DNA from: Candidatus Zhuqueibacterota bacterium
Lineage (GTDB): Bacteria > Zhuqueibacterota > Zhuqueibacteria > Oceanimicrobiales > Oceanimicrobiaceae
Direction: 5' to 3'
Assembly (NCBI GenBank): GCA_029262005.1
Contig: JAJDAG010000128.1
Span: 1 to 51,175 of the forward strand
Length of the DNA stretch: 51,175 nucleotides
Part shown: piece after piece, positions 1 to 51,175 of the stretch
How the letters are laid out: every line of letters begins with the position of its first letter
Position numbering within the stretch: the first letter of the stretch is position 1
Position numbers and translations under genes: made by a program
The notes under the pieces: model-generated
What the model was told of the DNA's origin: nothing
What the model saw: only the letters and a program-made list of their open reading frames with translations
Databases searched by the model: none

Positions 1-846
1 AACCCCGCGTTCTCTGCCGGCGTGAGAAATCTGCTGAAGCACAGTCAAAGTAGTTCAACTCCAAACGCCGTTTGCGCACTTCAGCGCTCGTGCTAAAACA
101 GATTCCTCCAGCGCTGGGAAACGCGCTGTTCGGAATGACAAGCACCGGCACTATCTCCCTCTCGAGGGAGACAGCTTAGAGCTCGCAGAGCGAAAAGCAG
201 AGGGAGGTCTTCGTGCCCAGCTGTAATTCAAACCACCTGTTACGGATTTCCCGGTGTATGTAGTGCACGCTTCAGCGTGCTTTTTCATTCAAACCACAAA
301 TTTCCGCAACCTAAAGACCGCTATTAGAAAAATAAATACAGTGCTGGTTCAGCCGTAAGGGGCCGGGCACGCTGAAGCGTGCACTACATACTTTTTCCCC
401 TTTGTTCACAGTCCAAAGCTTCTGTCGGGCAACCAGTTCAGGGCACTTACCACCAAACCGTACAAAACATCAGTTCGAACCCAGCATTGTTCCGCCGGTG
501 TGAGAAACGCGCTGCTCGGAATGACTACCGGTGGAAAATTGTCATGCCCGAGGTCTTTTGTCGGGCATCCGGTTCAATGCACAGAACTACCCTCCAAACC
601 GTTTTATCTTCAACAAACCAAATGCTGAACTTGCGAAACCAGTTCTTCTTTCTGGATTCCCGCCTGAAGATCGCGGGAATGACACCTTTAAGAATACTAC
701 CCAGTCCATATTCATTCATCTTTGGCAGGGCATCGTTTGTTTGCGGCATCTTATGTGACAAATTTGTCAAAGAGATTGAGTCTCTTCCGGGCAAGGACGA
801 TTCTCCGGTTAAATCATTCAATCGGATTTAATGTTTGGAGGCTTTT
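1..846. other. Repeat-rich intergenic region without a convincing gene
   Basis: No reading frame here looks like a protein: the longest one (379-831) has no ribosome binding site, no recognisable motif and runs through repeat sequence. The stretch holds degenerate copies of short phrases, for example the GCGCTGTTCGGAATGAC-like string near 123 and again near 510, and the TCGGGCAACCAGTTCA / TCGGGCATCCGGTTCA pair near 424 and 558. It also has a hairpin of the ATTCCCGC...GCGGGAAT type (656-663 pairing with 673-680), a common class of dispersed bacterial intergenic element. It reads as accumulated repeat debris. Confidence 0.6.
256..391. repeat. REPIN-like pair: perfect 25-bp inverted repeat
   Basis: Bases 256-280 and 367-391 are exact reverse complements over 25 bp, separated by 86 bp. 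Each arm contains its own small palindrome, GCACGC-TTCA-GCGTGC, so each can form a 6-bp hairpin and the two can also pair with each other. This is the architecture of paired REP elements (REPIN/BIME). A half-length relative, GCACGCTGAAGTGCG, occurs at 41018-41032. No transposase of the REP-associated type is seen in the window. Confidence 0.7.
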
Positions 847-1581
847 ATGAATATTTATTATTCAACCAAGGATGCGAACTACTGGATGTCATTTTTTGAA
901 AACGTGCTGTATGGTCATGAAAACAGCGGTGTGGCTTTGCGGCCGGATTTGCTGGAGCGGGTGACTGCCGATAAGGCGACGTTTTCCACTAAGATTTCTG
1001 CCTATTTGAACCTGATTTCCGCGCAAAAGGAAGTGCAGTCTGAGCTGCGTCCGCTTAAGAAAAATGGATTCCGGCTACTGGGCAAAGTCCGCCACGGCCT
1101 GAACAGCCAATTGCCGGCTGAACAAAAAGAGGCAACTTTCAAGGCCTATCAGCTGGATCGCGAGGTCGGGAACAACCGTCCCGAAGTGCTGGCGGCCATG
1201 CGGACCGTGGTGGAGGCGGCGACTCAGGAAACGGATGAGCTTAAGAAACCGGCAGCCGAGCTGTTCGATGAGTTCAAGACTACGTATGAGAGTCTGCAAT
1301 CGGTCATGGAGCGCGAGATGGGGGTGCAGGCAGATTTGCTGGAAAGCCGGCGCGCCATCCGTGATGCCATCATGGCAAACCGGGTGTTGCGAAGCCAGCT
1401 CACCTCATATTTGATTACGGTATTGGCAGATGATGCGCACGACGCCAAACTCATCGATTATGGTTTGCGCCGCAAGTTTGCAATTGACACCCCCCCGGCG
1501 AGTCCGGCTGTGACCCTGGTTGAGGAAGAGGAGGCGCCGGTAACACCGGTGACGCCCGTAACGCCAGTGACACCGGAGTAG
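847..1581 (+). CDS. Hypothetical helical protein with Pro-Val-Thr repeat tail
   Basis: I do not recognise this 244-residue protein. It is rich in charged residues and Leu/Ala and is probably mostly helical. It has no signal peptide or membrane segment. The tail is an acidic patch followed by tandem PVT triplets, probably a disordered end. The ATG at 847 is chosen over a TTG at 835 because a TGGAGG ribosome binding site (836-841) sits five bases before it. It stands alone between the repeat-rich start and an inverted-repeat hairpin. No enzymatic motif is visible, so no function is proposed. Confidence 0.75.
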   Translation: MNIYYSTKDANYWMSFFENVLYGHENSGVALRPDLLERVTADKATFSTKISAYLNLISAQKEVQSELRPLKKNGFRLLGKVRHGLNSQLPAEQKEATFKAYQLDREVGNNRPEVLAAMRTVVEAATQETDELKKPAAELFDEFKTTYESLQSVMEREMGVQADLLESRRAIRDAIMANRVLRSQLTSYLITVLADDAHDAKLIDYGLRRKFAIDTPPASPAVTLVEEEEAPVTPVTPVTPVTPE

Positions 1582-1598
1582 GCAAGGGTCTATTTTAT

Positions 1599-1624
1599 TC
1601 TCCCTGGGAAGAATCCCGGGGAGA
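1599..1624 (+). terminator. Hairpin downstream of the PVT-tail gene
   Basis: An 11-bp stem (1599-1609 with 1614-1624, one G-T type mismatch) closes a four-base loop 18 bases after the stop codon. A-rich or T-rich flanks are weak and there is no clean U-tract, so it is either a poor intrinsic terminator or an mRNA 3'-end stabiliser. Confidence 0.4.
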
Positions 1625-1651
1625 GCGAATGTTTGTCATTTTCGCGCATCT

Positions 1652-1750
1652 GCCAGAAATGACTAATTTCACTTCCGAGGCCTCAGGCACGTCAAATGTA
1701 ATCGTAGTGGTCGGGTTGAACGGGTTGGGGTGATTCTACATCAGGATGTA
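1652..1750 (-). pseudogene. Relic of a FlgD-like / T9SS-type C-terminal sorting domain
   Basis: On the minus strand, reading from 1735 downward, the DNA encodes NHPNPFNPTTTITFDVPEAS and then a strand ending KLVISG. NPFNPTT followed by an I-x-F strand is the hallmark start of the FlgD-Ig-like C-terminal domains that mark secreted proteins in many FCB bacteria. An in-frame TAG (1738-1736) stands exactly where these domains usually carry Gln before the Asn, and the frame loses the family pattern after VISG. No exported protein precedes it. It is therefore a decayed fragment, not a working gene. The match is by eye only. Confidence 0.65.
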
Positions 1751-1928
1751 AGTTCTATTTAGTGTCACGATTGCTGGTTTTCAAAGCAGGGAGCACAATT
1801 TTGGTATCACAAATATTGCAAATTACCTGCGAATTGCCGCAAATTAAATGTAACTCCAATTGAAGTTTAAACAACCCCGAAACCGAAATTCTTAAACCCT
1901 CGCGTAAAAAATAGAATCGCCACATCGA

Positions 1929-1965
1929 AAAAAGCCCGGCCGCAAAACAAGTGGCCGGGCTTTTT
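1929..1965 (-). terminator. Strong intrinsic terminator after the selenocysteine tRNA
   Basis: GCCCGGCC (1934-1941) pairs perfectly with GGCCGGGC (1953-1960) around an 11-base loop, flanked by an A-tract on one side and a T-tract on the other, giving up to 13 paired bases. Read on the minus strand it ends in a run of U a few bases after the tRNA 3' end. Its symmetry means it could also stop transcription coming from the left. Confidence 0.88.
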
Positions 1966-1969
1966 GTTG

Positions 1970-2064
1970 CGGGAATGTGTGGGAATCGAACCCACCTATC
2001 CAGACATAATCTGGACACAACGGTTTTGAAGACCGCGGAGGCCACCAGGCACCCATGCATTCCC
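1970..2064 (-). tRNA. selC: tRNA-Sec (anticodon TCA)
   Basis: This 95-base gene folds as a bacterial selenocysteine tRNA. The acceptor ends GGGAATG and CATTCCC pair and are followed by discriminator G73. The anticodon stem GCGGT/ACCGT encloses the loop CTTCAAA, giving anticodon TCA, complementary to UGA. A long variable arm is present (TCCAGA-TTATG-TCTGGA), and the T arm reads GGTGGGTTCGATTCCCAC. The extended D arm and the length fit tRNA-Sec rather than tRNA-Ser or a suppressor. The CCA end is not encoded. A strong terminator follows directly. Its partner elongation factor, selB, lies 33 kb away in the same window, supporting real UGA recoding in this organism. Confidence 0.95.
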
Positions 2065-2189
2065 GGAAGAAATGTCAGGGCGTAATATACGGATTATTTG
2101 GGAAAAGGCAAGAGCTGGTTATCCGCAAAAATCCTGCTTGCAACTATGAGGAGAGTACACGGTGAGAAAAACACGACAACTTAAAACTT

Positions 2190-2231
2190 GCCGAGTTGCA
2201 GTAGTGGAACTCGGCTTAGCGAATTTTTCGC
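2190..2231 (+). promoter_or_regulatory. Two successive hairpins upstream of the radical SAM gene
   Basis: GCCGAGTT (2190-2197) pairs perfectly with AACTCGGC (2208-2215), and four bases later GCGAA-TTT-TTCGC (2219-2231) forms a second small hairpin with an internal T-run. They lie about 140 bases before the GTG start at 2368 in the 303-base spacer between selC and the radical SAM gene. They could belong to a leader RNA or be two separate terminator-like structures. I recognise no riboswitch class here. Confidence 0.35.
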
Positions 2232-2367
2232 AACTTGACATTATGACTTAAAAAGACGTACCTTTGTCGTTCTTCTCGTTCATTGACTCTGCACTTTATG
2301 TCGATTAATGGAAGAATGACTTTCTAAAAAATGTTTATGAATCTGGAGCTTCATTAGGCAACTAACA

Positions 2368-3378
2368 GTGACTAACAAAACAAAAATATCACAGACCGCG
2401 CACAGCGCCGCACAAATCCCGTTTACAGGTCTGGACTGGGTTTGGTTTTACCCGGCAGGCACATTGTGCAATCTGGAATGCGCTCACTGCCTGGTGAGCG
2501 CCAGCCCCGAAAGCGAGGTGCTATTGCCACTGGATACCATTGAAATTGAAACAGCGTTACAAGAAGTCGTGCTGCACCAACAAGGCCGGCCGTTTCAAAT
2601 TGGCATGACCGGCGGCGAAGTATTTTTGCTTAAGGCACAAAAATACAATCAACGACTGTTCCCGATGATAGAGACTTGCCTGGCTTATTCCGACATTCTG
2701 ATTCTGACCAACGGTTTGCTGGCAGACGACATTACATTGCAGCGGCTCAAGGCCATTGAAGCGCGTTCAAAACACAGTATCAGATACCGCATCAGCCTGG
2801 ATGGCGCAAGTGCCGAGACCAACGATCAGATTCGGCAGTACCGCGGTGGAAGACCTACTTTTGAGCTCATTATGCAAAGTTTGCAACGATTTCAAGCGAA
2901 CGGGGTTTACCCGACGCTCGCCTATACTTATGAAAGTTCAGGGAAGGCCGCTGACGTCCTGATTCGGGCTGAGGCATTAAAGCAAGAATACAAAACTCTG
3001 CTGCAGAAATTTGGCTTAATAGACCTTGAACTCGTGGCAATTCCATTTTTTGATCAAGGCGCTGAAACCGTAAGAAGAGACCGTACAGGCATTCCACACA
3101 TTGAGTCACCAGGCATCACCAATCATTGTATCGCGACGTACACCAATCGTGCTTACGACTTATTTCAGTGTTCCTACGGACGCTCCTTTGCCAAAGAAGT
3201 AACCGGCAAAACGGGCTGGTATAAATGTCCGGTTCTGCCGGCGAAACAGATTGCCGAGGCGGCTCTTATCGGGCGGTCTTTTTCGGAGTCTGCCTGCACC
3301 ATAACTATAGAGCACCCGCAATGCATAACCTGTTTCACCGCTGCGACCCAGGGCACCGGCATGAGTTGCAGCGGTTAG
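2368..3378 (+). CDS. Radical SAM protein with Cys-rich C-terminal region
   Basis: The 336-residue product carries the radical SAM signature CNLECAHC (Cys34, Cys38, Cys41) that binds the catalytic 4Fe-4S cluster. A GMTGGE SAM-binding motif near residue 85 and an ISLDGAS strand typical of the MoaA/SPASM branch follow. The last third has several cysteines (NHC, FQCSYG, YKCPV, SACT, QCITC, MSCSG), suggesting auxiliary iron-sulfur ligands as in SPASM or Twitch domains. It starts at GTG because no in-frame ATG lies upstream; the ribosome binding site is weak. It sits between selC and an outer-membrane receptor. No adjacent precursor peptide was found, so the substrate is unknown: a peptide maturase, a cofactor step or a sulfatase-maturase-like role are all possible. 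Confidence 0.85.
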   Translation: MTNKTKISQTAHSAAQIPFTGLDWVWFYPAGTLCNLECAHCLVSASPESEVLLPLDTIEIETALQEVVLHQQGRPFQIGMTGGEVFLLKAQKYNQRLFPMIETCLAYSDILILTNGLLADDITLQRLKAIEARSKHSIRYRISLDGASAETNDQIRQYRGGRPTFELIMQSLQRFQANGVYPTLAYTYESSGKAADVLIRAEALKQEYKTLLQKFGLIDLELVAIPFFDQGAETVRRDRTGIPHIESPGITNHCIATYTNRAYDLFQCSYGRSFAKEVTGKTGWYKCPVLPAKQIAEAALIGRSFSESACTITIEHPQCITCFTAATQGTGMSCSG

Positions 3379-3565
3379 CAAAAAGCGGAGTAACAAAATT
3401 TCGCAGCGAATAAACGGCAAGCGAGCAACTGCCACTGCCATTATTGCGCACAGAATTCAACCGGCATTCCTGCCCAAAAAGTCAGTGGGAATAAAAGTGC
3501 GGTTTCTCAGGTCTAATTACCGGAAAATTGCACCAGTACAAAACTCAAGATTTTTGGAGGTATTG

Positions 3566-6016
3566 ATGAAAAAGTCTATTTATGTTATCGCAATCTTGCT
3601 GCTTGTAATAACATCTGTTGAAACATCCGCACAACCACAGCAAAGGCGCGGAGGAAGCATCAGTGGCCACGTTATTGACGGCGCCCTGAACACATCGGTG
3701 GAATACGCCAATATTGTTTTATATAATAAACAAGACAGTGTTCAAGTTACCGGAACCATCACAGATCCCGACGGCAACTTTAACCTCCCAGGCATTCGCC
3801 GTGGAAGTTATTTCATTTCAATTCGTTTTGTCGGCTATCGCACGCAGGTGATCAACGACATTGAAATAAGACGGGGCAAAGCAAATATCGACTTGGGCGA
3901 TATTCCTTTGAAACAATCGGCCATCCAACTGGAGAGTGTGGAACTGCTTGCCGAACAAGCGCCGGTGGAGTACCGCATAGACAAAAAAGTAATCAATGTC
4001 AGCGGCCAACACACTGCTGCCTCAGGCACGGCGGCCGAGGTTTTGGAAAACGTACCCTCTGTTACAGTAGACATTGAAGGTAACGTTAGTCTTCGCGGCA
4101 GTGCCAATTTTACCGTTCTTATCGATGGCAAGCCAACGGTTTTAGAACCCAATGATGCATTGCAGCAAATTCCGGCCAGTACCATAGAAAACATTGAATT
4201 GATCACCAATCCCTCAGCAAAACATGATCCGGACGGCACATCAGGCATTATCAACATCTTACTGAAAAAAGGCCAATTGCAAGGACACAACGGCGTTGTG
4301 AACATGAATGCCGGCCTTGAGGACAAACATGGTGGTGACTTCTTGCTGCAATTCCGCCGGAAAAAAATCAACACCCACATAGGAGCAAATTACAACAAAC
4401 GGTTCAACCCGGGCACTGCCTACCGCGAAAATCGAACTTTGAGCCAGGGTACAACTTCGTTAGTATTTTCCAATGGGGATTACCGACGCGGAAGAACATC
4501 CTACGGACTAAGGGCAGGAATCGAGTTTGATGTAAGTTCTCGTGATAATCTGAGCCTCGGTTTACGCTATGGCGACAGAGCAATGGAATGGGGCTCTGAG
4601 CTCGATTATGATGCATGGACAGAGCCATCTAACGAGGCACATTTGCTTTACCTGAGTCTGAATGACCGCAAGATCTCTGGAAAGTTTTACTCCGTTAATA
4701 TGGATTATCAACACCGCTTTGCCGGAAAGGGACATAAAATTTCAGGACAGGTTAACTATAGCCATAGAGCCACTGGCGAAAAAGCCATTGACGAACTCCT
4801 TGATACGGAACAAATAATTACCAGCGGCAGACAAACCACAGAACAAGGCCCCTCAGATCGAACCCGCCTCAAAATTGATTACACATTACCTTTACAGAAA
4901 AAAAATAAAATTGAAGCAGGTTATCAAAGCCGCTTAAATAACTGGAAAGATGTTAACGCCCTGAGCGATTTTGATCCAGTGCAAAACAGTTATATAAGTA
5001 ATCCCCTTTTTAGCCATAACACCGACTATCGGCGGAACATTCACTCACTTTACGCACTGTATGCCGGGGAGATCGGGCCATTTGGGTATCAGGGCGGCAT
5101 TCGCGGTGAATATACAGACCGCCGGGTTGAACTGATTGATGCAAGACAACCGGACACCATACAACCTTTCGTTATTGACCGCTGGGATTATTTCCCCACT
5201 GTCCATGCTTCGTACAAATTTACCGACGGCAGGCAAATCATGGCAAGTTATGCACGCCGGATTGAACGTTCGAGAGGTTGGTATCTGGAACCGTTCGAAA
5301 CCTGGACCGATGCATACAACGTTCGTACAGGAAATCCAGCTCTAAAGCCCGAATACATCGACTCGTATGAATTGGGTACACAAGCCTATTTCGGCAGTAC
5401 ATTGATTTCCACCGAGGGTTACTACCGAGTGACGCACAACCAGGTTGAACGAGTCCGCAGTGTTTATAGTCCAGATGTAACGCTGCATACGATCGAAAAT
5501 GTAGGTACGGATTATTCGCTCGGTATCGAGTTTATGACGAATATAGATTTGTTGAAACGGTGGAATATCAATGCCATGGGCAATTTCTACAATTACAAGA
5601 TTGAAGGTCAATTATATGGAACGGACTTTTCGCGAAGCAGTTTTAACTGGAACATGAGGTTCAACAATTCTATTAGCCTGGGCAAATCTACCAAGCTGCA
5701 AGCCAATGCCATTTACAACAGCGCATCGGTTTCCTCGCAGGGAAGTCGTGATGGATTTTATCTGGTTAATCTTGCAGTAAAGCAGGATCTTCTTGGCAAA
5801 AACCTATCGATGACGTTTCAAATCAACGACATTCTGGGCACGGCCAAACATCACTACGTTTCAGAAGGGCCAAACTTCTTCTCACTGAGCCATTTCACAA
5901 GAGAGTCCCCTGTTGTCATGTTAAATCTACGCTACAATATCAATAATTACAAAGCAGAGCGCCGGCGGGAGAACGGACATGGTCGGGAAGACTCTGAAGA
6001 AGATGGAGCGTTCTAA
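3566..6016 (+). CDS. TonB-dependent-receptor-like outer-membrane beta-barrel protein
   Basis: The 816-residue protein begins with a signal peptide ending near TSAQ. A CarboxypepD_reg-like beta-sandwich (about residues 30-110; ISGHVIDG, then GSYFISIRFVGYRT) follows, then a plug-like domain (about 130-235; VLENVPSVTVDIEGNVSLRG, ending GTSGIINILLKK), then a long barrel with alternating aromatic strands. This is the layout of the outer membrane beta-barrel family common in Bacteroidota and relatives. The ATG at 3566 follows GGAGG by five bases, so an upstream GTG at 3485 is rejected. It ends only 43 bases before ygeY and is probably co-transcribed with it, which suggests uptake of a compound feeding the YgeY/YgeW/HydA pathway. 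Substrate unknown. Confidence 0.88.
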   Translation: MKKSIYVIAILLLVITSVETSAQPQQRRGGSISGHVIDGALNTSVEYANIVLYNKQDSVQVTGTITDPDGNFNLPGIRRGSYFISIRFVGYRTQVINDIEIRRGKANIDLGDIPLKQSAIQLESVELLAEQAPVEYRIDKKVINVSGQHTAASGTAAEVLENVPSVTVDIEGNVSLRGSANFTVLIDGKPTVLEPNDALQQIPASTIENIELITNPSAKHDPDGTSGIINILLKKGQLQGHNGVVNMNAGLEDKHGGDFLLQFRRKKINTHIGANYNKRFNPGTAYRENRTLSQGTTSLVFSNGDYRRGRTSYGLRAGIEFDVSSRDNLSLGLRYGDRAMEWGSELDYDAWTEPSNEAHLLYLSLNDRKISGKFYSVNMDYQHRFAGKGHKISGQVNYSHRATGEKAIDELLDTEQIITSGRQTTEQGPSDRTRLKIDYTLPLQKKNKIEAGYQSRLNNWKDVNALSDFDPVQNSYISNPLFSHNTDYRRNIHSLYALYAGEIGPFGYQGGIRGEYTDRRVELIDARQPDTIQPFVIDRWDYFPTVHASYKFTDGRQIMASYARRIERSRGWYLEPFETWTDAYNVRTGNPALKPEYIDSYELGTQAYFGSTLISTEGYYRVTHNQVERVRSVYSPDVTLHTIENVGTDYSLGIEFMTNIDLLKRWNINAMGNFYNYKIEGQLYGTDFSRSSFNWNMRFNNSISLGKSTKLQANAIYNSASVSSQGSRDGFYLVNLAVKQDLLGKNLSMTFQINDILGTAKHHYVSEGPNFFSLSHFTRESPVVMLNLRYNINNYKAERRRENGHGREDSEEDGAF

Positions 6017-6059
6017 CGGACACCACATATTTTGACGTAAAAAAATGGGGTTAACATAT

Positions 6060-7241
6060 ATGCAAGACATGCTGCAAAAGGCCAAGGCAATCGAACAGGA
6101 GCTGATACATTTTCTAAAAGATGTGGTCAAACTCCCCCTTGGCAGCGGTAAAGAGGGCCCGGTAATTGAGCGAATGAAACAGGAAATGCTAGCCATAGGC
6201 TATGATGAAGTAAAAATTGATCCACTGGGAAATCTCTTTGGCAGAATCGGTAGCGGCCCCAGAGTGTTGGCAATCGACGGTCACTGCGATGTTGTCGATA
6301 TCGGCAATCTCGACAATTGGGAAGTCGATCCAACCGGTTGTGAAATCATTGATGGCAACATGTTCGGCCGCGGTACCTGTGATCAAAAAGGCGGCTTAAC
6401 CAGCGCAATCTATGCCGGAAAATTGCTCAAAGATATCGGCATGCCGGAAGACCTGACCCTCTGGGTGGTGGCCTCGGTTATGGAGGAAGATTGCGATGGC
6501 ATGTGCTGGGACTATATCGTTAAAGAAGGTGGATTTAAGCCTGAAACCGTGCTTATCACAGAACCAACAAACCTCAATATTTATCGCGGCCAAAGGGGCC
6601 GCCTTGAAATGAAAGTGCAGACAGCAGGTGTCTCCGCACACGGCTCAGCACCGGAACGCGGGGTAAATGCCATTTTCAAAATGGCCAAAATTCTTGAAGA
6701 GATAGAAGCGCTGCATCCGCGTCTCAAAGATGATGCTTTCCTTGGAAAAGGCAGCGTCACCGTGTCCGATATTCAGTCCGGCTCGCCGTCTTTGTGTGCA
6801 GTTGCAGATTCATGCACCATTCACCTCGACCGTCGCCTGACCGCAGGCGAGACCATCGAGTCTGCACTAAATGAAATTCGTTCACTGCCGGCGTTCAAAC
6901 AAGCGGGTGGTAAAGCCTGGGTGCCGGACTACAAAGCCAAAGCTCATACCGGCCTGGAATACAGCATGCAGTCCTATTTTCCGACCTGGGTTCTCGATGA
7001 GAATCACCCTGCCCTGCAAACAGCCGTCCAGAGTTATAAGAATATTTTTACGCAGGCGCCAAAGGTGGATAAATGGACATTTTCAACCAATGGTGTGACC
7101 ATCATGGGCAAGCACGGCATTCCAACCCTCGGTTTCGGTCCGGGCAATGAAGTCCAGGCGCACGCACCGAATGAGCGTATTCCCATCGAGCATTTGCACA
7201 AAGCCGTGGCGTTTTATACTGAGTTTGTGCGGAATTATTAA
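6060..7241 (+). CDS. ygeY: YgeY-family selenium-metabolism-linked M20 hydrolase
   Basis: The product (about 393 residues) is an M20-type zinc hydrolase. Visible metal ligands are GHCD near residue 74, RGTCDQKGG near 106 and the MEED pair near 141, with TEPTNL and a late histidine in NEVQAHAPNE. The overall sequence matches the YgeY family, a conserved member of the gene sets that travel with selenium-dependent molybdenum hydroxylases and anaerobic purine/ureide breakdown. The exact substrate is not established; deacylation or amide cleavage is the family expectation. I prefer the ATG at 6060, preceded by GGGG nine bases away; the ATG at 6045 would add five residues. It follows the receptor gene closely and precedes ygeW. 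Confidence 0.88.
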   Translation: MQDMLQKAKAIEQELIHFLKDVVKLPLGSGKEGPVIERMKQEMLAIGYDEVKIDPLGNLFGRIGSGPRVLAIDGHCDVVDIGNLDNWEVDPTGCEIIDGNMFGRGTCDQKGGLTSAIYAGKLLKDIGMPEDLTLWVVASVMEEDCDGMCWDYIVKEGGFKPETVLITEPTNLNIYRGQRGRLEMKVQTAGVSAHGSAPERGVNAIFKMAKILEEIEALHPRLKDDAFLGKGSVTVSDIQSGSPSLCAVADSCTIHLDRRLTAGETIESALNEIRSLPAFKQAGGKAWVPDYKAKAHTGLEYSMQSYFPTWVLDENHPALQTAVQSYKNIFTQAPKVDKWTFSTNGVTIMGKHGIPTLGFGPGNEVQAHAPNERIPIEHLHKAVAFYTEFVRNY

Positions 7242-7255
7242 AGGGCGAAATTGTC

Positions 7256-7290
7256 GAATTGTGGTGTTCGCGATCCTGACACCACAATTC
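7256..7290 (+). terminator. Perfect 12-bp hairpin after ygeY
   Basis: GAATTGTGGTGT (7256-7267) and ACACCACAATTC (7279-7290) are perfect complements around an 11-base loop, 14 bases after the ygeY stop codon. There is no U-tract behind it, so it may stabilise the ygeY mRNA end or mark a processing site rather than terminate fully. It separates ygeY from ygeW. Confidence 0.5.
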
Positions 7291-7413
7291 ACAGAGAAGC
7301 CAAACCTGCATCAATGCTTGCAATTTTTACCTCTCATTTGTACATTTGTCAATAATCAAACACAGCATAAGTTCCCATGAAAATATCACTCCTAACACTA
7401 CAAAGGAGCATTG

Positions 7414-8394
7414 ATGAACACTTCACTCAAAGGCAAAGACTACATTTCCACCCAGGACTGGAGCAATGATGAAATCGAAATCGCACTCGAAACTTCGGCT
7501 GACTTAAAAGAAAAATTCAAGAACGACATCCCGCACCGCTACCTGGCTGACAAAACAATCTTTCTATTCTTTTTTGACAAATCAACGCGCACGCGTAATT
7601 CATTTGAAGCGGGCATCACGCAGCTAGGCGGACACGCACATTTTATTGAAGCGTCAACTTCGCAGGTGGCGCATGGTGAAAGTCCAAAAGACACGGGCAT
7701 CATCTTATCATCCTATGGCCATGGCATCGCCATTCGTCACGATCTGCTGCCGGGCGAAGGAAACAGCTACATGCGCGAAGTTGCGCAACATGCAGACAAA
7801 CCCGTGCTCAACATGCAGTGCGACATCGATCACCCGTGTCAAACTCTGGCAGATTTAATGACCATCCGCGAGACGTTTGGCAACGATTTGCGTGGTCGCA
7901 AAATAGCCGTTTCCTGGGCATACGCTCCCTCTTACGCCAAACCCATGTCAGTACCGCAAGGGTTAATCATGCTCATGACCCGTTTCGGTATGAATGTCAC
8001 ACTGGCGCATCCGCCTGAGTACAAGCTAATGGATGAACCCATGCAGTTTGCCAAAGAGAACGCAGAAAAGTCCGGGGCCAAATTCGAGGTAGTGAGCACA
8101 ATGGAAGAAGCATTCGAGGGCGCGGATATTGTCTATCCAAAAAGCTGGGGCATCGAATCGCTTTTTCACAAGCCTGAAGAAGCGCTGAAAATTTCGAAAA
8201 AATACAACCACTGGATTTGTGACGAGAAATTAATGCAGCAAGCAAAAAGAGATTCCATTTACATGCACTGCCTGCCGGCTGACCGTGGGCATGAAGTGAC
8301 TGACGCTGTAATCGATGGACCGCACTCGGTGGTTTACCAGGAAGCTGAAAATCGGCTGCACACGGCCAAGGCACTCATGGCATTAACGATGTAA
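7414..8394 (+). CDS. ygeW: YgeW-type knotted carbamoyltransferase
   Basis: This 326-residue protein belongs to the aspartate/ornithine carbamoyltransferase superfamily. It has the carbamoyl-phosphate loop DKSTRTRNSFEAG near residue 56, a central PCQTLADL segment and the HCLPADRGHEV motif near residue 288. Features such as the SQVAHGESPKDT loop and overall similarity point to YgeW rather than to ArgF or PyrB. YgeW proteins are conserved neighbours of YgeY and hydantoinase in selenium-hydroxylase gene sets. A likely role is phosphorolysis of a ureido compound to carbamoyl phosphate, but this is inference. The ATG at 7414 follows AAAGGAG by five bases. No carbamate kinase gene is seen nearby. 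Confidence 0.88.
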   Translation: MNTSLKGKDYISTQDWSNDEIEIALETSADLKEKFKNDIPHRYLADKTIFLFFFDKSTRTRNSFEAGITQLGGHAHFIEASTSQVAHGESPKDTGIILSSYGHGIAIRHDLLPGEGNSYMREVAQHADKPVLNMQCDIDHPCQTLADLMTIRETFGNDLRGRKIAVSWAYAPSYAKPMSVPQGLIMLMTRFGMNVTLAHPPEYKLMDEPMQFAKENAEKSGAKFEVVSTMEEAFEGADIVYPKSWGIESLFHKPEEALKISKKYNHWICDEKLMQQAKRDSIYMHCLPADRGHEVTDAVIDGPHSVVYQEAENRLHTAKALMALTM

Positions 8395-8450
8395 CGGTTT
8401 GACCTATTATCTATAAAAAATTGCTATCTCAACACTAATTTAAGTAAAAT

Positions 8451-8790
8451 CTCTCGCAGAGCCGCAAAGCTCGCAGAGAAAATTAAAAATCAAAATACTG
8501 TAGAATTATATTTTTTAGCCAAAGATTGACACGGATAAAATACGGGTTTCTTTGGCTGTTTGTGCTCAAAAAATCCGCGTATATCCATGATAAGCCGTGG
8601 CTAAATTATTTTTTTATCTTTTTTAAGCACGGACAACAAACTCAAATGGCAAAGCTGCTCGAAATGGTTTGTTATGAATTTCTCGGCAACAAACAAATAA
8701 TTCAAGCCAGACAATCTCTGCGATCTTTGCGCCTTTGCGAGAAAATAAACATTATTCAAATTTCGAGTTTCCGGCTTAGCCGGGTTAGGG
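8451..8790. repeat. Dispersed CGCAGAG-type elements in inverted pair, plus TTTCGAGTTT element
   Basis: The 402-base ygeW-hydA spacer has no gene. It holds a CTCTCGCAGAGCCGCAAAG element at 8451-8480 and an inverted relative (CTCTGCGATCTTTGCGCC) at 8712-8745. A third element, AAATTTCGAGTTTCCGGC at 8758-8790 containing a CCGGC-TTA-GCCGG hairpin, recurs in altered form at 16291-16328. Similar CGCAGAG elements lie near 37604, 44314, 47459 and 47502. The hydA ribosome binding site is at the end of the third element. Confidence 0.6.
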
Positions 8791-8796
8791 TCTCAT

Positions 8797-10164
8797 ATGC
8801 ATAATCGTCCATTTGCGCTGAGCATCGTCAACGGTGACATCCAAACGACCGAAGGTAAAAAGCGGTTGGACATCGGCATTGTTGACGGGAAGATCACTGA
8901 AATAGGATCAGCGCTTTCCCAAAAGGCCGTACGAACCATCGATGCTTCAGGCAAGCTCATTTTTCCCGGCTTTATCGATGCACACACGCACATGGGCATC
9001 CCCATTCTCAGCACGCAGTCCGTCGATGATTTCGAATCAGGCTCTATTGCTGCGGCACACGGTGGCGTCACCACAATTATTGATTTTACCGCGCAGCAAC
9101 CGGGACAGACATTGCAGGCATCTGTGCAAGAGCGCATGGCCAAAGCCGAAGGAAAGTCACATGTTGATTTCGGTTTGCATGTCAACGTCACAGACCAGCC
9201 GGAGCAACGGTTGCATGAAATTTCAGAACTTACCCGACAAGGATTTTGCGCCTACAAGGTTTTTTCGACCTACCGTCAGGCAGGCATGATGATTACCTGG
9301 CCGGAATTTCGATTGGTTTTGCAGACCGTGCACAAACATGGCGGTTTGCTATGCCTGCATGCCGAAGACAACGCACAAATTGAATCGCAAACAAATGAAC
9401 ATATCAAAGCCGGGCACCTGGAGCCCATTTATCACCCGCGTAGCCGGACGCCGGAAGCCGAGGCCGAAGCCATTACCCGGGCAGCAGAGATTGCAGGAGA
9501 ATTGGAGGCCAGGCTCTATATTGTCCACTTGAGCAGTAAAGCCGGACTGGAGGCCGGATTAATAGCACGGGAGCAAGGTGTGGAGCTCATACTGGAAACA
9601 TGCCCGCAGTATCTGCTCCTTTCGGAGGAAAGGTACCTGCAGGAAAATGGTCATTACTGCATTACCACACCGCCTTTGCGCACCAAGGATGACCAGGAAG
9701 CACTTTGGCAAGCACTGGCCGATGGCAAGATAGACGTTGTGGCCACGGATCATTGTCCGTTCACAATGGCCCAAAAAGAAAGTGGTCGCAAGGCATTTCA
9801 TCTCACACCGAATGGAATACCAGGTGTTGAAACGCTATTTCCGCTGCTCTACACCTACGGCGTTGCAAAAGGCCGACTCTCGCTGAAGCGGCTGCTGCAG
9901 GTACTCGCATTAAACCCAGCCAAACTCTTTGGCTTTTCAGACACCAAAGGAGAAACCAAAGTAGGGGCCGATGCAGATCTTATAATTTTCGATCCGAAGC
10001 CGGAACGAAGTCTGCGCGCAACTGACTTACACGGCAATGCCGACTGGTCGCCCTACGAAGGTTTCAAACTAATTGGAAACATAGACTTCAGCATTTTGCG
10101 CGGACAAATTCTGGTGGAAAAAGGACAGTTTGTTGGTTCAGACGTGTTCGGCCGCCTGCTTTGA
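8797..10164 (+). CDS. hydA: Dihydropyrimidinase / hydantoinase family cyclic amidohydrolase
   Basis: The 455-residue product has the full ligand set of the dihydropyrimidinase group: DAHTHMG near residue 61 (first zinc pair), FCAYKVF near 153 (the lysine that becomes carboxylated to bridge two zincs), HAEDN near 187, IVHLSS near 243 and TDHCPF near 317. Such enzymes hydrolyse cyclic ureides such as hydantoins, dihydropyrimidines or allantoin. With ygeW and ygeY beside it, the closest functional analogue is the YgeZ/HyuA-type enzyme of the selenium-linked purine/ureide clusters. A plausible chain is ring opening here, followed by carbamoyl transfer by YgeW. Start supported by AGGG eight bases upstream. 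Substrate specificity is not readable from sequence. Confidence 0.88.
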   Translation: MHNRPFALSIVNGDIQTTEGKKRLDIGIVDGKITEIGSALSQKAVRTIDASGKLIFPGFIDAHTHMGIPILSTQSVDDFESGSIAAAHGGVTTIIDFTAQQPGQTLQASVQERMAKAEGKSHVDFGLHVNVTDQPEQRLHEISELTRQGFCAYKVFSTYRQAGMMITWPEFRLVLQTVHKHGGLLCLHAEDNAQIESQTNEHIKAGHLEPIYHPRSRTPEAEAEAITRAAEIAGELEARLYIVHLSSKAGLEAGLIAREQGVELILETCPQYLLLSEERYLQENGHYCITTPPLRTKDDQEALWQALADGKIDVVATDHCPFTMAQKESGRKAFHLTPNGIPGVETLFPLLYTYGVAKGRLSLKRLLQVLALNPAKLFGFSDTKGETKVGADADLIIFDPKPERSLRATDLHGNADWSPYEGFKLIGNIDFSILRGQILVEKGQFVGSDVFGRLL

Positions 10165-10252
10165 AAAAGAAAAAAACAACTCAGTGGCCCTCCCCGGCTG
10201 GGCCCCATTATCATCTAAAAAATCTCTAACAGCTTAAAACGGAAACAGCAAA

Positions 10253-10897
10253 ATGCAAGAAGTCGAGTTGCTCATATTTGATTTAGACGGAACGCTCGTG
10301 GACACACGGCAGGATATTGCCAACTCTGTCAACCACGTCTTAAGTCAATTCGGCCTGCCGCCAAAATCGATGCAGGATGTGATCAAAAATGTTGGAGATG
10401 GTGTTCACAAGCTCCTGGCGCGATCGCTGGCCAGTGAATTAATGGATGAGACAGAGAAAGCCGTAAGCCTGTTCAAGGCACATTATGGCAATCACCTGCT
10501 TGATTTTTCCCGTTGCTACCCCGGTGTGGAAGAAGTCCTTTCGCATTTTGAAAACAAGAAACTTGCTATCATTTCGAATAAACCTGAAGCGCTTACCCTG
10601 GAAGTTGCGCAAGGTCTAAAACTTGCAAGCAGGTTCTCCCACATTCTTGGCGGTGACTCTCTACCGACACTCAAACCCAGTCCGGAACCACTCAACCACG
10701 TCATGCTCGCCACCGGGACAGCGCCGGGAAAAACCATCATGATCGGCGATAGCCCTTCAGACATTCTTGCCGGCAGAAAAGCCGGCACACTGACCTGCGC
10801 CGTAACTTACGGTTTCCGGACCAACAAACAACTGGCTCCAACGGAACCAGACTACATTATCAGCGCCATCTCCGAGTTACGGCAAATTGTGATCTAA
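10253..10897 (+). CDS. gph: HAD hydrolase, phosphoglycolate-phosphatase-like
   Basis: The 214-residue protein shows the four HAD motifs: FDLDGTLVD near residue 9 (nucleophile and acid Asp), IISNKPE near 105, the lysine in LKPSPEP near 142, and MIGDSPSD near 163. The helical cap after motif I fits the phosphoglycolate phosphatase / beta-phosphoglucomutase subgroup. It probably dephosphorylates a small metabolite such as 2-phosphoglycolate, but HAD specificity is hard to call, so the gene symbol is tentative. It lies 88 bases after hydA on the same strand and ahead of an ECF sigma factor gene. Confidence 0.8.
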   Translation: MQEVELLIFDLDGTLVDTRQDIANSVNHVLSQFGLPPKSMQDVIKNVGDGVHKLLARSLASELMDETEKAVSLFKAHYGNHLLDFSRCYPGVEEVLSHFENKKLAIISNKPEALTLEVAQGLKLASRFSHILGGDSLPTLKPSPEPLNHVMLATGTAPGKTIMIGDSPSDILAGRKAGTLTCAVTYGFRTNKQLAPTEPDYIISAISELRQIVI

Positions 10898-11021
10898 GCG
10901 AAAAAACCACCGCTTTCCCTTGTAAAAACAGCACCCCCACCGGGAAGATTGCTCCTTGCATTTCCCTTGAATCTTATGTAATTTTGCGGTATCTTTTGTA
11001 CTCACTCTTAGAGTCAGGACA

Positions 11022-11609
11022 GTGAACGCAGACATAAAAAAAAGAAATTCTGAGTTGATAAAAAAAGCCATTGTAGGCGATGAGGATGCATACAAGCAAC
11101 TTCTCGATAACTATCGAGGCGCCATCTTCAATCTGCTTTTCAAAATGGTTCGGAACAGAGAGGAAACAGAGGATCTCGTTCAGGAAGCTTTTATGAAGGC
11201 GTTCAAAGCGCTCCCTTCATTCAACGAAGAATACGCTTTTTCAACGTGGTTATACAAAATCGCCATCAACAACTGCATTGACCACATGCGAAAAAAGCGA
11301 CTCAAAACCTACTCAATAAACAAGCCGGTAAAATCCAAAGACGGTGAGATGGAACGAGAATTGCCGGATTCATCAATGCGACCGGACAGACACCTTCTTG
11401 CCGACGAGCGGGCCACCCTCATTGAAACTGCAATCGATGAACTGCCAGAGAACTACAAGGTCGCCATCATAATGCGGCATTCTCAGGAAAAATCATACGA
11501 GGAAATAGCAGAGACTCTAGACATCCCACTTGGCACGGTGAAAGCCAGAATCTTCAGGGCGCGGGAAATGTTGAAAAAGAGTTTAAAGGATAAGCTCAGG
11601 CCACACTAA
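11022..11609 (+). CDS. ECF-type RNA polymerase sigma factor
   Basis: The 195-residue product has sigma region 2 (DLVQEAFMKAFKALPSF, then FSTWLYKIAINNCIDHMRKK, which bind core polymerase and the -10 element) and region 4 (LPENYKVAIIMRHSQEKSYE with the recognition helix IPLGTVKARIFRAREMLKK). This is the extracytoplasmic function class of the RpoE type. It starts at GTG 11022 with AGGA just upstream. No anti-sigma factor is adjacent: the next gene, prmA, is convergent. The regulon cannot be deduced. It differs clearly from the SigR-like factor at 40317. Confidence 0.9.
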   Translation: MNADIKKRNSELIKKAIVGDEDAYKQLLDNYRGAIFNLLFKMVRNREETEDLVQEAFMKAFKALPSFNEEYAFSTWLYKIAINNCIDHMRKKRLKTYSINKPVKSKDGEMERELPDSSMRPDRHLLADERATLIETAIDELPENYKVAIIMRHSQEKSYEEIAETLDIPLGTVKARIFRAREMLKKSLKDKLRPH

Positions 11610-11640
11610 CCAGAACCCCGGGGTCAAATGCCGGACACGC

Positions 11641-12510
11641 TCACGCCCTTTTCTGCAACACCAAGGCCGCCCATTCCTCTCGATGCGCCTCCTGCTTAAT
11701 TGCAAAAACACCGTGCGTAGCCAGACTTTGTTTTAGCGCAAGCAACTCTTCAATCAAAATTCCTGACAATATGAGGCGTGCCGAATCTGCCATAAATCCG
11801 GAGAATTGATCGAGATAGCAAAGAATTACATTTTTGGTGAGATTTGCGAGAACCAAATCATAAGCCCGTTCAGGCAAAGTAACTTGGTCCGGCTCAGCAA
11901 CCAGCAATGTAATCCCATGTTCAGCGCCCAGGTTTTGGCAAACATTTTCTTCCGCCGCTTCAATGGCCACCGGGTCATTATCAAAAGCCGCGACAGACTC
12001 CGCGCCAAGCATTCGGGCCGCAATGGCCAGAATGCCGGTTCCCGTGCCCACATCCAAAACAGATTTTCCTGCAACTGTAACTTTTTCGATGCACTGTAAC
12101 ATCAGCGCCGTTGTCGCGTGGCTGCCAGTACCAAACGCCTGCTTCGGATCTATTTCGAGCACAAACTCCGTGCGCGGCCTGGCAAGCGGCTCCCAGGTCG
12201 GCTTTACGGTAAAACGTTGAGAAATGACCGTCGGTTTAAAGTGTTTTTTCCATTCGGCGTTCCAGTCCTGATCCGGAATTTCTTTACTAATAGGGGCATT
12301 TGTGACAAGCAACGCCATTTGCTCAAGATCAGCGAGAAATCGCTGCAGTTGGAACTCTGTCTTTTTTCTATCCAGCGATGCCGCAAAATATGCGACAATC
12401 TCATTTCCATTTTCTTCACACCCGGCGCAACCAAGCTCGAACAAAAAATTTGTTACCGCACCCATTGTTTCACTGTTTGCATTTAACCTGATTTCAAACC
12501 ACCCTGGCAT
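11641..12510 (-). CDS. prmA: Ribosomal protein L11 methyltransferase
   Basis: The 289-residue protein has the PrmA layout. A small N-terminal alpha/beta domain recognises L11, a linker carries the DQDWNAEWKKHFKP motif (near residue 80), and a Rossmann methyltransferase domain with the SAM motif LDVGTGTGILAIAA (near 163) follows. The family sequence QAFGTGSHATT precedes it and the catalytic-side motif LVLANLTKNV follows. It trimethylates ribosomal protein L11 in the cytoplasm. GAGGA seven bases before the ATG at 12510 fixes the start. The M20 peptidase gene lies 21 bases upstream on the same strand, so the two are probably co-transcribed. Confidence 0.95.
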   Translation of the reverse strand: MPGWFEIRLNANSETMGAVTNFLFELGCAGCEENGNEIVAYFAASLDRKKTEFQLQRFLADLEQMALLVTNAPISKEIPDQDWNAEWKKHFKPTVISQRFTVKPTWEPLARPRTEFVLEIDPKQAFGTGSHATTALMLQCIEKVTVAGKSVLDVGTGTGILAIAARMLGAESVAAFDNDPVAIEAAEENVCQNLGAEHGITLLVAEPDQVTLPERAYDLVLANLTKNVILCYLDQFSGFMADSARLILSGILIEELLALKQSLATHGVFAIKQEAHREEWAALVLQKRA

Positions 12511-12531
12511 CAATAATTCCTCAAAGAAAAG

Positions 12532-13632
12532 TCAAATATTTTTGTCGGACTGGTTAAAGAGCTTTAGAACCAGTCGCTTGTACACTTCAACGCCCGTGAT
12601 TTGTTCCTGCTTGAGAATCCATTCTCCATCCAGCCAATTATCACCGTTCAAATCACGATGTGCTTGTAAAATGGAACCCGGGCCAAGCAGGAAAGTGCGT
12701 GTATTCGGCCAACCAAAGTAAGCGATGTCGGTGTTGTAGGCCGCTGCCCTGGTGTCAAAACCAGCCAAAGTTGCCAGGCTTGTGACGGGATCGTTGGCAG
12801 CCGGATCCCACAAAAGTTCACAATGCTCCTCCGGCGTAGAGGATACCGGAAGTTCAGCATTTGCTGCGGCAAATGTTGCCAGAACCTTCCGCTTGACCTC
12901 TTCGTAACCTTCCGCGCAGCGAAACATCAATTTTGCCCGCGCCAGGCCCGGCACCTGATTGTCGGCGCTTCCCCCTTCCAGAATGATTACATTGACCGTT
13001 GTACCTGCCTGGGAGTCGTTTGCTATCCACGGTGCATCCAGAAGACGGCTAATGAAAAAAATTAATTTTTCAACGGCTGAATCAAATTTCTCCGGATAGC
13101 CCGAGTGCCCGGCCTTGCCGGTCACAACAAGCTCTGCCTTCAAGCGACCTTTTTGCGAGGTCATGAGTTTATTTTCTGTAGGCTCGCCAACGATGAGAAT
13201 TTCCGGCGGCTTGATTTCCGGGTTCCTTGCAGCGCTCAGTGCGCCATCATGGGTGGTTTCTTCACCAACAACCAGCAGAATTCCAAGACCGGCAACACCC
13301 TGCGCATACAAATCGTGCATTGCTTCAAGCTGAGCAGCCAGAACACCATGGGTGTCACAGGCGCCTCTGCCATAAATTCTCTCTTCATCTTCGTGTGGAC
13401 CGTACTGCTCCGGGACTGTATCAACATGGGTGTTGAATAAAATTTTCGGCGATGCAGCTTCAAATCGGGCAAGAATGTTCCGGCGACCGTTTCCCACTTC
13501 GAACGTTTCGACCTGCATGCCCCGTCGACGAAGCTCGTCTACAAGGAACAGGGTGAGCGCCTTTTCATTTCCAGTTACGGAGTCAATGGCAATCAACTCT
13601 CTGGTCAAATACTGCATCCGTTCACGTTGCAC
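12532..13632 (-). CDS. M20-family metallopeptidase / deacylase (ArgE/DapE-like)
   Basis: The 366-residue product shows M20 zinc-binding motifs: FNTHVDTVP near residue 66, GRGACDTHGV near 91, VVGEETTHDG near 126 and EPTENK near 154. A dimerisation-type insert with GHSGYPE follows, and a late ligand histidine in LQAHRDLNG. Family members cleave amide bonds of N-acyl amino acids or dipeptides (acetylornithine, succinyl-diaminopimelate). Which one cannot be decided; no arginine or lysine biosynthesis neighbours are present. A GTG start at 13632 has a GAGAAG site upstream; an ATG five codons in is the alternative. It precedes prmA in a likely two-gene unit. Confidence 0.85.
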   Translation of the reverse strand: MQRERMQYLTRELIAIDSVTGNEKALTLFLVDELRRRGMQVETFEVGNGRRNILARFEAASPKILFNTHVDTVPEQYGPHEDEERIYGRGACDTHGVLAAQLEAMHDLYAQGVAGLGILLVVGEETTHDGALSAARNPEIKPPEILIVGEPTENKLMTSQKGRLKAELVVTGKAGHSGYPEKFDSAVEKLIFFISRLLDAPWIANDSQAGTTVNVIILEGGSADNQVPGLARAKLMFRCAEGYEEVKRKVLATFAAANAELPVSSTPEEHCELLWDPAANDPVTSLATLAGFDTRAAAYNTDIAYFGWPNTRTFLLGPGSILQAHRDLNGDNWLDGEWILKQEQITGVEVYKRLVLKLFNQSDKNI

Positions 13633-13988
13633 TAAAACTTCTCACTAATTCCGCCCCAATGGACGGGTTCTGCCTGAATTATACTTGAAAAAATTTAACG
13701 CAGAGAAAGCTGAGTTCTTTGCGTCACTGGTAGCTCGTCGAGGCGGTACATCTGTGCTAAGTTTTATTTTTAAAGTCATTAAGTGATTAATCCACAATGT
13801 ATTATCAGGCGATGCTCCGTTTTGCATTTTTTTTGAAAAACCCCGGCTAAACTCTAATTCAAAACTCCCCTTATGTTTTTGAATTATCACAAAAAAAACC
13901 GTAACAAAAAATCGACCGTGTCGTGGTTTTATTTTTTTACCGGGACTTTGAGCCTATCGTGCCTGCGCTCTAATCCGGCTTCTCCACT
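13633..13988. other. Intergenic spacer with a degraded CGCAGAG-type element
   Basis: No gene is supported. A short ACGCAGAG...TTCTTTGCGTC phrase near 13697-13725 resembles the dispersed repeats elsewhere in the window. The remainder is AT-rich and featureless apart from poly-T runs. An 81-codon minus-strand frame runs through the repeat and has no ribosome binding site. Confidence 0.5.
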
Positions 13989-15053
13989 TTAGGAATCAGG
14001 CTCCTGTTCGCCAAAATACATTGGCGCCAACCAGATCCCTTTCCTATTCATAAACTTTTCGTTGGCTCTAAAAAAAGATCTGATACGTTGGGAATTCACA
14101 CAATAAACCGTACCATAGTTTACAACCATTTCCCTTTTGACCGCCATCTTTTCCAGATCGCTTTGCCTAAGCGCATAACCAACAGGTAATGAGCCATCCG
14201 GTGCGATGTACTCAAAAGAACTGCTCGGCACGCTCTTGACTATTCCTGCTAAAATAAGTTCCTGCCGATTCTTCGAAAAGGCAAAAACAGGGCTGCCTGA
14301 AAACCCAAACCGTACCACCGCATCAACTGAAAATGTGCCACGATAAGGAGACTGGCTAACCCAGCCGCCTGTCATTTGCTTAATTTCTTTGGGATAGCCA
14401 AAGAGAAACACCCAGTCTCCCCAGCTCAAATCCAGGTCATAATCCATTTGATTATTATAAGTATAACCAAGTGAACGCTCTGCCTTTACAGTGATAAGTG
14501 CAATATCATCAATCGGATTTTTTGCCAGCAATTCCGCCGCGACCCGCCAATTGCCGGGGCCGCGCACGGTCAGTTGATTTTTCCTGACAATTCGTCGCTG
14601 AAATACCATGTCAGTCGGTTTACCATTTTTATCGAGATAAAAGGTGTCCACCGTGTCCCTAACCGACACGAGATGGCTGCTGGTTAAAATAACATAACGG
14701 TCAATACCCGGATTTTTATTAACAATGATACCACCGCCCGAAAAAGCGATTTCTTCATTGTGCCGAAGAATACCGTCACTGCTGCGTGTGACGCTCAGCC
14801 TGTAACCGACCGGACTTGCTGCATCCGGAATTAGCCGGTCATCGTTCAACTCATAGTCAAAACGTTGGATTTCATATTCAATATTGGCAACGACACCGAT
14901 AATCGACTTTTCTATTTTCCGGATTTGCTTCTTAACGTGGTCGGAGAGCAGGGAATGCCCAGGCCGCATTTGAGAAAAGGAGGTTTGCCTGGAACAACTA
15001 GACAAAAGCAGAAGAATGAGCCCAAAACACAGAGTGCATTTGCGCGTTAGCAT
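13989..15053 (-). CDS. Trypsin-like serine protease lipoprotein
   Basis: The 354-residue protein starts with a lipoprotein signal whose lipobox LLSSC puts the lipidated cysteine at residue 20. The body is a chymotrypsin-fold peptidase. The three catalytic residues are visible in order: His in LTSSHLV (near 127), Asp in NPIDDIALI (near 182) and Ser in GFSGSP (near 252). The protease is probably anchored in the outer or inner membrane, facing the periplasm, and has no PDZ domain, unlike DegP. The ATG at 15053 is chosen because GGAG lies nine bases upstream and because it gives a clean signal peptide. It is a single gene with no obvious partner; its substrate is unknown. Confidence 0.82.
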   Translation of the reverse strand: MLTRKCTLCFGLILLLLSSCSRQTSFSQMRPGHSLLSDHVKKQIRKIEKSIIGVVANIEYEIQRFDYELNDDRLIPDAASPVGYRLSVTRSSDGILRHNEEIAFSGGGIIVNKNPGIDRYVILTSSHLVSVRDTVDTFYLDKNGKPTDMVFQRRIVRKNQLTVRGPGNWRVAAELLAKNPIDDIALITVKAERSLGYTYNNQMDYDLDLSWGDWVFLFGYPKEIKQMTGGWVSQSPYRGTFSVDAVVRFGFSGSPVFAFSKNRQELILAGIVKSVPSSSFEYIAPDGSLPVGYALRQSDLEKMAVKREMVVNYGTVYCVNSQRIRSFFRANEKFMNRKGIWLAPMYFGEQEPDS

Positions 15054-15172
15054 GAGACTGTACTCCATTTTTATGATGCAGAAAATCGGCAAGAAAGCAG
15101 GTATTCAAAATAGTATTTGAATCAAAAAATATTCCGGCACCATTAGACTCCGGCGCAAATAATAGAACGCCA

Positions 15173-16195
15173 TCACTTTTTGAAATATGTCATGCCCATG
15201 GCTTCGCGCATAAGTCCAACGGTCTCCCGGCCTTCCCGGGTCACAACCTCGGTGCCATGCTGGATAATATCATCGATCAAGCCGGGTTTGGCGGTATATT
15301 CAGCTCTTCTTGCACGAACAGGCTCAAGGAAATTGTTGATGGCAGTAATCAGTTTCTTTTTCACCTCAACATCCCCAACCGTGCCCTTCAGGTAACGCGC
15401 TTTTAGGTCATCCACTTCATCGACATCAGGGTTAAATGCGTCATGGTAGGTAAAAACCGGATTGCCTTTTACATTACCTGGATCGGTCGCACGAAGACGA
15501 GTCGGGTCCGTGTACATTTTCATCACTTTCTTTCGCACCGTTTCTTCATCGTCTGAAAGAAAAATGGCATTGTTCAAACTCTTGCTCATCTTAGCCTTAC
15601 CGTATGTGCCAACCAGCGTTGCGACGTCACCAATGAGGCCTTCTGCCTCCGGGAAAACAGGCCCGTAAAGTTGATTAAATCGCCTGGCGATTTCTCGGCA
15701 TACTTCGATGTGTGACTCCTGATCTTTGCCAACAGGAACGAGGTCGGCGCGAACAAGGAGAATATCAGCCGCCTGCAATACAGGATAGATTAGCAGGCCG
15801 GCAGATGGATTTTCTATATGCAAATCATGCATAACCTCTTTGAGTGTTGGTACACGCTGCAACCTGGGCACAGTCACCAGCATAGAAAACAGCAAAAAAA
15901 TCTCAGCGACTTCAGGCACGAGAGACTGCACATAAATCGTTGTCTTTTCGGGATTGATTCCTACGCTAAGATAGTCAAAAACCAACTCCCGGGCATTTCT
16001 GGCAACATCCAAAATGTGATCTTTTCCACTTCTGGTTGTAAGCATGTGGTAGTCGGCAACGAGTAAAAACACGTCATACTCTTCTTGCAATCTAACCCGG
16101 TTGGCGAGGGTGCCAACGTAGTGTCCGAGATGTAATTTTCCGGTTGGACGATCTCCGGTCAAAATGCGCTTGCGCTTAGCTGTACTGTCAGACAT
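15173..16195 (-). CDS. trpS: Tryptophanyl-tRNA synthetase
   Basis: The 340-residue enzyme is a class Ic aminoacyl-tRNA synthetase that charges tRNA-Trp. The HIGH-type motif appears as PTGKLHLGHYVG near residue 17, and the KMSKS loop as GKAKMSKSLNNA near 203. The GKDQ motif of ATP/Trp binding (VPVGKDQESH) lies between. Length and motifs fit the bacterial TrpRS family. AAGGAG is present 12 bases before the ATG. The gene stands alone between a lipoprotein protease and the ferredoxin gene. Confidence 0.95.
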   Translation of the reverse strand: MSDSTAKRKRILTGDRPTGKLHLGHYVGTLANRVRLQEEYDVFLLVADYHMLTTRSGKDHILDVARNARELVFDYLSVGINPEKTTIYVQSLVPEVAEIFLLFSMLVTVPRLQRVPTLKEVMHDLHIENPSAGLLIYPVLQAADILLVRADLVPVGKDQESHIEVCREIARRFNQLYGPVFPEAEGLIGDVATLVGTYGKAKMSKSLNNAIFLSDDEETVRKKVMKMYTDPTRLRATDPGNVKGNPVFTYHDAFNPDVDEVDDLKARYLKGTVGDVEVKKKLITAINNFLEPVRARRAEYTAKPGLIDDIIQHGTEVVTREGRETVGLMREAMGMTYFKK

Positions 16196-16290
16196 TTATT
16201 CTACAGACTCCTTAATTGAATTCAAAAAAGTAGAGGAACGAACCTATCTTTGTTAGCACCTGACTAAAACATGCGATTGTGCTCGATCTG

Positions 16291-16328
16291 AAATTTCGAG
16301 TTTAGAGGCTCCGGCTCGTCCGGTTAAG
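16291..16328. repeat. Second copy of the AAATTTCGAGTTT intergenic element
   Basis: AAATTTCGAGTTT followed by a CCGG-rich segment and GGTTAAGGT repeats the element found at 8758-8790 with a small insertion. It lies in the gene-free spacer upstream of trpS and downstream of the ferredoxin gene. Nothing else is recognisable in that spacer. Confidence 0.5.
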
Positions 16329-16416
16329 GTGGGGTTTAATTTCTACAGTAGTGTTCGGGCTCACTGTTGCGAAATGTACTCCAAAGAAAACCTGTATCGA
16401 ACGCAAAGTGAACTGA

Positions 16417-16821
16417 TTATTGGTTTACCTTTGCCCTTTCACGATCACGTCTTTTAGGGCGCTCCGCCTCTACCTGAACAGGCTCTCTCTCCCAAAGTTC
16501 ATCAATCACACCTCTGAATGTCCACTCGGGAGAAATGACATATGCATCTTCAAAGGCAACCATTTCGATGGTTTCCCAGGGACAGTACTTCACGCAAAGC
16601 GTGCAGCCAATGCAGCGCGGCAGATCAACCTGAACCAATTTGTGAACCGTTGGATTATCCGGATCCGGGCCCGGCACAATTTCAATGCAATCCACCGGAC
16701 AAAAATCTATGCAAACCATACACCCGGTGCACCCTCCCTGATTAATCACAGCCAACTGCTTTGGACGACGACTAACCCGCAAATCTGCAGCCTTCAAGTA
16801 CTTTGGTTCTGGGTATGGCAT
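16417..16821 (-). CDS. 2x[4Fe-4S] ferredoxin-type protein
   Basis: The 134-residue protein contains two CxxCxxCxxxC cluster motifs: CTGCMVCIDFCP and CIGCTLCVKYCP. They are separated by a longer spacer than in classical small ferredoxins, with an N-terminal extension and a basic tail. It should carry electrons in the cytoplasm, perhaps as a subunit of a larger oxidoreductase. The ATG at 16821 has GGAGG nine bases upstream, whereas extending to 16896 adds a segment without a ribosome binding site. It follows the CoA-binding protein gene and may be the end of the envelope-gene transcript, but a functional link to it is not evident. Confidence 0.85.
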   Translation of the reverse strand: MPYPEPKYLKAADLRVSRRPKQLAVINQGGCTGCMVCIDFCPVDCIEIVPGPDPDNPTVHKLVQVDLPRCIGCTLCVKYCPWETIEMVAFEDAYVISPEWTFRGVIDELWEREPVQVEAERPKRRDRERAKVNQ

Positions 16822-16922
16822 AGAAAATGGCCTCCGGTCAATAATCCAATTTGACAACCAAGAAATATAATAAACTACATTAACAAAGGCAACCAAAACG
16901 TCTGGACCGCAAACCAGTGTGT

Positions 16923-17318
16923 TCAGTCTTTCAGTCTGCTTTGCACCATAATGCAGGCATTTGCCAGGTAATTGAATCTATTTTCTTGTAAAAAAGTTAA
17001 AACATCCGGTTCCTCAGCGCCGGGTTGCACCCAGACATTCATCATGCCAAGTCTGAGGCACGCCTGCAAAACGGTCAGCGTCACTTTTGGCGGCACAACA
17101 ATATTCACAATTGTTGGTGGTTCAGGAATATCGGCAAGAGTCGGATAGGTCAAATCCCCATCTACTGTCGAACGCTTGGGGTTGACCGGAAAAACAGTAA
17201 ATCCCTTGCACTTCAAATCCCTATAAATAACGCCGCCGTATTTTCCCGGATCGTCCGTAGCGCCAACAACGGCAACGGTCGTATCTGGCATGTCGAGCAA
17301 TGCTGCAATGTCGGTCAT
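16923..17318 (-). CDS. CoA-binding domain protein (YccU-like)
   Basis: This 131-residue protein is a stand-alone Rossmann-type CoA-binding domain. VAVVGATDDPGKYG forms the nucleotide loop, FPVNPKRSTVDG and IVNIVVPPKV follow, and WVQPGAEE near the end is typical. Family members resemble the N-terminal domain of succinyl-CoA ligase alpha, but their role is unknown. Its ATG overlaps the TGA stop of the preceding gene (ATGA), with GGAGG upstream, so the two are translationally coupled. That makes it a probable last or near-last gene of the envelope cluster, although its cytoplasmic nature looks unrelated. Confidence 0.85.
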   Translation of the reverse strand: MTDIAALLDMPDTTVAVVGATDDPGKYGGVIYRDLKCKGFTVFPVNPKRSTVDGDLTYPTLADIPEPPTIVNIVVPPKVTLTVLQACLRLGMMNVWVQPGAEEPDVLTFLQENRFNYLANACIMVQSRLKD

Positions 17319-19042
17319 TCCTTGCTGCCTCCAATTTCCCATTTGGCATCCCAATCCGAAACTTCATAACGGTCGGTCATCGGAAAATCGGGAGGCCGGT
17401 TATTTTCAAGCCGCTTATCAAACTGAATATGCGTTGCGTAGCGCGGTTCGGTTGCCGACAACGAGCCAGCGGTCAAACTTCCATAAATTCTCAGGGTAGC
17501 CTCACCATTCCCGTACAAATTCTTAATAAGGAAACGGCCTCGCGCAAAGACAGATGCATAAATTCTCAGATCACCGGGCCCGGTCACCGAAGGATGTGCT
17601 ATTTCAATATTTTTGTCACAGACGATACCCAGATAGTCTTCGGCAATATTAGAGATGTCCGGGTGCCGGGCATAAGTCAAGTCGCCATCAATGATGATTT
17701 TTTGGGGAGAATAGACCAGCACGCTTCCCTTTACAATACCGCGGATGTGCAACCTCTTCTTTTTATCGCCGACAATGTAAAATGCCTCTTTGGGTAAAGC
17801 GACTCTGCCGGAAGCCTGTTCTCCGCCAATACTTTCCCATGAAAAAGTGCCGTCAGCATGAAATACGATTCTTGTGTCGCCTTCGCACACATGCACAAAA
17901 GCGTCATCGACAGTGATTTCAGACGATGTGGCCGGCAAGAGTGCTCGAGGAAGTTTTATTGCCTTTACGCCGGTCTCAAGGCCACCTAGAAAGACTGACT
18001 TGGTATCAAAAAACGGACGCGATTCATTGGTATTTACATCATAAGATGCTGTGGTCACTTTCCCATGAAATTTGGGTTTGACGCCTCGATTGCTTATGAT
18101 ATTAATCTTTGAATTTGCATGAAACCGGCCAATTAACTCATCGTCATGCACAGCAACCCAAGGGTTCCACTGGTCCACAAACTGGGCAAAATTAGAAAAC
18201 GACAACCGCTTCATTCGCATTTTTGTTTTCATCATAGCGCCATCGTCTTCAGTCTCAACTGTTACCTCCACACGCTCGATGTCTGTATTTGACTGTGCGG
18301 GATAATGCCGAAATCTCGCAGTGTACAGGCGACCCTTATGTTTCCATGTCAGCGTTGAGTCGGACGACGCCATTTTATAATAATCTTCAGTCCATTTGCG
18401 AGCCTTTTTTTTCAGCATTTTCCGTGCCTGATTGCTCATCTCCATCTTGACGGATGGTGCCGGCCGTCTGCTGTCAGAACCACGGGGTCTGACAAAACGC
18501 TGCAGATGGCGTGTGCTGACAACAGGCTCCACGACCGGACCAGCAGCCATCACTCTGTTTTCATTTTTATCATAAGACCTGGATAATGATGCTTCCTGAA
18601 TTGCATCAGAATTATCGGCAACACCGGGAAACAGCGTATTGGCTACTTCATTTTTATCAATTCGCTGAACATCGGCCTGGCTGGTGGCTGCTTGAGCATT
18701 ATTAAAATTCACCTCTGACGGCTTGGCGGCACCTTCTTGCTTTACGTTTGCCTGATCAGAAGCACTAACGTTTCGGGATGACTGAGAAGATATTTTATGA
18801 ATTGGCACGTCATCAACGGCTGCCAGGTTTGAGCTGCCGGCCGCCGACGGCCTATAAATAAAATCAAAAACGATGGGGCGTTCATGCTCGATATGGGAGT
18901 CAAGCAAAGCAACCAGCCTGCCCAATGCAAAAAATAAAAACAGGTGCAAGACAAGCGACAAACCGACTGCGACTCTAAATTTGAAAGGCTGGATGAGCAA
19001 TCCACTTATTTTCTCAAGAAGAAATCGAAATTCAACTTTCAT
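17315..19042 (-). CDS. Membrane-anchored DUF4900-type protein of the envelope cluster
   Basis: The product (about 575 residues) has one N-terminal transmembrane helix (near residues 25-45), placed as in TonB-like anchors. A long Ser/Ala/Asn-rich periplasmic linker (to about residue 190) follows. The C-terminal half matches the pattern of DUF4900: SNRGVKPKFHGKVTT, then VKGSVLVYSPQKIIIDGDL, then DLRIYASVFARG, then LRIYGSL, ending PPDFPMTDRYEV. That domain is usual in pilus-like or surface-assembly proteins and looks like a beta-solenoid. The ATG at 19042 is chosen over an upstream TTG. A 225-base gap separates it from the AgmX-like gene. No C-terminal TonB domain is present. Confidence 0.7.
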   Translation of the reverse strand: MKVEFRFLLEKISGLLIQPFKFRVAVGLSLVLHLFLFFALGRLVALLDSHIEHERPIVFDFIYRPSAAGSSNLAAVDDVPIHKISSQSSRNVSASDQANVKQEGAAKPSEVNFNNAQAATSQADVQRIDKNEVANTLFPGVADNSDAIQEASLSRSYDKNENRVMAAGPVVEPVVSTRHLQRFVRPRGSDSRRPAPSVKMEMSNQARKMLKKKARKWTEDYYKMASSDSTLTWKHKGRLYTARFRHYPAQSNTDIERVEVTVETEDDGAMMKTKMRMKRLSFSNFAQFVDQWNPWVAVHDDELIGRFHANSKINIISNRGVKPKFHGKVTTASYDVNTNESRPFFDTKSVFLGGLETGVKAIKLPRALLPATSSEITVDDAFVHVCEGDTRIVFHADGTFSWESIGGEQASGRVALPKEAFYIVGDKKKRLHIRGIVKGSVLVYSPQKIIIDGDLTYARHPDISNIAEDYLGIVCDKNIEIAHPSVTGPGDLRIYASVFARGRFLIKNLYGNGEATLRIYGSLTAGSLSATEPRYATHIQFDKRLENNRPPDFPMTDRYEVSDWDAKWEIGGSKE

Positions 19043-19267
19043 AACGAAATGTCTGGTTGAGAAGAACAATGATTATTGCAATTCATTCTTTCAATGCATC
19101 GGACGGCAAATATTATTTCTGAACTACAATGACTAACGCGACAAATTACCTCAAGCAAACAGGCAAGAACTTTATAAAGATGATATCACGTTGAGGCAGT
19201 CTAAGGCGGTATAAACAAAGATAACAAGCTACATACAAAAATGCAAGAAGATTGAAGCCGAAAAAAA

Positions 19268-20614
19268 CTAGCCTACCCGACTAAAAAACAATGGATAAGT
19301 CACAATCACAGAGCCTGAGTCAATAGCGTCGTATTTCCAGCGGCGAACAAAATTCAGTACCTCCCGCTCGAATTCACCATGGTTCATCGAAGAACTCGCC
19401 AGGCGAACACTTATGACTGAACCATTGGCGCCAATCTCCACTTCAACCACCATTTTTCCGCGTAACTCGGGATTGTGTTTCAAATATTTATTATAAATGT
19501 AAGTCAGGCGGCCGGTATGGCGTTGCAGCACTTTGCGCACAGAATCTTCCGAGCGCTGACCAAGCGCATTTTCGTTTCCGGTCAATCCGCCGATTTGGTC
19601 AACTTGAATTTGACCTTTCCGGCCGAGGGAAACAGTTTCCACATCACCGACATCAGCAAGAATATCATCGACACCACCACCGAGGGCGCTTTCTGCTATA
19701 AGATTATCAAAATCGCTTTCACGAGTTTTGCTGCCCTGGCCGAGACTCAGATCCGAGCCGGCCATCACAGCATCAAGCTCATCCACCAGACCTTTGTCCA
19801 GAAGAAAATCAGCGAGATCGTTAGATTGACTAGAGCTACCTGTTCCGGTCAGCAAACCAAGCAGCCCCTGACTTTCAGGGCGGACTTCACGGTCGCTTTT
19901 CTCAGCACGGTCGCTTTTCTCAGCACGGTTGCTTTCGGCCTCCTCACTGCCCTCAGTGTCTTCAGCACCACCTGCCGAAGGAGATTTGCGTGCAGCCGCA
20001 AGATCCGATTCCGCCTTTTTCACAATGAGTTTTGCCAGGCGTGGCGGTATCGCCCGGCGTGTACTGACGTTTCTCGAAGCGGTTAACGGCAAGTCGCTCA
20101 TATATTTCAGCGAGGCAACGCTCACAGCCAGGCAAATCAGGAGAATTAGTTTGAAGGGGATATCCCGGCCAAGCCCGTGATAGGTCGCATACCACCAGGA
20201 AAACCCCTCGAACCTGGGTTGCGGTGCTGCCACTGCTTCGGGCTTCGCCTCAGTGCAACGAAACGTAATTTTTGCATCCCCAATCGTCAAAACGCCTTCG
20301 CGCCCAATTGTCAGGGGATAAATAAAACCGCTCTTTTTTCGCGGCAACAGCCCATGTGCGAGCATGTCCTGAAAATTCAGGCATGACGCGCCTGCAAGAA
20401 CTTCACCCTGCAACAAATCGTTGACATTAACCTGGAAGTGGTTGTTCTTACCGGTAAACAGGGTGTATTTCTTGGGGAAATTGTCGCCGTAAACAGTGAG
20501 GTCATTGGCCGGACTTTGACCGATGGAGAAACGATCGTTCTTACCCAGCCGTCGGTGGGTTACGATGCCTCCCTGCTCAATTTTTAATAGAAGTTGTTTC
20601 CGTTTTTTGGCCAT
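19268..20614 (-). CDS. FHA-like / TM / AgmX (TonB-like) trans-envelope linker protein
   Basis: The 448-residue protein has three parts. Residues about 10-120 look like a cytoplasmic FHA-type sandwich (DRFSIGQSPANDLTVYG resembles the FHA RS-containing start). A single membrane helix lies at about 153-170. A low-complexity acidic/Gly linker leads to a C-terminal AgmX/PglI domain (about 350-448; LTYIYNKYLKHNPELRGKMV, then FVRRWKYDAI), which is TonB-like. This order is that of GltG-type proteins of the Myxococcus gliding machine. It probably transmits force from the ExbB/ExbD motor across the periplasm. Its ATG lies six bases from the stop of the second exbD. The linker has an AEKSDR duplication. 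Confidence 0.78.
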   Translation of the reverse strand: MAKKRKQLLLKIEQGGIVTHRRLGKNDRFSIGQSPANDLTVYGDNFPKKYTLFTGKNNHFQVNVNDLLQGEVLAGASCLNFQDMLAHGLLPRKKSGFIYPLTIGREGVLTIGDAKITFRCTEAKPEAVAAPQPRFEGFSWWYATYHGLGRDIPFKLILLICLAVSVASLKYMSDLPLTASRNVSTRRAIPPRLAKLIVKKAESDLAAARKSPSAGGAEDTEGSEEAESNRAEKSDRAEKSDREVRPESQGLLGLLTGTGSSSQSNDLADFLLDKGLVDELDAVMAGSDLSLGQGSKTRESDFDNLIAESALGGGVDDILADVGDVETVSLGRKGQIQVDQIGGLTGNENALGQRSEDSVRKVLQRHTGRLTYIYNKYLKHNPELRGKMVVEVEIGANGSVISVRLASSSMNHGEFEREVLNFVRRWKYDAIDSGSVIVTYPLFFSRVG

Positions 20615-20619
20615 TGGCG

Positions 20620-21147
20620 TCAACTCTCTGTTTGGTTGACGGCAAGAAGCATATTATTGAAGCCTTCCTGGCCACAGGTGAACATAATTTTCTTCAGCAG
20701 AGCAAACGGAATTTCCCGATCACCCTGGATGGTGATTTCACCTTTAAACCCCATGCGTGTGTCGAGTTCACCGAGGCCGGAAGCAAACAAGCGAATATCT
20801 GCAAGATGCGCTTGCAGCGGTAAGATCAGATTCTGCTTCTGGACGAGAATATCCGCAACCTTTTCTACGGGCCTACCATCCAGAATGAGCCACTCGTTGG
20901 TAACCACAAGAATCGGGCTGGCCTTTGGCGGCTTTTGTGCAGTTGATTCGGGCAGACGCAAATCCTTGGCAACGCTGATAATTTCCCCTTCAGCCGAAAA
21001 GCTCTGCAGGAGGAAAACCAATAATATTGTAAACATATCGATCATGGAAGTAAGCCGCAAAGTAAAGCTGCTGATCGACTTGTTTCTTCGAGGTTTTATG
21101 GTAAACAGCTTTTCATCGCTGTCATCGTCTTCAAAATTGAAATACAT
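20620..21147 (-). CDS. ExbD/TolR-family protein (second of pair)
   Basis: The 175-residue product has a short basic cytoplasmic start, one membrane helix (about 34-52) with LTSMIDMFTILLVFLL, where the Asp is the conserved proton-path residue of ExbD/TolR, and a periplasmic domain. It follows the first exbD with only two bases between them and precedes the AgmX-like gene, so the motor stator has two different ExbD-like subunits as in AglQ/AglS. The fold and location are clear, the specific partner less so. Confidence 0.85.
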   Translation of the reverse strand: MYFNFEDDDSDEKLFTIKPRRNKSISSFTLRLTSMIDMFTILLVFLLQSFSAEGEIISVAKDLRLPESTAQKPPKASPILVVTNEWLILDGRPVEKVADILVQKQNLILPLQAHLADIRLFASGLGELDTRMGFKGEITIQGDREIPFALLKKIMFTCGQEGFNNMLLAVNQTES

Positions 21148-21149
21148 AT

Positions 21150-21602
21150 TTATCCGGAAATAGAAATATTGGGAAAACCGCCTTCACGGCAATAATCCAT
21201 GACCTGAATAATCGTTTTATACTTAATCGATGCCTCAGGCGCGATAATGATGTCCTCAGTAAACTGATGTTTCTGTTTAACGGCGCCCAGCCTTTGAACC
21301 AGAGTGCGAAAATCAAACGTATCATTTTGCATGGCAATCAAGGGAAACTTCAAGCCTTTGCTTTTCAACTCAAACCCTTTATTTGTAATGGCCAAAATCG
21401 TCACAACGGCATTTTTATTTTGTTCCTGTGCAGCCGCGCTCTCTGTGCTTGGCAGCGAAAACTCAAGGATAGAAATTTTCACAAAAACCGCCGTCAACAA
21501 AAGAAACGGCACCAGAATTAAAAAAATGTTCATCACCGGCGTGATGTTCAACTCTTCGGCAACTATCCTTTTTTCCCGCCCGATTGCATTTCTGAGGTTC
21601 AT
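21150..21602 (-). CDS. ExbD/TolR-family protein (first of pair)
   Basis: This 150-residue protein has the ExbD layout: a charged start, then NITPVMNIFLILVPFLLL as the single helix, and a periplasmic domain that ends VMDYCREGGFPNISISG. Notably the usual Asp of the helix (normally in the pattern PLIDVMLVL) appears as Asn in NIFLIL, which is also seen in secondary ExbD subunits. Together with the second exbD, which keeps its Asp, this suggests a hetero-pair in which only one member carries the proton-accepting carboxylate. It starts three bases after the exbB stop with GAGGG upstream. Confidence 0.85.
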   Translation of the reverse strand: MNLRNAIGREKRIVAEELNITPVMNIFLILVPFLLLTAVFVKISILEFSLPSTESAAAQEQNKNAVVTILAITNKGFELKSKGLKFPLIAMQNDTFDFRTLVQRLGAVKQKHQFTEDIIIAPEASIKYKTIIQVMDYCREGGFPNISISG

Positions 21603-21605
21603 CTC

Positions 21606-22229
21606 TTACGCCCTCGGCTTCACCAGCTTGTGATAGATATGCGCCACATTTTCATTAATCTGGTCAACAATAACATTGGTTTTCGACTGAATGTAAGAAT
21701 GAAAAACCATGCACGGAATAGCCACCATTAAACCGAAAGCCGTGGTGTTCATGGCCACGGAAATACCAGCGGAAAGCAAGGCCGCCTTTTGCGATGAATC
21801 TGCTGAAGCCACGGATTCGAAAGACTGAATGAGCCCGACAATGGTGCCGAGCAGTCCAAGCAAAGTCGCAACATTGGCGATCATTGAAAGATAGTGTGTG
21901 CGTCTTTCGAGTTTGGGAATTTCAGACATGGCTGATAACTCAAACGCACCCTGAATTTCCTTCGGACTTTTGCCCAATTCTTTCAGTCCGGCGCAGGTAA
22001 TGACCGGTAAGGCGGCGTTGGACTGGCGGCAAAGCTCAATGGCATTTGTGACACTGCCCGCTTGCACCAGCTCCACAACCCGATTGACAAACCGTGTGGC
22101 ATCAATGCGGTTGCGCACCAGAATAAAGAGCAGCCGCTCCACAATAATCGTAATCCCGAGTACAAGTGTGCCCAGAATCACGTACATGAAAGCACCCCCG
22201 TTTTTAAAAGCCAAATAAATATATTCCAA
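21606..22229 (-). CDS. MotA/TolQ/ExbB proton-channel protein
   Basis: The 207-residue protein has three predicted membrane helices (about 12-35, 110-135, 155-180) and the family segment SMIANVATLLGLLGTIVGLIQSF, where Thr and Gly residues line the ion path. The start is TTG: a perfect AAGGAGG site stands seven bases ahead of it, and no upstream ATG fits, so translation may be limited. It pairs with the two ExbD proteins to form an inner-membrane proton-driven motor. Homologues drive TonB, Tol-Pal or gliding (AglR). Gene order here favours the last class. A 165-base gap precedes it. Confidence 0.9.
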   Translation of the reverse strand: MEYIYLAFKNGGAFMYVILGTLVLGITIIVERLLFILVRNRIDATRFVNRVVELVQAGSVTNAIELCRQSNAALPVITCAGLKELGKSPKEIQGAFELSAMSEIPKLERRTHYLSMIANVATLLGLLGTIVGLIQSFESVASADSSQKAALLSAGISVAMNTTAFGLMVAIPCMVFHSYIQSKTNVIVDQINENVAHIYHKLVKPRA

Positions 22230-22394
22230 AACAAAACCTCCTTTATAACCTGGCGCGGCAGATCCTGCTCAAAACCAGGGACTTAATAACCGCAAACTAA
22301 AAGTGAAAACTTAAAATAGTAAAATCTAAAATTTTGCTGCATCCCGCTTAATTCAAACGCAAACCCGTCAATGGCGCATGCCGGTGCGGCAAGA

Positions 22395-22751
22395 CTATTT
22401 CGGCTTGTTAATGCCTGTCAGGGAAGGCTTGCGAATAATTTTTCGGATATTCTCCACATCTACCGGACGGAAAATTTCTCTAAAAAATGACCGGTCAATT
22501 CGAATGTCATCCACAGACGGATCTTTTCCTTGAACAATAAAAGCAGTCTGCGGCTTATCTATACGTCCGAGAATCTCGATCTTGTCAAGAAAGAGCTTCA
22601 TATCTTTCTTGCGTTTTTTTGTATCAAGCTTTTTCCCTTGACGAGCCGAATCCTGCTTCGCAACAACGGTTGTTTCGCCTGACCAAACGTAATTTGCCAA
22701 GCAGCAGAAAAAAACTGTTAGAAACAAAACCGTCCTATAATTCTTCTTCAT
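22395..22751 (-). CDS. Small exported protein of the envelope cluster
   Basis: I do not recognise this 118-residue protein. It begins with a signal peptide (MKKNYRTVLFLTVFFCCLA, cleavage near VWSG). A lysine-rich linker and a soluble segment with LFLDKIEILGRIDKPQTAF and DIRIDRSFFREIFRP follow. The tail carries KIIRKPSLTG. The ILGRIDKPQ string with a following VQG resembles the structural style of small periplasmic link proteins in Glt-type clusters. The ATG at 22751 gives a clean signal peptide although its ribosome binding site is poor; a longer form (to 22832) is unlikely. It lies between the large TPR gene and exbB. Confidence 0.65.
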   Translation of the reverse strand: MKKNYRTVLFLTVFFCCLANYVWSGETTVVAKQDSARQGKKLDTKKRKKDMKLFLDKIEILGRIDKPQTAFIVQGKDPSVDDIRIDRSFFREIFRPVDVENIRKIIRKPSLTGINKPK

Positions 22752-22918
22752 AAGAAAATAACCAATTGCCTGAATTAAAATGTAAAAGCAAACGCCAAAA
22801 CAAAATATCACCCGGAAACGCGAACAGATCACAGGGAAAAGAATCCCGGTATTTCCCGGCCTTTGCTCGCAGGTTCCGTTTTGTTAGCAGCCATCACCAA
22901 TAACAGCAGAAAGCCTGC

Positions 22919-25789
22919 CTAAGAATCCGGCTCTTTTACGGCATTGAGTTGAGAAAGATTAAGTTCCATACTCAGTACTTCCAGACGCTTCAAGCTTTCA
23001 GAGATCCACTCATTCTCAATACTGTTATCCTCGGCATTTTTGATGTTGGCAGCGTAAGTCTCCAGCGCTTTTTGCTTAAATGGCAATACCTGTTCCCGGA
23101 GTTTCTGGTTATACTTTACCAAATCACCGGCTTTCAATTTTTCAGGCCGGGGAGATTCGTACAAAGCATCTGCAAAAGATTCAAACGCCTGTCCTATTTT
23201 GTACGAAGAGGCCGTTGTCCACTCTGCCACCTTGAATTTGGCAGCAGCCGTGTACGCTTTCACAACCTGCTGAAACATGGTGCGCTTGCGTTTAAGTTTG
23301 CGCCTCAATGGTCGCGTTAATTGAATTCCCTTAAATGTTTTAAAGGTTATTTCAGCTATCAGAAACTGGGCATTGGCCGGGATAAATTCTTCAACCGGAA
23401 TACCTGTTTTTGAAAATCGCTGGAATGCCTTCAAAACAAAGCGTAGATCTTTTAACGCGGTCTGACTCTCGCCTTGATTGAAGGCAATTTCCGCTTTGCG
23501 AAAGGCCGCTTCCATGTATCGATCCGGATCCTGAATGTAAGCGTCAACATATTCCTGATAATATTCACGAGCCAAATCGAAACGCTCAATATTTTCGTAA
23601 CACTTAGCTGCAAAAAAAAGACTTTTCGGCGCATAATCCGAAAAACGGTCCAGGCGATAAAGCTTTAAATAGTTGGCGGCTGCCCGTTCCCACTGCTGCA
23701 AATCCTCAGCAAGAAAGCCGGCCATAAACAAGGCGCGATCAAGCGATTTTGACTGGGGAAATTTCTCAGTTACCCGCTCGTAAAGTTCAACTGCCCGGGC
23801 TTTATCACCAGCAGTTTCAAACTGTTTTGCGGCTTCAAAAAGTGCACGCTCGGCAATAGCTGAATCCGGGGCAGTGCCGGCGACACGTTCAAATTCTTCA
23901 GCAGCCAGAAGACTGTCACCCCCGGAAACAAAGGTTTCCGCTCTCCGGAATTGTGCCAGGGCGATCATCTTGTTGGCAGGCTTGACAAACCGCAAAGAGT
24001 CCGGGAACAGCTCCTTTGTCTTGACAAACCAGGTCTGTGCATCCTCAAAATGGTCCTGCCGGAATTCACACTGAGCCATCATGTAGTGCGCCTGCGCTAA
24101 ATATGAGTTGTTCTCAGCCCTGGCCAGAGCCTCCTGATACACTTGCTTTGCCAATCCGAATTGCTCTAACTCAAAAAGTAGTTGGGCCAAATTCATCATG
24201 ACTTCATTGGCTTTTGGGCTCTCCGGGTGAAACACAAAAAAGTCATTACCGGCCTGCATCAACTGCGCCTGGCTGCCGTTCAACGCTTTGAGTATTTCCA
24301 CGCCGGTTTCACTTTTACCAAGAAAGTTGAAGAGGAAAAAATCCGTGGAGTCAGAGGAAGTGTCTGCCTGCAGCAGATGGTTGTAAGCGAGGACGCGGTT
24401 ATATGCCGCTGTTTCAGAAAATTCAGACTCTGGATAATTCAAGTGTAATTCGTAGTAGGCGTTTGCTGCATTTTGAAATTCACCTTGTTCGTAATAACAT
24501 TCGCTAAGGTAAAACTGCACCCTGTATGCCCGCTCATAAGCAGAGAATTTGGCCATGTAAGATTGATAATAATTGACCGCATCATCATACGCAAAATTGT
24601 CTTTACCTGCCTGAGCCCGTGCTTGTGCTTCAGTGCCGAGTTGGTAGAGGAAGCCCTCGGCAAGCAACAAAATTTCTTCACGCTCAGGCACCGCTCCGAT
24701 TAACTGAATCCAGTCTGAGCCGGGGCCATAATCATCAACTAGTTTTTCACGCTCGATATCCGCTTGCTTTTTCTCGCCGGCCCTATCGAAATTTTCAACA
24801 ATTTGCTTTTGATAAAACGCAGCCGCTGCCTTGCCCGGGTAAAACTCGATGAGAATTTTCAACGTCGCAATGGCATCGGCGAAAAAACCACGCTCCTGAT
24901 ACAGATGCGCAAGATGTTCGAGAACATCTTCAGCGTAATCCTTGTCCTTTTTACCCAACAAAAAAGTGCGTGCTTTCTCCGGCCCACCAAATTCAGAAAA
25001 ACAACTGGCAACATATTCAATTGCCTCACGGTGCAAGTCCGCCTTCGAAGTCTCAAACTTTTCGGTATCGACTTCATTGAGTAGATTGATATCTTCAACG
25101 AGATAAATGAAGGTGCTGATAGCCTTATTGTAATTCTCAACATTATAATAGGACCATCCCAACTTATACAGGGCCATATCAAAAAAAGGACTGTCCCAAC
25201 TTTCAAGCAGTCGACTGTAATAGTCTATTGTGGTTGGATAGTCCTGTTTGTCAAAAAAGTATTCCCCCAACCGGAAGTACGACTCTTCCAGCAATTGGCT
25301 GTCATTGGTTTCCTCGGACAATGTTCTGAAATATTCCATCGCCTTGTCCGGCTTGCCCTCCTCAGAGTAACACAAAGCAACCCGGTAAAGCACTTTATCG
25401 CGAAAGTGTGCAGTGGGGAATTTATTGAGCAATCTCAAAGAAGTGCGGGTGGCATCGCTAAAATCTACCTGAGGCGCCACAGGTTCCTGAGTCAGGCTAC
25501 CCTGTGAATACAACTCTTCGGCATCCTCGTAAAGCAACATTTCCCGTTGAAACTTCAGTGTCGAGCGTTTTATGTACAACTCGGACAATTGAAACATCAG
25601 ATTGGGGGCAAAATCGTTGTCGGGATATTTGGCCAGCAACGCCTCTGCGCTTTCGATGGACTCCACAAGATTCCGAAGTTCATGCAAATAGGTGCCGGGA
25701 GACTCTTGCGCCATAGAACCGGAATTTGCAGATAGACATAAGCCAATGCAGGCGATTCTCAAAAATACGATTTTCGTTAGACTTCCCAT
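22919..25789 (-). CDS. Large periplasmic tetratricopeptide-repeat protein
   Basis: The 956-residue protein has a signal peptide (cleavage near SMAQ) and is almost entirely TPR-like helices. Units such as YRVALCYSEEGKPDKAMEYF, YKLGWSYYNVENYNKAIS, YMMAQCEFRQDHFEDA and AAKCYENIERFDLAREYY carry the W/G/Y/A-P spacing. At least fifteen repeats can be counted by eye. It resembles the BamD/YbgF group and the TPR scaffolds of Glt-type clusters. It likely sits in the periplasm, bridging inner-membrane motor and outer membrane. It is followed by a second TPR gene upstream in the operon, and the ATG lacks a strong ribosome binding site. Confidence 0.82.
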   Translation of the reverse strand: MGSLTKIVFLRIACIGLCLSANSGSMAQESPGTYLHELRNLVESIESAEALLAKYPDNDFAPNLMFQLSELYIKRSTLKFQREMLLYEDAEELYSQGSLTQEPVAPQVDFSDATRTSLRLLNKFPTAHFRDKVLYRVALCYSEEGKPDKAMEYFRTLSEETNDSQLLEESYFRLGEYFFDKQDYPTTIDYYSRLLESWDSPFFDMALYKLGWSYYNVENYNKAISTFIYLVEDINLLNEVDTEKFETSKADLHREAIEYVASCFSEFGGPEKARTFLLGKKDKDYAEDVLEHLAHLYQERGFFADAIATLKILIEFYPGKAAAAFYQKQIVENFDRAGEKKQADIEREKLVDDYGPGSDWIQLIGAVPEREEILLLAEGFLYQLGTEAQARAQAGKDNFAYDDAVNYYQSYMAKFSAYERAYRVQFYLSECYYEQGEFQNAANAYYELHLNYPESEFSETAAYNRVLAYNHLLQADTSSDSTDFFLFNFLGKSETGVEILKALNGSQAQLMQAGNDFFVFHPESPKANEVMMNLAQLLFELEQFGLAKQVYQEALARAENNSYLAQAHYMMAQCEFRQDHFEDAQTWFVKTKELFPDSLRFVKPANKMIALAQFRRAETFVSGGDSLLAAEEFERVAGTAPDSAIAERALFEAAKQFETAGDKARAVELYERVTEKFPQSKSLDRALFMAGFLAEDLQQWERAAANYLKLYRLDRFSDYAPKSLFFAAKCYENIERFDLAREYYQEYVDAYIQDPDRYMEAAFRKAEIAFNQGESQTALKDLRFVLKAFQRFSKTGIPVEEFIPANAQFLIAEITFKTFKGIQLTRPLRRKLKRKRTMFQQVVKAYTAAAKFKVAEWTTASSYKIGQAFESFADALYESPRPEKLKAGDLVKYNQKLREQVLPFKQKALETYAANIKNAEDNSIENEWISESLKRLEVLSMELNLSQLNAVKEPDS

Positions 25790-25892
25790 TTGCTTGTAAC
25801 TATTTCAATACTTCTTAACAAGTTATTTTGAGCACAAACAACAAATGTTGCGCACATACAAATCCACACCCAACAAGACAACTTCCTTTGGT

Positions 25893-27284
25893 TTACTGCG
25901 AAGCGGTTTCCCGCAAAAACATGGCTCTGACTTTGCCATATTCCGCATATGCCTCCCACTTCTTTCGCATCTCACGCTTTTCAGCACGTTTCTTCAACTT
26001 TAGGATGGAGGCGCTCACACGATTGAATTCTTCTCGTTCTTGCAGAATATCGTGAATCATCTGGCCCCGGGTTCGATCAAGAAAGTCAGGTTCTTCCACA
26101 AATTGAGAAACGCGCCCCGCGCCTCCAAGAGGAATTGTGGTGACCAATTTCGTTTCCAGAGCCAACAGATCTACCTGCAGGGTCACAAGCCGCTCTTCCT
26201 GCTCACGCAAGACGACCCGGGTGCTTTCAACCAAGTCAGTTGAGCCGCCATTTCCAGACGATTGAATGACTCGACTAAATTCGCTGACGGCAAAATCATA
26301 GTAACCAAGCTTCAGATAGCACTGAGCCCGCAAAAAAAAAGCCTCTTCAATATTATAGTAATCCTCAAATTTATCACAAAGCTCATTAAGCGCCACCAGC
26401 GCACCCTGGTAGTCTTCCAACTTGAGCAAGGCCCAGGCGCGTGTTAACAAAACTTCAGGATAATCGTGAAAATCAGGAAGGATGCCGGCCAATTCCTTAA
26501 CAGCCTCTTCGTAGTCTGATAGTTCAAAATAGACATAAGCCAGGGTCAAATGTGCCGAGGCCAAAATTGCCCTGCGTTCCGGATTGCCGGATGACAACCG
26601 GGGAATTTTGCTTAAGTCAGCGACCGCCTCCCTAACATTTTTTTTTTTCAAATGAGCCAATCCCGAAGTATAAAGCGCGAAAGGATAAAACCTGGATTTC
26701 TTTTTTATGTGAGGCAAAAGGTTCTGAACCAGATTGTACCGTTGCATATTAAAATAAGTCTGCTCAGCATAATATCGCGACTCATAAATCCCATCATGCT
26801 GGGTGTAATGTGACTCGAGAGCTTTGTAGAACTTCAGGCTCTGCTGAAATTCTCCCTTCTGGTAAGCCACTTTTTGCAACCCCAGAATGGATTCAGCGAC
26901 CAGCCCGTTCTTAGTGACCGACCGCAGCAAATAGCGATACATACGATTGGCGCCGTCATACATTTCCATATCGTAAAGACAGGTTGCCAGCAGGAAAACA
27001 ACATCCTCCAACCTGGAATAACCCGGATAGAAATCCAAAATCAAAATCAGGTCGACAGAAGCCTGCCAATAGTTGATGCGTTGATAGTTTTCCCTGGCCT
27101 GATTGTAAAGTTTTGCTGCTGCTTTTTCAGCTGCTTTTTGCTGCTTTTCTTCTTCCTGTTTGGCCAGTTCGTCAATGGATTGTCGAGCGAGTGATTCAGG
27201 ATTTGCAAGGAGGGTGCCGCCAAATAAAATAGACCCTCCCAAAAGGATAGCCAGGCACCAATATTTGATTCCGTTTGATAACAT
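25893..27284 (-). CDS. Periplasmic TPR protein with terminal coiled coil
   Basis: The 463-residue product has a signal peptide ending near TLLAN. A charged coiled-coil stretch (KQEEEKQQKAAEKAAAKLYN) follows. Then there are roughly eight TPR repeats, and the C-terminal part has a helical region with many Glu/Lys residues. It is the second TPR protein of the cluster and lies five bases from the beta-barrel gene, so co-translation is likely. A scaffold role between the barrel and the motor is inferred; no catalytic motif is seen. Confidence 0.82.
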   Translation of the reverse strand: MLSNGIKYWCLAILLGGSILFGGTLLANPESLARQSIDELAKQEEEKQQKAAEKAAAKLYNQARENYQRINYWQASVDLILILDFYPGYSRLEDVVFLLATCLYDMEMYDGANRMYRYLLRSVTKNGLVAESILGLQKVAYQKGEFQQSLKFYKALESHYTQHDGIYESRYYAEQTYFNMQRYNLVQNLLPHIKKKSRFYPFALYTSGLAHLKKKNVREAVADLSKIPRLSSGNPERRAILASAHLTLAYVYFELSDYEEAVKELAGILPDFHDYPEVLLTRAWALLKLEDYQGALVALNELCDKFEDYYNIEEAFFLRAQCYLKLGYYDFAVSEFSRVIQSSGNGGSTDLVESTRVVLREQEERLVTLQVDLLALETKLVTTIPLGGAGRVSQFVEEPDFLDRTRGQMIHDILQEREEFNRVSASILKLKKRAEKREMRKKWEAYAEYGKVRAMFLRETASQ

Positions 27285-27289
27285 CAGGT

Positions 27290-28300
27290 TTATTTTTCTT
27301 TCTTCACTGTGCCGGTTTCTAATTCATCGAGTATTTCATCGAGCTCACTACCAACATTTTCTCGTCGAGTACGCAGTTGTTCAATGGACCTATCCGACCT
27401 TTTTTCCCGTCGATGATTCTGCGCTCTGAGATTTCCCCAGACCCGCTTCGTTACGAAGTGATAAGTCAGCCCGGCAAAAACTTTCCAATCGGCGTACTCG
27501 TGAACAGGGCCAACACGACCACCGGGCATTCGACTCAAACCAAAGTCTGCACCAAGATCGAGCAGCAAATGAAATGGAGCCTTGAACTTGAAGCCATGCG
27601 TCAGGCGCATGGAATTGTTGCGAAAACCAAGTCCCTGCTGCTTGATGAAGACTTCTCCGGTATATTCGGTATAAAAAATGATGGCTCGGGCAGCAACCTT
27701 GAAGCCGAGCCCAAAGAGTAGTTGGTCGGTACTTTCCTGTGTTAGAAAAGTTCCAATATTGTGATCAAAGTAACCAACGTTGGCGCTGAGTTGAAGCGGC
27801 ACCTGTCCAGGCACGTCGAAAGTTGTCAGAAATTTCGCACCCCAAGCGACCTTGCCCGATGAGAAGGGTTCAAAGGGAACATTGCTGTATTGGGTGGTCG
27901 GCAGTCGCAATAAAGCCTGCCCACCCGTGTGAAATCTTCTGCCAGACAAGGGCCAATGCCACTTAATGCTCAACTCGGAATGCCCCGGAGGCGCATAACT
28001 GTGACGCTGATCATCCTGATAAGCACGGATTAGTGCCGCTACTTCCACCCGGTCACTCAGGCCATACGTCAAGCCTACATGCCAGGTATGGTCATGCACC
28101 AGACCTGACGCTTGTTTCTTGAGAAAGGTGGTGAAAAAAGAACTGACTAAGAAAGAGCCGCGCTGAATTGTCTGGGCCGATTGAACCCGCAGCATACCAC
28201 GGCCGCCGGCAAGCGTTGTCTGCGCAACAACGACACCATTGCGAAACAAGAGGAGCAGAGCAAGAAGAGGAATAATCAGAAGTATTCTAACCCTGACCAT
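27290..28300 (-). CDS. Outer-membrane beta-barrel protein, first gene of the envelope cluster
   Basis: The 336-residue protein starts with a signal peptide ending near VVAQ. Amphipathic strands rich in Gly and aromatics follow (HTWHVGLTYGLSDRVEVAAL, ADWKVFAGLTYHFV), consistent with a barrel of about twelve or more strands. A basic/acidic tail with REKRSDRSIEQL and the EILDELE coil follows, likely periplasmic. The ATG at 28300 is preferred over an upstream start because it begins the signal peptide. No ribosome binding site is clear. It is the first gene in transcription order and probably marks the outer-membrane end of the ExbBD/TPR machine. Confidence 0.78.
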   Translation of the reverse strand: MVRVRILLIIPLLALLLLFRNGVVVAQTTLAGGRGMLRVQSAQTIQRGSFLVSSFFTTFLKKQASGLVHDHTWHVGLTYGLSDRVEVAALIRAYQDDQRHSYAPPGHSELSIKWHWPLSGRRFHTGGQALLRLPTTQYSNVPFEPFSSGKVAWGAKFLTTFDVPGQVPLQLSANVGYFDHNIGTFLTQESTDQLLFGLGFKVAARAIIFYTEYTGEVFIKQQGLGFRNNSMRLTHGFKFKAPFHLLLDLGADFGLSRMPGGRVGPVHEYADWKVFAGLTYHFVTKRVWGNLRAQNHRREKRSDRSIEQLRTRRENVGSELDEILDELETGTVKKEK

Positions 28301-28746
28301 TTGGTTGATTGACACTATATATTTTTTACCTGGACAAAAATCGAAATCTGCAGTCGCAAACATTCAGACTTTCACCCTATCTAAGATATTAGCAAATTTA
28401 TTATTTACGAGCGTGAATTGCAAGTGGTTTCCGGTATCCACCCCATGATAACGCCAAGGCAAATAACCTGTATCAACTAGCGTGCCAGCCCGAGTCTGTC
28501 CAATGCAGCCCAAATATAGGATAAAAAAGTGGTACTCAGCCTCAAAAGGAAAACGCAGCCTTAAAAGCAGCTATAATGTAATTACAAAAATGTACTCACA
28601 CGCTATGACCCGCATCATTTTGATACACAAGGGGTGTGTAAAAAGGTAACGTTTTCTATTATTTGATGTGGAAGCCACAAATCAAGCGGTCTAATTCAGA
28701 GACACTGATAAAAGCGATCACTGACAACTCACAGCCGCAAAACGGG
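28301..28746. other. Spacer with an imperfect long-range inverted repeat
   Basis: No gene is supported. GGTGTGTAAAAAGG (about 28630) is nearly complementary to CCTTTTTTTACACACC (about 28760, at the 3' end of the PAP2 gene), differing by two bases in the A-tract. It could be a terminator remnant or coincidence. Promoters for the envelope cluster must lie near 28300-28450, but no convincing -35/-10 pair was identified. Confidence 0.4.
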
Positions 28747-29637
28747 CTATATTTCACGTCCTTTTTTTACACACCAATTTTCAATCGCACGCAATGGCGG
28801 ATAGAGCAAGAAGGCAAGAAGCACCCCTGTGATCGCATCGGCCACGTAGTGGTACTGCAAATACACAGTGGAGACTGTTAATGCCAGAACCACGGGCAGC
28901 ACGATCCAACCGAGCCATCTGCGCAAACGAAACAAAAAAAAGAGCATGATGAAAACCGCCGCAACGTGCGAACTGGGGAAAGCGTTTCCAGCGATGGATG
29001 CTGCGCCTTGAATGCTAAGCACCATGTTGTCAAAAAAACCGGCCGCCTCCCGTGGCAGGTGCAAATGCGCCAACGTTTGTTGTGGACCGCGTGCCGGCAG
29101 AAAAAAATAAAATAGATAGCACGCGTACATGGTCGAGGCCAGGTGAAAAGAAAAGGACCGGAGCAAGCCCCACTCTTTACGAATCAAGATTGCCACGGCG
29201 GTAAGTGGGAAGATTAGATAATAAGCCCAATAGGAAAACGCCATCAGCTCCGTCAACCAGGGGCGATAGTATTGCTGCACAAGCACGGTAGGATACCCCC
29301 CAGCCAGCGCATGATCCCAAGCCAGCAAATGCGTTTCAAACCAAAATGCAGCCAACGCAGTAAGGAGCAGGCTGACCTCCTTAAACGTGAACGTAAACAA
29401 AACCAGTGGGTAGAGCTCCCGAAACAAACGGATGATGGTGTTTCCTGACTTTTCGGCAAACTTGATGTAAGCCACCACAGCAGCCAGAGTAACGAAATGG
29501 GTCAGAACGTAAACATGCCAATTTGCTATTCGGTCATGAAACCAGATAACCAACAGCGTGACGAAACAAAAATAAATAAATGTAGAGATGTCCAGCAAAC
29601 GAAACTGGCGCGGAGAACAGTCGCCGGTTAACACCAA
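28747..29637 (-). CDS. PAP2-family membrane phosphatase
   Basis: The 296-residue integral membrane protein has six or so predicted helices and the PAP2 signature in parts: LPARGP (motif 1 side), NAFPSSHVAA (motif 2, PSxH) and YLQYHYVADA (motif 3, HxxxD). Such enzymes dephosphorylate lipid phosphates such as undecaprenyl pyrophosphate or phosphatidic acid at the outer face of the inner membrane. It may start at TTG 29637 or GTG 29634, both preceded by an AGAGGA ribosome binding site. It follows the small unknown gene at 29640 by a few bases and is probably co-transcribed. Confidence 0.85.
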   Translation of the reverse strand: MVLTGDCSPRQFRLLDISTFIYFCFVTLLVIWFHDRIANWHVYVLTHFVTLAAVVAYIKFAEKSGNTIIRLFRELYPLVLFTFTFKEVSLLLTALAAFWFETHLLAWDHALAGGYPTVLVQQYYRPWLTELMAFSYWAYYLIFPLTAVAILIRKEWGLLRSFSFHLASTMYACYLFYFFLPARGPQQTLAHLHLPREAAGFFDNMVLSIQGAASIAGNAFPSSHVAAVFIMLFFLFRLRRWLGWIVLPVVLALTVSTVYLQYHYVADAITGVLLAFLLYPPLRAIENWCVKKGREI

Positions 29638-29639
29638 AT

Positions 29640-30044
29640 CTAATCCTCTTTACCCCTTTCGAATCTTTCAAAACACTGATAGCCGAATTTCTGCACAGCG
29701 CCTATTTGATCCGGCATACCGTACCAGGAAATCATGTTCTCCTGCTGGGCCTTCCAGTGACAGTCCCAATTGAATTCGATCGCCTTGCTGCCTGGCTCAA
29801 AGACGAGACTGCCCTGATATGCAGAACAAGACGAAAGGGCGACAATACGAACCGAAGAAATTTTTTCATCAGGGCAGACCTCAAGCAGTTTCATCAGAAC
29901 ACGCTGTACTTTAATGCGTGGAGAACCATCTGAAAAGCGAATCAACTCAGAATCAAGACCCTCAATGAATGTTCTTATGGCCGCTGTAAATTCCTTGGTT
30001 GCAGCGCTGTGAGCAATCAGTTCTGCAAATTTTTTATCCATCAT
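29640..30044 (-). CDS. Hypothetical soluble protein upstream of the PAP2 gene
   Basis: I do not recognise this 134-residue protein. It has a helical start (FAELIAHSAATKEF) and a mixed alpha/beta body with SSVRIVALSSCSAYQGSL and IEFNWDCHWK; two cysteines may be structural. A longer frame extends upstream to 30371, but that part reads like shadow sequence, overlaps the divergent metH leader and lacks a ribosome binding site, so the methionine pair at 30044/30041 is taken as the start. It ends two bases before the PAP2 gene. No function is proposed. Confidence 0.6.
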   Translation of the reverse strand: MMDKKFAELIAHSAATKEFTAAIRTFIEGLDSELIRFSDGSPRIKVQRVLMKLLEVCPDEKISSVRIVALSSCSAYQGSLVFEPGSKAIEFNWDCHWKAQQENMISWYGMPDQIGAVQKFGYQCFERFERGKED

Positions 30045-30303
30045 TGTCAAATCCAGGTGCTGTTTTTGTTTATCAGCCAGATATATAAGCATATTTATGG
30101 ACAAAGCAAAGTTGATTTTGCTGAATACCTTTCTGCATGAACAAATTGTCGAAAAACACCATTCTTCTTGAATAAATGGACTTTTCTTACTATTTTCAGG
30201 TTTACATTTTTTGAAAAAGCAAGCAATAGGCTGTAAGAATATATTCAACACCCAAAATACAACGCCAAGGTGTGGCACCACTTCAACGGAGAAAAACGGC
30301 GCA

Positions 30304-33300
30304 ATGAATACAACGCTTAAAATATTAAATGAAATTCTGACTAAACGTATCATTGTTCTCGATGGCGCCATGGGAACAATGATTCAGAATCAGAACCTGA
30401 ACGAAGAAGATTTTCGCGGTGAACAGTTCAAAGAACATGCGCACCCGCTCAAAGGTGACAATGACCTGCTATCGATTACGCAGCCTGAGATTATCAAGGG
30501 CATCCATCGTGACTTCCTTAAAGCGGGTGCCGACATTATTGAGACGAATACCTTCAACGCAACGGCGCTCTCACAGGCGGACTATCATCTGCAAGATCAG
30601 GTTTATAACATCAATTACGCCTCGGCCAAAATCGCTAAAGAGGCCACTCAAGAATTCACACGACAAAATCCGGAGAAACCACGATTTGTTTGCGGAGCTC
30701 TGGGGCCAACCAGCAAGACCCTCTCCATGTCTCCCGATATCAACAATCCGGGCTATCGCGCCGTGTCATTTCAGGAAATGGCAAACTCCTACACCGAACA
30801 AACCCGCGGCCTAGTTGACGGCGGTGTAGACATTTTGATGGTTGAAACCATCTTCGACACTTTGAACGCCAAAGCGGCTCTATTTGCCATTCAGGAATTT
30901 TTCGTCCAAAGCGGCAAACGTCTACCGGTGATGATTTCAGGAACCGTTGTCGATGCCAGTGGCAGGACGCTTTCCGGGCAAACCACAGAAGCATTTTGGA
31001 CTTCAGTCTCACATATAAAAGAATTGCTCAGCGTTGGACTCAATTGCGCCCTCGGCTCGGAGCAGATGCGACCTTTCATCGAAATTCTGGCCAAAATTAC
31101 ACCTTGCCCGGTCAGCCTTTACCCCAATGCCGGATTGCCAAATGAATTCGGCAGCTACGATGAAACGCCTGAAATAATGGCCGCCACACTTAAAGAATAT
31201 GTTGACAGTGGTTTCCTAAATATGGTTGGCGGTTGCTGTGGCACAACCCCGGAACACATCAAAGCAATTGCAGAAATGGCAGCTGGGAAACAACCGCGCA
31301 AAGCGCCTGTAATCAAACCGTATCTACGACTGAGCGGTCTTGAACCTGTGGTGGTGACGCCCGATACCAACTTTGTTAATATCGGCGAACGCACAAATGT
31401 TTCCGGTTCGCGAAAATTTGCCCGGCTCATCATGGAAGACGATTATGAAGCGGCGTTATCAGTGGCCTGGCAACAGGTGGAAAACGGTGCACAAATTATC
31501 GACATCAATATGGACGAAGGCATGCTTGACTCCGAAGCAGCCATGGTAACATTTCTTAACCTGCTTGGTGCTGAGCCGGAAATTGCACGCGTACCCATCA
31601 TGCTTGACTCGTCCAAATGGTCGGTCATCGAGGCAGGGCTGCGCTGCATGCAGGGCAAGGGAATTGTCAACTCCATCAGTTTGAAGGAAGGAGAGGAAGT
31701 ATTCAAGGAGCATGCGCGAAAAGTCCTCGAATACGGCGCTGCCGTTATTGTGATGGCATTTGACGAAAAAGGCCAGGCTGACTCTTTTGAACGCCGTGTT
31801 GAAGTCTGCACCCGCGCTTACCGGCTATTAACCGAAGACATCGGATTTGCTCCACAAGATATTATTTTTGATCCAAATATATTGACAGTTGCCACAGGCA
31901 TTGAGGAGCATAACAATTATGCTGTAGATTTCATCAGAACAACGCGGTGGATAAAAGAAAATTTACCCATGGCGCAGGTTAGTGGCGGCATAAGCAACAT
32001 TTCATTTTCATTCCGGGGAAACAACCCGGTGCGCGAAGCCATGCATTCGGCATTTCTCTACCACGCCATCCAGGCAGGGTTGGATATGGGGATTGTCAAC
32101 GCCGGCCAACTGGAAATTTACGAAGAAATTCCCAAAGATTTACTCGAACTGGTCGAGGATGTTTTGCTTAACCGACGTCCGGACGCCACAGAACGCCTTG
32201 TGGATTTCGCTGCAACGGTCAAAACCGACGACAGCACAGAAAGCAAGAAAGAAGCATGGCGTGAAACCAGCATCGAAGAACGTTTAAAGCACGCCCTTGT
32301 CAAAGGCGTGGTGGACTACGTTGTGGAAGACACCGAAGAAGCCCGTAAAAAATATGGCCACCCCCTGGATGTTGTTGAGGGGCCGCTGATGGCCGGAATG
32401 AGCGTGGTGGGTGACTTATTTGGTGCGGGTAAAATGTTTCTACCTCAGGTCGTGAAGAGCGCCCGGGTAATGAAAAAGGCAGTCGCTTATCTCGTACCAT
32501 TTATCGAAGAAGAAAAGGCAAAAAACAACACAACCAGAGCCCGCGTCAAAGTCCTGCTCGCAACCGTAAAAGGCGATGTGCACGACATCGGAAAAAATAT
32601 TGTTGCTGTTGTCTTGGCTTGCAATAATTTTGAGATCATTGACATGGGCGTAATGGTCCCGTGTGAACAAATTCTGAAAAAAGCCAAAGAAGAAAATGTA
32701 GACATCATCGGCCTGAGTGGTCTTATCACCCCCTCACTGGATGAAATGGTGCACATTGCCAGTGAAATGCAGCGGCTCGATTTCAGCACACCTTTGCTCA
32801 TTGGCGGCGCCACAACTTCGCGTGTGCACACAGCCGTCAAGGTTGAACCCAATTATACCGGCCCGACCATGCATGTGCTGGATGCATCCCGCAGTGCAAC
32901 AGTGGTCAGTCAACTCACAACAGCAGCGCAGAAGAAAACATTTGTTGAGAGTGTCCGGACTGAATACAAACAGCTTCGCGCTGCACATGACCAAAAAAGG
33001 CAATCCAAGTCATTTCTTACGCTCGAAGATGCGAGAAAAAACCGGATACCAATCGACTGGGAACAAGCAATAATCCAGGCGCCGAGAAACCAGAAAACAG
33101 TCGTTTTTGATGATTTTCCGCTGGAAGAAATTCGCGCGCACATCGATTGGACACCGCTTTTCAGCACTTGGGAATTACAAGGTAAGTACCCGGCCATCAT
33201 GCAGGACCGGGCAGTGGGCGAAGAAGCAAAACGCCTTTATGATGATGCCAACAAATTACTGGATAAAATTATTGCTGAAAGGCTGTTGACCGCAAAAGGC

Positions 33301-33993
33301 ATTGCCGCGGTTTTTCCAGCCAATTCTGTGGGAGATGATATTGAAATCTACGCAGATGAAAGTCGAGAGCGCGTTAAAGCAACAATTCACACATTGAGAC
33401 AGCAAACGAAAAAGACAGGCGGGAACCCGAACCAGGCGTTGGCCGATTTTATCGCGCCAAAAGAATCAGGTTTTGCAGACTATCTTGGTGCTTTTGCAGT
33501 CACTGCCGGCATCGGTATTGAAGCGCTGGTAGAAAAATACGAACGCGAGCACGACGACTACAACAGCATTATGACAAAAGCGCTGGCAGACAGGCTGGCC
33601 GAAGCCTTTGCCGAATTGCTACACCAAAAGGTCCGCACAAAACAATGGGGCTACGCCGAAAACGAAATGCTGAGCAACGAAGCGCTTCTCAAAGAGCGAT
33701 TTGTTGGTATTCGCCCGGCGCCAGGTTATCCGGCCTGCCCGGATCACAGCGAAAAACAAACACTTTTCCAACTCTTGAACGTGGAGAAAAATACGGGTAT
33801 TTCTTTAACAGAGACCTTTGCCATGTTGCCTGCTGCCTCTGTTTCCGGTTTTTATTTTGCGAATTCAAATGCAAAATATTTCAGCGTTGGTAAGATAGGA
33901 AAAGATCAGATAGAAGATTACAGCATACGCAAAGGTATTTCTGTAAGCGAAACTGAAAAGTGGCTACGCCCAAACCTGAATTATGAAGCATGA
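30304..33993 (+). CDS. metH: Cobalamin-dependent methionine synthase
   Basis: The 1229-residue protein carries all four MetH modules. The homocysteine domain has DGAMGTM near residue 20 and zinc cysteines in GLNCALGS and GGCCGTT, near 245 and 309. The folate domain has [15 protein letters not shown] near 357. The B12 domain has DVHDIGKN near 757 and GGATTSR near 835. The reactivation domain has [12 protein letters not shown] near 1137 and binds S-adenosylmethionine. It transfers the methyl group from methyl-tetrahydrofolate to homocysteine. The ATG at 30304 is chosen (GGAG 12 bases upstream). No cobalamin or SAM riboswitch could be recognised in the leader. The organism therefore needs cobalamin. 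Confidence 0.96.
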
Positions 33994-34346
33994 AAACAAC
34001 CATGTGAGTCCAAACAAAGCGCAGCACATATTTAAAACGCAGGCGTCATTCAATCACCGGCAGCGCACCCTCTTTGCGCCTGCAATATTTTGGGCAGCCA
34101 ACATTTTGACTATCTATTCTCCCGGAACAGACAACCCTGCTAACTCCCGGATAATTTTCAAGCCACTTGCCCCGCACTCCTTTTTGTTTGCATATTAGTT
34201 AGTGGTTACATATATTTTTAGCAAATAACCGCGCAACCTGACATCCCGGCATAAAGGCAAATTATTCGAGATTCACACTTGGTAGTGAATCCCCAAAACA
34301 CTTCTTATGCCGGGGGAAAGCTGCGTAGGCGAGCTGAAACAAACCC
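33994..34346. other. metH downstream spacer with a small hairpin
   Basis: No gene is supported. GATTCAC (34270-34276) pairs with GTGAATC (34285-34291), a 7-bp stem with an eight-base loop and no T-tract behind it. A minus-strand frame of 77 codons across this hairpin (34262-34495) overlaps the likelier plus-strand membrane gene and is not believed. Confidence 0.4.
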
Positions 34347-34724
34347 GTGGTGAGTGCTATCTGGTCACTAATCAAAGCAATAATCGCGAGAATCACACCG
34401 CTAATCGCTGCCATGGGATTTGCCATGTTGTGCGCTTCGTGGGTTATTGCTCGAAGGTTTCCCGTCGAATTTTCCTGGTTGGCGAGAAAGGCCATCGTTG
34501 TCCTTATGGTGCTCTCTCTCTATTATGTCAGGGATATTCCAAATTACATTTATGGTGGATTTAAACAAGCATCACTTGACACATATTTAGTCGCAAGTGT
34601 TGGTGAAAGCCCGCTCTGGCTTGAGGGCGTTACATCCGGGGTGTGGATTTTCATTCACGGCGGCATTGTTCTCGTCGCAGTCTTGATGGAGCTTAAATCT
34701 CTAAAAATGTTTGGGGATGAATAG
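34347..34724 (+). CDS. Small membrane protein, unknown
   Basis: The 125-residue frame encodes three hydrophobic stretches (about residues 5-34, 47-62 and 97-112) with positively charged loops (ARRFPVEF, LARKA) that suggest an integral inner-membrane protein. The start is GTG at 34347 or 34350; neither has a clear ribosome binding site, so it may be a relic or weakly expressed. It is unrelated in sequence to the neighbours and I recognise no family. Confidence 0.42.
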   Translation: MVSAIWSLIKAIIARITPLIAAMGFAMLCASWVIARRFPVEFSWLARKAIVVLMVLSLYYVRDIPNYIYGGFKQASLDTYLVASVGESPLWLEGVTSGVWIFIHGGIVLVAVLMELKSLKMFGDE

Positions 34725-34794
34725 CTATTTGCGGGGGTAGAACAAACTCAGGTCCACGGCCTTACCCTAATTTCTTCTATCGAATTCTTCCGAA

Positions 34795-35031
34795 TTACGT
34801 TAACAAGTCTTCAACTTCGCGCAGCGGCTCCCAACCTGAAGCAACCGCACCGCTTTCCGTGTTATAATTCACCGGATTTTCATGACGCAATATGTTGCCC
34901 AACGCATCGAATTCTGTGGACGATTTGACTTTTATCTTGTACTCAGTCCCATCCTCAAGCACCACTTTGATAATGCCTTTATGCTTGCTCGAATTCCACA
35001 GTAGAGCGTATGCCTCTACACGCTTCCACAT
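34795..35031 (-). CDS. Hypothetical small protein upstream-adjacent to selB
   Basis: The product is 78 residues, mostly beta-like, with IIKVVLEDGTEYKIKVKSST that could form a small barrel. I recognise no family. The ATG at 35031 has AAGGAG about 13 bases upstream, while the GTG at 35073 would add 14 residues without a good site. It lies 122 bases downstream of selB on the same strand; a shared transcript is possible. Confidence 0.5.
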   Translation of the reverse strand: MWKRVEAYALLWNSSKHKGIIKVVLEDGTEYKIKVKSSTEFDALGNILRHENPVNYNTESGAVASGWEPLREVEDLLT

Positions 35032-35153
35032 ATCTCCAGGCTCTCCTTTCTGCAGATAACAAATTCTTTTCACTGGACAAAACTACAAGCACCACAAACA
35101 AATTGCGCAAATTCAATAGGTGCAGAGTTTTACAGAACGCAACAAATCCAATT

Positions 35154-37058
35154 TTATGATATCTTCAGAATTCGCACATCGCCATCCCGCTCAGTAACCC
35201 CTATCCGGTCAAAATAGTTGATCAGTGGCATGGCGTATTTCCGGCTGGCCCCGTGCAGCAAGTCCTTAAACTGGGAAATTGTTATCTCTTCATGCTCCCG
35301 CAGAAAAGAGATGAGATATTGCTGGGCCTCGGCCATGCGCTTTGAATGAAAATATTGGCCCTCATCTGCTCTCACTATTTCTCCCAGGCCGGTCATTGCA
35401 GTGAGCACCTGCGTAACATCATGGGCCTTGGCTCCGAAAGTCTGTGCAATCTCACTTTCAGAAGGCGTTGCAAATGCGCGTTCGTAAAGAAGCGATGCGA
35501 TTTTTTCTTTTAGAGCAACCAGTTCGGGCGGCAATGTTATTTTATGTTCCTGCAAACTTAAGTAGCCGGCGGTCTCTTTGAGCAAAGCCGATTCTTTTAA
35601 TTTTGCAAGCACCACATCCATGAATTGCATATCAAAAGAATGAGCAAGGATATTTTTTATTTCTGCCTTACGAATACCTGGTTTTGTCGGATATTGTTCG
35701 TGAAAATCGGCAAAGGAACGTAGAGCCAAATCCGCCAACTCATCAAACCTGAGCCGATGCACAACGGTGTTTTTTTTGCCTTGCCTGAGGCGTGTTACTT
35801 TGCTTTCCTCAACCAGCTTATCCAGCAACTTTTCCACATTGTTTAAGTCCATTGCCAACTCCGTGGCCAGGTTTGCTGCGGTGAGCACCGAAAACTTTGC
35901 CGTAAGTAAAATCGACTCGACCACTTCAGAAGGATCAGGCTGTTCCAGAGCCTTTAGTTCTTTTATTACCTGCGCATCCGACAATTTACGTCGCGGAGCA
36001 TCGGCGTTAAGAATCAAACCGCCGCCAATGGTAATTGTAGGCGAATATTGCCGGAGGACAAACGGATCCAGGCGTCGGCCTGAAACCGGGCGTTCGAGTT
36101 CGAGTTGCGCGTAGGCACTGCGACCTGGATCGATCTGCTTTTGCGAAAATACAGCAACCCGCGCCATAACTTCGGTTGTGCCCAAATGTACACGCACCCG
36201 TGTGCGATGCTTAAGCGCTCTGGGCGCGGACTCCAGCAACTGTAATTTGGCATGAAAGCGTTGTGAACTGGCAAAATGACTTGGCAAAGTCAAGACACTG
36301 CCACGCCCAACCTGCGATTTATTCACGGATTGCAAATTTACAGCGGCCCGATCGCCCGCATTTAATTCTGCCACTTTGCGCCCGGCACTCTGCAACCCGC
36401 GAACCTTTGTTTGAACTTTTTGTGGCAAGATTTCGATACTGTCACCAACGTGCACAGTGCCTGAAAGAACAGAGCCAGTTAAAACGGTTCCAAAACCTTT
36501 CATTGAAAACGAACGATCCACAGGCATCCAAAAAACGCCCGTGTCTCGATTGCGTTCAACCTCGTTGGCCAAAGCATCTATTTTTTTTGACAAAGAATCA
36601 ATGCCGGTACCGGCAGTAGACGAGACCCGGACTATTTCCGCCTCCTCGAGAAACGAATCTTTCACCAGCGCTTTGACATCTTCAGTGATCAGAGCCAGCC
36701 ACTCTTCATCAACCAAATCAACTTTGTTAAGAACAATGAGACCACGTTGCACTTGCAATATTTTCAGGATGTCCAGGTGCTCGCGTGTCTGTGGCATAAC
36801 GCCATCATCGGCTGCAATCACGAGCAACACCAAATCAATGGTGCTGACGCCTGCAACCATGTTGCGAACAAACCGTTCGTGGCCGGGCACATCGATAATC
36901 GTCGCTTTCTCACCCCAGTGGGCAAAACCGAGATCGATGGTCAAACCACGCTGTTTTTCTTCTTGCAAACGGTCTGTATCCACGCCGGTAAGCGCTCGTA
37001 CCAAGGCAGTCTTTCCGTGGTCGATATGACCGGCCGTGCCGATGATTATGTGTGGCAA
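35154..37058 (-). CDS. selB: Selenocysteine-specific elongation factor
   Basis: The 634-residue protein is SelB. The GTPase domain has GHIDHGKTALVRALTG (residues 8-23), RGLTIDLGFA, DVPGHERFVRNM and LNKVDLV. Two beta-barrel domains follow, and a long C-terminal region of several winged helices (about 370-634), ending with the domain that binds the SECIS hairpin in selenoprotein mRNA. It brings Sec-tRNA to in-frame UGA codons. The ATG at 37058 fits the family start (MPHIIIGTAGHIDHGKT). Together with selC at 1970-2064 it shows a functional selenocysteine route. selA and selD are not in this window. No in-frame-UGA selenoprotein gene was identified. Confidence 0.95.
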   Translation of the reverse strand: MPHIIIGTAGHIDHGKTALVRALTGVDTDRLQEEKQRGLTIDLGFAHWGEKATIIDVPGHERFVRNMVAGVSTIDLVLLVIAADDGVMPQTREHLDILKILQVQRGLIVLNKVDLVDEEWLALITEDVKALVKDSFLEEAEIVRVSSTAGTGIDSLSKKIDALANEVERNRDTGVFWMPVDRSFSMKGFGTVLTGSVLSGTVHVGDSIEILPQKVQTKVRGLQSAGRKVAELNAGDRAAVNLQSVNKSQVGRGSVLTLPSHFASSQRFHAKLQLLESAPRALKHRTRVRVHLGTTEVMARVAVFSQKQIDPGRSAYAQLELERPVSGRRLDPFVLRQYSPTITIGGGLILNADAPRRKLSDAQVIKELKALEQPDPSEVVESILLTAKFSVLTAANLATELAMDLNNVEKLLDKLVEESKVTRLRQGKKNTVVHRLRFDELADLALRSFADFHEQYPTKPGIRKAEIKNILAHSFDMQFMDVVLAKLKESALLKETAGYLSLQEHKITLPPELVALKEKIASLLYERAFATPSESEIAQTFGAKAHDVTQVLTAMTGLGEIVRADEGQYFHSKRMAEAQQYLISFLREHEEITISQFKDLLHGASRKYAMPLINYFDRIGVTERDGDVRILKIS

Positions 37059-37888
37059 AGTGGTTTCTCCTGTCGTCTTTTGCGTTAAAATATAGCCATA
37101 AAACGGCCAAATGCAAAATACTTTGAACAGGTAGTTGGAGCAATGTGATCTTATGTGGATAACTTTGAAGCCACACCAGTTTCAAACCCGGTGCAGCCCT
37201 CCTGACCAGGCCGATACAATTTTGCGGACAAGCCAGGGCAAAACCTTCCTTATAACAAAGCAACCAAAAGGTTCTGCGTTGATCTGTGTGGGTACAGTTG
37301 TTATCAATCTCGCGTCAAAATAAGTATTCCTCACGAATTACCACAGATGAAACACAGGTTTTTGCTAACATAATTTTTCATAAACCGCAGAGTAAAAAAA
37401 CAAGTAAAGATACAATCCCGCTTAATTCACAGCGCCCTTGTCATTCAGGAGGAATCTTTTTAATTTACAGCAGTTAGCTTTAGCAAAAGGACGCCTTCTG
37501 AGTGACAACCGGATGCATGGCTTTTGACCTTAAATTATCAATTTATGAACTAATCAGGCTACAATCTGAAAGACTAAATATTTTTTAAAATTAAAGTGCC
37601 TGTAACTCTGCGTCCTTTGCGTTCTCCGCGTTAAAAACACTGACTTTGGATTTGGCTAAATGCCTAAGTCTCGTAAATATAAAATATTACAATAAAATCA
37701 TTCTGGATTTATATTTTATTCAGGCTCCTACTTTAATTCCCTTTACTTTTTAACTCATTGAGTAATTGTGGCTCCGTTTGCAGGGTGTAGTTTTTAGCAA
37801 TCTTAAGTTCGTTCTATCCGTGTTCTCATCCGTGCCAATCCGTGGCTTCTATCTTTTCAAACTTACCCACACAAAACGACATAGAACC
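37059..37888. other. Long gene-free spacer with dispersed repeats
   Basis: The stretch shows no supported gene. It has phrases typical of widely dispersed intergenic repeats: TTACCACAGATGAAACAC near 37338, ACTCTGCGTCCTTTGCGTT near 37606, and TATCCGTGTTCTCATCCGTG followed by CCAATCCGTGGC near 37815. The selB promoter should lie within about 150 bases of 37059, but no convincing -35/-10 pair was picked out. Confidence 0.55.
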
Positions 37889-37928
37889 AAAAAAACCGCC
37901 GGAAGCAACAGCAACGGGCGGTTTTTTT
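37889..37928. terminator. Bidirectional terminator
   Basis: A stem of up to 13 bp (poly-A plus ACCGCC at 37889-37900, GGCGGT plus poly-T at 37917-37928) closes a 16-base loop. Read on the minus strand it lies about 20 bases after the stop of the gene ending at 37949, and A- and T-tracts on both sides make it work in both directions. Confidence 0.85.
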
Positions 37929-37948
37929 ATTTACAGGAACTCCCCTAT

Positions 37949-39433
37949 TTAGTCGATCCCAAATCCTACTCCTTTTGTCCCTTTAGAACTTGCACTCTTT
38001 TTTGCCGGCGACTTTTTGGCTTTACGCTTCACCTTCCGCTCAGCGTTCTCCTGCATTTTAGTTGTCGCCTCATCCTGATCAACGCCAAAAGCGATGGTTG
38101 GTTCTTCCTCATTTACATCCAACTCTTGTGCTGTCAGCAGAATGCGTTTGCCTAGCTTGTTCAAAGTGTGACTGGTCCAAATTCTCAGCCGCTTAACAGC
38201 CGTGGCGACAAAATTTCGGTCACGAAAGCCGACATCTCCGACTTGAAGTCGCGTGCCTTTCTTCCGCTTTATCACCTCAACTGCTGAATAGTTATCAGCA
38301 ACTTTTTTTACTTTTACCATTCCACGAAAAAGAATTTTCTTGCCAACCTTATGGTAAAGCCGGATAATATCATCGACCTTCACACCATCGTCTGCGCCCT
38401 GGTCGATAATACCGTAACGACCGTTCATTTTGACAAGCTTAGAAGGAAAAAGTGAAAGCTTGGAGTAAGCGGAACTTTTCATTCCGATTGCACGGGAAAA
38501 AATCATCATAAGCGCTATGAAAACAACCACTCCAAACAAAATCAGCGTTTGGTAACGCAAAATGCGCATTTTCTTGGTTTCCGGAGTCACGGGCACGTAA
38601 GTACTTTCTGCGCGCCTCAACTTTTTTTGTGTATCTCCCTTAGTTCCCTTCGTATTCTGCGTGATTTTCCTTTGTTTACGAAATTGTTTTCCGCTCGCGC
38701 CCTTTTTCCCCTCATCTCCTTTTACCAAAGGGGTTGTCGGTGACAAACGCGATCCTGATTTTTTTTCTTCAGGCTTGCGATCCTGCATTTGCGCCGTCTC
38801 CGTCGCTGCTTCCTTACTTGTTGCCACAGCAGTGGACCGGCGCCCGCCACGGTCCTTATCACTGCCAAATTCCGCCTTCTCCTCAACGGGTGAAGCCGGA
38901 GAAGTCTGCAATTGCTCTTTTTTCTCATCTAAAATTCGCAATGTACTCTGCAAAGCCTTTTCCTCACTGTCAACATGAGAATCCTGCCCGCTGCCGGAAA
39001 GGGCAGGAAGGCCAGCTTCGGTTTCTGAATCAGACGCTTGTTCTTCGGTGTCATCCATGCTGAAAATAAGCGTGGCAGGCGGTTTTTTACCGGCCCCGCC
39101 AGCAGAACCACCAAAATAGATTTTATTGCCTGAAGCATCTTCAAAATAATCAACTTTAGAGATTTCATGCCGCTCGGTTTTCGAATAGAGCAGTCCCTTT
39201 TTCACTTTCACAGTGACCGAAACATTGTCAAAATCCCAAAGCGTTCCCGAAACAAGAATGCCATTGCGCAAGGTTAAACGGCACTTTTGCCCAACCAAAG
39301 CCAGCAATTGTGATGACTGCTGACTTGTAATTGCCAGTTGTTGCGTTACCGGTGCTGCCGAAAAGCAGACCGATGAAAATGCGATGATGCACACGGCAAT
39401 CAGCATGCGTATAATTTTCTGTTTTTTCATCAT
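37949..39433 (-). CDS. Exported Sm-like/transmembrane protein with repeat-derived linker
   Basis: The 494-residue protein begins with a signal peptide (FSSVCFSAA). A small Sm/SH3-like fold (about 45-100: LVGQKCRLTLRNGILVSGTL, then HEISKVDYFE) follows. A long charged low-complexity linker (about 120-285) has the phrases SPTTPLVKGDEGKKG and NTKGTKGDTQKK. A membrane helix (about 292-312) comes next, then a FlgT-like C-terminal segment (GIIDQGADDGVKVDDIIRLY) and a Lys-rich tail. The linker DNA resembles dispersed repeats seen in spacers. I know no named family. It ends about 20 bases from a strong terminator and has no co-oriented neighbour. It may be a periplasm-to-cytoplasm anchor. Confidence 0.75.
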   Translation of the reverse strand: MMKKQKIIRMLIAVCIIAFSSVCFSAAPVTQQLAITSQQSSQLLALVGQKCRLTLRNGILVSGTLWDFDNVSVTVKVKKGLLYSKTERHEISKVDYFEDASGNKIYFGGSAGGAGKKPPATLIFSMDDTEEQASDSETEAGLPALSGSGQDSHVDSEEKALQSTLRILDEKKEQLQTSPASPVEEKAEFGSDKDRGGRRSTAVATSKEAATETAQMQDRKPEEKKSGSRLSPTTPLVKGDEGKKGASGKQFRKQRKITQNTKGTKGDTQKKLRRAESTYVPVTPETKKMRILRYQTLILFGVVVFIALMMIFSRAIGMKSSAYSKLSLFPSKLVKMNGRYGIIDQGADDGVKVDDIIRLYHKVGKKILFRGMVKVKKVADNYSAVEVIKRKKGTRLQVGDVGFRDRNFVATAVKRLRIWTSHTLNKLGKRILLTAQELDVNEEEPTIAFGVDQDEATTKMQENAERKVKRKAKKSPAKKSASSKGTKGVGFGID

Positions 39434-39631
39434 ACCAACCTCTAATTAAAACGTCGCGACATCCAGAAATGAAGTCCACGCAGCAATTTTCTGCAATTAT
39501 TGTCGTCTTTATATGGCAGCAACTTAACCTGAATGCACAGATATTACAACAATCAAACATTTATTGAAGCCCCGGCAAAAGCAGCCGTTGGCGCACACCG
39601 GCCAGACACAAACTCAGAATAGTCGGAATAA

Positions 39632-39653
39632 AAAAACCAAACGGTCGGTTTTT
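39632..39653. promoter_or_regulatory. Candidate TetR operator palindrome
   Basis: AAAAACC (39632-39638) and GGTTTTT (39647-39653) are inverted around AAACGGTC, giving a 22-base palindrome with a core ACCAAACGGTCGGT that is self-complementary at 10 of 14 positions. It lies 45 bases before the TetR-family gene, a normal place for autoregulation. Confidence 0.5.
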
Positions 39654-39697
39654 ATCAAAAAAAAATACTTGTATCTCATATTGCTCACATGTAATTT

Positions 39698-40303
39698 ATG
39701 CAGCGCCAAAACAAAGGCAGGCAAACTCGCGAACTCATTATCAACGAAGCCGTTCTATTATTTACTCGAAACGGCTATGGGCATACCTCACTTGCGGAAA
39801 TCCTCGAAGCAACGGGCCTGACAAAAGGTGGGTTTTATTTTCATTTTAAAAGCAAAGAAGATTTGGGAAATGCAGTTATTAATACGCTGAAAGAGTACTG
39901 GCAAAACGTATTATTACCCAACATCGCATCGGGTAAAAATGCTCACGAGAAGTTGCAAATCCTGCTCTCAGCGCCTGGTGACTGCCACACAAATCCGGAC
40001 TGCATGCGACCCACTCTGCTCTTGCTTAACCTTGCCATTGAGATGATTGAAGTTCACGACCCCTTCACAAAACGCCTGAAAAATATTCTTGACGAGTGGT
40101 GGTTTAAAATTGAAGAAATTATTGATGAAGGGAAAACGGTTGGATTGTTTGAGAGCGACCTGAACAGCCACGCGGTCGCTGCTATCATTCTGAGTACAAT
40201 CATGGGGTCCAATTTACTTGCCCTGCTCAATGGAGATCCGGGCATTTACAAAAATCAATTGTCCTCGTTACAGCATATTCTGTTCAACAGAATTGCAATT
40301 TAA
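39698..40303 (+). CDS. TetR/AcrR-family transcriptional regulator
   Basis: The 201-residue protein has an N-terminal TetR helix-turn-helix (about residues 8-55: INEAVLLFTRNGYGHTSLAE, then TGLTKGGFYFHFKSKEDL) and a helical ligand domain with two cysteines (PGDCHTNPDC). The YFHFKSKEDL recognition end is diagnostic. It is likely a repressor, perhaps of its own gene and of the sigma gene 13 bases downstream. The ligand is unknown. The ATG lacks a strong ribosome binding site. Confidence 0.92.
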   Translation: MQRQNKGRQTRELIINEAVLLFTRNGYGHTSLAEILEATGLTKGGFYFHFKSKEDLGNAVINTLKEYWQNVLLPNIASGKNAHEKLQILLSAPGDCHTNPDCMRPTLLLLNLAIEMIEVHDPFTKRLKNILDEWWFKIEEIIDEGKTVGLFESDLNSHAVAAIILSTIMGSNLLALLNGDPGIYKNQLSSLQHILFNRIAI

Positions 40304-40316
40304 GTAGAGATCCGAA

Positions 40317-40913
40317 ATGCGCCTTTTTGATGACAAGAAAAGCCATGCTTCAGAATTTATACCACTTTTTGAAGAGCAATTAAACGGCCTTTATTCAACA
40401 GCACTGCGGATGACACGAAATCAACTGGACGCGGAAGATCTGATCCAGGAAACAGCCATGCGGGCGTTTCGCTATTTCGGCAAGTTTGACAAAGGCACCA
40501 ACTTCAAGGCATGGATTTACAGAATTCTTACCAACAACTATATTAATAGTTATCGAAAAAACAAGAAAGCGCCTACATCTGTTGACATTGAAACTGTTTC
40601 CTTCAAACTTGAGGATGACGGCAGCAGCTATTGGAAAGAACTCGACGACCGAGATAGCGGATATTCTTATCATGAAGTTTTCGATGATGAAATTAGTCGT
40701 GCAATCGACAAGCTGCCGGACGAGTACAAGATCGTGGTGCTCCTGAGTGATGTTGAAGAACTGAGCTACAAAGAAGTGGCAGTGGCTATCGATCACCCCA
40801 TCGGCACGGTCATGTCACGGCTGCATCGTGGCAGAAAGATGCTGCAAAAATCCCTCTCAAAGTACGCACAGAACAAAGGCTTCAAGGGCAACCAAGACAA
40901 AATCAGCGAATAA
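40317..40913 (+). CDS. SigR-like (ECF12-type) sigma factor
   Basis: The 198-residue sigma factor has region 2 ([20 protein letters not shown], then [20 protein letters not shown]) and region 4 ([21 protein letters not shown], then [21 protein letters not shown]). The [13 protein letters not shown] string resembles the thiol-stress sigma SigR/SigH class of actinobacteria. There it is governed by a zinc anti-sigma factor, but no anti-sigma frame exists in the 241 bases downstream. It lies between a TetR gene and the bacillithiol genes, which makes redox control of those genes a good guess. A half REP-like repeat (41018-41032) follows in the spacer. Confidence 0.85.
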
Positions 40914-41154
40914 AACTCTGAGCAGGATCTGCAACCGGTGGTGACAATTCAGGTTTTGTAAAGCCGCTGACACACAAACCCGAAACCTGACGACACACAA
41001 CAGAGAGGATTCACGCAGCACGCTGAAGTGCGAACCTGACCTTGAACGTCTGAAACCATTCGCAGGCCACAAAACGGCTCTGTCGTTCAGGCCAGGGAAA
41101 ATTTATGCAATCAAAACCCTTTGATTTCCTCACCGTATTTGCTAAATTCCCGCC

Positions 41155-41907
41155 ATGAATTCTCAAGATGACTGGTTCAAAGACTGGTTCGGTCAGGACT
41201 ACCTTAAAGTCTACCCGCACCGCAACGACGAAGAAGCAGCGGCACAAATTGATTTTGTCGAACGCATTCTCCCATTGCAAACCAACGAAAAAACCCTGGA
41301 TTTAGGCTGTGGCAACGGTCGGCATGCACTGAAATTAGCACGGCGCGGTTTCCAGATGATCGGGCTGGATCTTTCACCGGTCTTGTTGGCCATGGCCGGA
41401 AACACTTGCAAAAAAACAACATGCGCGGCTCGCTTTGTAAGAGCAGACATGCGGTACTTGCCTTTCCATCGCGCCTTCGACTCTGTGGTCAGTTTCTTCA
41501 CAACGTTTGGCTACTTTGAAACCGACGAAGAAAACCTGAAAACGCTCAACAGCATCCACCGCGCACTAAAGCCAAAAGGCCGATTTTTACAAGACTATTT
41601 AAATAAGAACTTTGTCCTGGATAATCTCGTGCCCCGGGATGCGCGTTCGGACAACGATTTCGAGATAATTCAAGAACGGCGATACAACCGGGAGCAGGAG
41701 CGGATTGAGAAAAAAATCACTTTGCGGGACAAAGACGGAAAACGCGTGTATTTTGAATCTGTTCGGCTTTACACTTTAGGTGAAATGACGGCGCTTCTGC
41801 GGCGAGCTAACCTGACGCTGAACAAAACCTTTGGTGATTTCGACGGCCGGCCTTTCGATGCCGGCAGCCCCAGACTGATTCTGGTTGGGCAAAAGGAGCA
41901 TGCATGA
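41155..41907 (+). CDS. SAM-dependent methyltransferase coupled to bshC
   Basis: The 250-residue class I methyltransferase has the SAM-binding motif LDLGCGNGRHALKLARRG (near residue 47) and the acidic loop GLDLSPVLLAMA, and matches small-molecule methylases. Its last four bases overlap the ATG of bshC, a sign of translational coupling, and it is first in a run with bshC and bshB1. A methylase that N-methylates bacillithiol is known in green sulfur bacteria, so this may be a related enzyme (NmbA-like). That is inference and a generic housekeeping methylase remains possible. Confidence 0.78.
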   Translation: MNSQDDWFKDWFGQDYLKVYPHRNDEEAAAQIDFVERILPLQTNEKTLDLGCGNGRHALKLARRGFQMIGLDLSPVLLAMAGNTCKKTTCAARFVRADMRYLPFHRAFDSVVSFFTTFGYFETDEENLKTLNSIHRALKPKGRFLQDYLNKNFVLDNLVPRDARSDNDFEIIQERRYNREQERIEKKITLRDKDGKRVYFESVRLYTLGEMTALLRRANLTLNKTFGDFDGRPFDAGSPRLILVGQKEHA

Positions 41908-43523
41908 AAATTCCATTCAGTCAACTTGCAAACGCAAGCAAACTCACAGCCGACTATTTCGACAATTTTGAAAATGTAGCTGATTTTTATAGCGGAGATT
42001 ACCGCAAGCCGGAAAACTTCCTTGACCGCGCGGCTGACATTAAAGCACGGGAATTGCCGCTGGCGAAATTGATTCCGGTTCTAACAGAACAAAATCGCTT
42101 GTACGGCTGTGGCCTGCCGACACTGGAAAAAATAAATTGGCTGATTGAAAGACGTGCTTGCGCAGTCGTAACCGGTCAGCAGACCGGTCTGTTTGGCGGG
42201 CCTCTGTTTACCATTTATAAAGCACTCACCGCAATCAAACTTGCTGCGCGACTCAGTAGAACCTGTGAAGGTTGCTATGTTCCTATATTTTGGCTCGCCT
42301 CCGATGATCATGATTTTCGTGAAGTAAATCATTGCAAAATCATTGACAAAGGCAACCAACTACAAACCATCCAATACGATGGTCAGCCGGCCGACTCCGG
42401 CGTGCCGGTCTCACGGATTTTGATTAACGAAGAAATCGACAAAGCACTCGAAACCCTGTCCGGGACAACGCATCCATCGGAATTCAAAGAGAGCGTTTTA
42501 GCGCTGCTGCAAGATGCCTATCAGCCCGGCACTAGTTTCACCGATGCATTTGCGAAATGGCTCATGACCCTGTTCAAACCATTTGGGCTCATCGTAATTG
42601 ATGCAAGCGATCCGCGCATAAAAGCGCTTGGCCGCGACCTCTTTCAGCAAGAAATTATGGCGGCATCGCCTTCTTCAAAAGAAGCTTTGACTGTTTCCGA
42701 CAAATTGCAGTTGCAAGGCTATCACAATCAAGTGCCGCTAAAAGAAGATTATCTAAATTTGTTTTACGCCGAAGAAGACCGTGTTTCCCTGCAAATGGAG
42801 CACGGCAGCTTCCTGGCCAAAAAACTGAAACGCACTTTTACACACGATGAACTTCTGGGCATTCTGGACAAGCACCCGGAATATTTCAGCCCAAATGTTT
42901 TGCTGCGGCCACTTTACCAGGACTGGTTATTGCCCACAATTGCATACATCTCCGGCCCATCGGAAACAGCCTACTACGCGCAGATGAAAGGCATTTACCA
43001 GACGTTTGATCTGCCCATGCCCATCATTTATCCGCGTAAAAGCGTGACACTGCTTGAGACAAAAATTGAAAAAGTGCTGGACAATTTTAATTTACAATTT
43101 ATCGATTTTGTCGGTGACATTGAAGCGCTGATAAACAAGGTTGCCAGAAGTCAATTACCCGAAAATATGGAAACGCAGTTCGGGGAAGCAGCCGAGGCAA
43201 TCAGTGCGACTATGCAAGCATTGGAAAGCACAATTCGTGAAGTCGAACCGACGCTGGCCGACTTTTCCAAAAATACCAGTGGCCGCATTCTGGGCCAGAT
43301 TGAAGTGCTTGAAAAGAAAGTGCTGCAAGCGTTCAAAAAGCGCAACGATGTTGTTCGCCAGCAACTTTACAAAGCCGGGCACGCACTTTATCCGAACCAC
43401 GCATTGCAAGAGCGCGAATTGAACATTGTGCCTTATTTGTTCAAACATGGCTTTGGCTTTATTGACCAGCTTTACGAGGCAATTGATGTTTCGAGTTTTG
43501 AACATCAAATTGTGCGGGTTTAG
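41904..43523 (+). CDS. bshC: Bacillithiol biosynthesis cysteine-adding enzyme BshC
   Basis: The 539-residue protein matches BshC, the putative cysteine-adding enzyme of the last bacillithiol step. Recognisable segments are VTGQQTGLFGGPLFTIYK near residue 90, PIFWLASDDHDFREVNH near 128, and YISGPSETAYYAQMKGIY near 349. The coiled-coil C-terminal part, seen in BshC structures, is present. The ATG at 41904 follows AAAGGAG by five bases and overlaps the methylase stop codon. With bshB1 and bshA it forms the full route, so the organism likely makes bacillithiol-type thiols. Confidence 0.93.
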   Translation: MKIPFSQLANASKLTADYFDNFENVADFYSGDYRKPENFLDRAADIKARELPLAKLIPVLTEQNRLYGCGLPTLEKINWLIERRACAVVTGQQTGLFGGPLFTIYKALTAIKLAARLSRTCEGCYVPIFWLASDDHDFREVNHCKIIDKGNQLQTIQYDGQPADSGVPVSRILINEEIDKALETLSGTTHPSEFKESVLALLQDAYQPGTSFTDAFAKWLMTLFKPFGLIVIDASDPRIKALGRDLFQQEIMAASPSSKEALTVSDKLQLQGYHNQVPLKEDYLNLFYAEEDRVSLQMEHGSFLAKKLKRTFTHDELLGILDKHPEYFSPNVLLRPLYQDWLLPTIAYISGPSETAYYAQMKGIYQTFDLPMPIIYPRKSVTLLETKIEKVLDNFNLQFIDFVGDIEALINKVARSQLPENMETQFGEAAEAISATMQALESTIREVEPTLADFSKNTSGRILGQIEVLEKKVLQAFKKRNDVVRQQLYKAGHALYPNHALQERELNIVPYLFKHGFGFIDQLYEAIDVSSFEHQIVRV

Positions 43524-43561
43524 GAGCGGTAGTTTAAACAAGCAAAAGAAAGATATCGATC

Positions 43562-44299
43562 ATGCAATTAGATCTTCTCGCCTTTGGCGCCCACCCCGAT
43601 GACGTTGAACTCGGCTGCGGCGGCACAGTAATTAAAATGAGTGACCTCGGCCACAAAACCGGCGTCATTGCTTTGACGCGCGGCGAGCTTGGCACACGCG
43701 GAAGCAAAAAAACGCGCGCGCAGGAATTTGCCAACGCTGCAAAAATCATGGGAATTGCGGCACACAAAATGCTCGATATTGCGGATGGAAATGTGGCTGT
43801 AACGCAAGAAAACAAACTGAAAGTCATTCGTGAAATACGCGCGCACCGCCCGCGCATCGTGCTGGCGCCGTACTGGGTCGTCCGCCACCCTGACCACGGA
43901 CACGCTTCTGCTTTAATTCGTGAAGCGGCATTTTTTGCCGGTCTGAAAAAAATCGATACAGGGCAGGCGCCGCACCGGCCCAACAAAGTGATATATTATC
44001 CCGGCCGCTTTGAATTTCAGCCATCGTTTGTGGTTGATATTTCAGAGCAGCAGGAACGCAAGCTCCAGGCGATTCAGGCGTACTCATCGCAATTCCACAA
44101 TCCGGAAAAAGCGAAGTACGGCAACGACGCAACCAACATCAGCTCACCCGAATTTCTCGATGCGCTGGTGACCCGTGACAAGCAGTACGGCTCATACATT
44201 GGCGTCCCGTTTGCCGAACCGTTTCTCGTGCGTGAGCCTATGCGACTGGACGACCCGGTGGCTTTCTTCGGACCGGAGTATTTAACCGGGATTCAATAA
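43562..44299 (+). CDS. bshB1: Bacillithiol biosynthesis deacetylase BshB1
   Basis: The 245-residue zinc deacetylase is of the PIG-L/LmbE type, with the metal-binding GAHPDDVELGCGG (near residue 10) and HPDHGHAS (near 113). In bacillithiol synthesis it removes the acetyl group from N-acetylglucosaminyl malate. Length and motifs fit BshB1. It starts 38 bases after bshC and is in the same direction; bshA follows after a repeat-bearing spacer. Confidence 0.92.
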   Translation: MQLDLLAFGAHPDDVELGCGGTVIKMSDLGHKTGVIALTRGELGTRGSKKTRAQEFANAAKIMGIAAHKMLDIADGNVAVTQENKLKVIREIRAHRPRIVLAPYWVVRHPDHGHASALIREAAFFAGLKKIDTGQAPHRPNKVIYYPGRFEFQPSFVVDISEQQERKLQAIQAYSSQFHNPEKAKYGNDATNISSPEFLDALVTRDKQYGSYIGVPFAEPFLVREPMRLDDPVAFFGPEYLTGIQ

Positions 44300-44313
44300 T
44301 CTAAACTAAAGAA

Positions 44314-44344
44314 TTCTCTCGCAGAGCCGCAGAGTCAGCAGAGA
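44314..44344. repeat. CGCAGAG-type dispersed element
   Basis: TTCTCTCGCAGAGCCGCAGA followed by GTCAGCAGAGACA repeats the element found at 8451-8480 and elsewhere. It lies in the bshB1-bshA gap (274 bases), which contains no gene, and may split the bacillithiol genes into two transcripts. Confidence 0.6.
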
Positions 44345-44573
44345 CAAGACTTAAAAAAGTAAAACTCTGTACTCTCTTATGCCTCCGTGGCTGATGCATC
44401 ACTCAAGTTATATTTGATTTTAAAAAAATATGAACAAAGCAAGCCAGGTCATTTCCCTTTTGCCAGGAATAAAAATATTTACAACAATACCAGTCATGCG
44501 GGACTCCTCCATAAAGTCTCCGGACTTAATAACAGTTTTAATATTCTAATTTAGTATAAACACAGGATCATCC

Positions 44574-45695
44574 ATGAAAATAGCCATTGTTTGTTACCCG
44601 ACCCACGGCGGTAGTGGCGTCGTGGCCTCTGAACTGGCACTCGGACTGGCCGAACGCGGCCACGAAATACATATTGTCAGCTACGCAACCCCGTTTCGGT
44701 TAAGCTCATTCAGCCAGAACTTGTTCATTCATGAAGTCGATATCGCTTCCTATCCGCTTTTCAAATATCCGCCTTACGCATTAAACCTTGCAGCCACGCT
44801 GGCGGATATCCACGAAGCCCACCACTTTGACTTGATTCACGCACATTACGCTGTGCCGCACGCTGCCAGCGCCTTTCTGGCCAAGCACATTCTGCGCAGC
44901 GAGAAACTCAAAGTCATCACCACCCTGCACGGCACAGACATTACTCTGGTCGGGGCCGATAAATCATTTTACCGCGTTATCAAATTCAGCATTGAGGAGT
45001 CAGACGGCATCACGGCGGTTTCGAATTTCTTGAAAGACCGGACAATTAGAGAATTCGACATCACCAGGGATATCCGGGTCATCCACAACTTTGTCGAAAC
45101 CAAACACGTGGCGCAGAACAAAGAAGAATGTGCCAGAGAAAAATATGCGCCGAACGGCGAAAAAATTCTCATGCACGCCTCAAATTTCAGACCGGTAAAA
45201 CGCGTGAGCGATGTCATCCGTATTTTCGACAGAGTGCAAAAAGAAATTCCAGCGAAACTGCTGCTTGTGGGCGAAGGCCCGGAGCGAATGTTTGTGCAAC
45301 AACTGGTTAAAGATTTGGGACTGACCGACCATGTTTGGTTTCTGGGACAGCAGGATTATATTGAACCGGTACTCAAATGCGCAGACCTGTTTCTTTTGCC
45401 AACCGAGCAAGAAAGTTTTGGTCTGGTGGCGCTTGAAGCGCATAATTGCGGTGTGCCGGTAATCGGCGCCAATACCGGCGGCCTGCCGGAAGTTGTCATA
45501 AACGGAGAAACCGGTTTTTTGCTGCCAGTCGGCGAAATTGGCATGATGGCGGAAAAAGCGCTGGCAATACTGAAAGATGAGCAACTTAACAGCAAACTCA
45601 AGCACAATGCCCGGGAGCGAGCCGTCAACCACTTTGACCGTGAGTTGATTTTGCCGCAGTATGAGGCGTATTATGAAGAGATACTGAACCGGTAG
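44574..45695 (+). CDS. bshA: Glycosyltransferase BshA (N-acetylglucosaminyl L-malate synthase)
   Basis: The 373-residue GT4 glycosyltransferase begins [20 protein letters not shown] and has [12 protein letters not shown] near residue 125, then EGPERMF near 242 and [20 protein letters not shown] (near 285), which hold the UDP-GlcNAc donor. These match the BshA family, which joins UDP-GlcNAc and malate in the first step of bacillithiol synthesis. The ATG at 44574 has AGGA six bases upstream. It completes the set after bshC and bshB1. Confidence 0.92.
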
Positions 45696-45816
45696 TACGA
45701 AGCCGGTGGTAATGGCAATTCAAAAACTACAGAGGCTTATACCCATAAATCGAAAAGTGCAATTAGGAAAACAAGAAATCCTGTTGATGATTTTTTGTTT
45801 AAGATAAAAATAATCT

Positions 45817-46359
45817 ATGAAAATTTCAGTCAGAGAAATGCAAAAGAGCGACATTGAATTGATAGTTGACTATTTTGTCAATGCCGACTCTGAATTTCTT
45901 AAAGGAATGGGAGCTGACAAAAGCAAGCTGCCGCATAAACCAGAATGGATTATTAAACTGAACCAGGAATTTGATAAGGCGAATAGTGAAAAGGAATTTT
46001 ACTATATAATCTGGCTAATCAACGATGACCCTGCAGGGCATTCGAACATCAATAAAATTAAGTTTGGTCAAACAGCAACGATGCATTTGCACCTTTGGAA
46101 AAGTGATAAAAGGAAAAGTGGGTTAGGGCTTGATTTTTTAAAGCGAACAATACCGTTTTTCTTTGAGAATTTTGAATTAAAAAAGTTGATTTGTGAACCA
46201 TACACCTTAAATCCAGCGCCGAATAGAGTTCTCGAAAAAGTTGGATTTAAATTTATAAAAGAATATGAAACTGTGCCGGGGTGGATAAATTTTCATCAAT
46301 CTGTAAACAGGTACGAAATGACCAAAGAGCGATTTGATAAAGTGAAAAACGGTACATAA
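45817..46359 (+). CDS. GNAT-family N-acetyltransferase
   Basis: The 180-residue protein has a GNAT fold: a helical start, YYIIWLINDDPAGHSNIN as the central strands, LHLWKSDKRKSGLGLDFLKR as the acetyl-CoA loop, and LNPAPNRVLEKVGF near the end, which is typical of the RimI/RimJ type. It probably acetylates a small molecule or a protein N-terminus. It is more AT-rich than the bsh genes and marks the start of the accessory-looking stretch. A GC hairpin (46370-46387) follows it. Confidence 0.82.
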   Translation: MKISVREMQKSDIELIVDYFVNADSEFLKGMGADKSKLPHKPEWIIKLNQEFDKANSEKEFYYIIWLINDDPAGHSNINKIKFGQTATMHLHLWKSDKRKSGLGLDFLKRTIPFFFENFELKKLICEPYTLNPAPNRVLEKVGFKFIKEYETVPGWINFHQSVNRYEMTKERFDKVKNGT

Positions 46360-46369
46360 AAATGAGAGA

Positions 46370-46387
46370 GGGCACCGCCGGGTGCCC
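46370..46387 (+). terminator. GGGCACC/GGTGCCC hairpin after the GNAT gene
   Basis: A 7-bp GC-rich stem with a GCCG loop lies 11 bases after the GNAT stop codon. It lacks a T-tract, so it may be a weak terminator or mRNA-end stabiliser. The remainder of the 337-base spacer before mntA shows no gene. Confidence 0.45.
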
Positions 46388-46696
46388 CTGATATGAACAA
46401 AAAGGACTTGTTAGGCACCTGATTTTAGCCCGTACCTGACAACGCAAATACAGCAGCCGCGCTGCAGGTGCGTGATTTCTGATTCTCAGCAGATGCCAGG
46501 CGTTGAGCATCTACGCAGTTGCCAAAACTTCAGTGCGCAGGAGCCCGGATTTTTTTGTTTGACATTGTTAACCTGTTGTTTTACATTAATCGCACACTGC
46601 CCACGCCTTGTTTCCGAATCTTCGCTATTCTGCTATTATAGCGGGGGAAAAATGTTTATGCCTGCTAATTATGGAACCTGAAACAAAGTATCAAAA

Positions 46697-46987
46697 ATGA
46701 ATACTCAAATTGAAATAGAAAATAAACTGAAAGCCCTGAAACCAATTCTCAAAGAAAAGTTTTATGTTGAGAAAATAGGATATTTCGGCTCCTTTGCACG
46801 CAATGAGCAAAAGAAGAGTTCTGACATTGATATTTTAGTTTCTTTTGGAAGACCTTTAGGCTGGGAATTTTTTGACCTTCAGGAACTACTTGAAAATGAG
46901 CTACAATTGAAAGTAGATTTGGTTTCTGAAAAAGCATTAAAAGAACAACTGCGGAATAGCATTTTGAATAGCGTAAAATTCGTATGA
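46697..46987 (+). CDS. mntA: MntA-type nucleotidyltransferase antitoxin
   Basis: The 96-residue minimal nucleotidyltransferase has the motif GSFARNEQKKSSDIDILVSF (GSxAR then DxD near residue 46), the active site that transfers AMP. In MntA/HepT systems this protein neutralises the HepT toxin by AMP-ylation of a tyrosine. It overlaps hepT by four bases (ATGA), which signals co-translation. A stand-alone role is unlikely because of the exact pairing. Confidence 0.9.
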   Translation: MNTQIEIENKLKALKPILKEKFYVEKIGYFGSFARNEQKKSSDIDILVSFGRPLGWEFFDLQELLENELQLKVDLVSEKALKEQLRNSILNSVKFV

Positions 46988-47346
46988 CACCAGCAAAAAG
47001 AGGCCATATCTTATACCTTGAAGATATGTTGCTTTCCATGTCGAGGATAAAAGAGTATCTCGGAGAGTTGGATTTTAGCGAATTTAAAGACAATGACATG
47101 ATTGTTGACGCCATTATTCGGAATTTTGAAATTATCGGAGAAGCATCGAAAAACCTACCCAATGAAATAAAGGAGAAATATTCTGAAGTCCCATGGAGAA
47201 AAATGTATGGGTTGAGAAACTTAATTGCTCATGAATATTTTGGCGTGGACTATGAAATGATCTGGGAGATTGCGAAAAACAATTTACCGCAGAACGCTCT
47301 TGATGTAAGCAATATAATAGCAATAGAAAAAAGGCTTAGCAGTTGA
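46984..47346 (+). CDS. hepT: HepT-like toxin (DUF86 family)
   Basis: The 120-residue all-helical HEPN-domain protein carries the RxxxxHxY motif as RNLIAHEY near residue 80, the RNase-type site of HepT toxins and the target of AMP-ylation by MntA. EIIGEASKNLPNEIKEKY precedes it as in family members. It starts within the end of mntA. This completes a toxin-antitoxin module in an accessory stretch. Confidence 0.9.
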   Translation: MTPAKRGHILYLEDMLLSMSRIKEYLGELDFSEFKDNDMIVDAIIRNFEIIGEASKNLPNEIKEKYSEVPWRKMYGLRNLIAHEYFGVDYEMIWEIAKNNLPQNALDVSNIIAIEKRLSS

Positions 47347-47458
47347 AAATGGCTCATGGTTCACGCCCCAATTTGTTGAAATAATCCGCTGTGAAGATTC
47401 TAGCGGAACGCGCAAGAGTTATGACTTGCTCTACTTATAATTTGATCAAAAGAATTTC

Positions 47459-47532
47459 ACGCAGAGCCCGCGACGCGCGCAGAGTTTTTTTACATAATAT
47501 TTTTCTCTGCGATCTTTGCGCCTCAGCGAGAA
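47459..47532. repeat. Inverted pair of CGCAGAG-type elements
   Basis: CACGCAGAGCCCGCGACGCG (47459-47484) and the inverted CTCTGCGATCTTTGCGCC (47502-47532) form a spaced hairpin like the pair at 8451/8712. The rest of the 317-base spacer contains a further imperfect inverted repeat, AGGCACTTT near 47582 with AAAGTGTCT near 47613. No gene is seen. Confidence 0.55.
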
Positions 47533-47663
47533 AGTATAAATCATTCAGGTTCTTTACCACTCTCACAAATCCCCTCACCCTGAGGCACTTTCTTGAGCGA
47601 AAGGAGTCAACCAAAGTGTCTTAACAAACACAACCCTTACCCACTATTTACATGAGGTAAAAT

Positions 47664-48371
47664 ATGTCAAATCAAGAAGATTATCAGGCATTAATTAACA
47701 TCATCACTGCCATTCCGGCTGAGGAAACCAAATCCCCAAACATGCCAATCGATGCTTTTTTACAGGAGGCTGAAAATCAATATCACTGGTGTCAGGATGA
47801 CCAGACACTACTCACCAACGCCGGACTGGATTGGGCATTGGTTCAAGATGTTCCCATTCGTGCCGGTGCCTTGCGCGAGGCAGAATCTCTCTGGTTCAAG
47901 GAACGCTTTACCCGCGAAGATGCGGAAAAACAGTGGAACGAACAATCCCCGGAAGGCTATGATTTGCGAAACCGGCTGCTGCATGGTTTTCATTACGCCT
48001 ACCGCAATCATGCGGATTTGAGTGGCCGTGTCTCTGCCATTGCCAATGGCAACGGCCATGCCGACATGATACAAGACCTGAATGATATTGCCGTTTTAGG
48101 CCAGCAAAATCTCGAACCGCTGCAGACCATCAATTTTGATGTGACCCAGTTGGACGCAGCCGCCACAACCGCAGACACGCTTGCCGACCTGCTGGCACAG
48201 GCAACCACAGACCGCGAGGAAAACAGCAGCAAAAGAGTCATCCGCGATCAGGCCTATACCTATCTCAAAAAGGCTGTGGATGAAATTCGAGTGTGTGGCC
48301 AGTATGTTTTCTGGCGCGACGAGCAACGCAAGAAAGGTTATAGCAGCCGTTATTTTAGAAGACATCGCTAA
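47664..48371 (+). CDS. Hypothetical helical protein with basic C-terminus
   Basis: The 235-residue protein has no recognised domain. It is helical throughout with segments such as YDLRNRLLHGFHYAYRNHAD and VIRDQAYTYLKKAVDEIR, and it ends in a basic tail (YSSRYFRRHR). There is no signal peptide. GAGG six bases before the ATG supports the start. The GC-rich style differs from the AT-rich genes on both sides. A long tandem repeat lies 87 bases downstream. Function not proposed. Confidence 0.72.
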   Translation: MSNQEDYQALINIITAIPAEETKSPNMPIDAFLQEAENQYHWCQDDQTLLTNAGLDWALVQDVPIRAGALREAESLWFKERFTREDAEKQWNEQSPEGYDLRNRLLHGFHYAYRNHADLSGRVSAIANGNGHADMIQDLNDIAVLGQQNLEPLQTINFDVTQLDAAATTADTLADLLAQATTDREENSSKRVIRDQAYTYLKKAVDEIRVCGQYVFWRDEQRKKGYSSRYFRRHR

Positions 48372-48457
48372 CAAAATTATTGACAAAATGACTAAATTTT
48401 TCTTCGTTTTCGCCGGTGGTGTCCGCCACACTGCCGGCATTACGGGGAAAATGAGCC

Positions 48458-48627
48458 GCAGGGAAGCCTAAACCATGCGCAGGAAGGGTAAAACTCGCGC
48501 AGGGAAGCCTAAACCATGCGCAGGAAGGTTAAAACTCGCGCAGGGAAACCTAAACCATGCGCAGGGAGGGTAAAACTCGCGCAGGGAAGCTCAAACCATG
48601 CGTAGGGAGGGTAAAACTCGCGCAGGA
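48458..48627. repeat. 41-bp tandem repeat array with ~20-bp half units
   Basis: GCAGGG recurs with a strict 41-bp period at 48458, 48499, 48540 and 48581 with a partial copy at 48622, giving about four units. Each unit contains two related halves of 21 and 20 bp: GCGCAGGGAAGCCTAAACCAT and GCGCAGGAAGGGTAAAACTC. A 20.5-bp half unit equals about two helical turns, so copies would face the same side of the DNA. The 41-bp unit is not a multiple of three, so it is not coding. No direct spacers of CRISPR type are present. Confidence 0.85.
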
Positions 48628-48753
48628 CATGCAAAAAAGTTTTTCCTTGATTACCAATGAAAGGATTGTAATCTTTGGGTGTTATCCAAATCTGTAGAAA
48701 ACATATGTTAGATGTTCATCCGACAAAAACAAATATTATAAGGAGAAACAATA

Positions 48754-49707
48754 ATGAAACGCATACTTCCCTTTTTACTTTCTCTATTGTTTTTATCAAA
48801 TATAGCTCTTGCAAACGAGAAAACAACAGTGTTTGAAGGGTTTAATGCAAAAATAGTCTCTATTGTTGATGACATGACAGATAAAAAGTCTGGTGTAATA
48901 TTTTTTGACTTTGGTTCAATTTACATAGCAGTTTATGGGCATAATGATTTCAGGGTTTGGACTAATAAAGATGATTTGAATTTCGCCTTTGATTCAGATC
49001 ACTTGATTCGTGTCGGTAAAAACAAACCTTTTCTTTTAAAAGGACTGAGCAAAAGAAATAACCTAACTCCTACGAATAAAGTTGAAGCGGAAGCCGTTAT
49101 TCAATCCTTAGCTAATGGTGAGGAGCTAAAGCTAAGGTACTATGATTGGCCTCGGCATGATAAAGTAGATAGAAAATTACAAAATACTAATGCCAGCTTT
49201 ATATACTACAAAGCAGCCAAATTGTTTGGATGGAAGGATTTTAGAATATCCCCTGAATTATCGCCTGCCAAACTTGATGTTTACGCTCCAACTGACCCTA
49301 CAAGCAAAGGATATGCGACAGCTACAGTCAAAGGGAATCGTAATTTAGGAATAAGAAAAAGTTTTGATAAAGATACCACAATTAAAGTTGGGATCAAACA
49401 AACCTTTGGGCTACACAAAGGGAGGTGGATTTGCAAATCAGTAGAACTTTCAGGAAATAAACATTTGATTATTCGCGACTCGAATGGAATTGTTGTTTTT
49501 AAGGAGGTACTTCCATCACACTATGAGAATGCAAACACTGGGGAAACATGGCCGGTTGGTAAAACTGCGGCTAAGAAGGCTTGGGAATTTGCACCATTAG
49601 GTAGTATTGAAATCGAAGGATCTTATGGAAAGAAAGTTCTTTTATATGGATTTCGAGAGTTGTGGCAATGGGGCGTAAATAACGCTGATTTCCCCTCACT
49701 TGAATAA
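48754..49707 (+). CDS. Exported protein of unknown function
   Basis: The 317-residue protein starts with a signal peptide (MKRILPFLLSLLFLSNIALA), so it is exported. The mature part is mixed, with AVIQSLANGEELKLRYYDWP and PVGKTAAKKAWEFAP. It has one cysteine (RWICKSVE). No known domain was recognised. The ATG follows AAGGAG eight bases away. Its low GC resembles the neighbouring accessory genes. Confidence 0.75.
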   Translation: MKRILPFLLSLLFLSNIALANEKTTVFEGFNAKIVSIVDDMTDKKSGVIFFDFGSIYIAVYGHNDFRVWTNKDDLNFAFDSDHLIRVGKNKPFLLKGLSKRNNLTPTNKVEAEAVIQSLANGEELKLRYYDWPRHDKVDRKLQNTNASFIYYKAAKLFGWKDFRISPELSPAKLDVYAPTDPTSKGYATATVKGNRNLGIRKSFDKDTTIKVGIKQTFGLHKGRWICKSVELSGNKHLIIRDSNGIVVFKEVLPSHYENANTGETWPVGKTAAKKAWEFAPLGSIEIEGSYGKKVLLYGFRELWQWGVNNADFPSLE

Positions 49708-49720
49708 ACAAACATCTACT

Positions 49721-49757
49721 ACGCTCGTCGTCGGGGATTGTGTGCCACGAGCGTGGC
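49721..49757 (+). other. Two competing hairpins after the exported-protein gene
   Basis: ACGCTCGT (49721-49728) pairs perfectly with ACGAGCGT (49747-49754), and the same downstream bases also form GCCACG-AG-CGTGGC (49744-49757). They cannot form together. The location between two genes fits a processing or terminator site, or an insertion remnant. No T-tract follows. Confidence 0.35.
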
Positions 49758-49820
49758 AAAGGCATTAGAGTTGGTAATGGTATTGACTTAAACAAATAGA
49801 TTCTTCAATGGAAGGCTCAC

Positions 49821-50474
49821 ATGGATAATAACAGGCAAATTCGCTTTTTAATCCCGCCATTTTTCTTAGTCAGTTCGCTACTATTGGGAGCCTATCTGCC
49901 AGAAAAGGAGATCCTGAAAATTCTGCCTGAAATAAAGGAGTTGGAGAAACTCATTGCCGTAATTGCTACTGCGGGAGTCATCATAATAGCAGCCGGTTTT
50001 CTAATTGGCGTAGTCTCCGTAACAATCATGAGATTAATCAGTCTGTTTATCCGATTCGATTTAAAGGGTAAATATGATGCACCCTACACCGTGCGGGATA
50101 TTGAGAGAATCTGGTCAAAACTCCGAGTGCACGATGACATCAAGCCCGGCAGTAATAATATTATATATGCGATCTCGACTTTCCAGAACACAGTGGTTGA
50201 GGAAAGAGTCCAGCATTGGTTAGGACGGCGTTGGAACGCTTTCCATGTATCAATTCACTCAGCCATTGCGCTACTATTGGCCTATGCTATTGCGCCAATG
50301 CTTGATATCCGATTCACTTGCTGCTGGCTTCTTTTCACATTGCCCATCACGGCCTTTCTCAGTGTGAACGGATGGATGGCTTTTAAGGAAACGAAAGATA
50401 TGGTAGTGTTTCAAACATATCGAGATATTCCACCACCCGAACCGACGGGGAAAACTGCAAATCCCGAATCGTAG
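49821..50474 (+). CDS. Membrane protein with four predicted helices
   Basis: The 217-residue protein has hydrophobic stretches near residues 8-27, 46-72, 143-160 and 164-184. The central loop (about 75-140) carries FDLKGKYDAPYTVRDIERIW and is probably cytoplasmic. No family was recognised. GGAAGG five bases before the ATG supports the start. It lies just before an AbiV-family gene, so a role in phage defence is possible but only by position. Confidence 0.7.
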   Translation: MDNNRQIRFLIPPFFLVSSLLLGAYLPEKEILKILPEIKELEKLIAVIATAGVIIIAAGFLIGVVSVTIMRLISLFIRFDLKGKYDAPYTVRDIERIWSKLRVHDDIKPGSNNIIYAISTFQNTVVEERVQHWLGRRWNAFHVSIHSAIALLLAYAIAPMLDIRFTCCWLLFTLPITAFLSVNGWMAFKETKDMVVFQTYRDIPPPEPTGKTANPES

Positions 50475-50538
50475 TTGGTAGGCTGGGTTCGTCTTTATGA
50501 ACCCAGCAATTGGGCTGAAAACACGAGGAGCAACAACC

Positions 50539-50601
50539 ATGAAGAATATTTTTCTCCACTCCGTTACGCAACTTAAATTTCCCAGTGATTGGCGACGGTA
50601 G
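50539..50601 (+). other. 20-codon frame ahead of abiV, in the same frame
   Basis: An ATG at 50539 with a GAGGAG site eight bases upstream opens a 20-codon frame that ends at TAG (50599-50601). The AbiV frame starts six codons later in the same phase (ATG 50620). It is either a leader peptide or the original start of abiV interrupted by a nonsense mutation. Confidence 0.4.
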
Positions 50602-50619
50602 GAAAGGATCGATGAAGAA

Positions 50620-51175
50620 ATGACGTTTCAAGAGGTCATAGAAGAAATCATGTCATTGCCAGGGGGGGTTCTGATATTTGATGAAGGCGACGAAACAGCT
50701 CAAGGTACTGCTGAAGTTGAACATGTGTTTCTGGACATGTTCAAAGACAAAGAAAAAGCTGAAAAGGCCTTTTCTGTCTTCACTACGAGCAAGAAGAATT
50801 CTCTGGAGTTGTTAGACGAAGCTAAAATTCTGCTGAAGAACAAATTTTATGCGCGAGTTGTCGCCCTGGCAATAATGTCCTATGAAGAGCTCGGCAAGTC
50901 ACAGATTGCTGCAGATTACTATTCAGGAATTTTACCTGAGTCTGAATACAAAAAAGCCTTCAAACAGCACAAAAAGACAGCTTATGCGAATAGATATGCC
51001 GCCATAGGCTCCCATGAAAAAGTGAAACATGGATATTTTATCGACAACAGTGTTGCAAAGACCTTTGAGTCAATTCGGCAGAGTGCATTATATGCTGATG
51101 AAAACAATAATCCCTTAGACAACTTCGATGAAGAGGATGCTTTGTTGATCATTAGGAAAGTTAAGGAGCATCATG
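50620..51175 (+). CDS. abiV: AbiV-family abortive infection protein (runs off the window)
   Basis: The frame covers 185 codons and continues past the window end. It contains the AbiV core: SLELLDEAKILLKNKFYARV followed by VALAIMSYEELGKSQIA (about residues 61-98), typical of this HEPN-like phage-defence family that blocks late phage translation in Lactococcus. An N-terminal part of about 60 residues (VIEEIMSLPGGVLIFDEGDE) precedes it and is unusual. The ATG at 50620 lacks a strong ribosome binding site; a better one belongs to the small frame at 50539, separated by an in-frame TAG. Confidence 0.8.
   Translation, partial: MTFQEVIEEIMSLPGGVLIFDEGDETAQGTAEVEHVFLDMFKDKEKAEKAFSVFTTSKKNSLELLDEAKILLKNKFYARVVALAIMSYEELGKSQIAADYYSGILPESEYKKAFKQHKKTAYANRYAAIGSHEKVKHGYFIDNSVAKTFESIRQSALYADENNNPLDNFDEEDALLIIRKVKEHH

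Follow-up and report, generated by a model that had tools for sequence, protein, structure and literature searches.

A probable Agl/Glt-family core complex with a dedicated outer-membrane barrel and an Asp-less ExbD in the phylum Calditrichota

Introduction

Luciano et al. 2011 described, as Group B, a standalone core complex made up of gltC, gltD, gltE and gltG together with aglRQS; among described systems it is the closest to the operon presented here. Myxococcus mutants of the regions G4, G5 and M2 show normal gliding, and what these regions do is unknown (PMC3169522). The small protein GltF has been described as confined to Myxococcales and Bdellovibrionales (PMC3169522). For the two ExbD-type proteins of the motor, AglQ and AglS, it has been stated as unknown whether they form heterodimers or homodimers (PMC9389320).

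The window analysed here is a stretch of DNA of 51,175 nucleotides from a Candidatus Zhuqueibacterota bacterium (assembly GCA_029262005.1, contig JAJDAG010000128.1). The name Calditrichota is used for its phylum; a relative from the same family has been deposited as Caldithrix sp.

Results and Discussion

Organization of the operon

The operon consists of eight closely spaced genes on the minus strand, from 28363 to 19268 (Table 1). A sequence-only reading had placed here, in order, a barrel, two TPR proteins, a small exported protein, ExbB, two ExbDs and an FHA/TM/AgmX protein, and all eight open reading frames were found. Pfam and NCBIfam profiles matched the operon proteins as MotA_ExbB (6.9e-30), ExbD (3.2e-22 and 6e-12), TonB_C (6e-7) and TPRs. 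The small exported protein is listed from a GTG codon, but translation may in truth begin at a later ATG. Directly downstream lies a gene for a protein of 584 residues with a TonB-like N-terminal anchor and a tail matching nothing recognised. It was not counted in the operon because no homologue was found in the related clusters read.

Two other features of the window are worth recording. Consecutive genes for BshC, a PIG-L-type deacetylase (BshB-like) and a group 4 glycosyltransferase (BshA-like) likely form a complete bacillithiol biosynthesis cluster. A selenocysteine tRNA, matched in 50 of the 81 genomes of the phylum, and SelB are both present.

Table 1. Location of the operon genes and of other features in the window
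Feature	Position	Strand	Properties
Outer-membrane beta-barrel	27290-28363	-	357 aa; 12 strands and C-terminal helix of about 52 aa; first gene of operon
GltC-like exported TPR protein	25893-27284	-	463 aa; HH; NCBIfam GltC 1e-5
GltD-like exported TPR protein	22919-25789	-	956 aa; HH, BLAST
GltF-like small exported protein	22395-22832	-	motif GRIDKPQ; HH between families
AglR-like ExbB (R)	21606-22229	-	207 aa; TM3 signature GISVAMNTT; PF01618 6.9e-30; AglR clade
AglQ-like ExbD (Q)	21150-21602	-	150 aa; Asn25; TM proline (PVMNIFLILVP)
AglS-like ExbD (S)	20620-21147	-	175 aa; Asp37 retained (SMIDMFT)
GltG-like protein (G)	19268-20623	-	451 aa; degenerate FHA 8-126, TM 155-176, disordered linker, TonB-fold AgmX tail 336-451
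584-aa protein	17315-19069	-	downstream of operon
TonB-dependent-receptor-like outer-membrane protein	3485-6016	+	
BshC, BshB-like and BshA-like genes	41904-45695	+	
Selenocysteine tRNA	1969-2064	-	
SelB	35154-37058	-	

The barrel and the exported proteins

The AF2 model of the barrel (pLDDT 81) has its 12 strands between residues 70 and 304, followed by a helix of residues 305-356. Its nearest solved fold is FapF, with a Z-score of 21.9 in structure comparison, and a COG4313 channel gives 19.7. The 12-stranded barrel fold is common to all three. However, the identity in the structural alignments is 13% with FapF and 7% with COG4313, and the long C-terminal helix belongs to the operon barrel. 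The amyloid export role of FapF is not implied for it. No Pfam or NCBIfam family matched the window barrel, and a profile of the operon's barrel found no homologue in eight Myxococcota genomes. A second, related barrel (L290:10183-11355, E 1.3e-42) is solitary and adjoins a sugar-nucleotide transferase-like gene.

The exported proteins were compared with Myxococcota families by HH. The TPR protein of 463 residues matches the GltC type at 99.8 / 9e-29 and the GltE type at 98.8 / 9e-17. Its assignment as GltE was rejected because of the better GltC match, and in the Calditrichota clusters read D is followed by F, with no gene at the GltE place between them. The larger TPR protein matches the core GltD at 100 / 7e-122 across 892 columns; by BLAST the value is 3.6e-77 for core D and 8e-29 for gliding GltD. 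The family of the small exported protein matches the Myxococcota GltF family at 97.6 / 4.6e-12. With these matches, the GltF family and the core complex now include a system that is found across the phylum, usually in two copies and with a barrel of its own.

Conservation in the phylum

Loci of the window's kind are called type 1 and the paralogous core complex type 2. The identical eight-gene order was found in about 20 genera of the phylum, and an Agl-type ExbB is present in 74 of 81 genomes, in one or two copies and never more. The arrangement is therefore not due to chance. A homologue of the barrel stands at the place of the first gene in nearly all type 1 loci, and R, Q and S stand next to one another in every Calditrichota locus read.

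Type 2 is also widespread in the phylum. It encodes a GltC-like protein of about 950 residues, a GltD-like protein of about 1500 residues, a small protein, ExbB, two ExbDs and a protein with a TonB tail, with neither a barrel nor an FHA match. The type 2 copy of the window's own genome is on another contig (C93, L012:479-11476), upstream of an aspartyl-tRNA-synthetase-like gene.

Some type 1 clusters show variations. In about a third of them the GltC-like gene is represented by two adjacent reading frames of about 200-250 residues each (L051, L053, L057, L059, L062, L065 and L066), either by gene fission or by a repeated frameshift. In one family the type 1 operon has as its neighbour another ExbB/ExbD/ExbD set together with a TonB-tail protein (L062:1203-3760), and both ExbDs of this set have Asp.

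Phylogeny of the motor proteins

The AglR-type motors sampled in Myxococcota have two layouts, a solitary three-gene AglRQS and a complete operon GltC-GltD-GltE-GltF-R-Q-S-G. Myxococcota core operons are then followed by a protein of about 335 residues belonging to no Pfam family and one of about 150 residues resembling a cyclic-nucleotide-binding domain (L272:14866-15861; L276:1914-3406).

ExbB trees were built with proteins from Myxococcus and E. coli and the other ExbBs of the genome. In two trees the ExbBs of types 1 and 2 join AglR and the Myxococcus M2 ExbB with a support of 100/99, apart from TolQ and siderophore ExbB; a place inside either of these groups had been named as the refuting outcome, and the trees do not show it. 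The window ExbB lies outside the M1 subclade, and the branching of type 1 relative to the two remaining AglR subclades lacks resolution.

In the ExbD tree a Q clade (99/96) and an S clade (100/98 with the Vibrio row removed) are separated, which indicates that Q and S arose from one old duplication. The comparison of one ExbB and two ExbDs with AglRQS is thus upheld by an AglR-clade ExbB and by ExbDs of the Q and S clades, and GltC-, GltD- and GltF-like partners accompany them. The S proteins of types 1 and 2 cluster with those of the Myxococcota core (100/100), and gliding AglS stands outside this group. BLAST with S alone disagrees with this tree, giving 97 bits for AglS and 74 bits for the core.

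The Asp-less first ExbD

The most unusual feature of the operon, absent from the sequence-only reading, is its Asp-less first ExbD. Calditrichota loci overlapped, so the counts are based on distinct Q sequences. In the proton-binding column (TolR Asp23, ExbD Asp25), Q has Asn and S has Asp at all 47 distinct Calditrichota loci, 26 of type 1 and 21 of type 2. Among the distinct AglR-type loci of Myxococcota, 55 have Asp in both ExbDs, six have Asn in Q and one has Gly (L254), while S always has Asp. The gliding-type (M1) motors sampled have Asp in both ExbDs, and Asp was found in all ExbDs examined from other systems. A proline located a few positions further along the TM helix accompanies the exchange: of the 54 distinct Q sequences that lack Asp, 53 have it, and of the 55 with Asp, none. 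Ahead of this helix, Q mostly retains the ExbD-type motif N-x-T-P.

Mapped on the ExbB tree, the state of Q needs three changes. One is to Gly, so the exchange between Asn and Asp needs two, and one of these seems to be a reversion to Asp within a Myxococcus M2 lineage.

A divergent core complex was also found on a plasmid of Vibrio alginolyticus (pMBL96, L289:7295-15718), the one gammaproteobacterial example read. It has a barrel, long and small exported proteins, an ExbB with an AMNTT signature, two ExbDs and a G-like protein; its Q has Ser and its S has Asp. Very long branches lead to both Vibrio ExbDs, and the Vibrio S falls outside the S clade. A match on a Fusobacterium plasmid was rejected as a core complex, being an ordinary ExbB lacking the AMNxT signature.

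In the Ton system, the ExbD mutant D25N has no activity (PMC11658791). It follows that a Q2 axle should not be proton-driven, and this leaves two arrangements: a one-site axle made of Q together with S, or an axle that does not include Q. To us, an Asp-less Q combined with an Asp-bearing S points to an asymmetric Q/S axle that has a single proton site and in which the two proteins would heterodimerise. The heterodimer is favoured because Q mostly keeps N-x-T-P and always adjoins R and S. The core-complex motors might then be natural 5:2 motors with a single proton site. They would have an obligate Q/S axle with Asp in S only and Q as a kinked, non-conducting half, and with only half the steps that a symmetric axle would make; gliding AglRQS would be the related two-site version. 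This model is tentative, and we put it a little below even odds.

It is less probable, and in our opinion unlikely, that S homodimers form a normal 5:2 motor with the AglR-like ExbB, with Q serving as an ExbD for structure or peptidoglycan anchoring, perhaps as a homodimer of its own. The constant Asp of S and its loss from Q would agree with such an arrangement, and the proline suggests a distinct helix. However, the motif kept in Q, the invariant R-Q-S trio and the origin of Q and S from one duplication, with their occurrence as a pair, all argue against it. Post-translational deamidation of the Asn to Asp, by which both ExbDs would carry protons, is chemically possible with no tool result behind it, and is hardly credible in view of the Gly (L254) and Ser (Vibrio) at this position in other core complexes and the accompanying proline.

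The Asp-less Q matters beyond this operon. The presence of only one ExbD of two able to carry protons across a whole phylum, in some Myxococcota and in a Vibrio relative is a natural experiment on the pairing of AglQ and AglS. The same experiment applies to the alternating-site model of every 5:2 motor (MotAB, TolQR and ExbBD).

The GltG-like transducer and the question of gliding

The transducer matches the AgmX/PglI tail model NF033768 at 4.8e-24, so the AgmX tail expected from the letters alone was recovered by profile search. The GltG model also matches (2.7e-23), yet with 82 bits against a cut-off of 650 and from position 223 onward only; the FHA part is thus missed by this profile. Pfam did not detect FHA in the window protein itself, and PF00498 matches 4 of its 21 relatives. 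In the AF2 model, based on an alignment of these 21 relatives, residues 8-126 form an all-beta domain with pLDDT of about 90; beyond it come the TM helix (155-176), a long linker that is disordered and, at the C-terminus, a TonB fold. The leading structural matches of the N-terminal domain are FHA domains (top Z 9.2). The suggested FHA domain therefore stands on the structure and the relatives, while the Pfam search of the protein itself fails. The phosphopeptide motif SRxH, kept in gliding GltG, is changed to an FPKxH-type motif in the transducer family, and phospho-binding is doubtful because its Ser is replaced.

It is important to compare this protein with both kinds of G. The N-terminal domain gives an HH probability of 99.7 with core-complex G and of 2.3 with gliding GltG, and the full-length protein gives 7e-27 with the former and 2e-13, in the tail only, with the latter. 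The order FHA-TM-TonB proposed as that of GltG is therefore correct as an order of domains, but the FHA domain is not of the gliding kind. The NF033768 cut-off is passed by only two proteins in the window's genome, one for each core complex, and no further AgmX-tail protein of the GltJ type was found above it.

These results bear on a gliding function, in which the operon would be the Calditrichota counterpart of Agl-Glt and drive cell translocation over a surface. The AglR-clade ExbB, the two ExbDs, the GltC-, GltD-, GltF- and GltG-like partners and the domain order of the transducer are what such a motor would have. However, six of the seven comparable window proteins are closest to the core (G4-M2) type by BLAST and the seventh by tree; the Myxococcus core paralogue compared (L171) was taken as G4 or G5, and the conclusion is equal for both. 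The foreign FHA domain, the lack of a GltJ-type second AgmX protein in the genome, the normal gliding of G4, G5 and M2 mutants (PMC3169522) and the Asp in both ExbDs of the M1 motors sampled, lost in the window motor, also speak against gliding, which we consider improbable. Although kin to the myxobacterial gliding motor, the machine stands on an older branch of non-gliding systems; motility is not its expected output. Of the earlier proposal of a motility or surface-transport motor, the first part finds no support and the second is still the best guess.

A Tol-Pal-like or TonB/siderophore energiser is more improbable still: the NCBIfam models TolR and TolQ match below their cut-offs and the tail of G has a TonB fold, but ExbB and ExbD lie outside both groups in the trees, the operon has no Pal, TolB or receptor, and the genome has separate TonB- and TolA-type ExbBD sets. 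The earlier judgement that a Tol or iron-uptake role is less likely is thus confirmed. Its premise was that Pal, TolB and a siderophore receptor are absent. The window proteins that were scanned include neither Pal nor TolB, and the operon has no receptor, but a TonB-dependent-receptor-like protein, the only one of this kind found, is encoded on the opposite strand, about 13 kb from the nearest end of the operon.

Proposed function and mechanism

We estimate the probability at about 0.8 that these eight genes specify a core complex of the Agl/Glt family which is complete in itself and which is related, within Calditrichota, to the non-gliding Myxococcota core (Myxococcus G4/M2) and not to the gliding machine. 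Its composition, gene order, conservation, phylogeny and folds, and the loss of Asp in Q with retention in S, come from the sequence or from predicted structure; the mechanism is modelled on the family.

A pentamer of R would enclose one Q and one S helix, and protons would pass by way of the Asp of S only. As in the family (PMC3858216, PMC9389320), the R pentamer with its Q/S axle could turn proton flow into rotation or strokes. G would touch R, its linker would cross the peptidoglycan, and its TonB-fold tail may engage the proteins of the GltF, GltC and GltD type. The force would finally reach the dedicated barrel and there move or gate a surface cargo, possibly a polymer or a protein. The most likely function would be surface transport through this barrel, driven by the proton-motive force. 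On the Vibrio plasmid the core complex is flanked by genes for Ig-like adhesins and for a transglutaminase-like cysteine protease of the BTLCP family. These neighbours are a hint, no more, of surface-protein handling.

Comparison with known systems

TolQR-TolA and ExbBD-TonB share with the operon an ExbB/ExbD motor and a TonB-fold transducer, but they form separate clades, have Asp in their ExbDs and work with other partners. The Nfs spore-coat machine of Myxococcus has a paralogous transducer set and carries out surface transport of a polymer (PMC3858216); however, it uses the gliding AglRQS motor and matches the window proteins less well in sequence. The gliding Agl-Glt machine (G1, G2 and M1) has in common with the operon the motor family, the TPR proteins, the GltF family and the TonB-like tail of G. 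It differs by another motor subclade, Asp in both ExbDs, a canonical FHA domain in GltG and the extra proteins GltA, B, H, I, J and K.

The Group B core complex, represented by Myxococcus G4/M2, agrees with the operon in the AglR-clade ExbB, the Q and S ExbDs, GltC, GltD, the GltF-like protein and a G protein of the order FHA-TM-TonB. The operon is distinguished from it by a FapF-like barrel as first gene, by having no GltE gene, by Asn in Q at every Calditrichota locus read and by the occurrence of two paralogous versions in most genomes. The core complex, of unknown function since 2011, thereby gains a new context.
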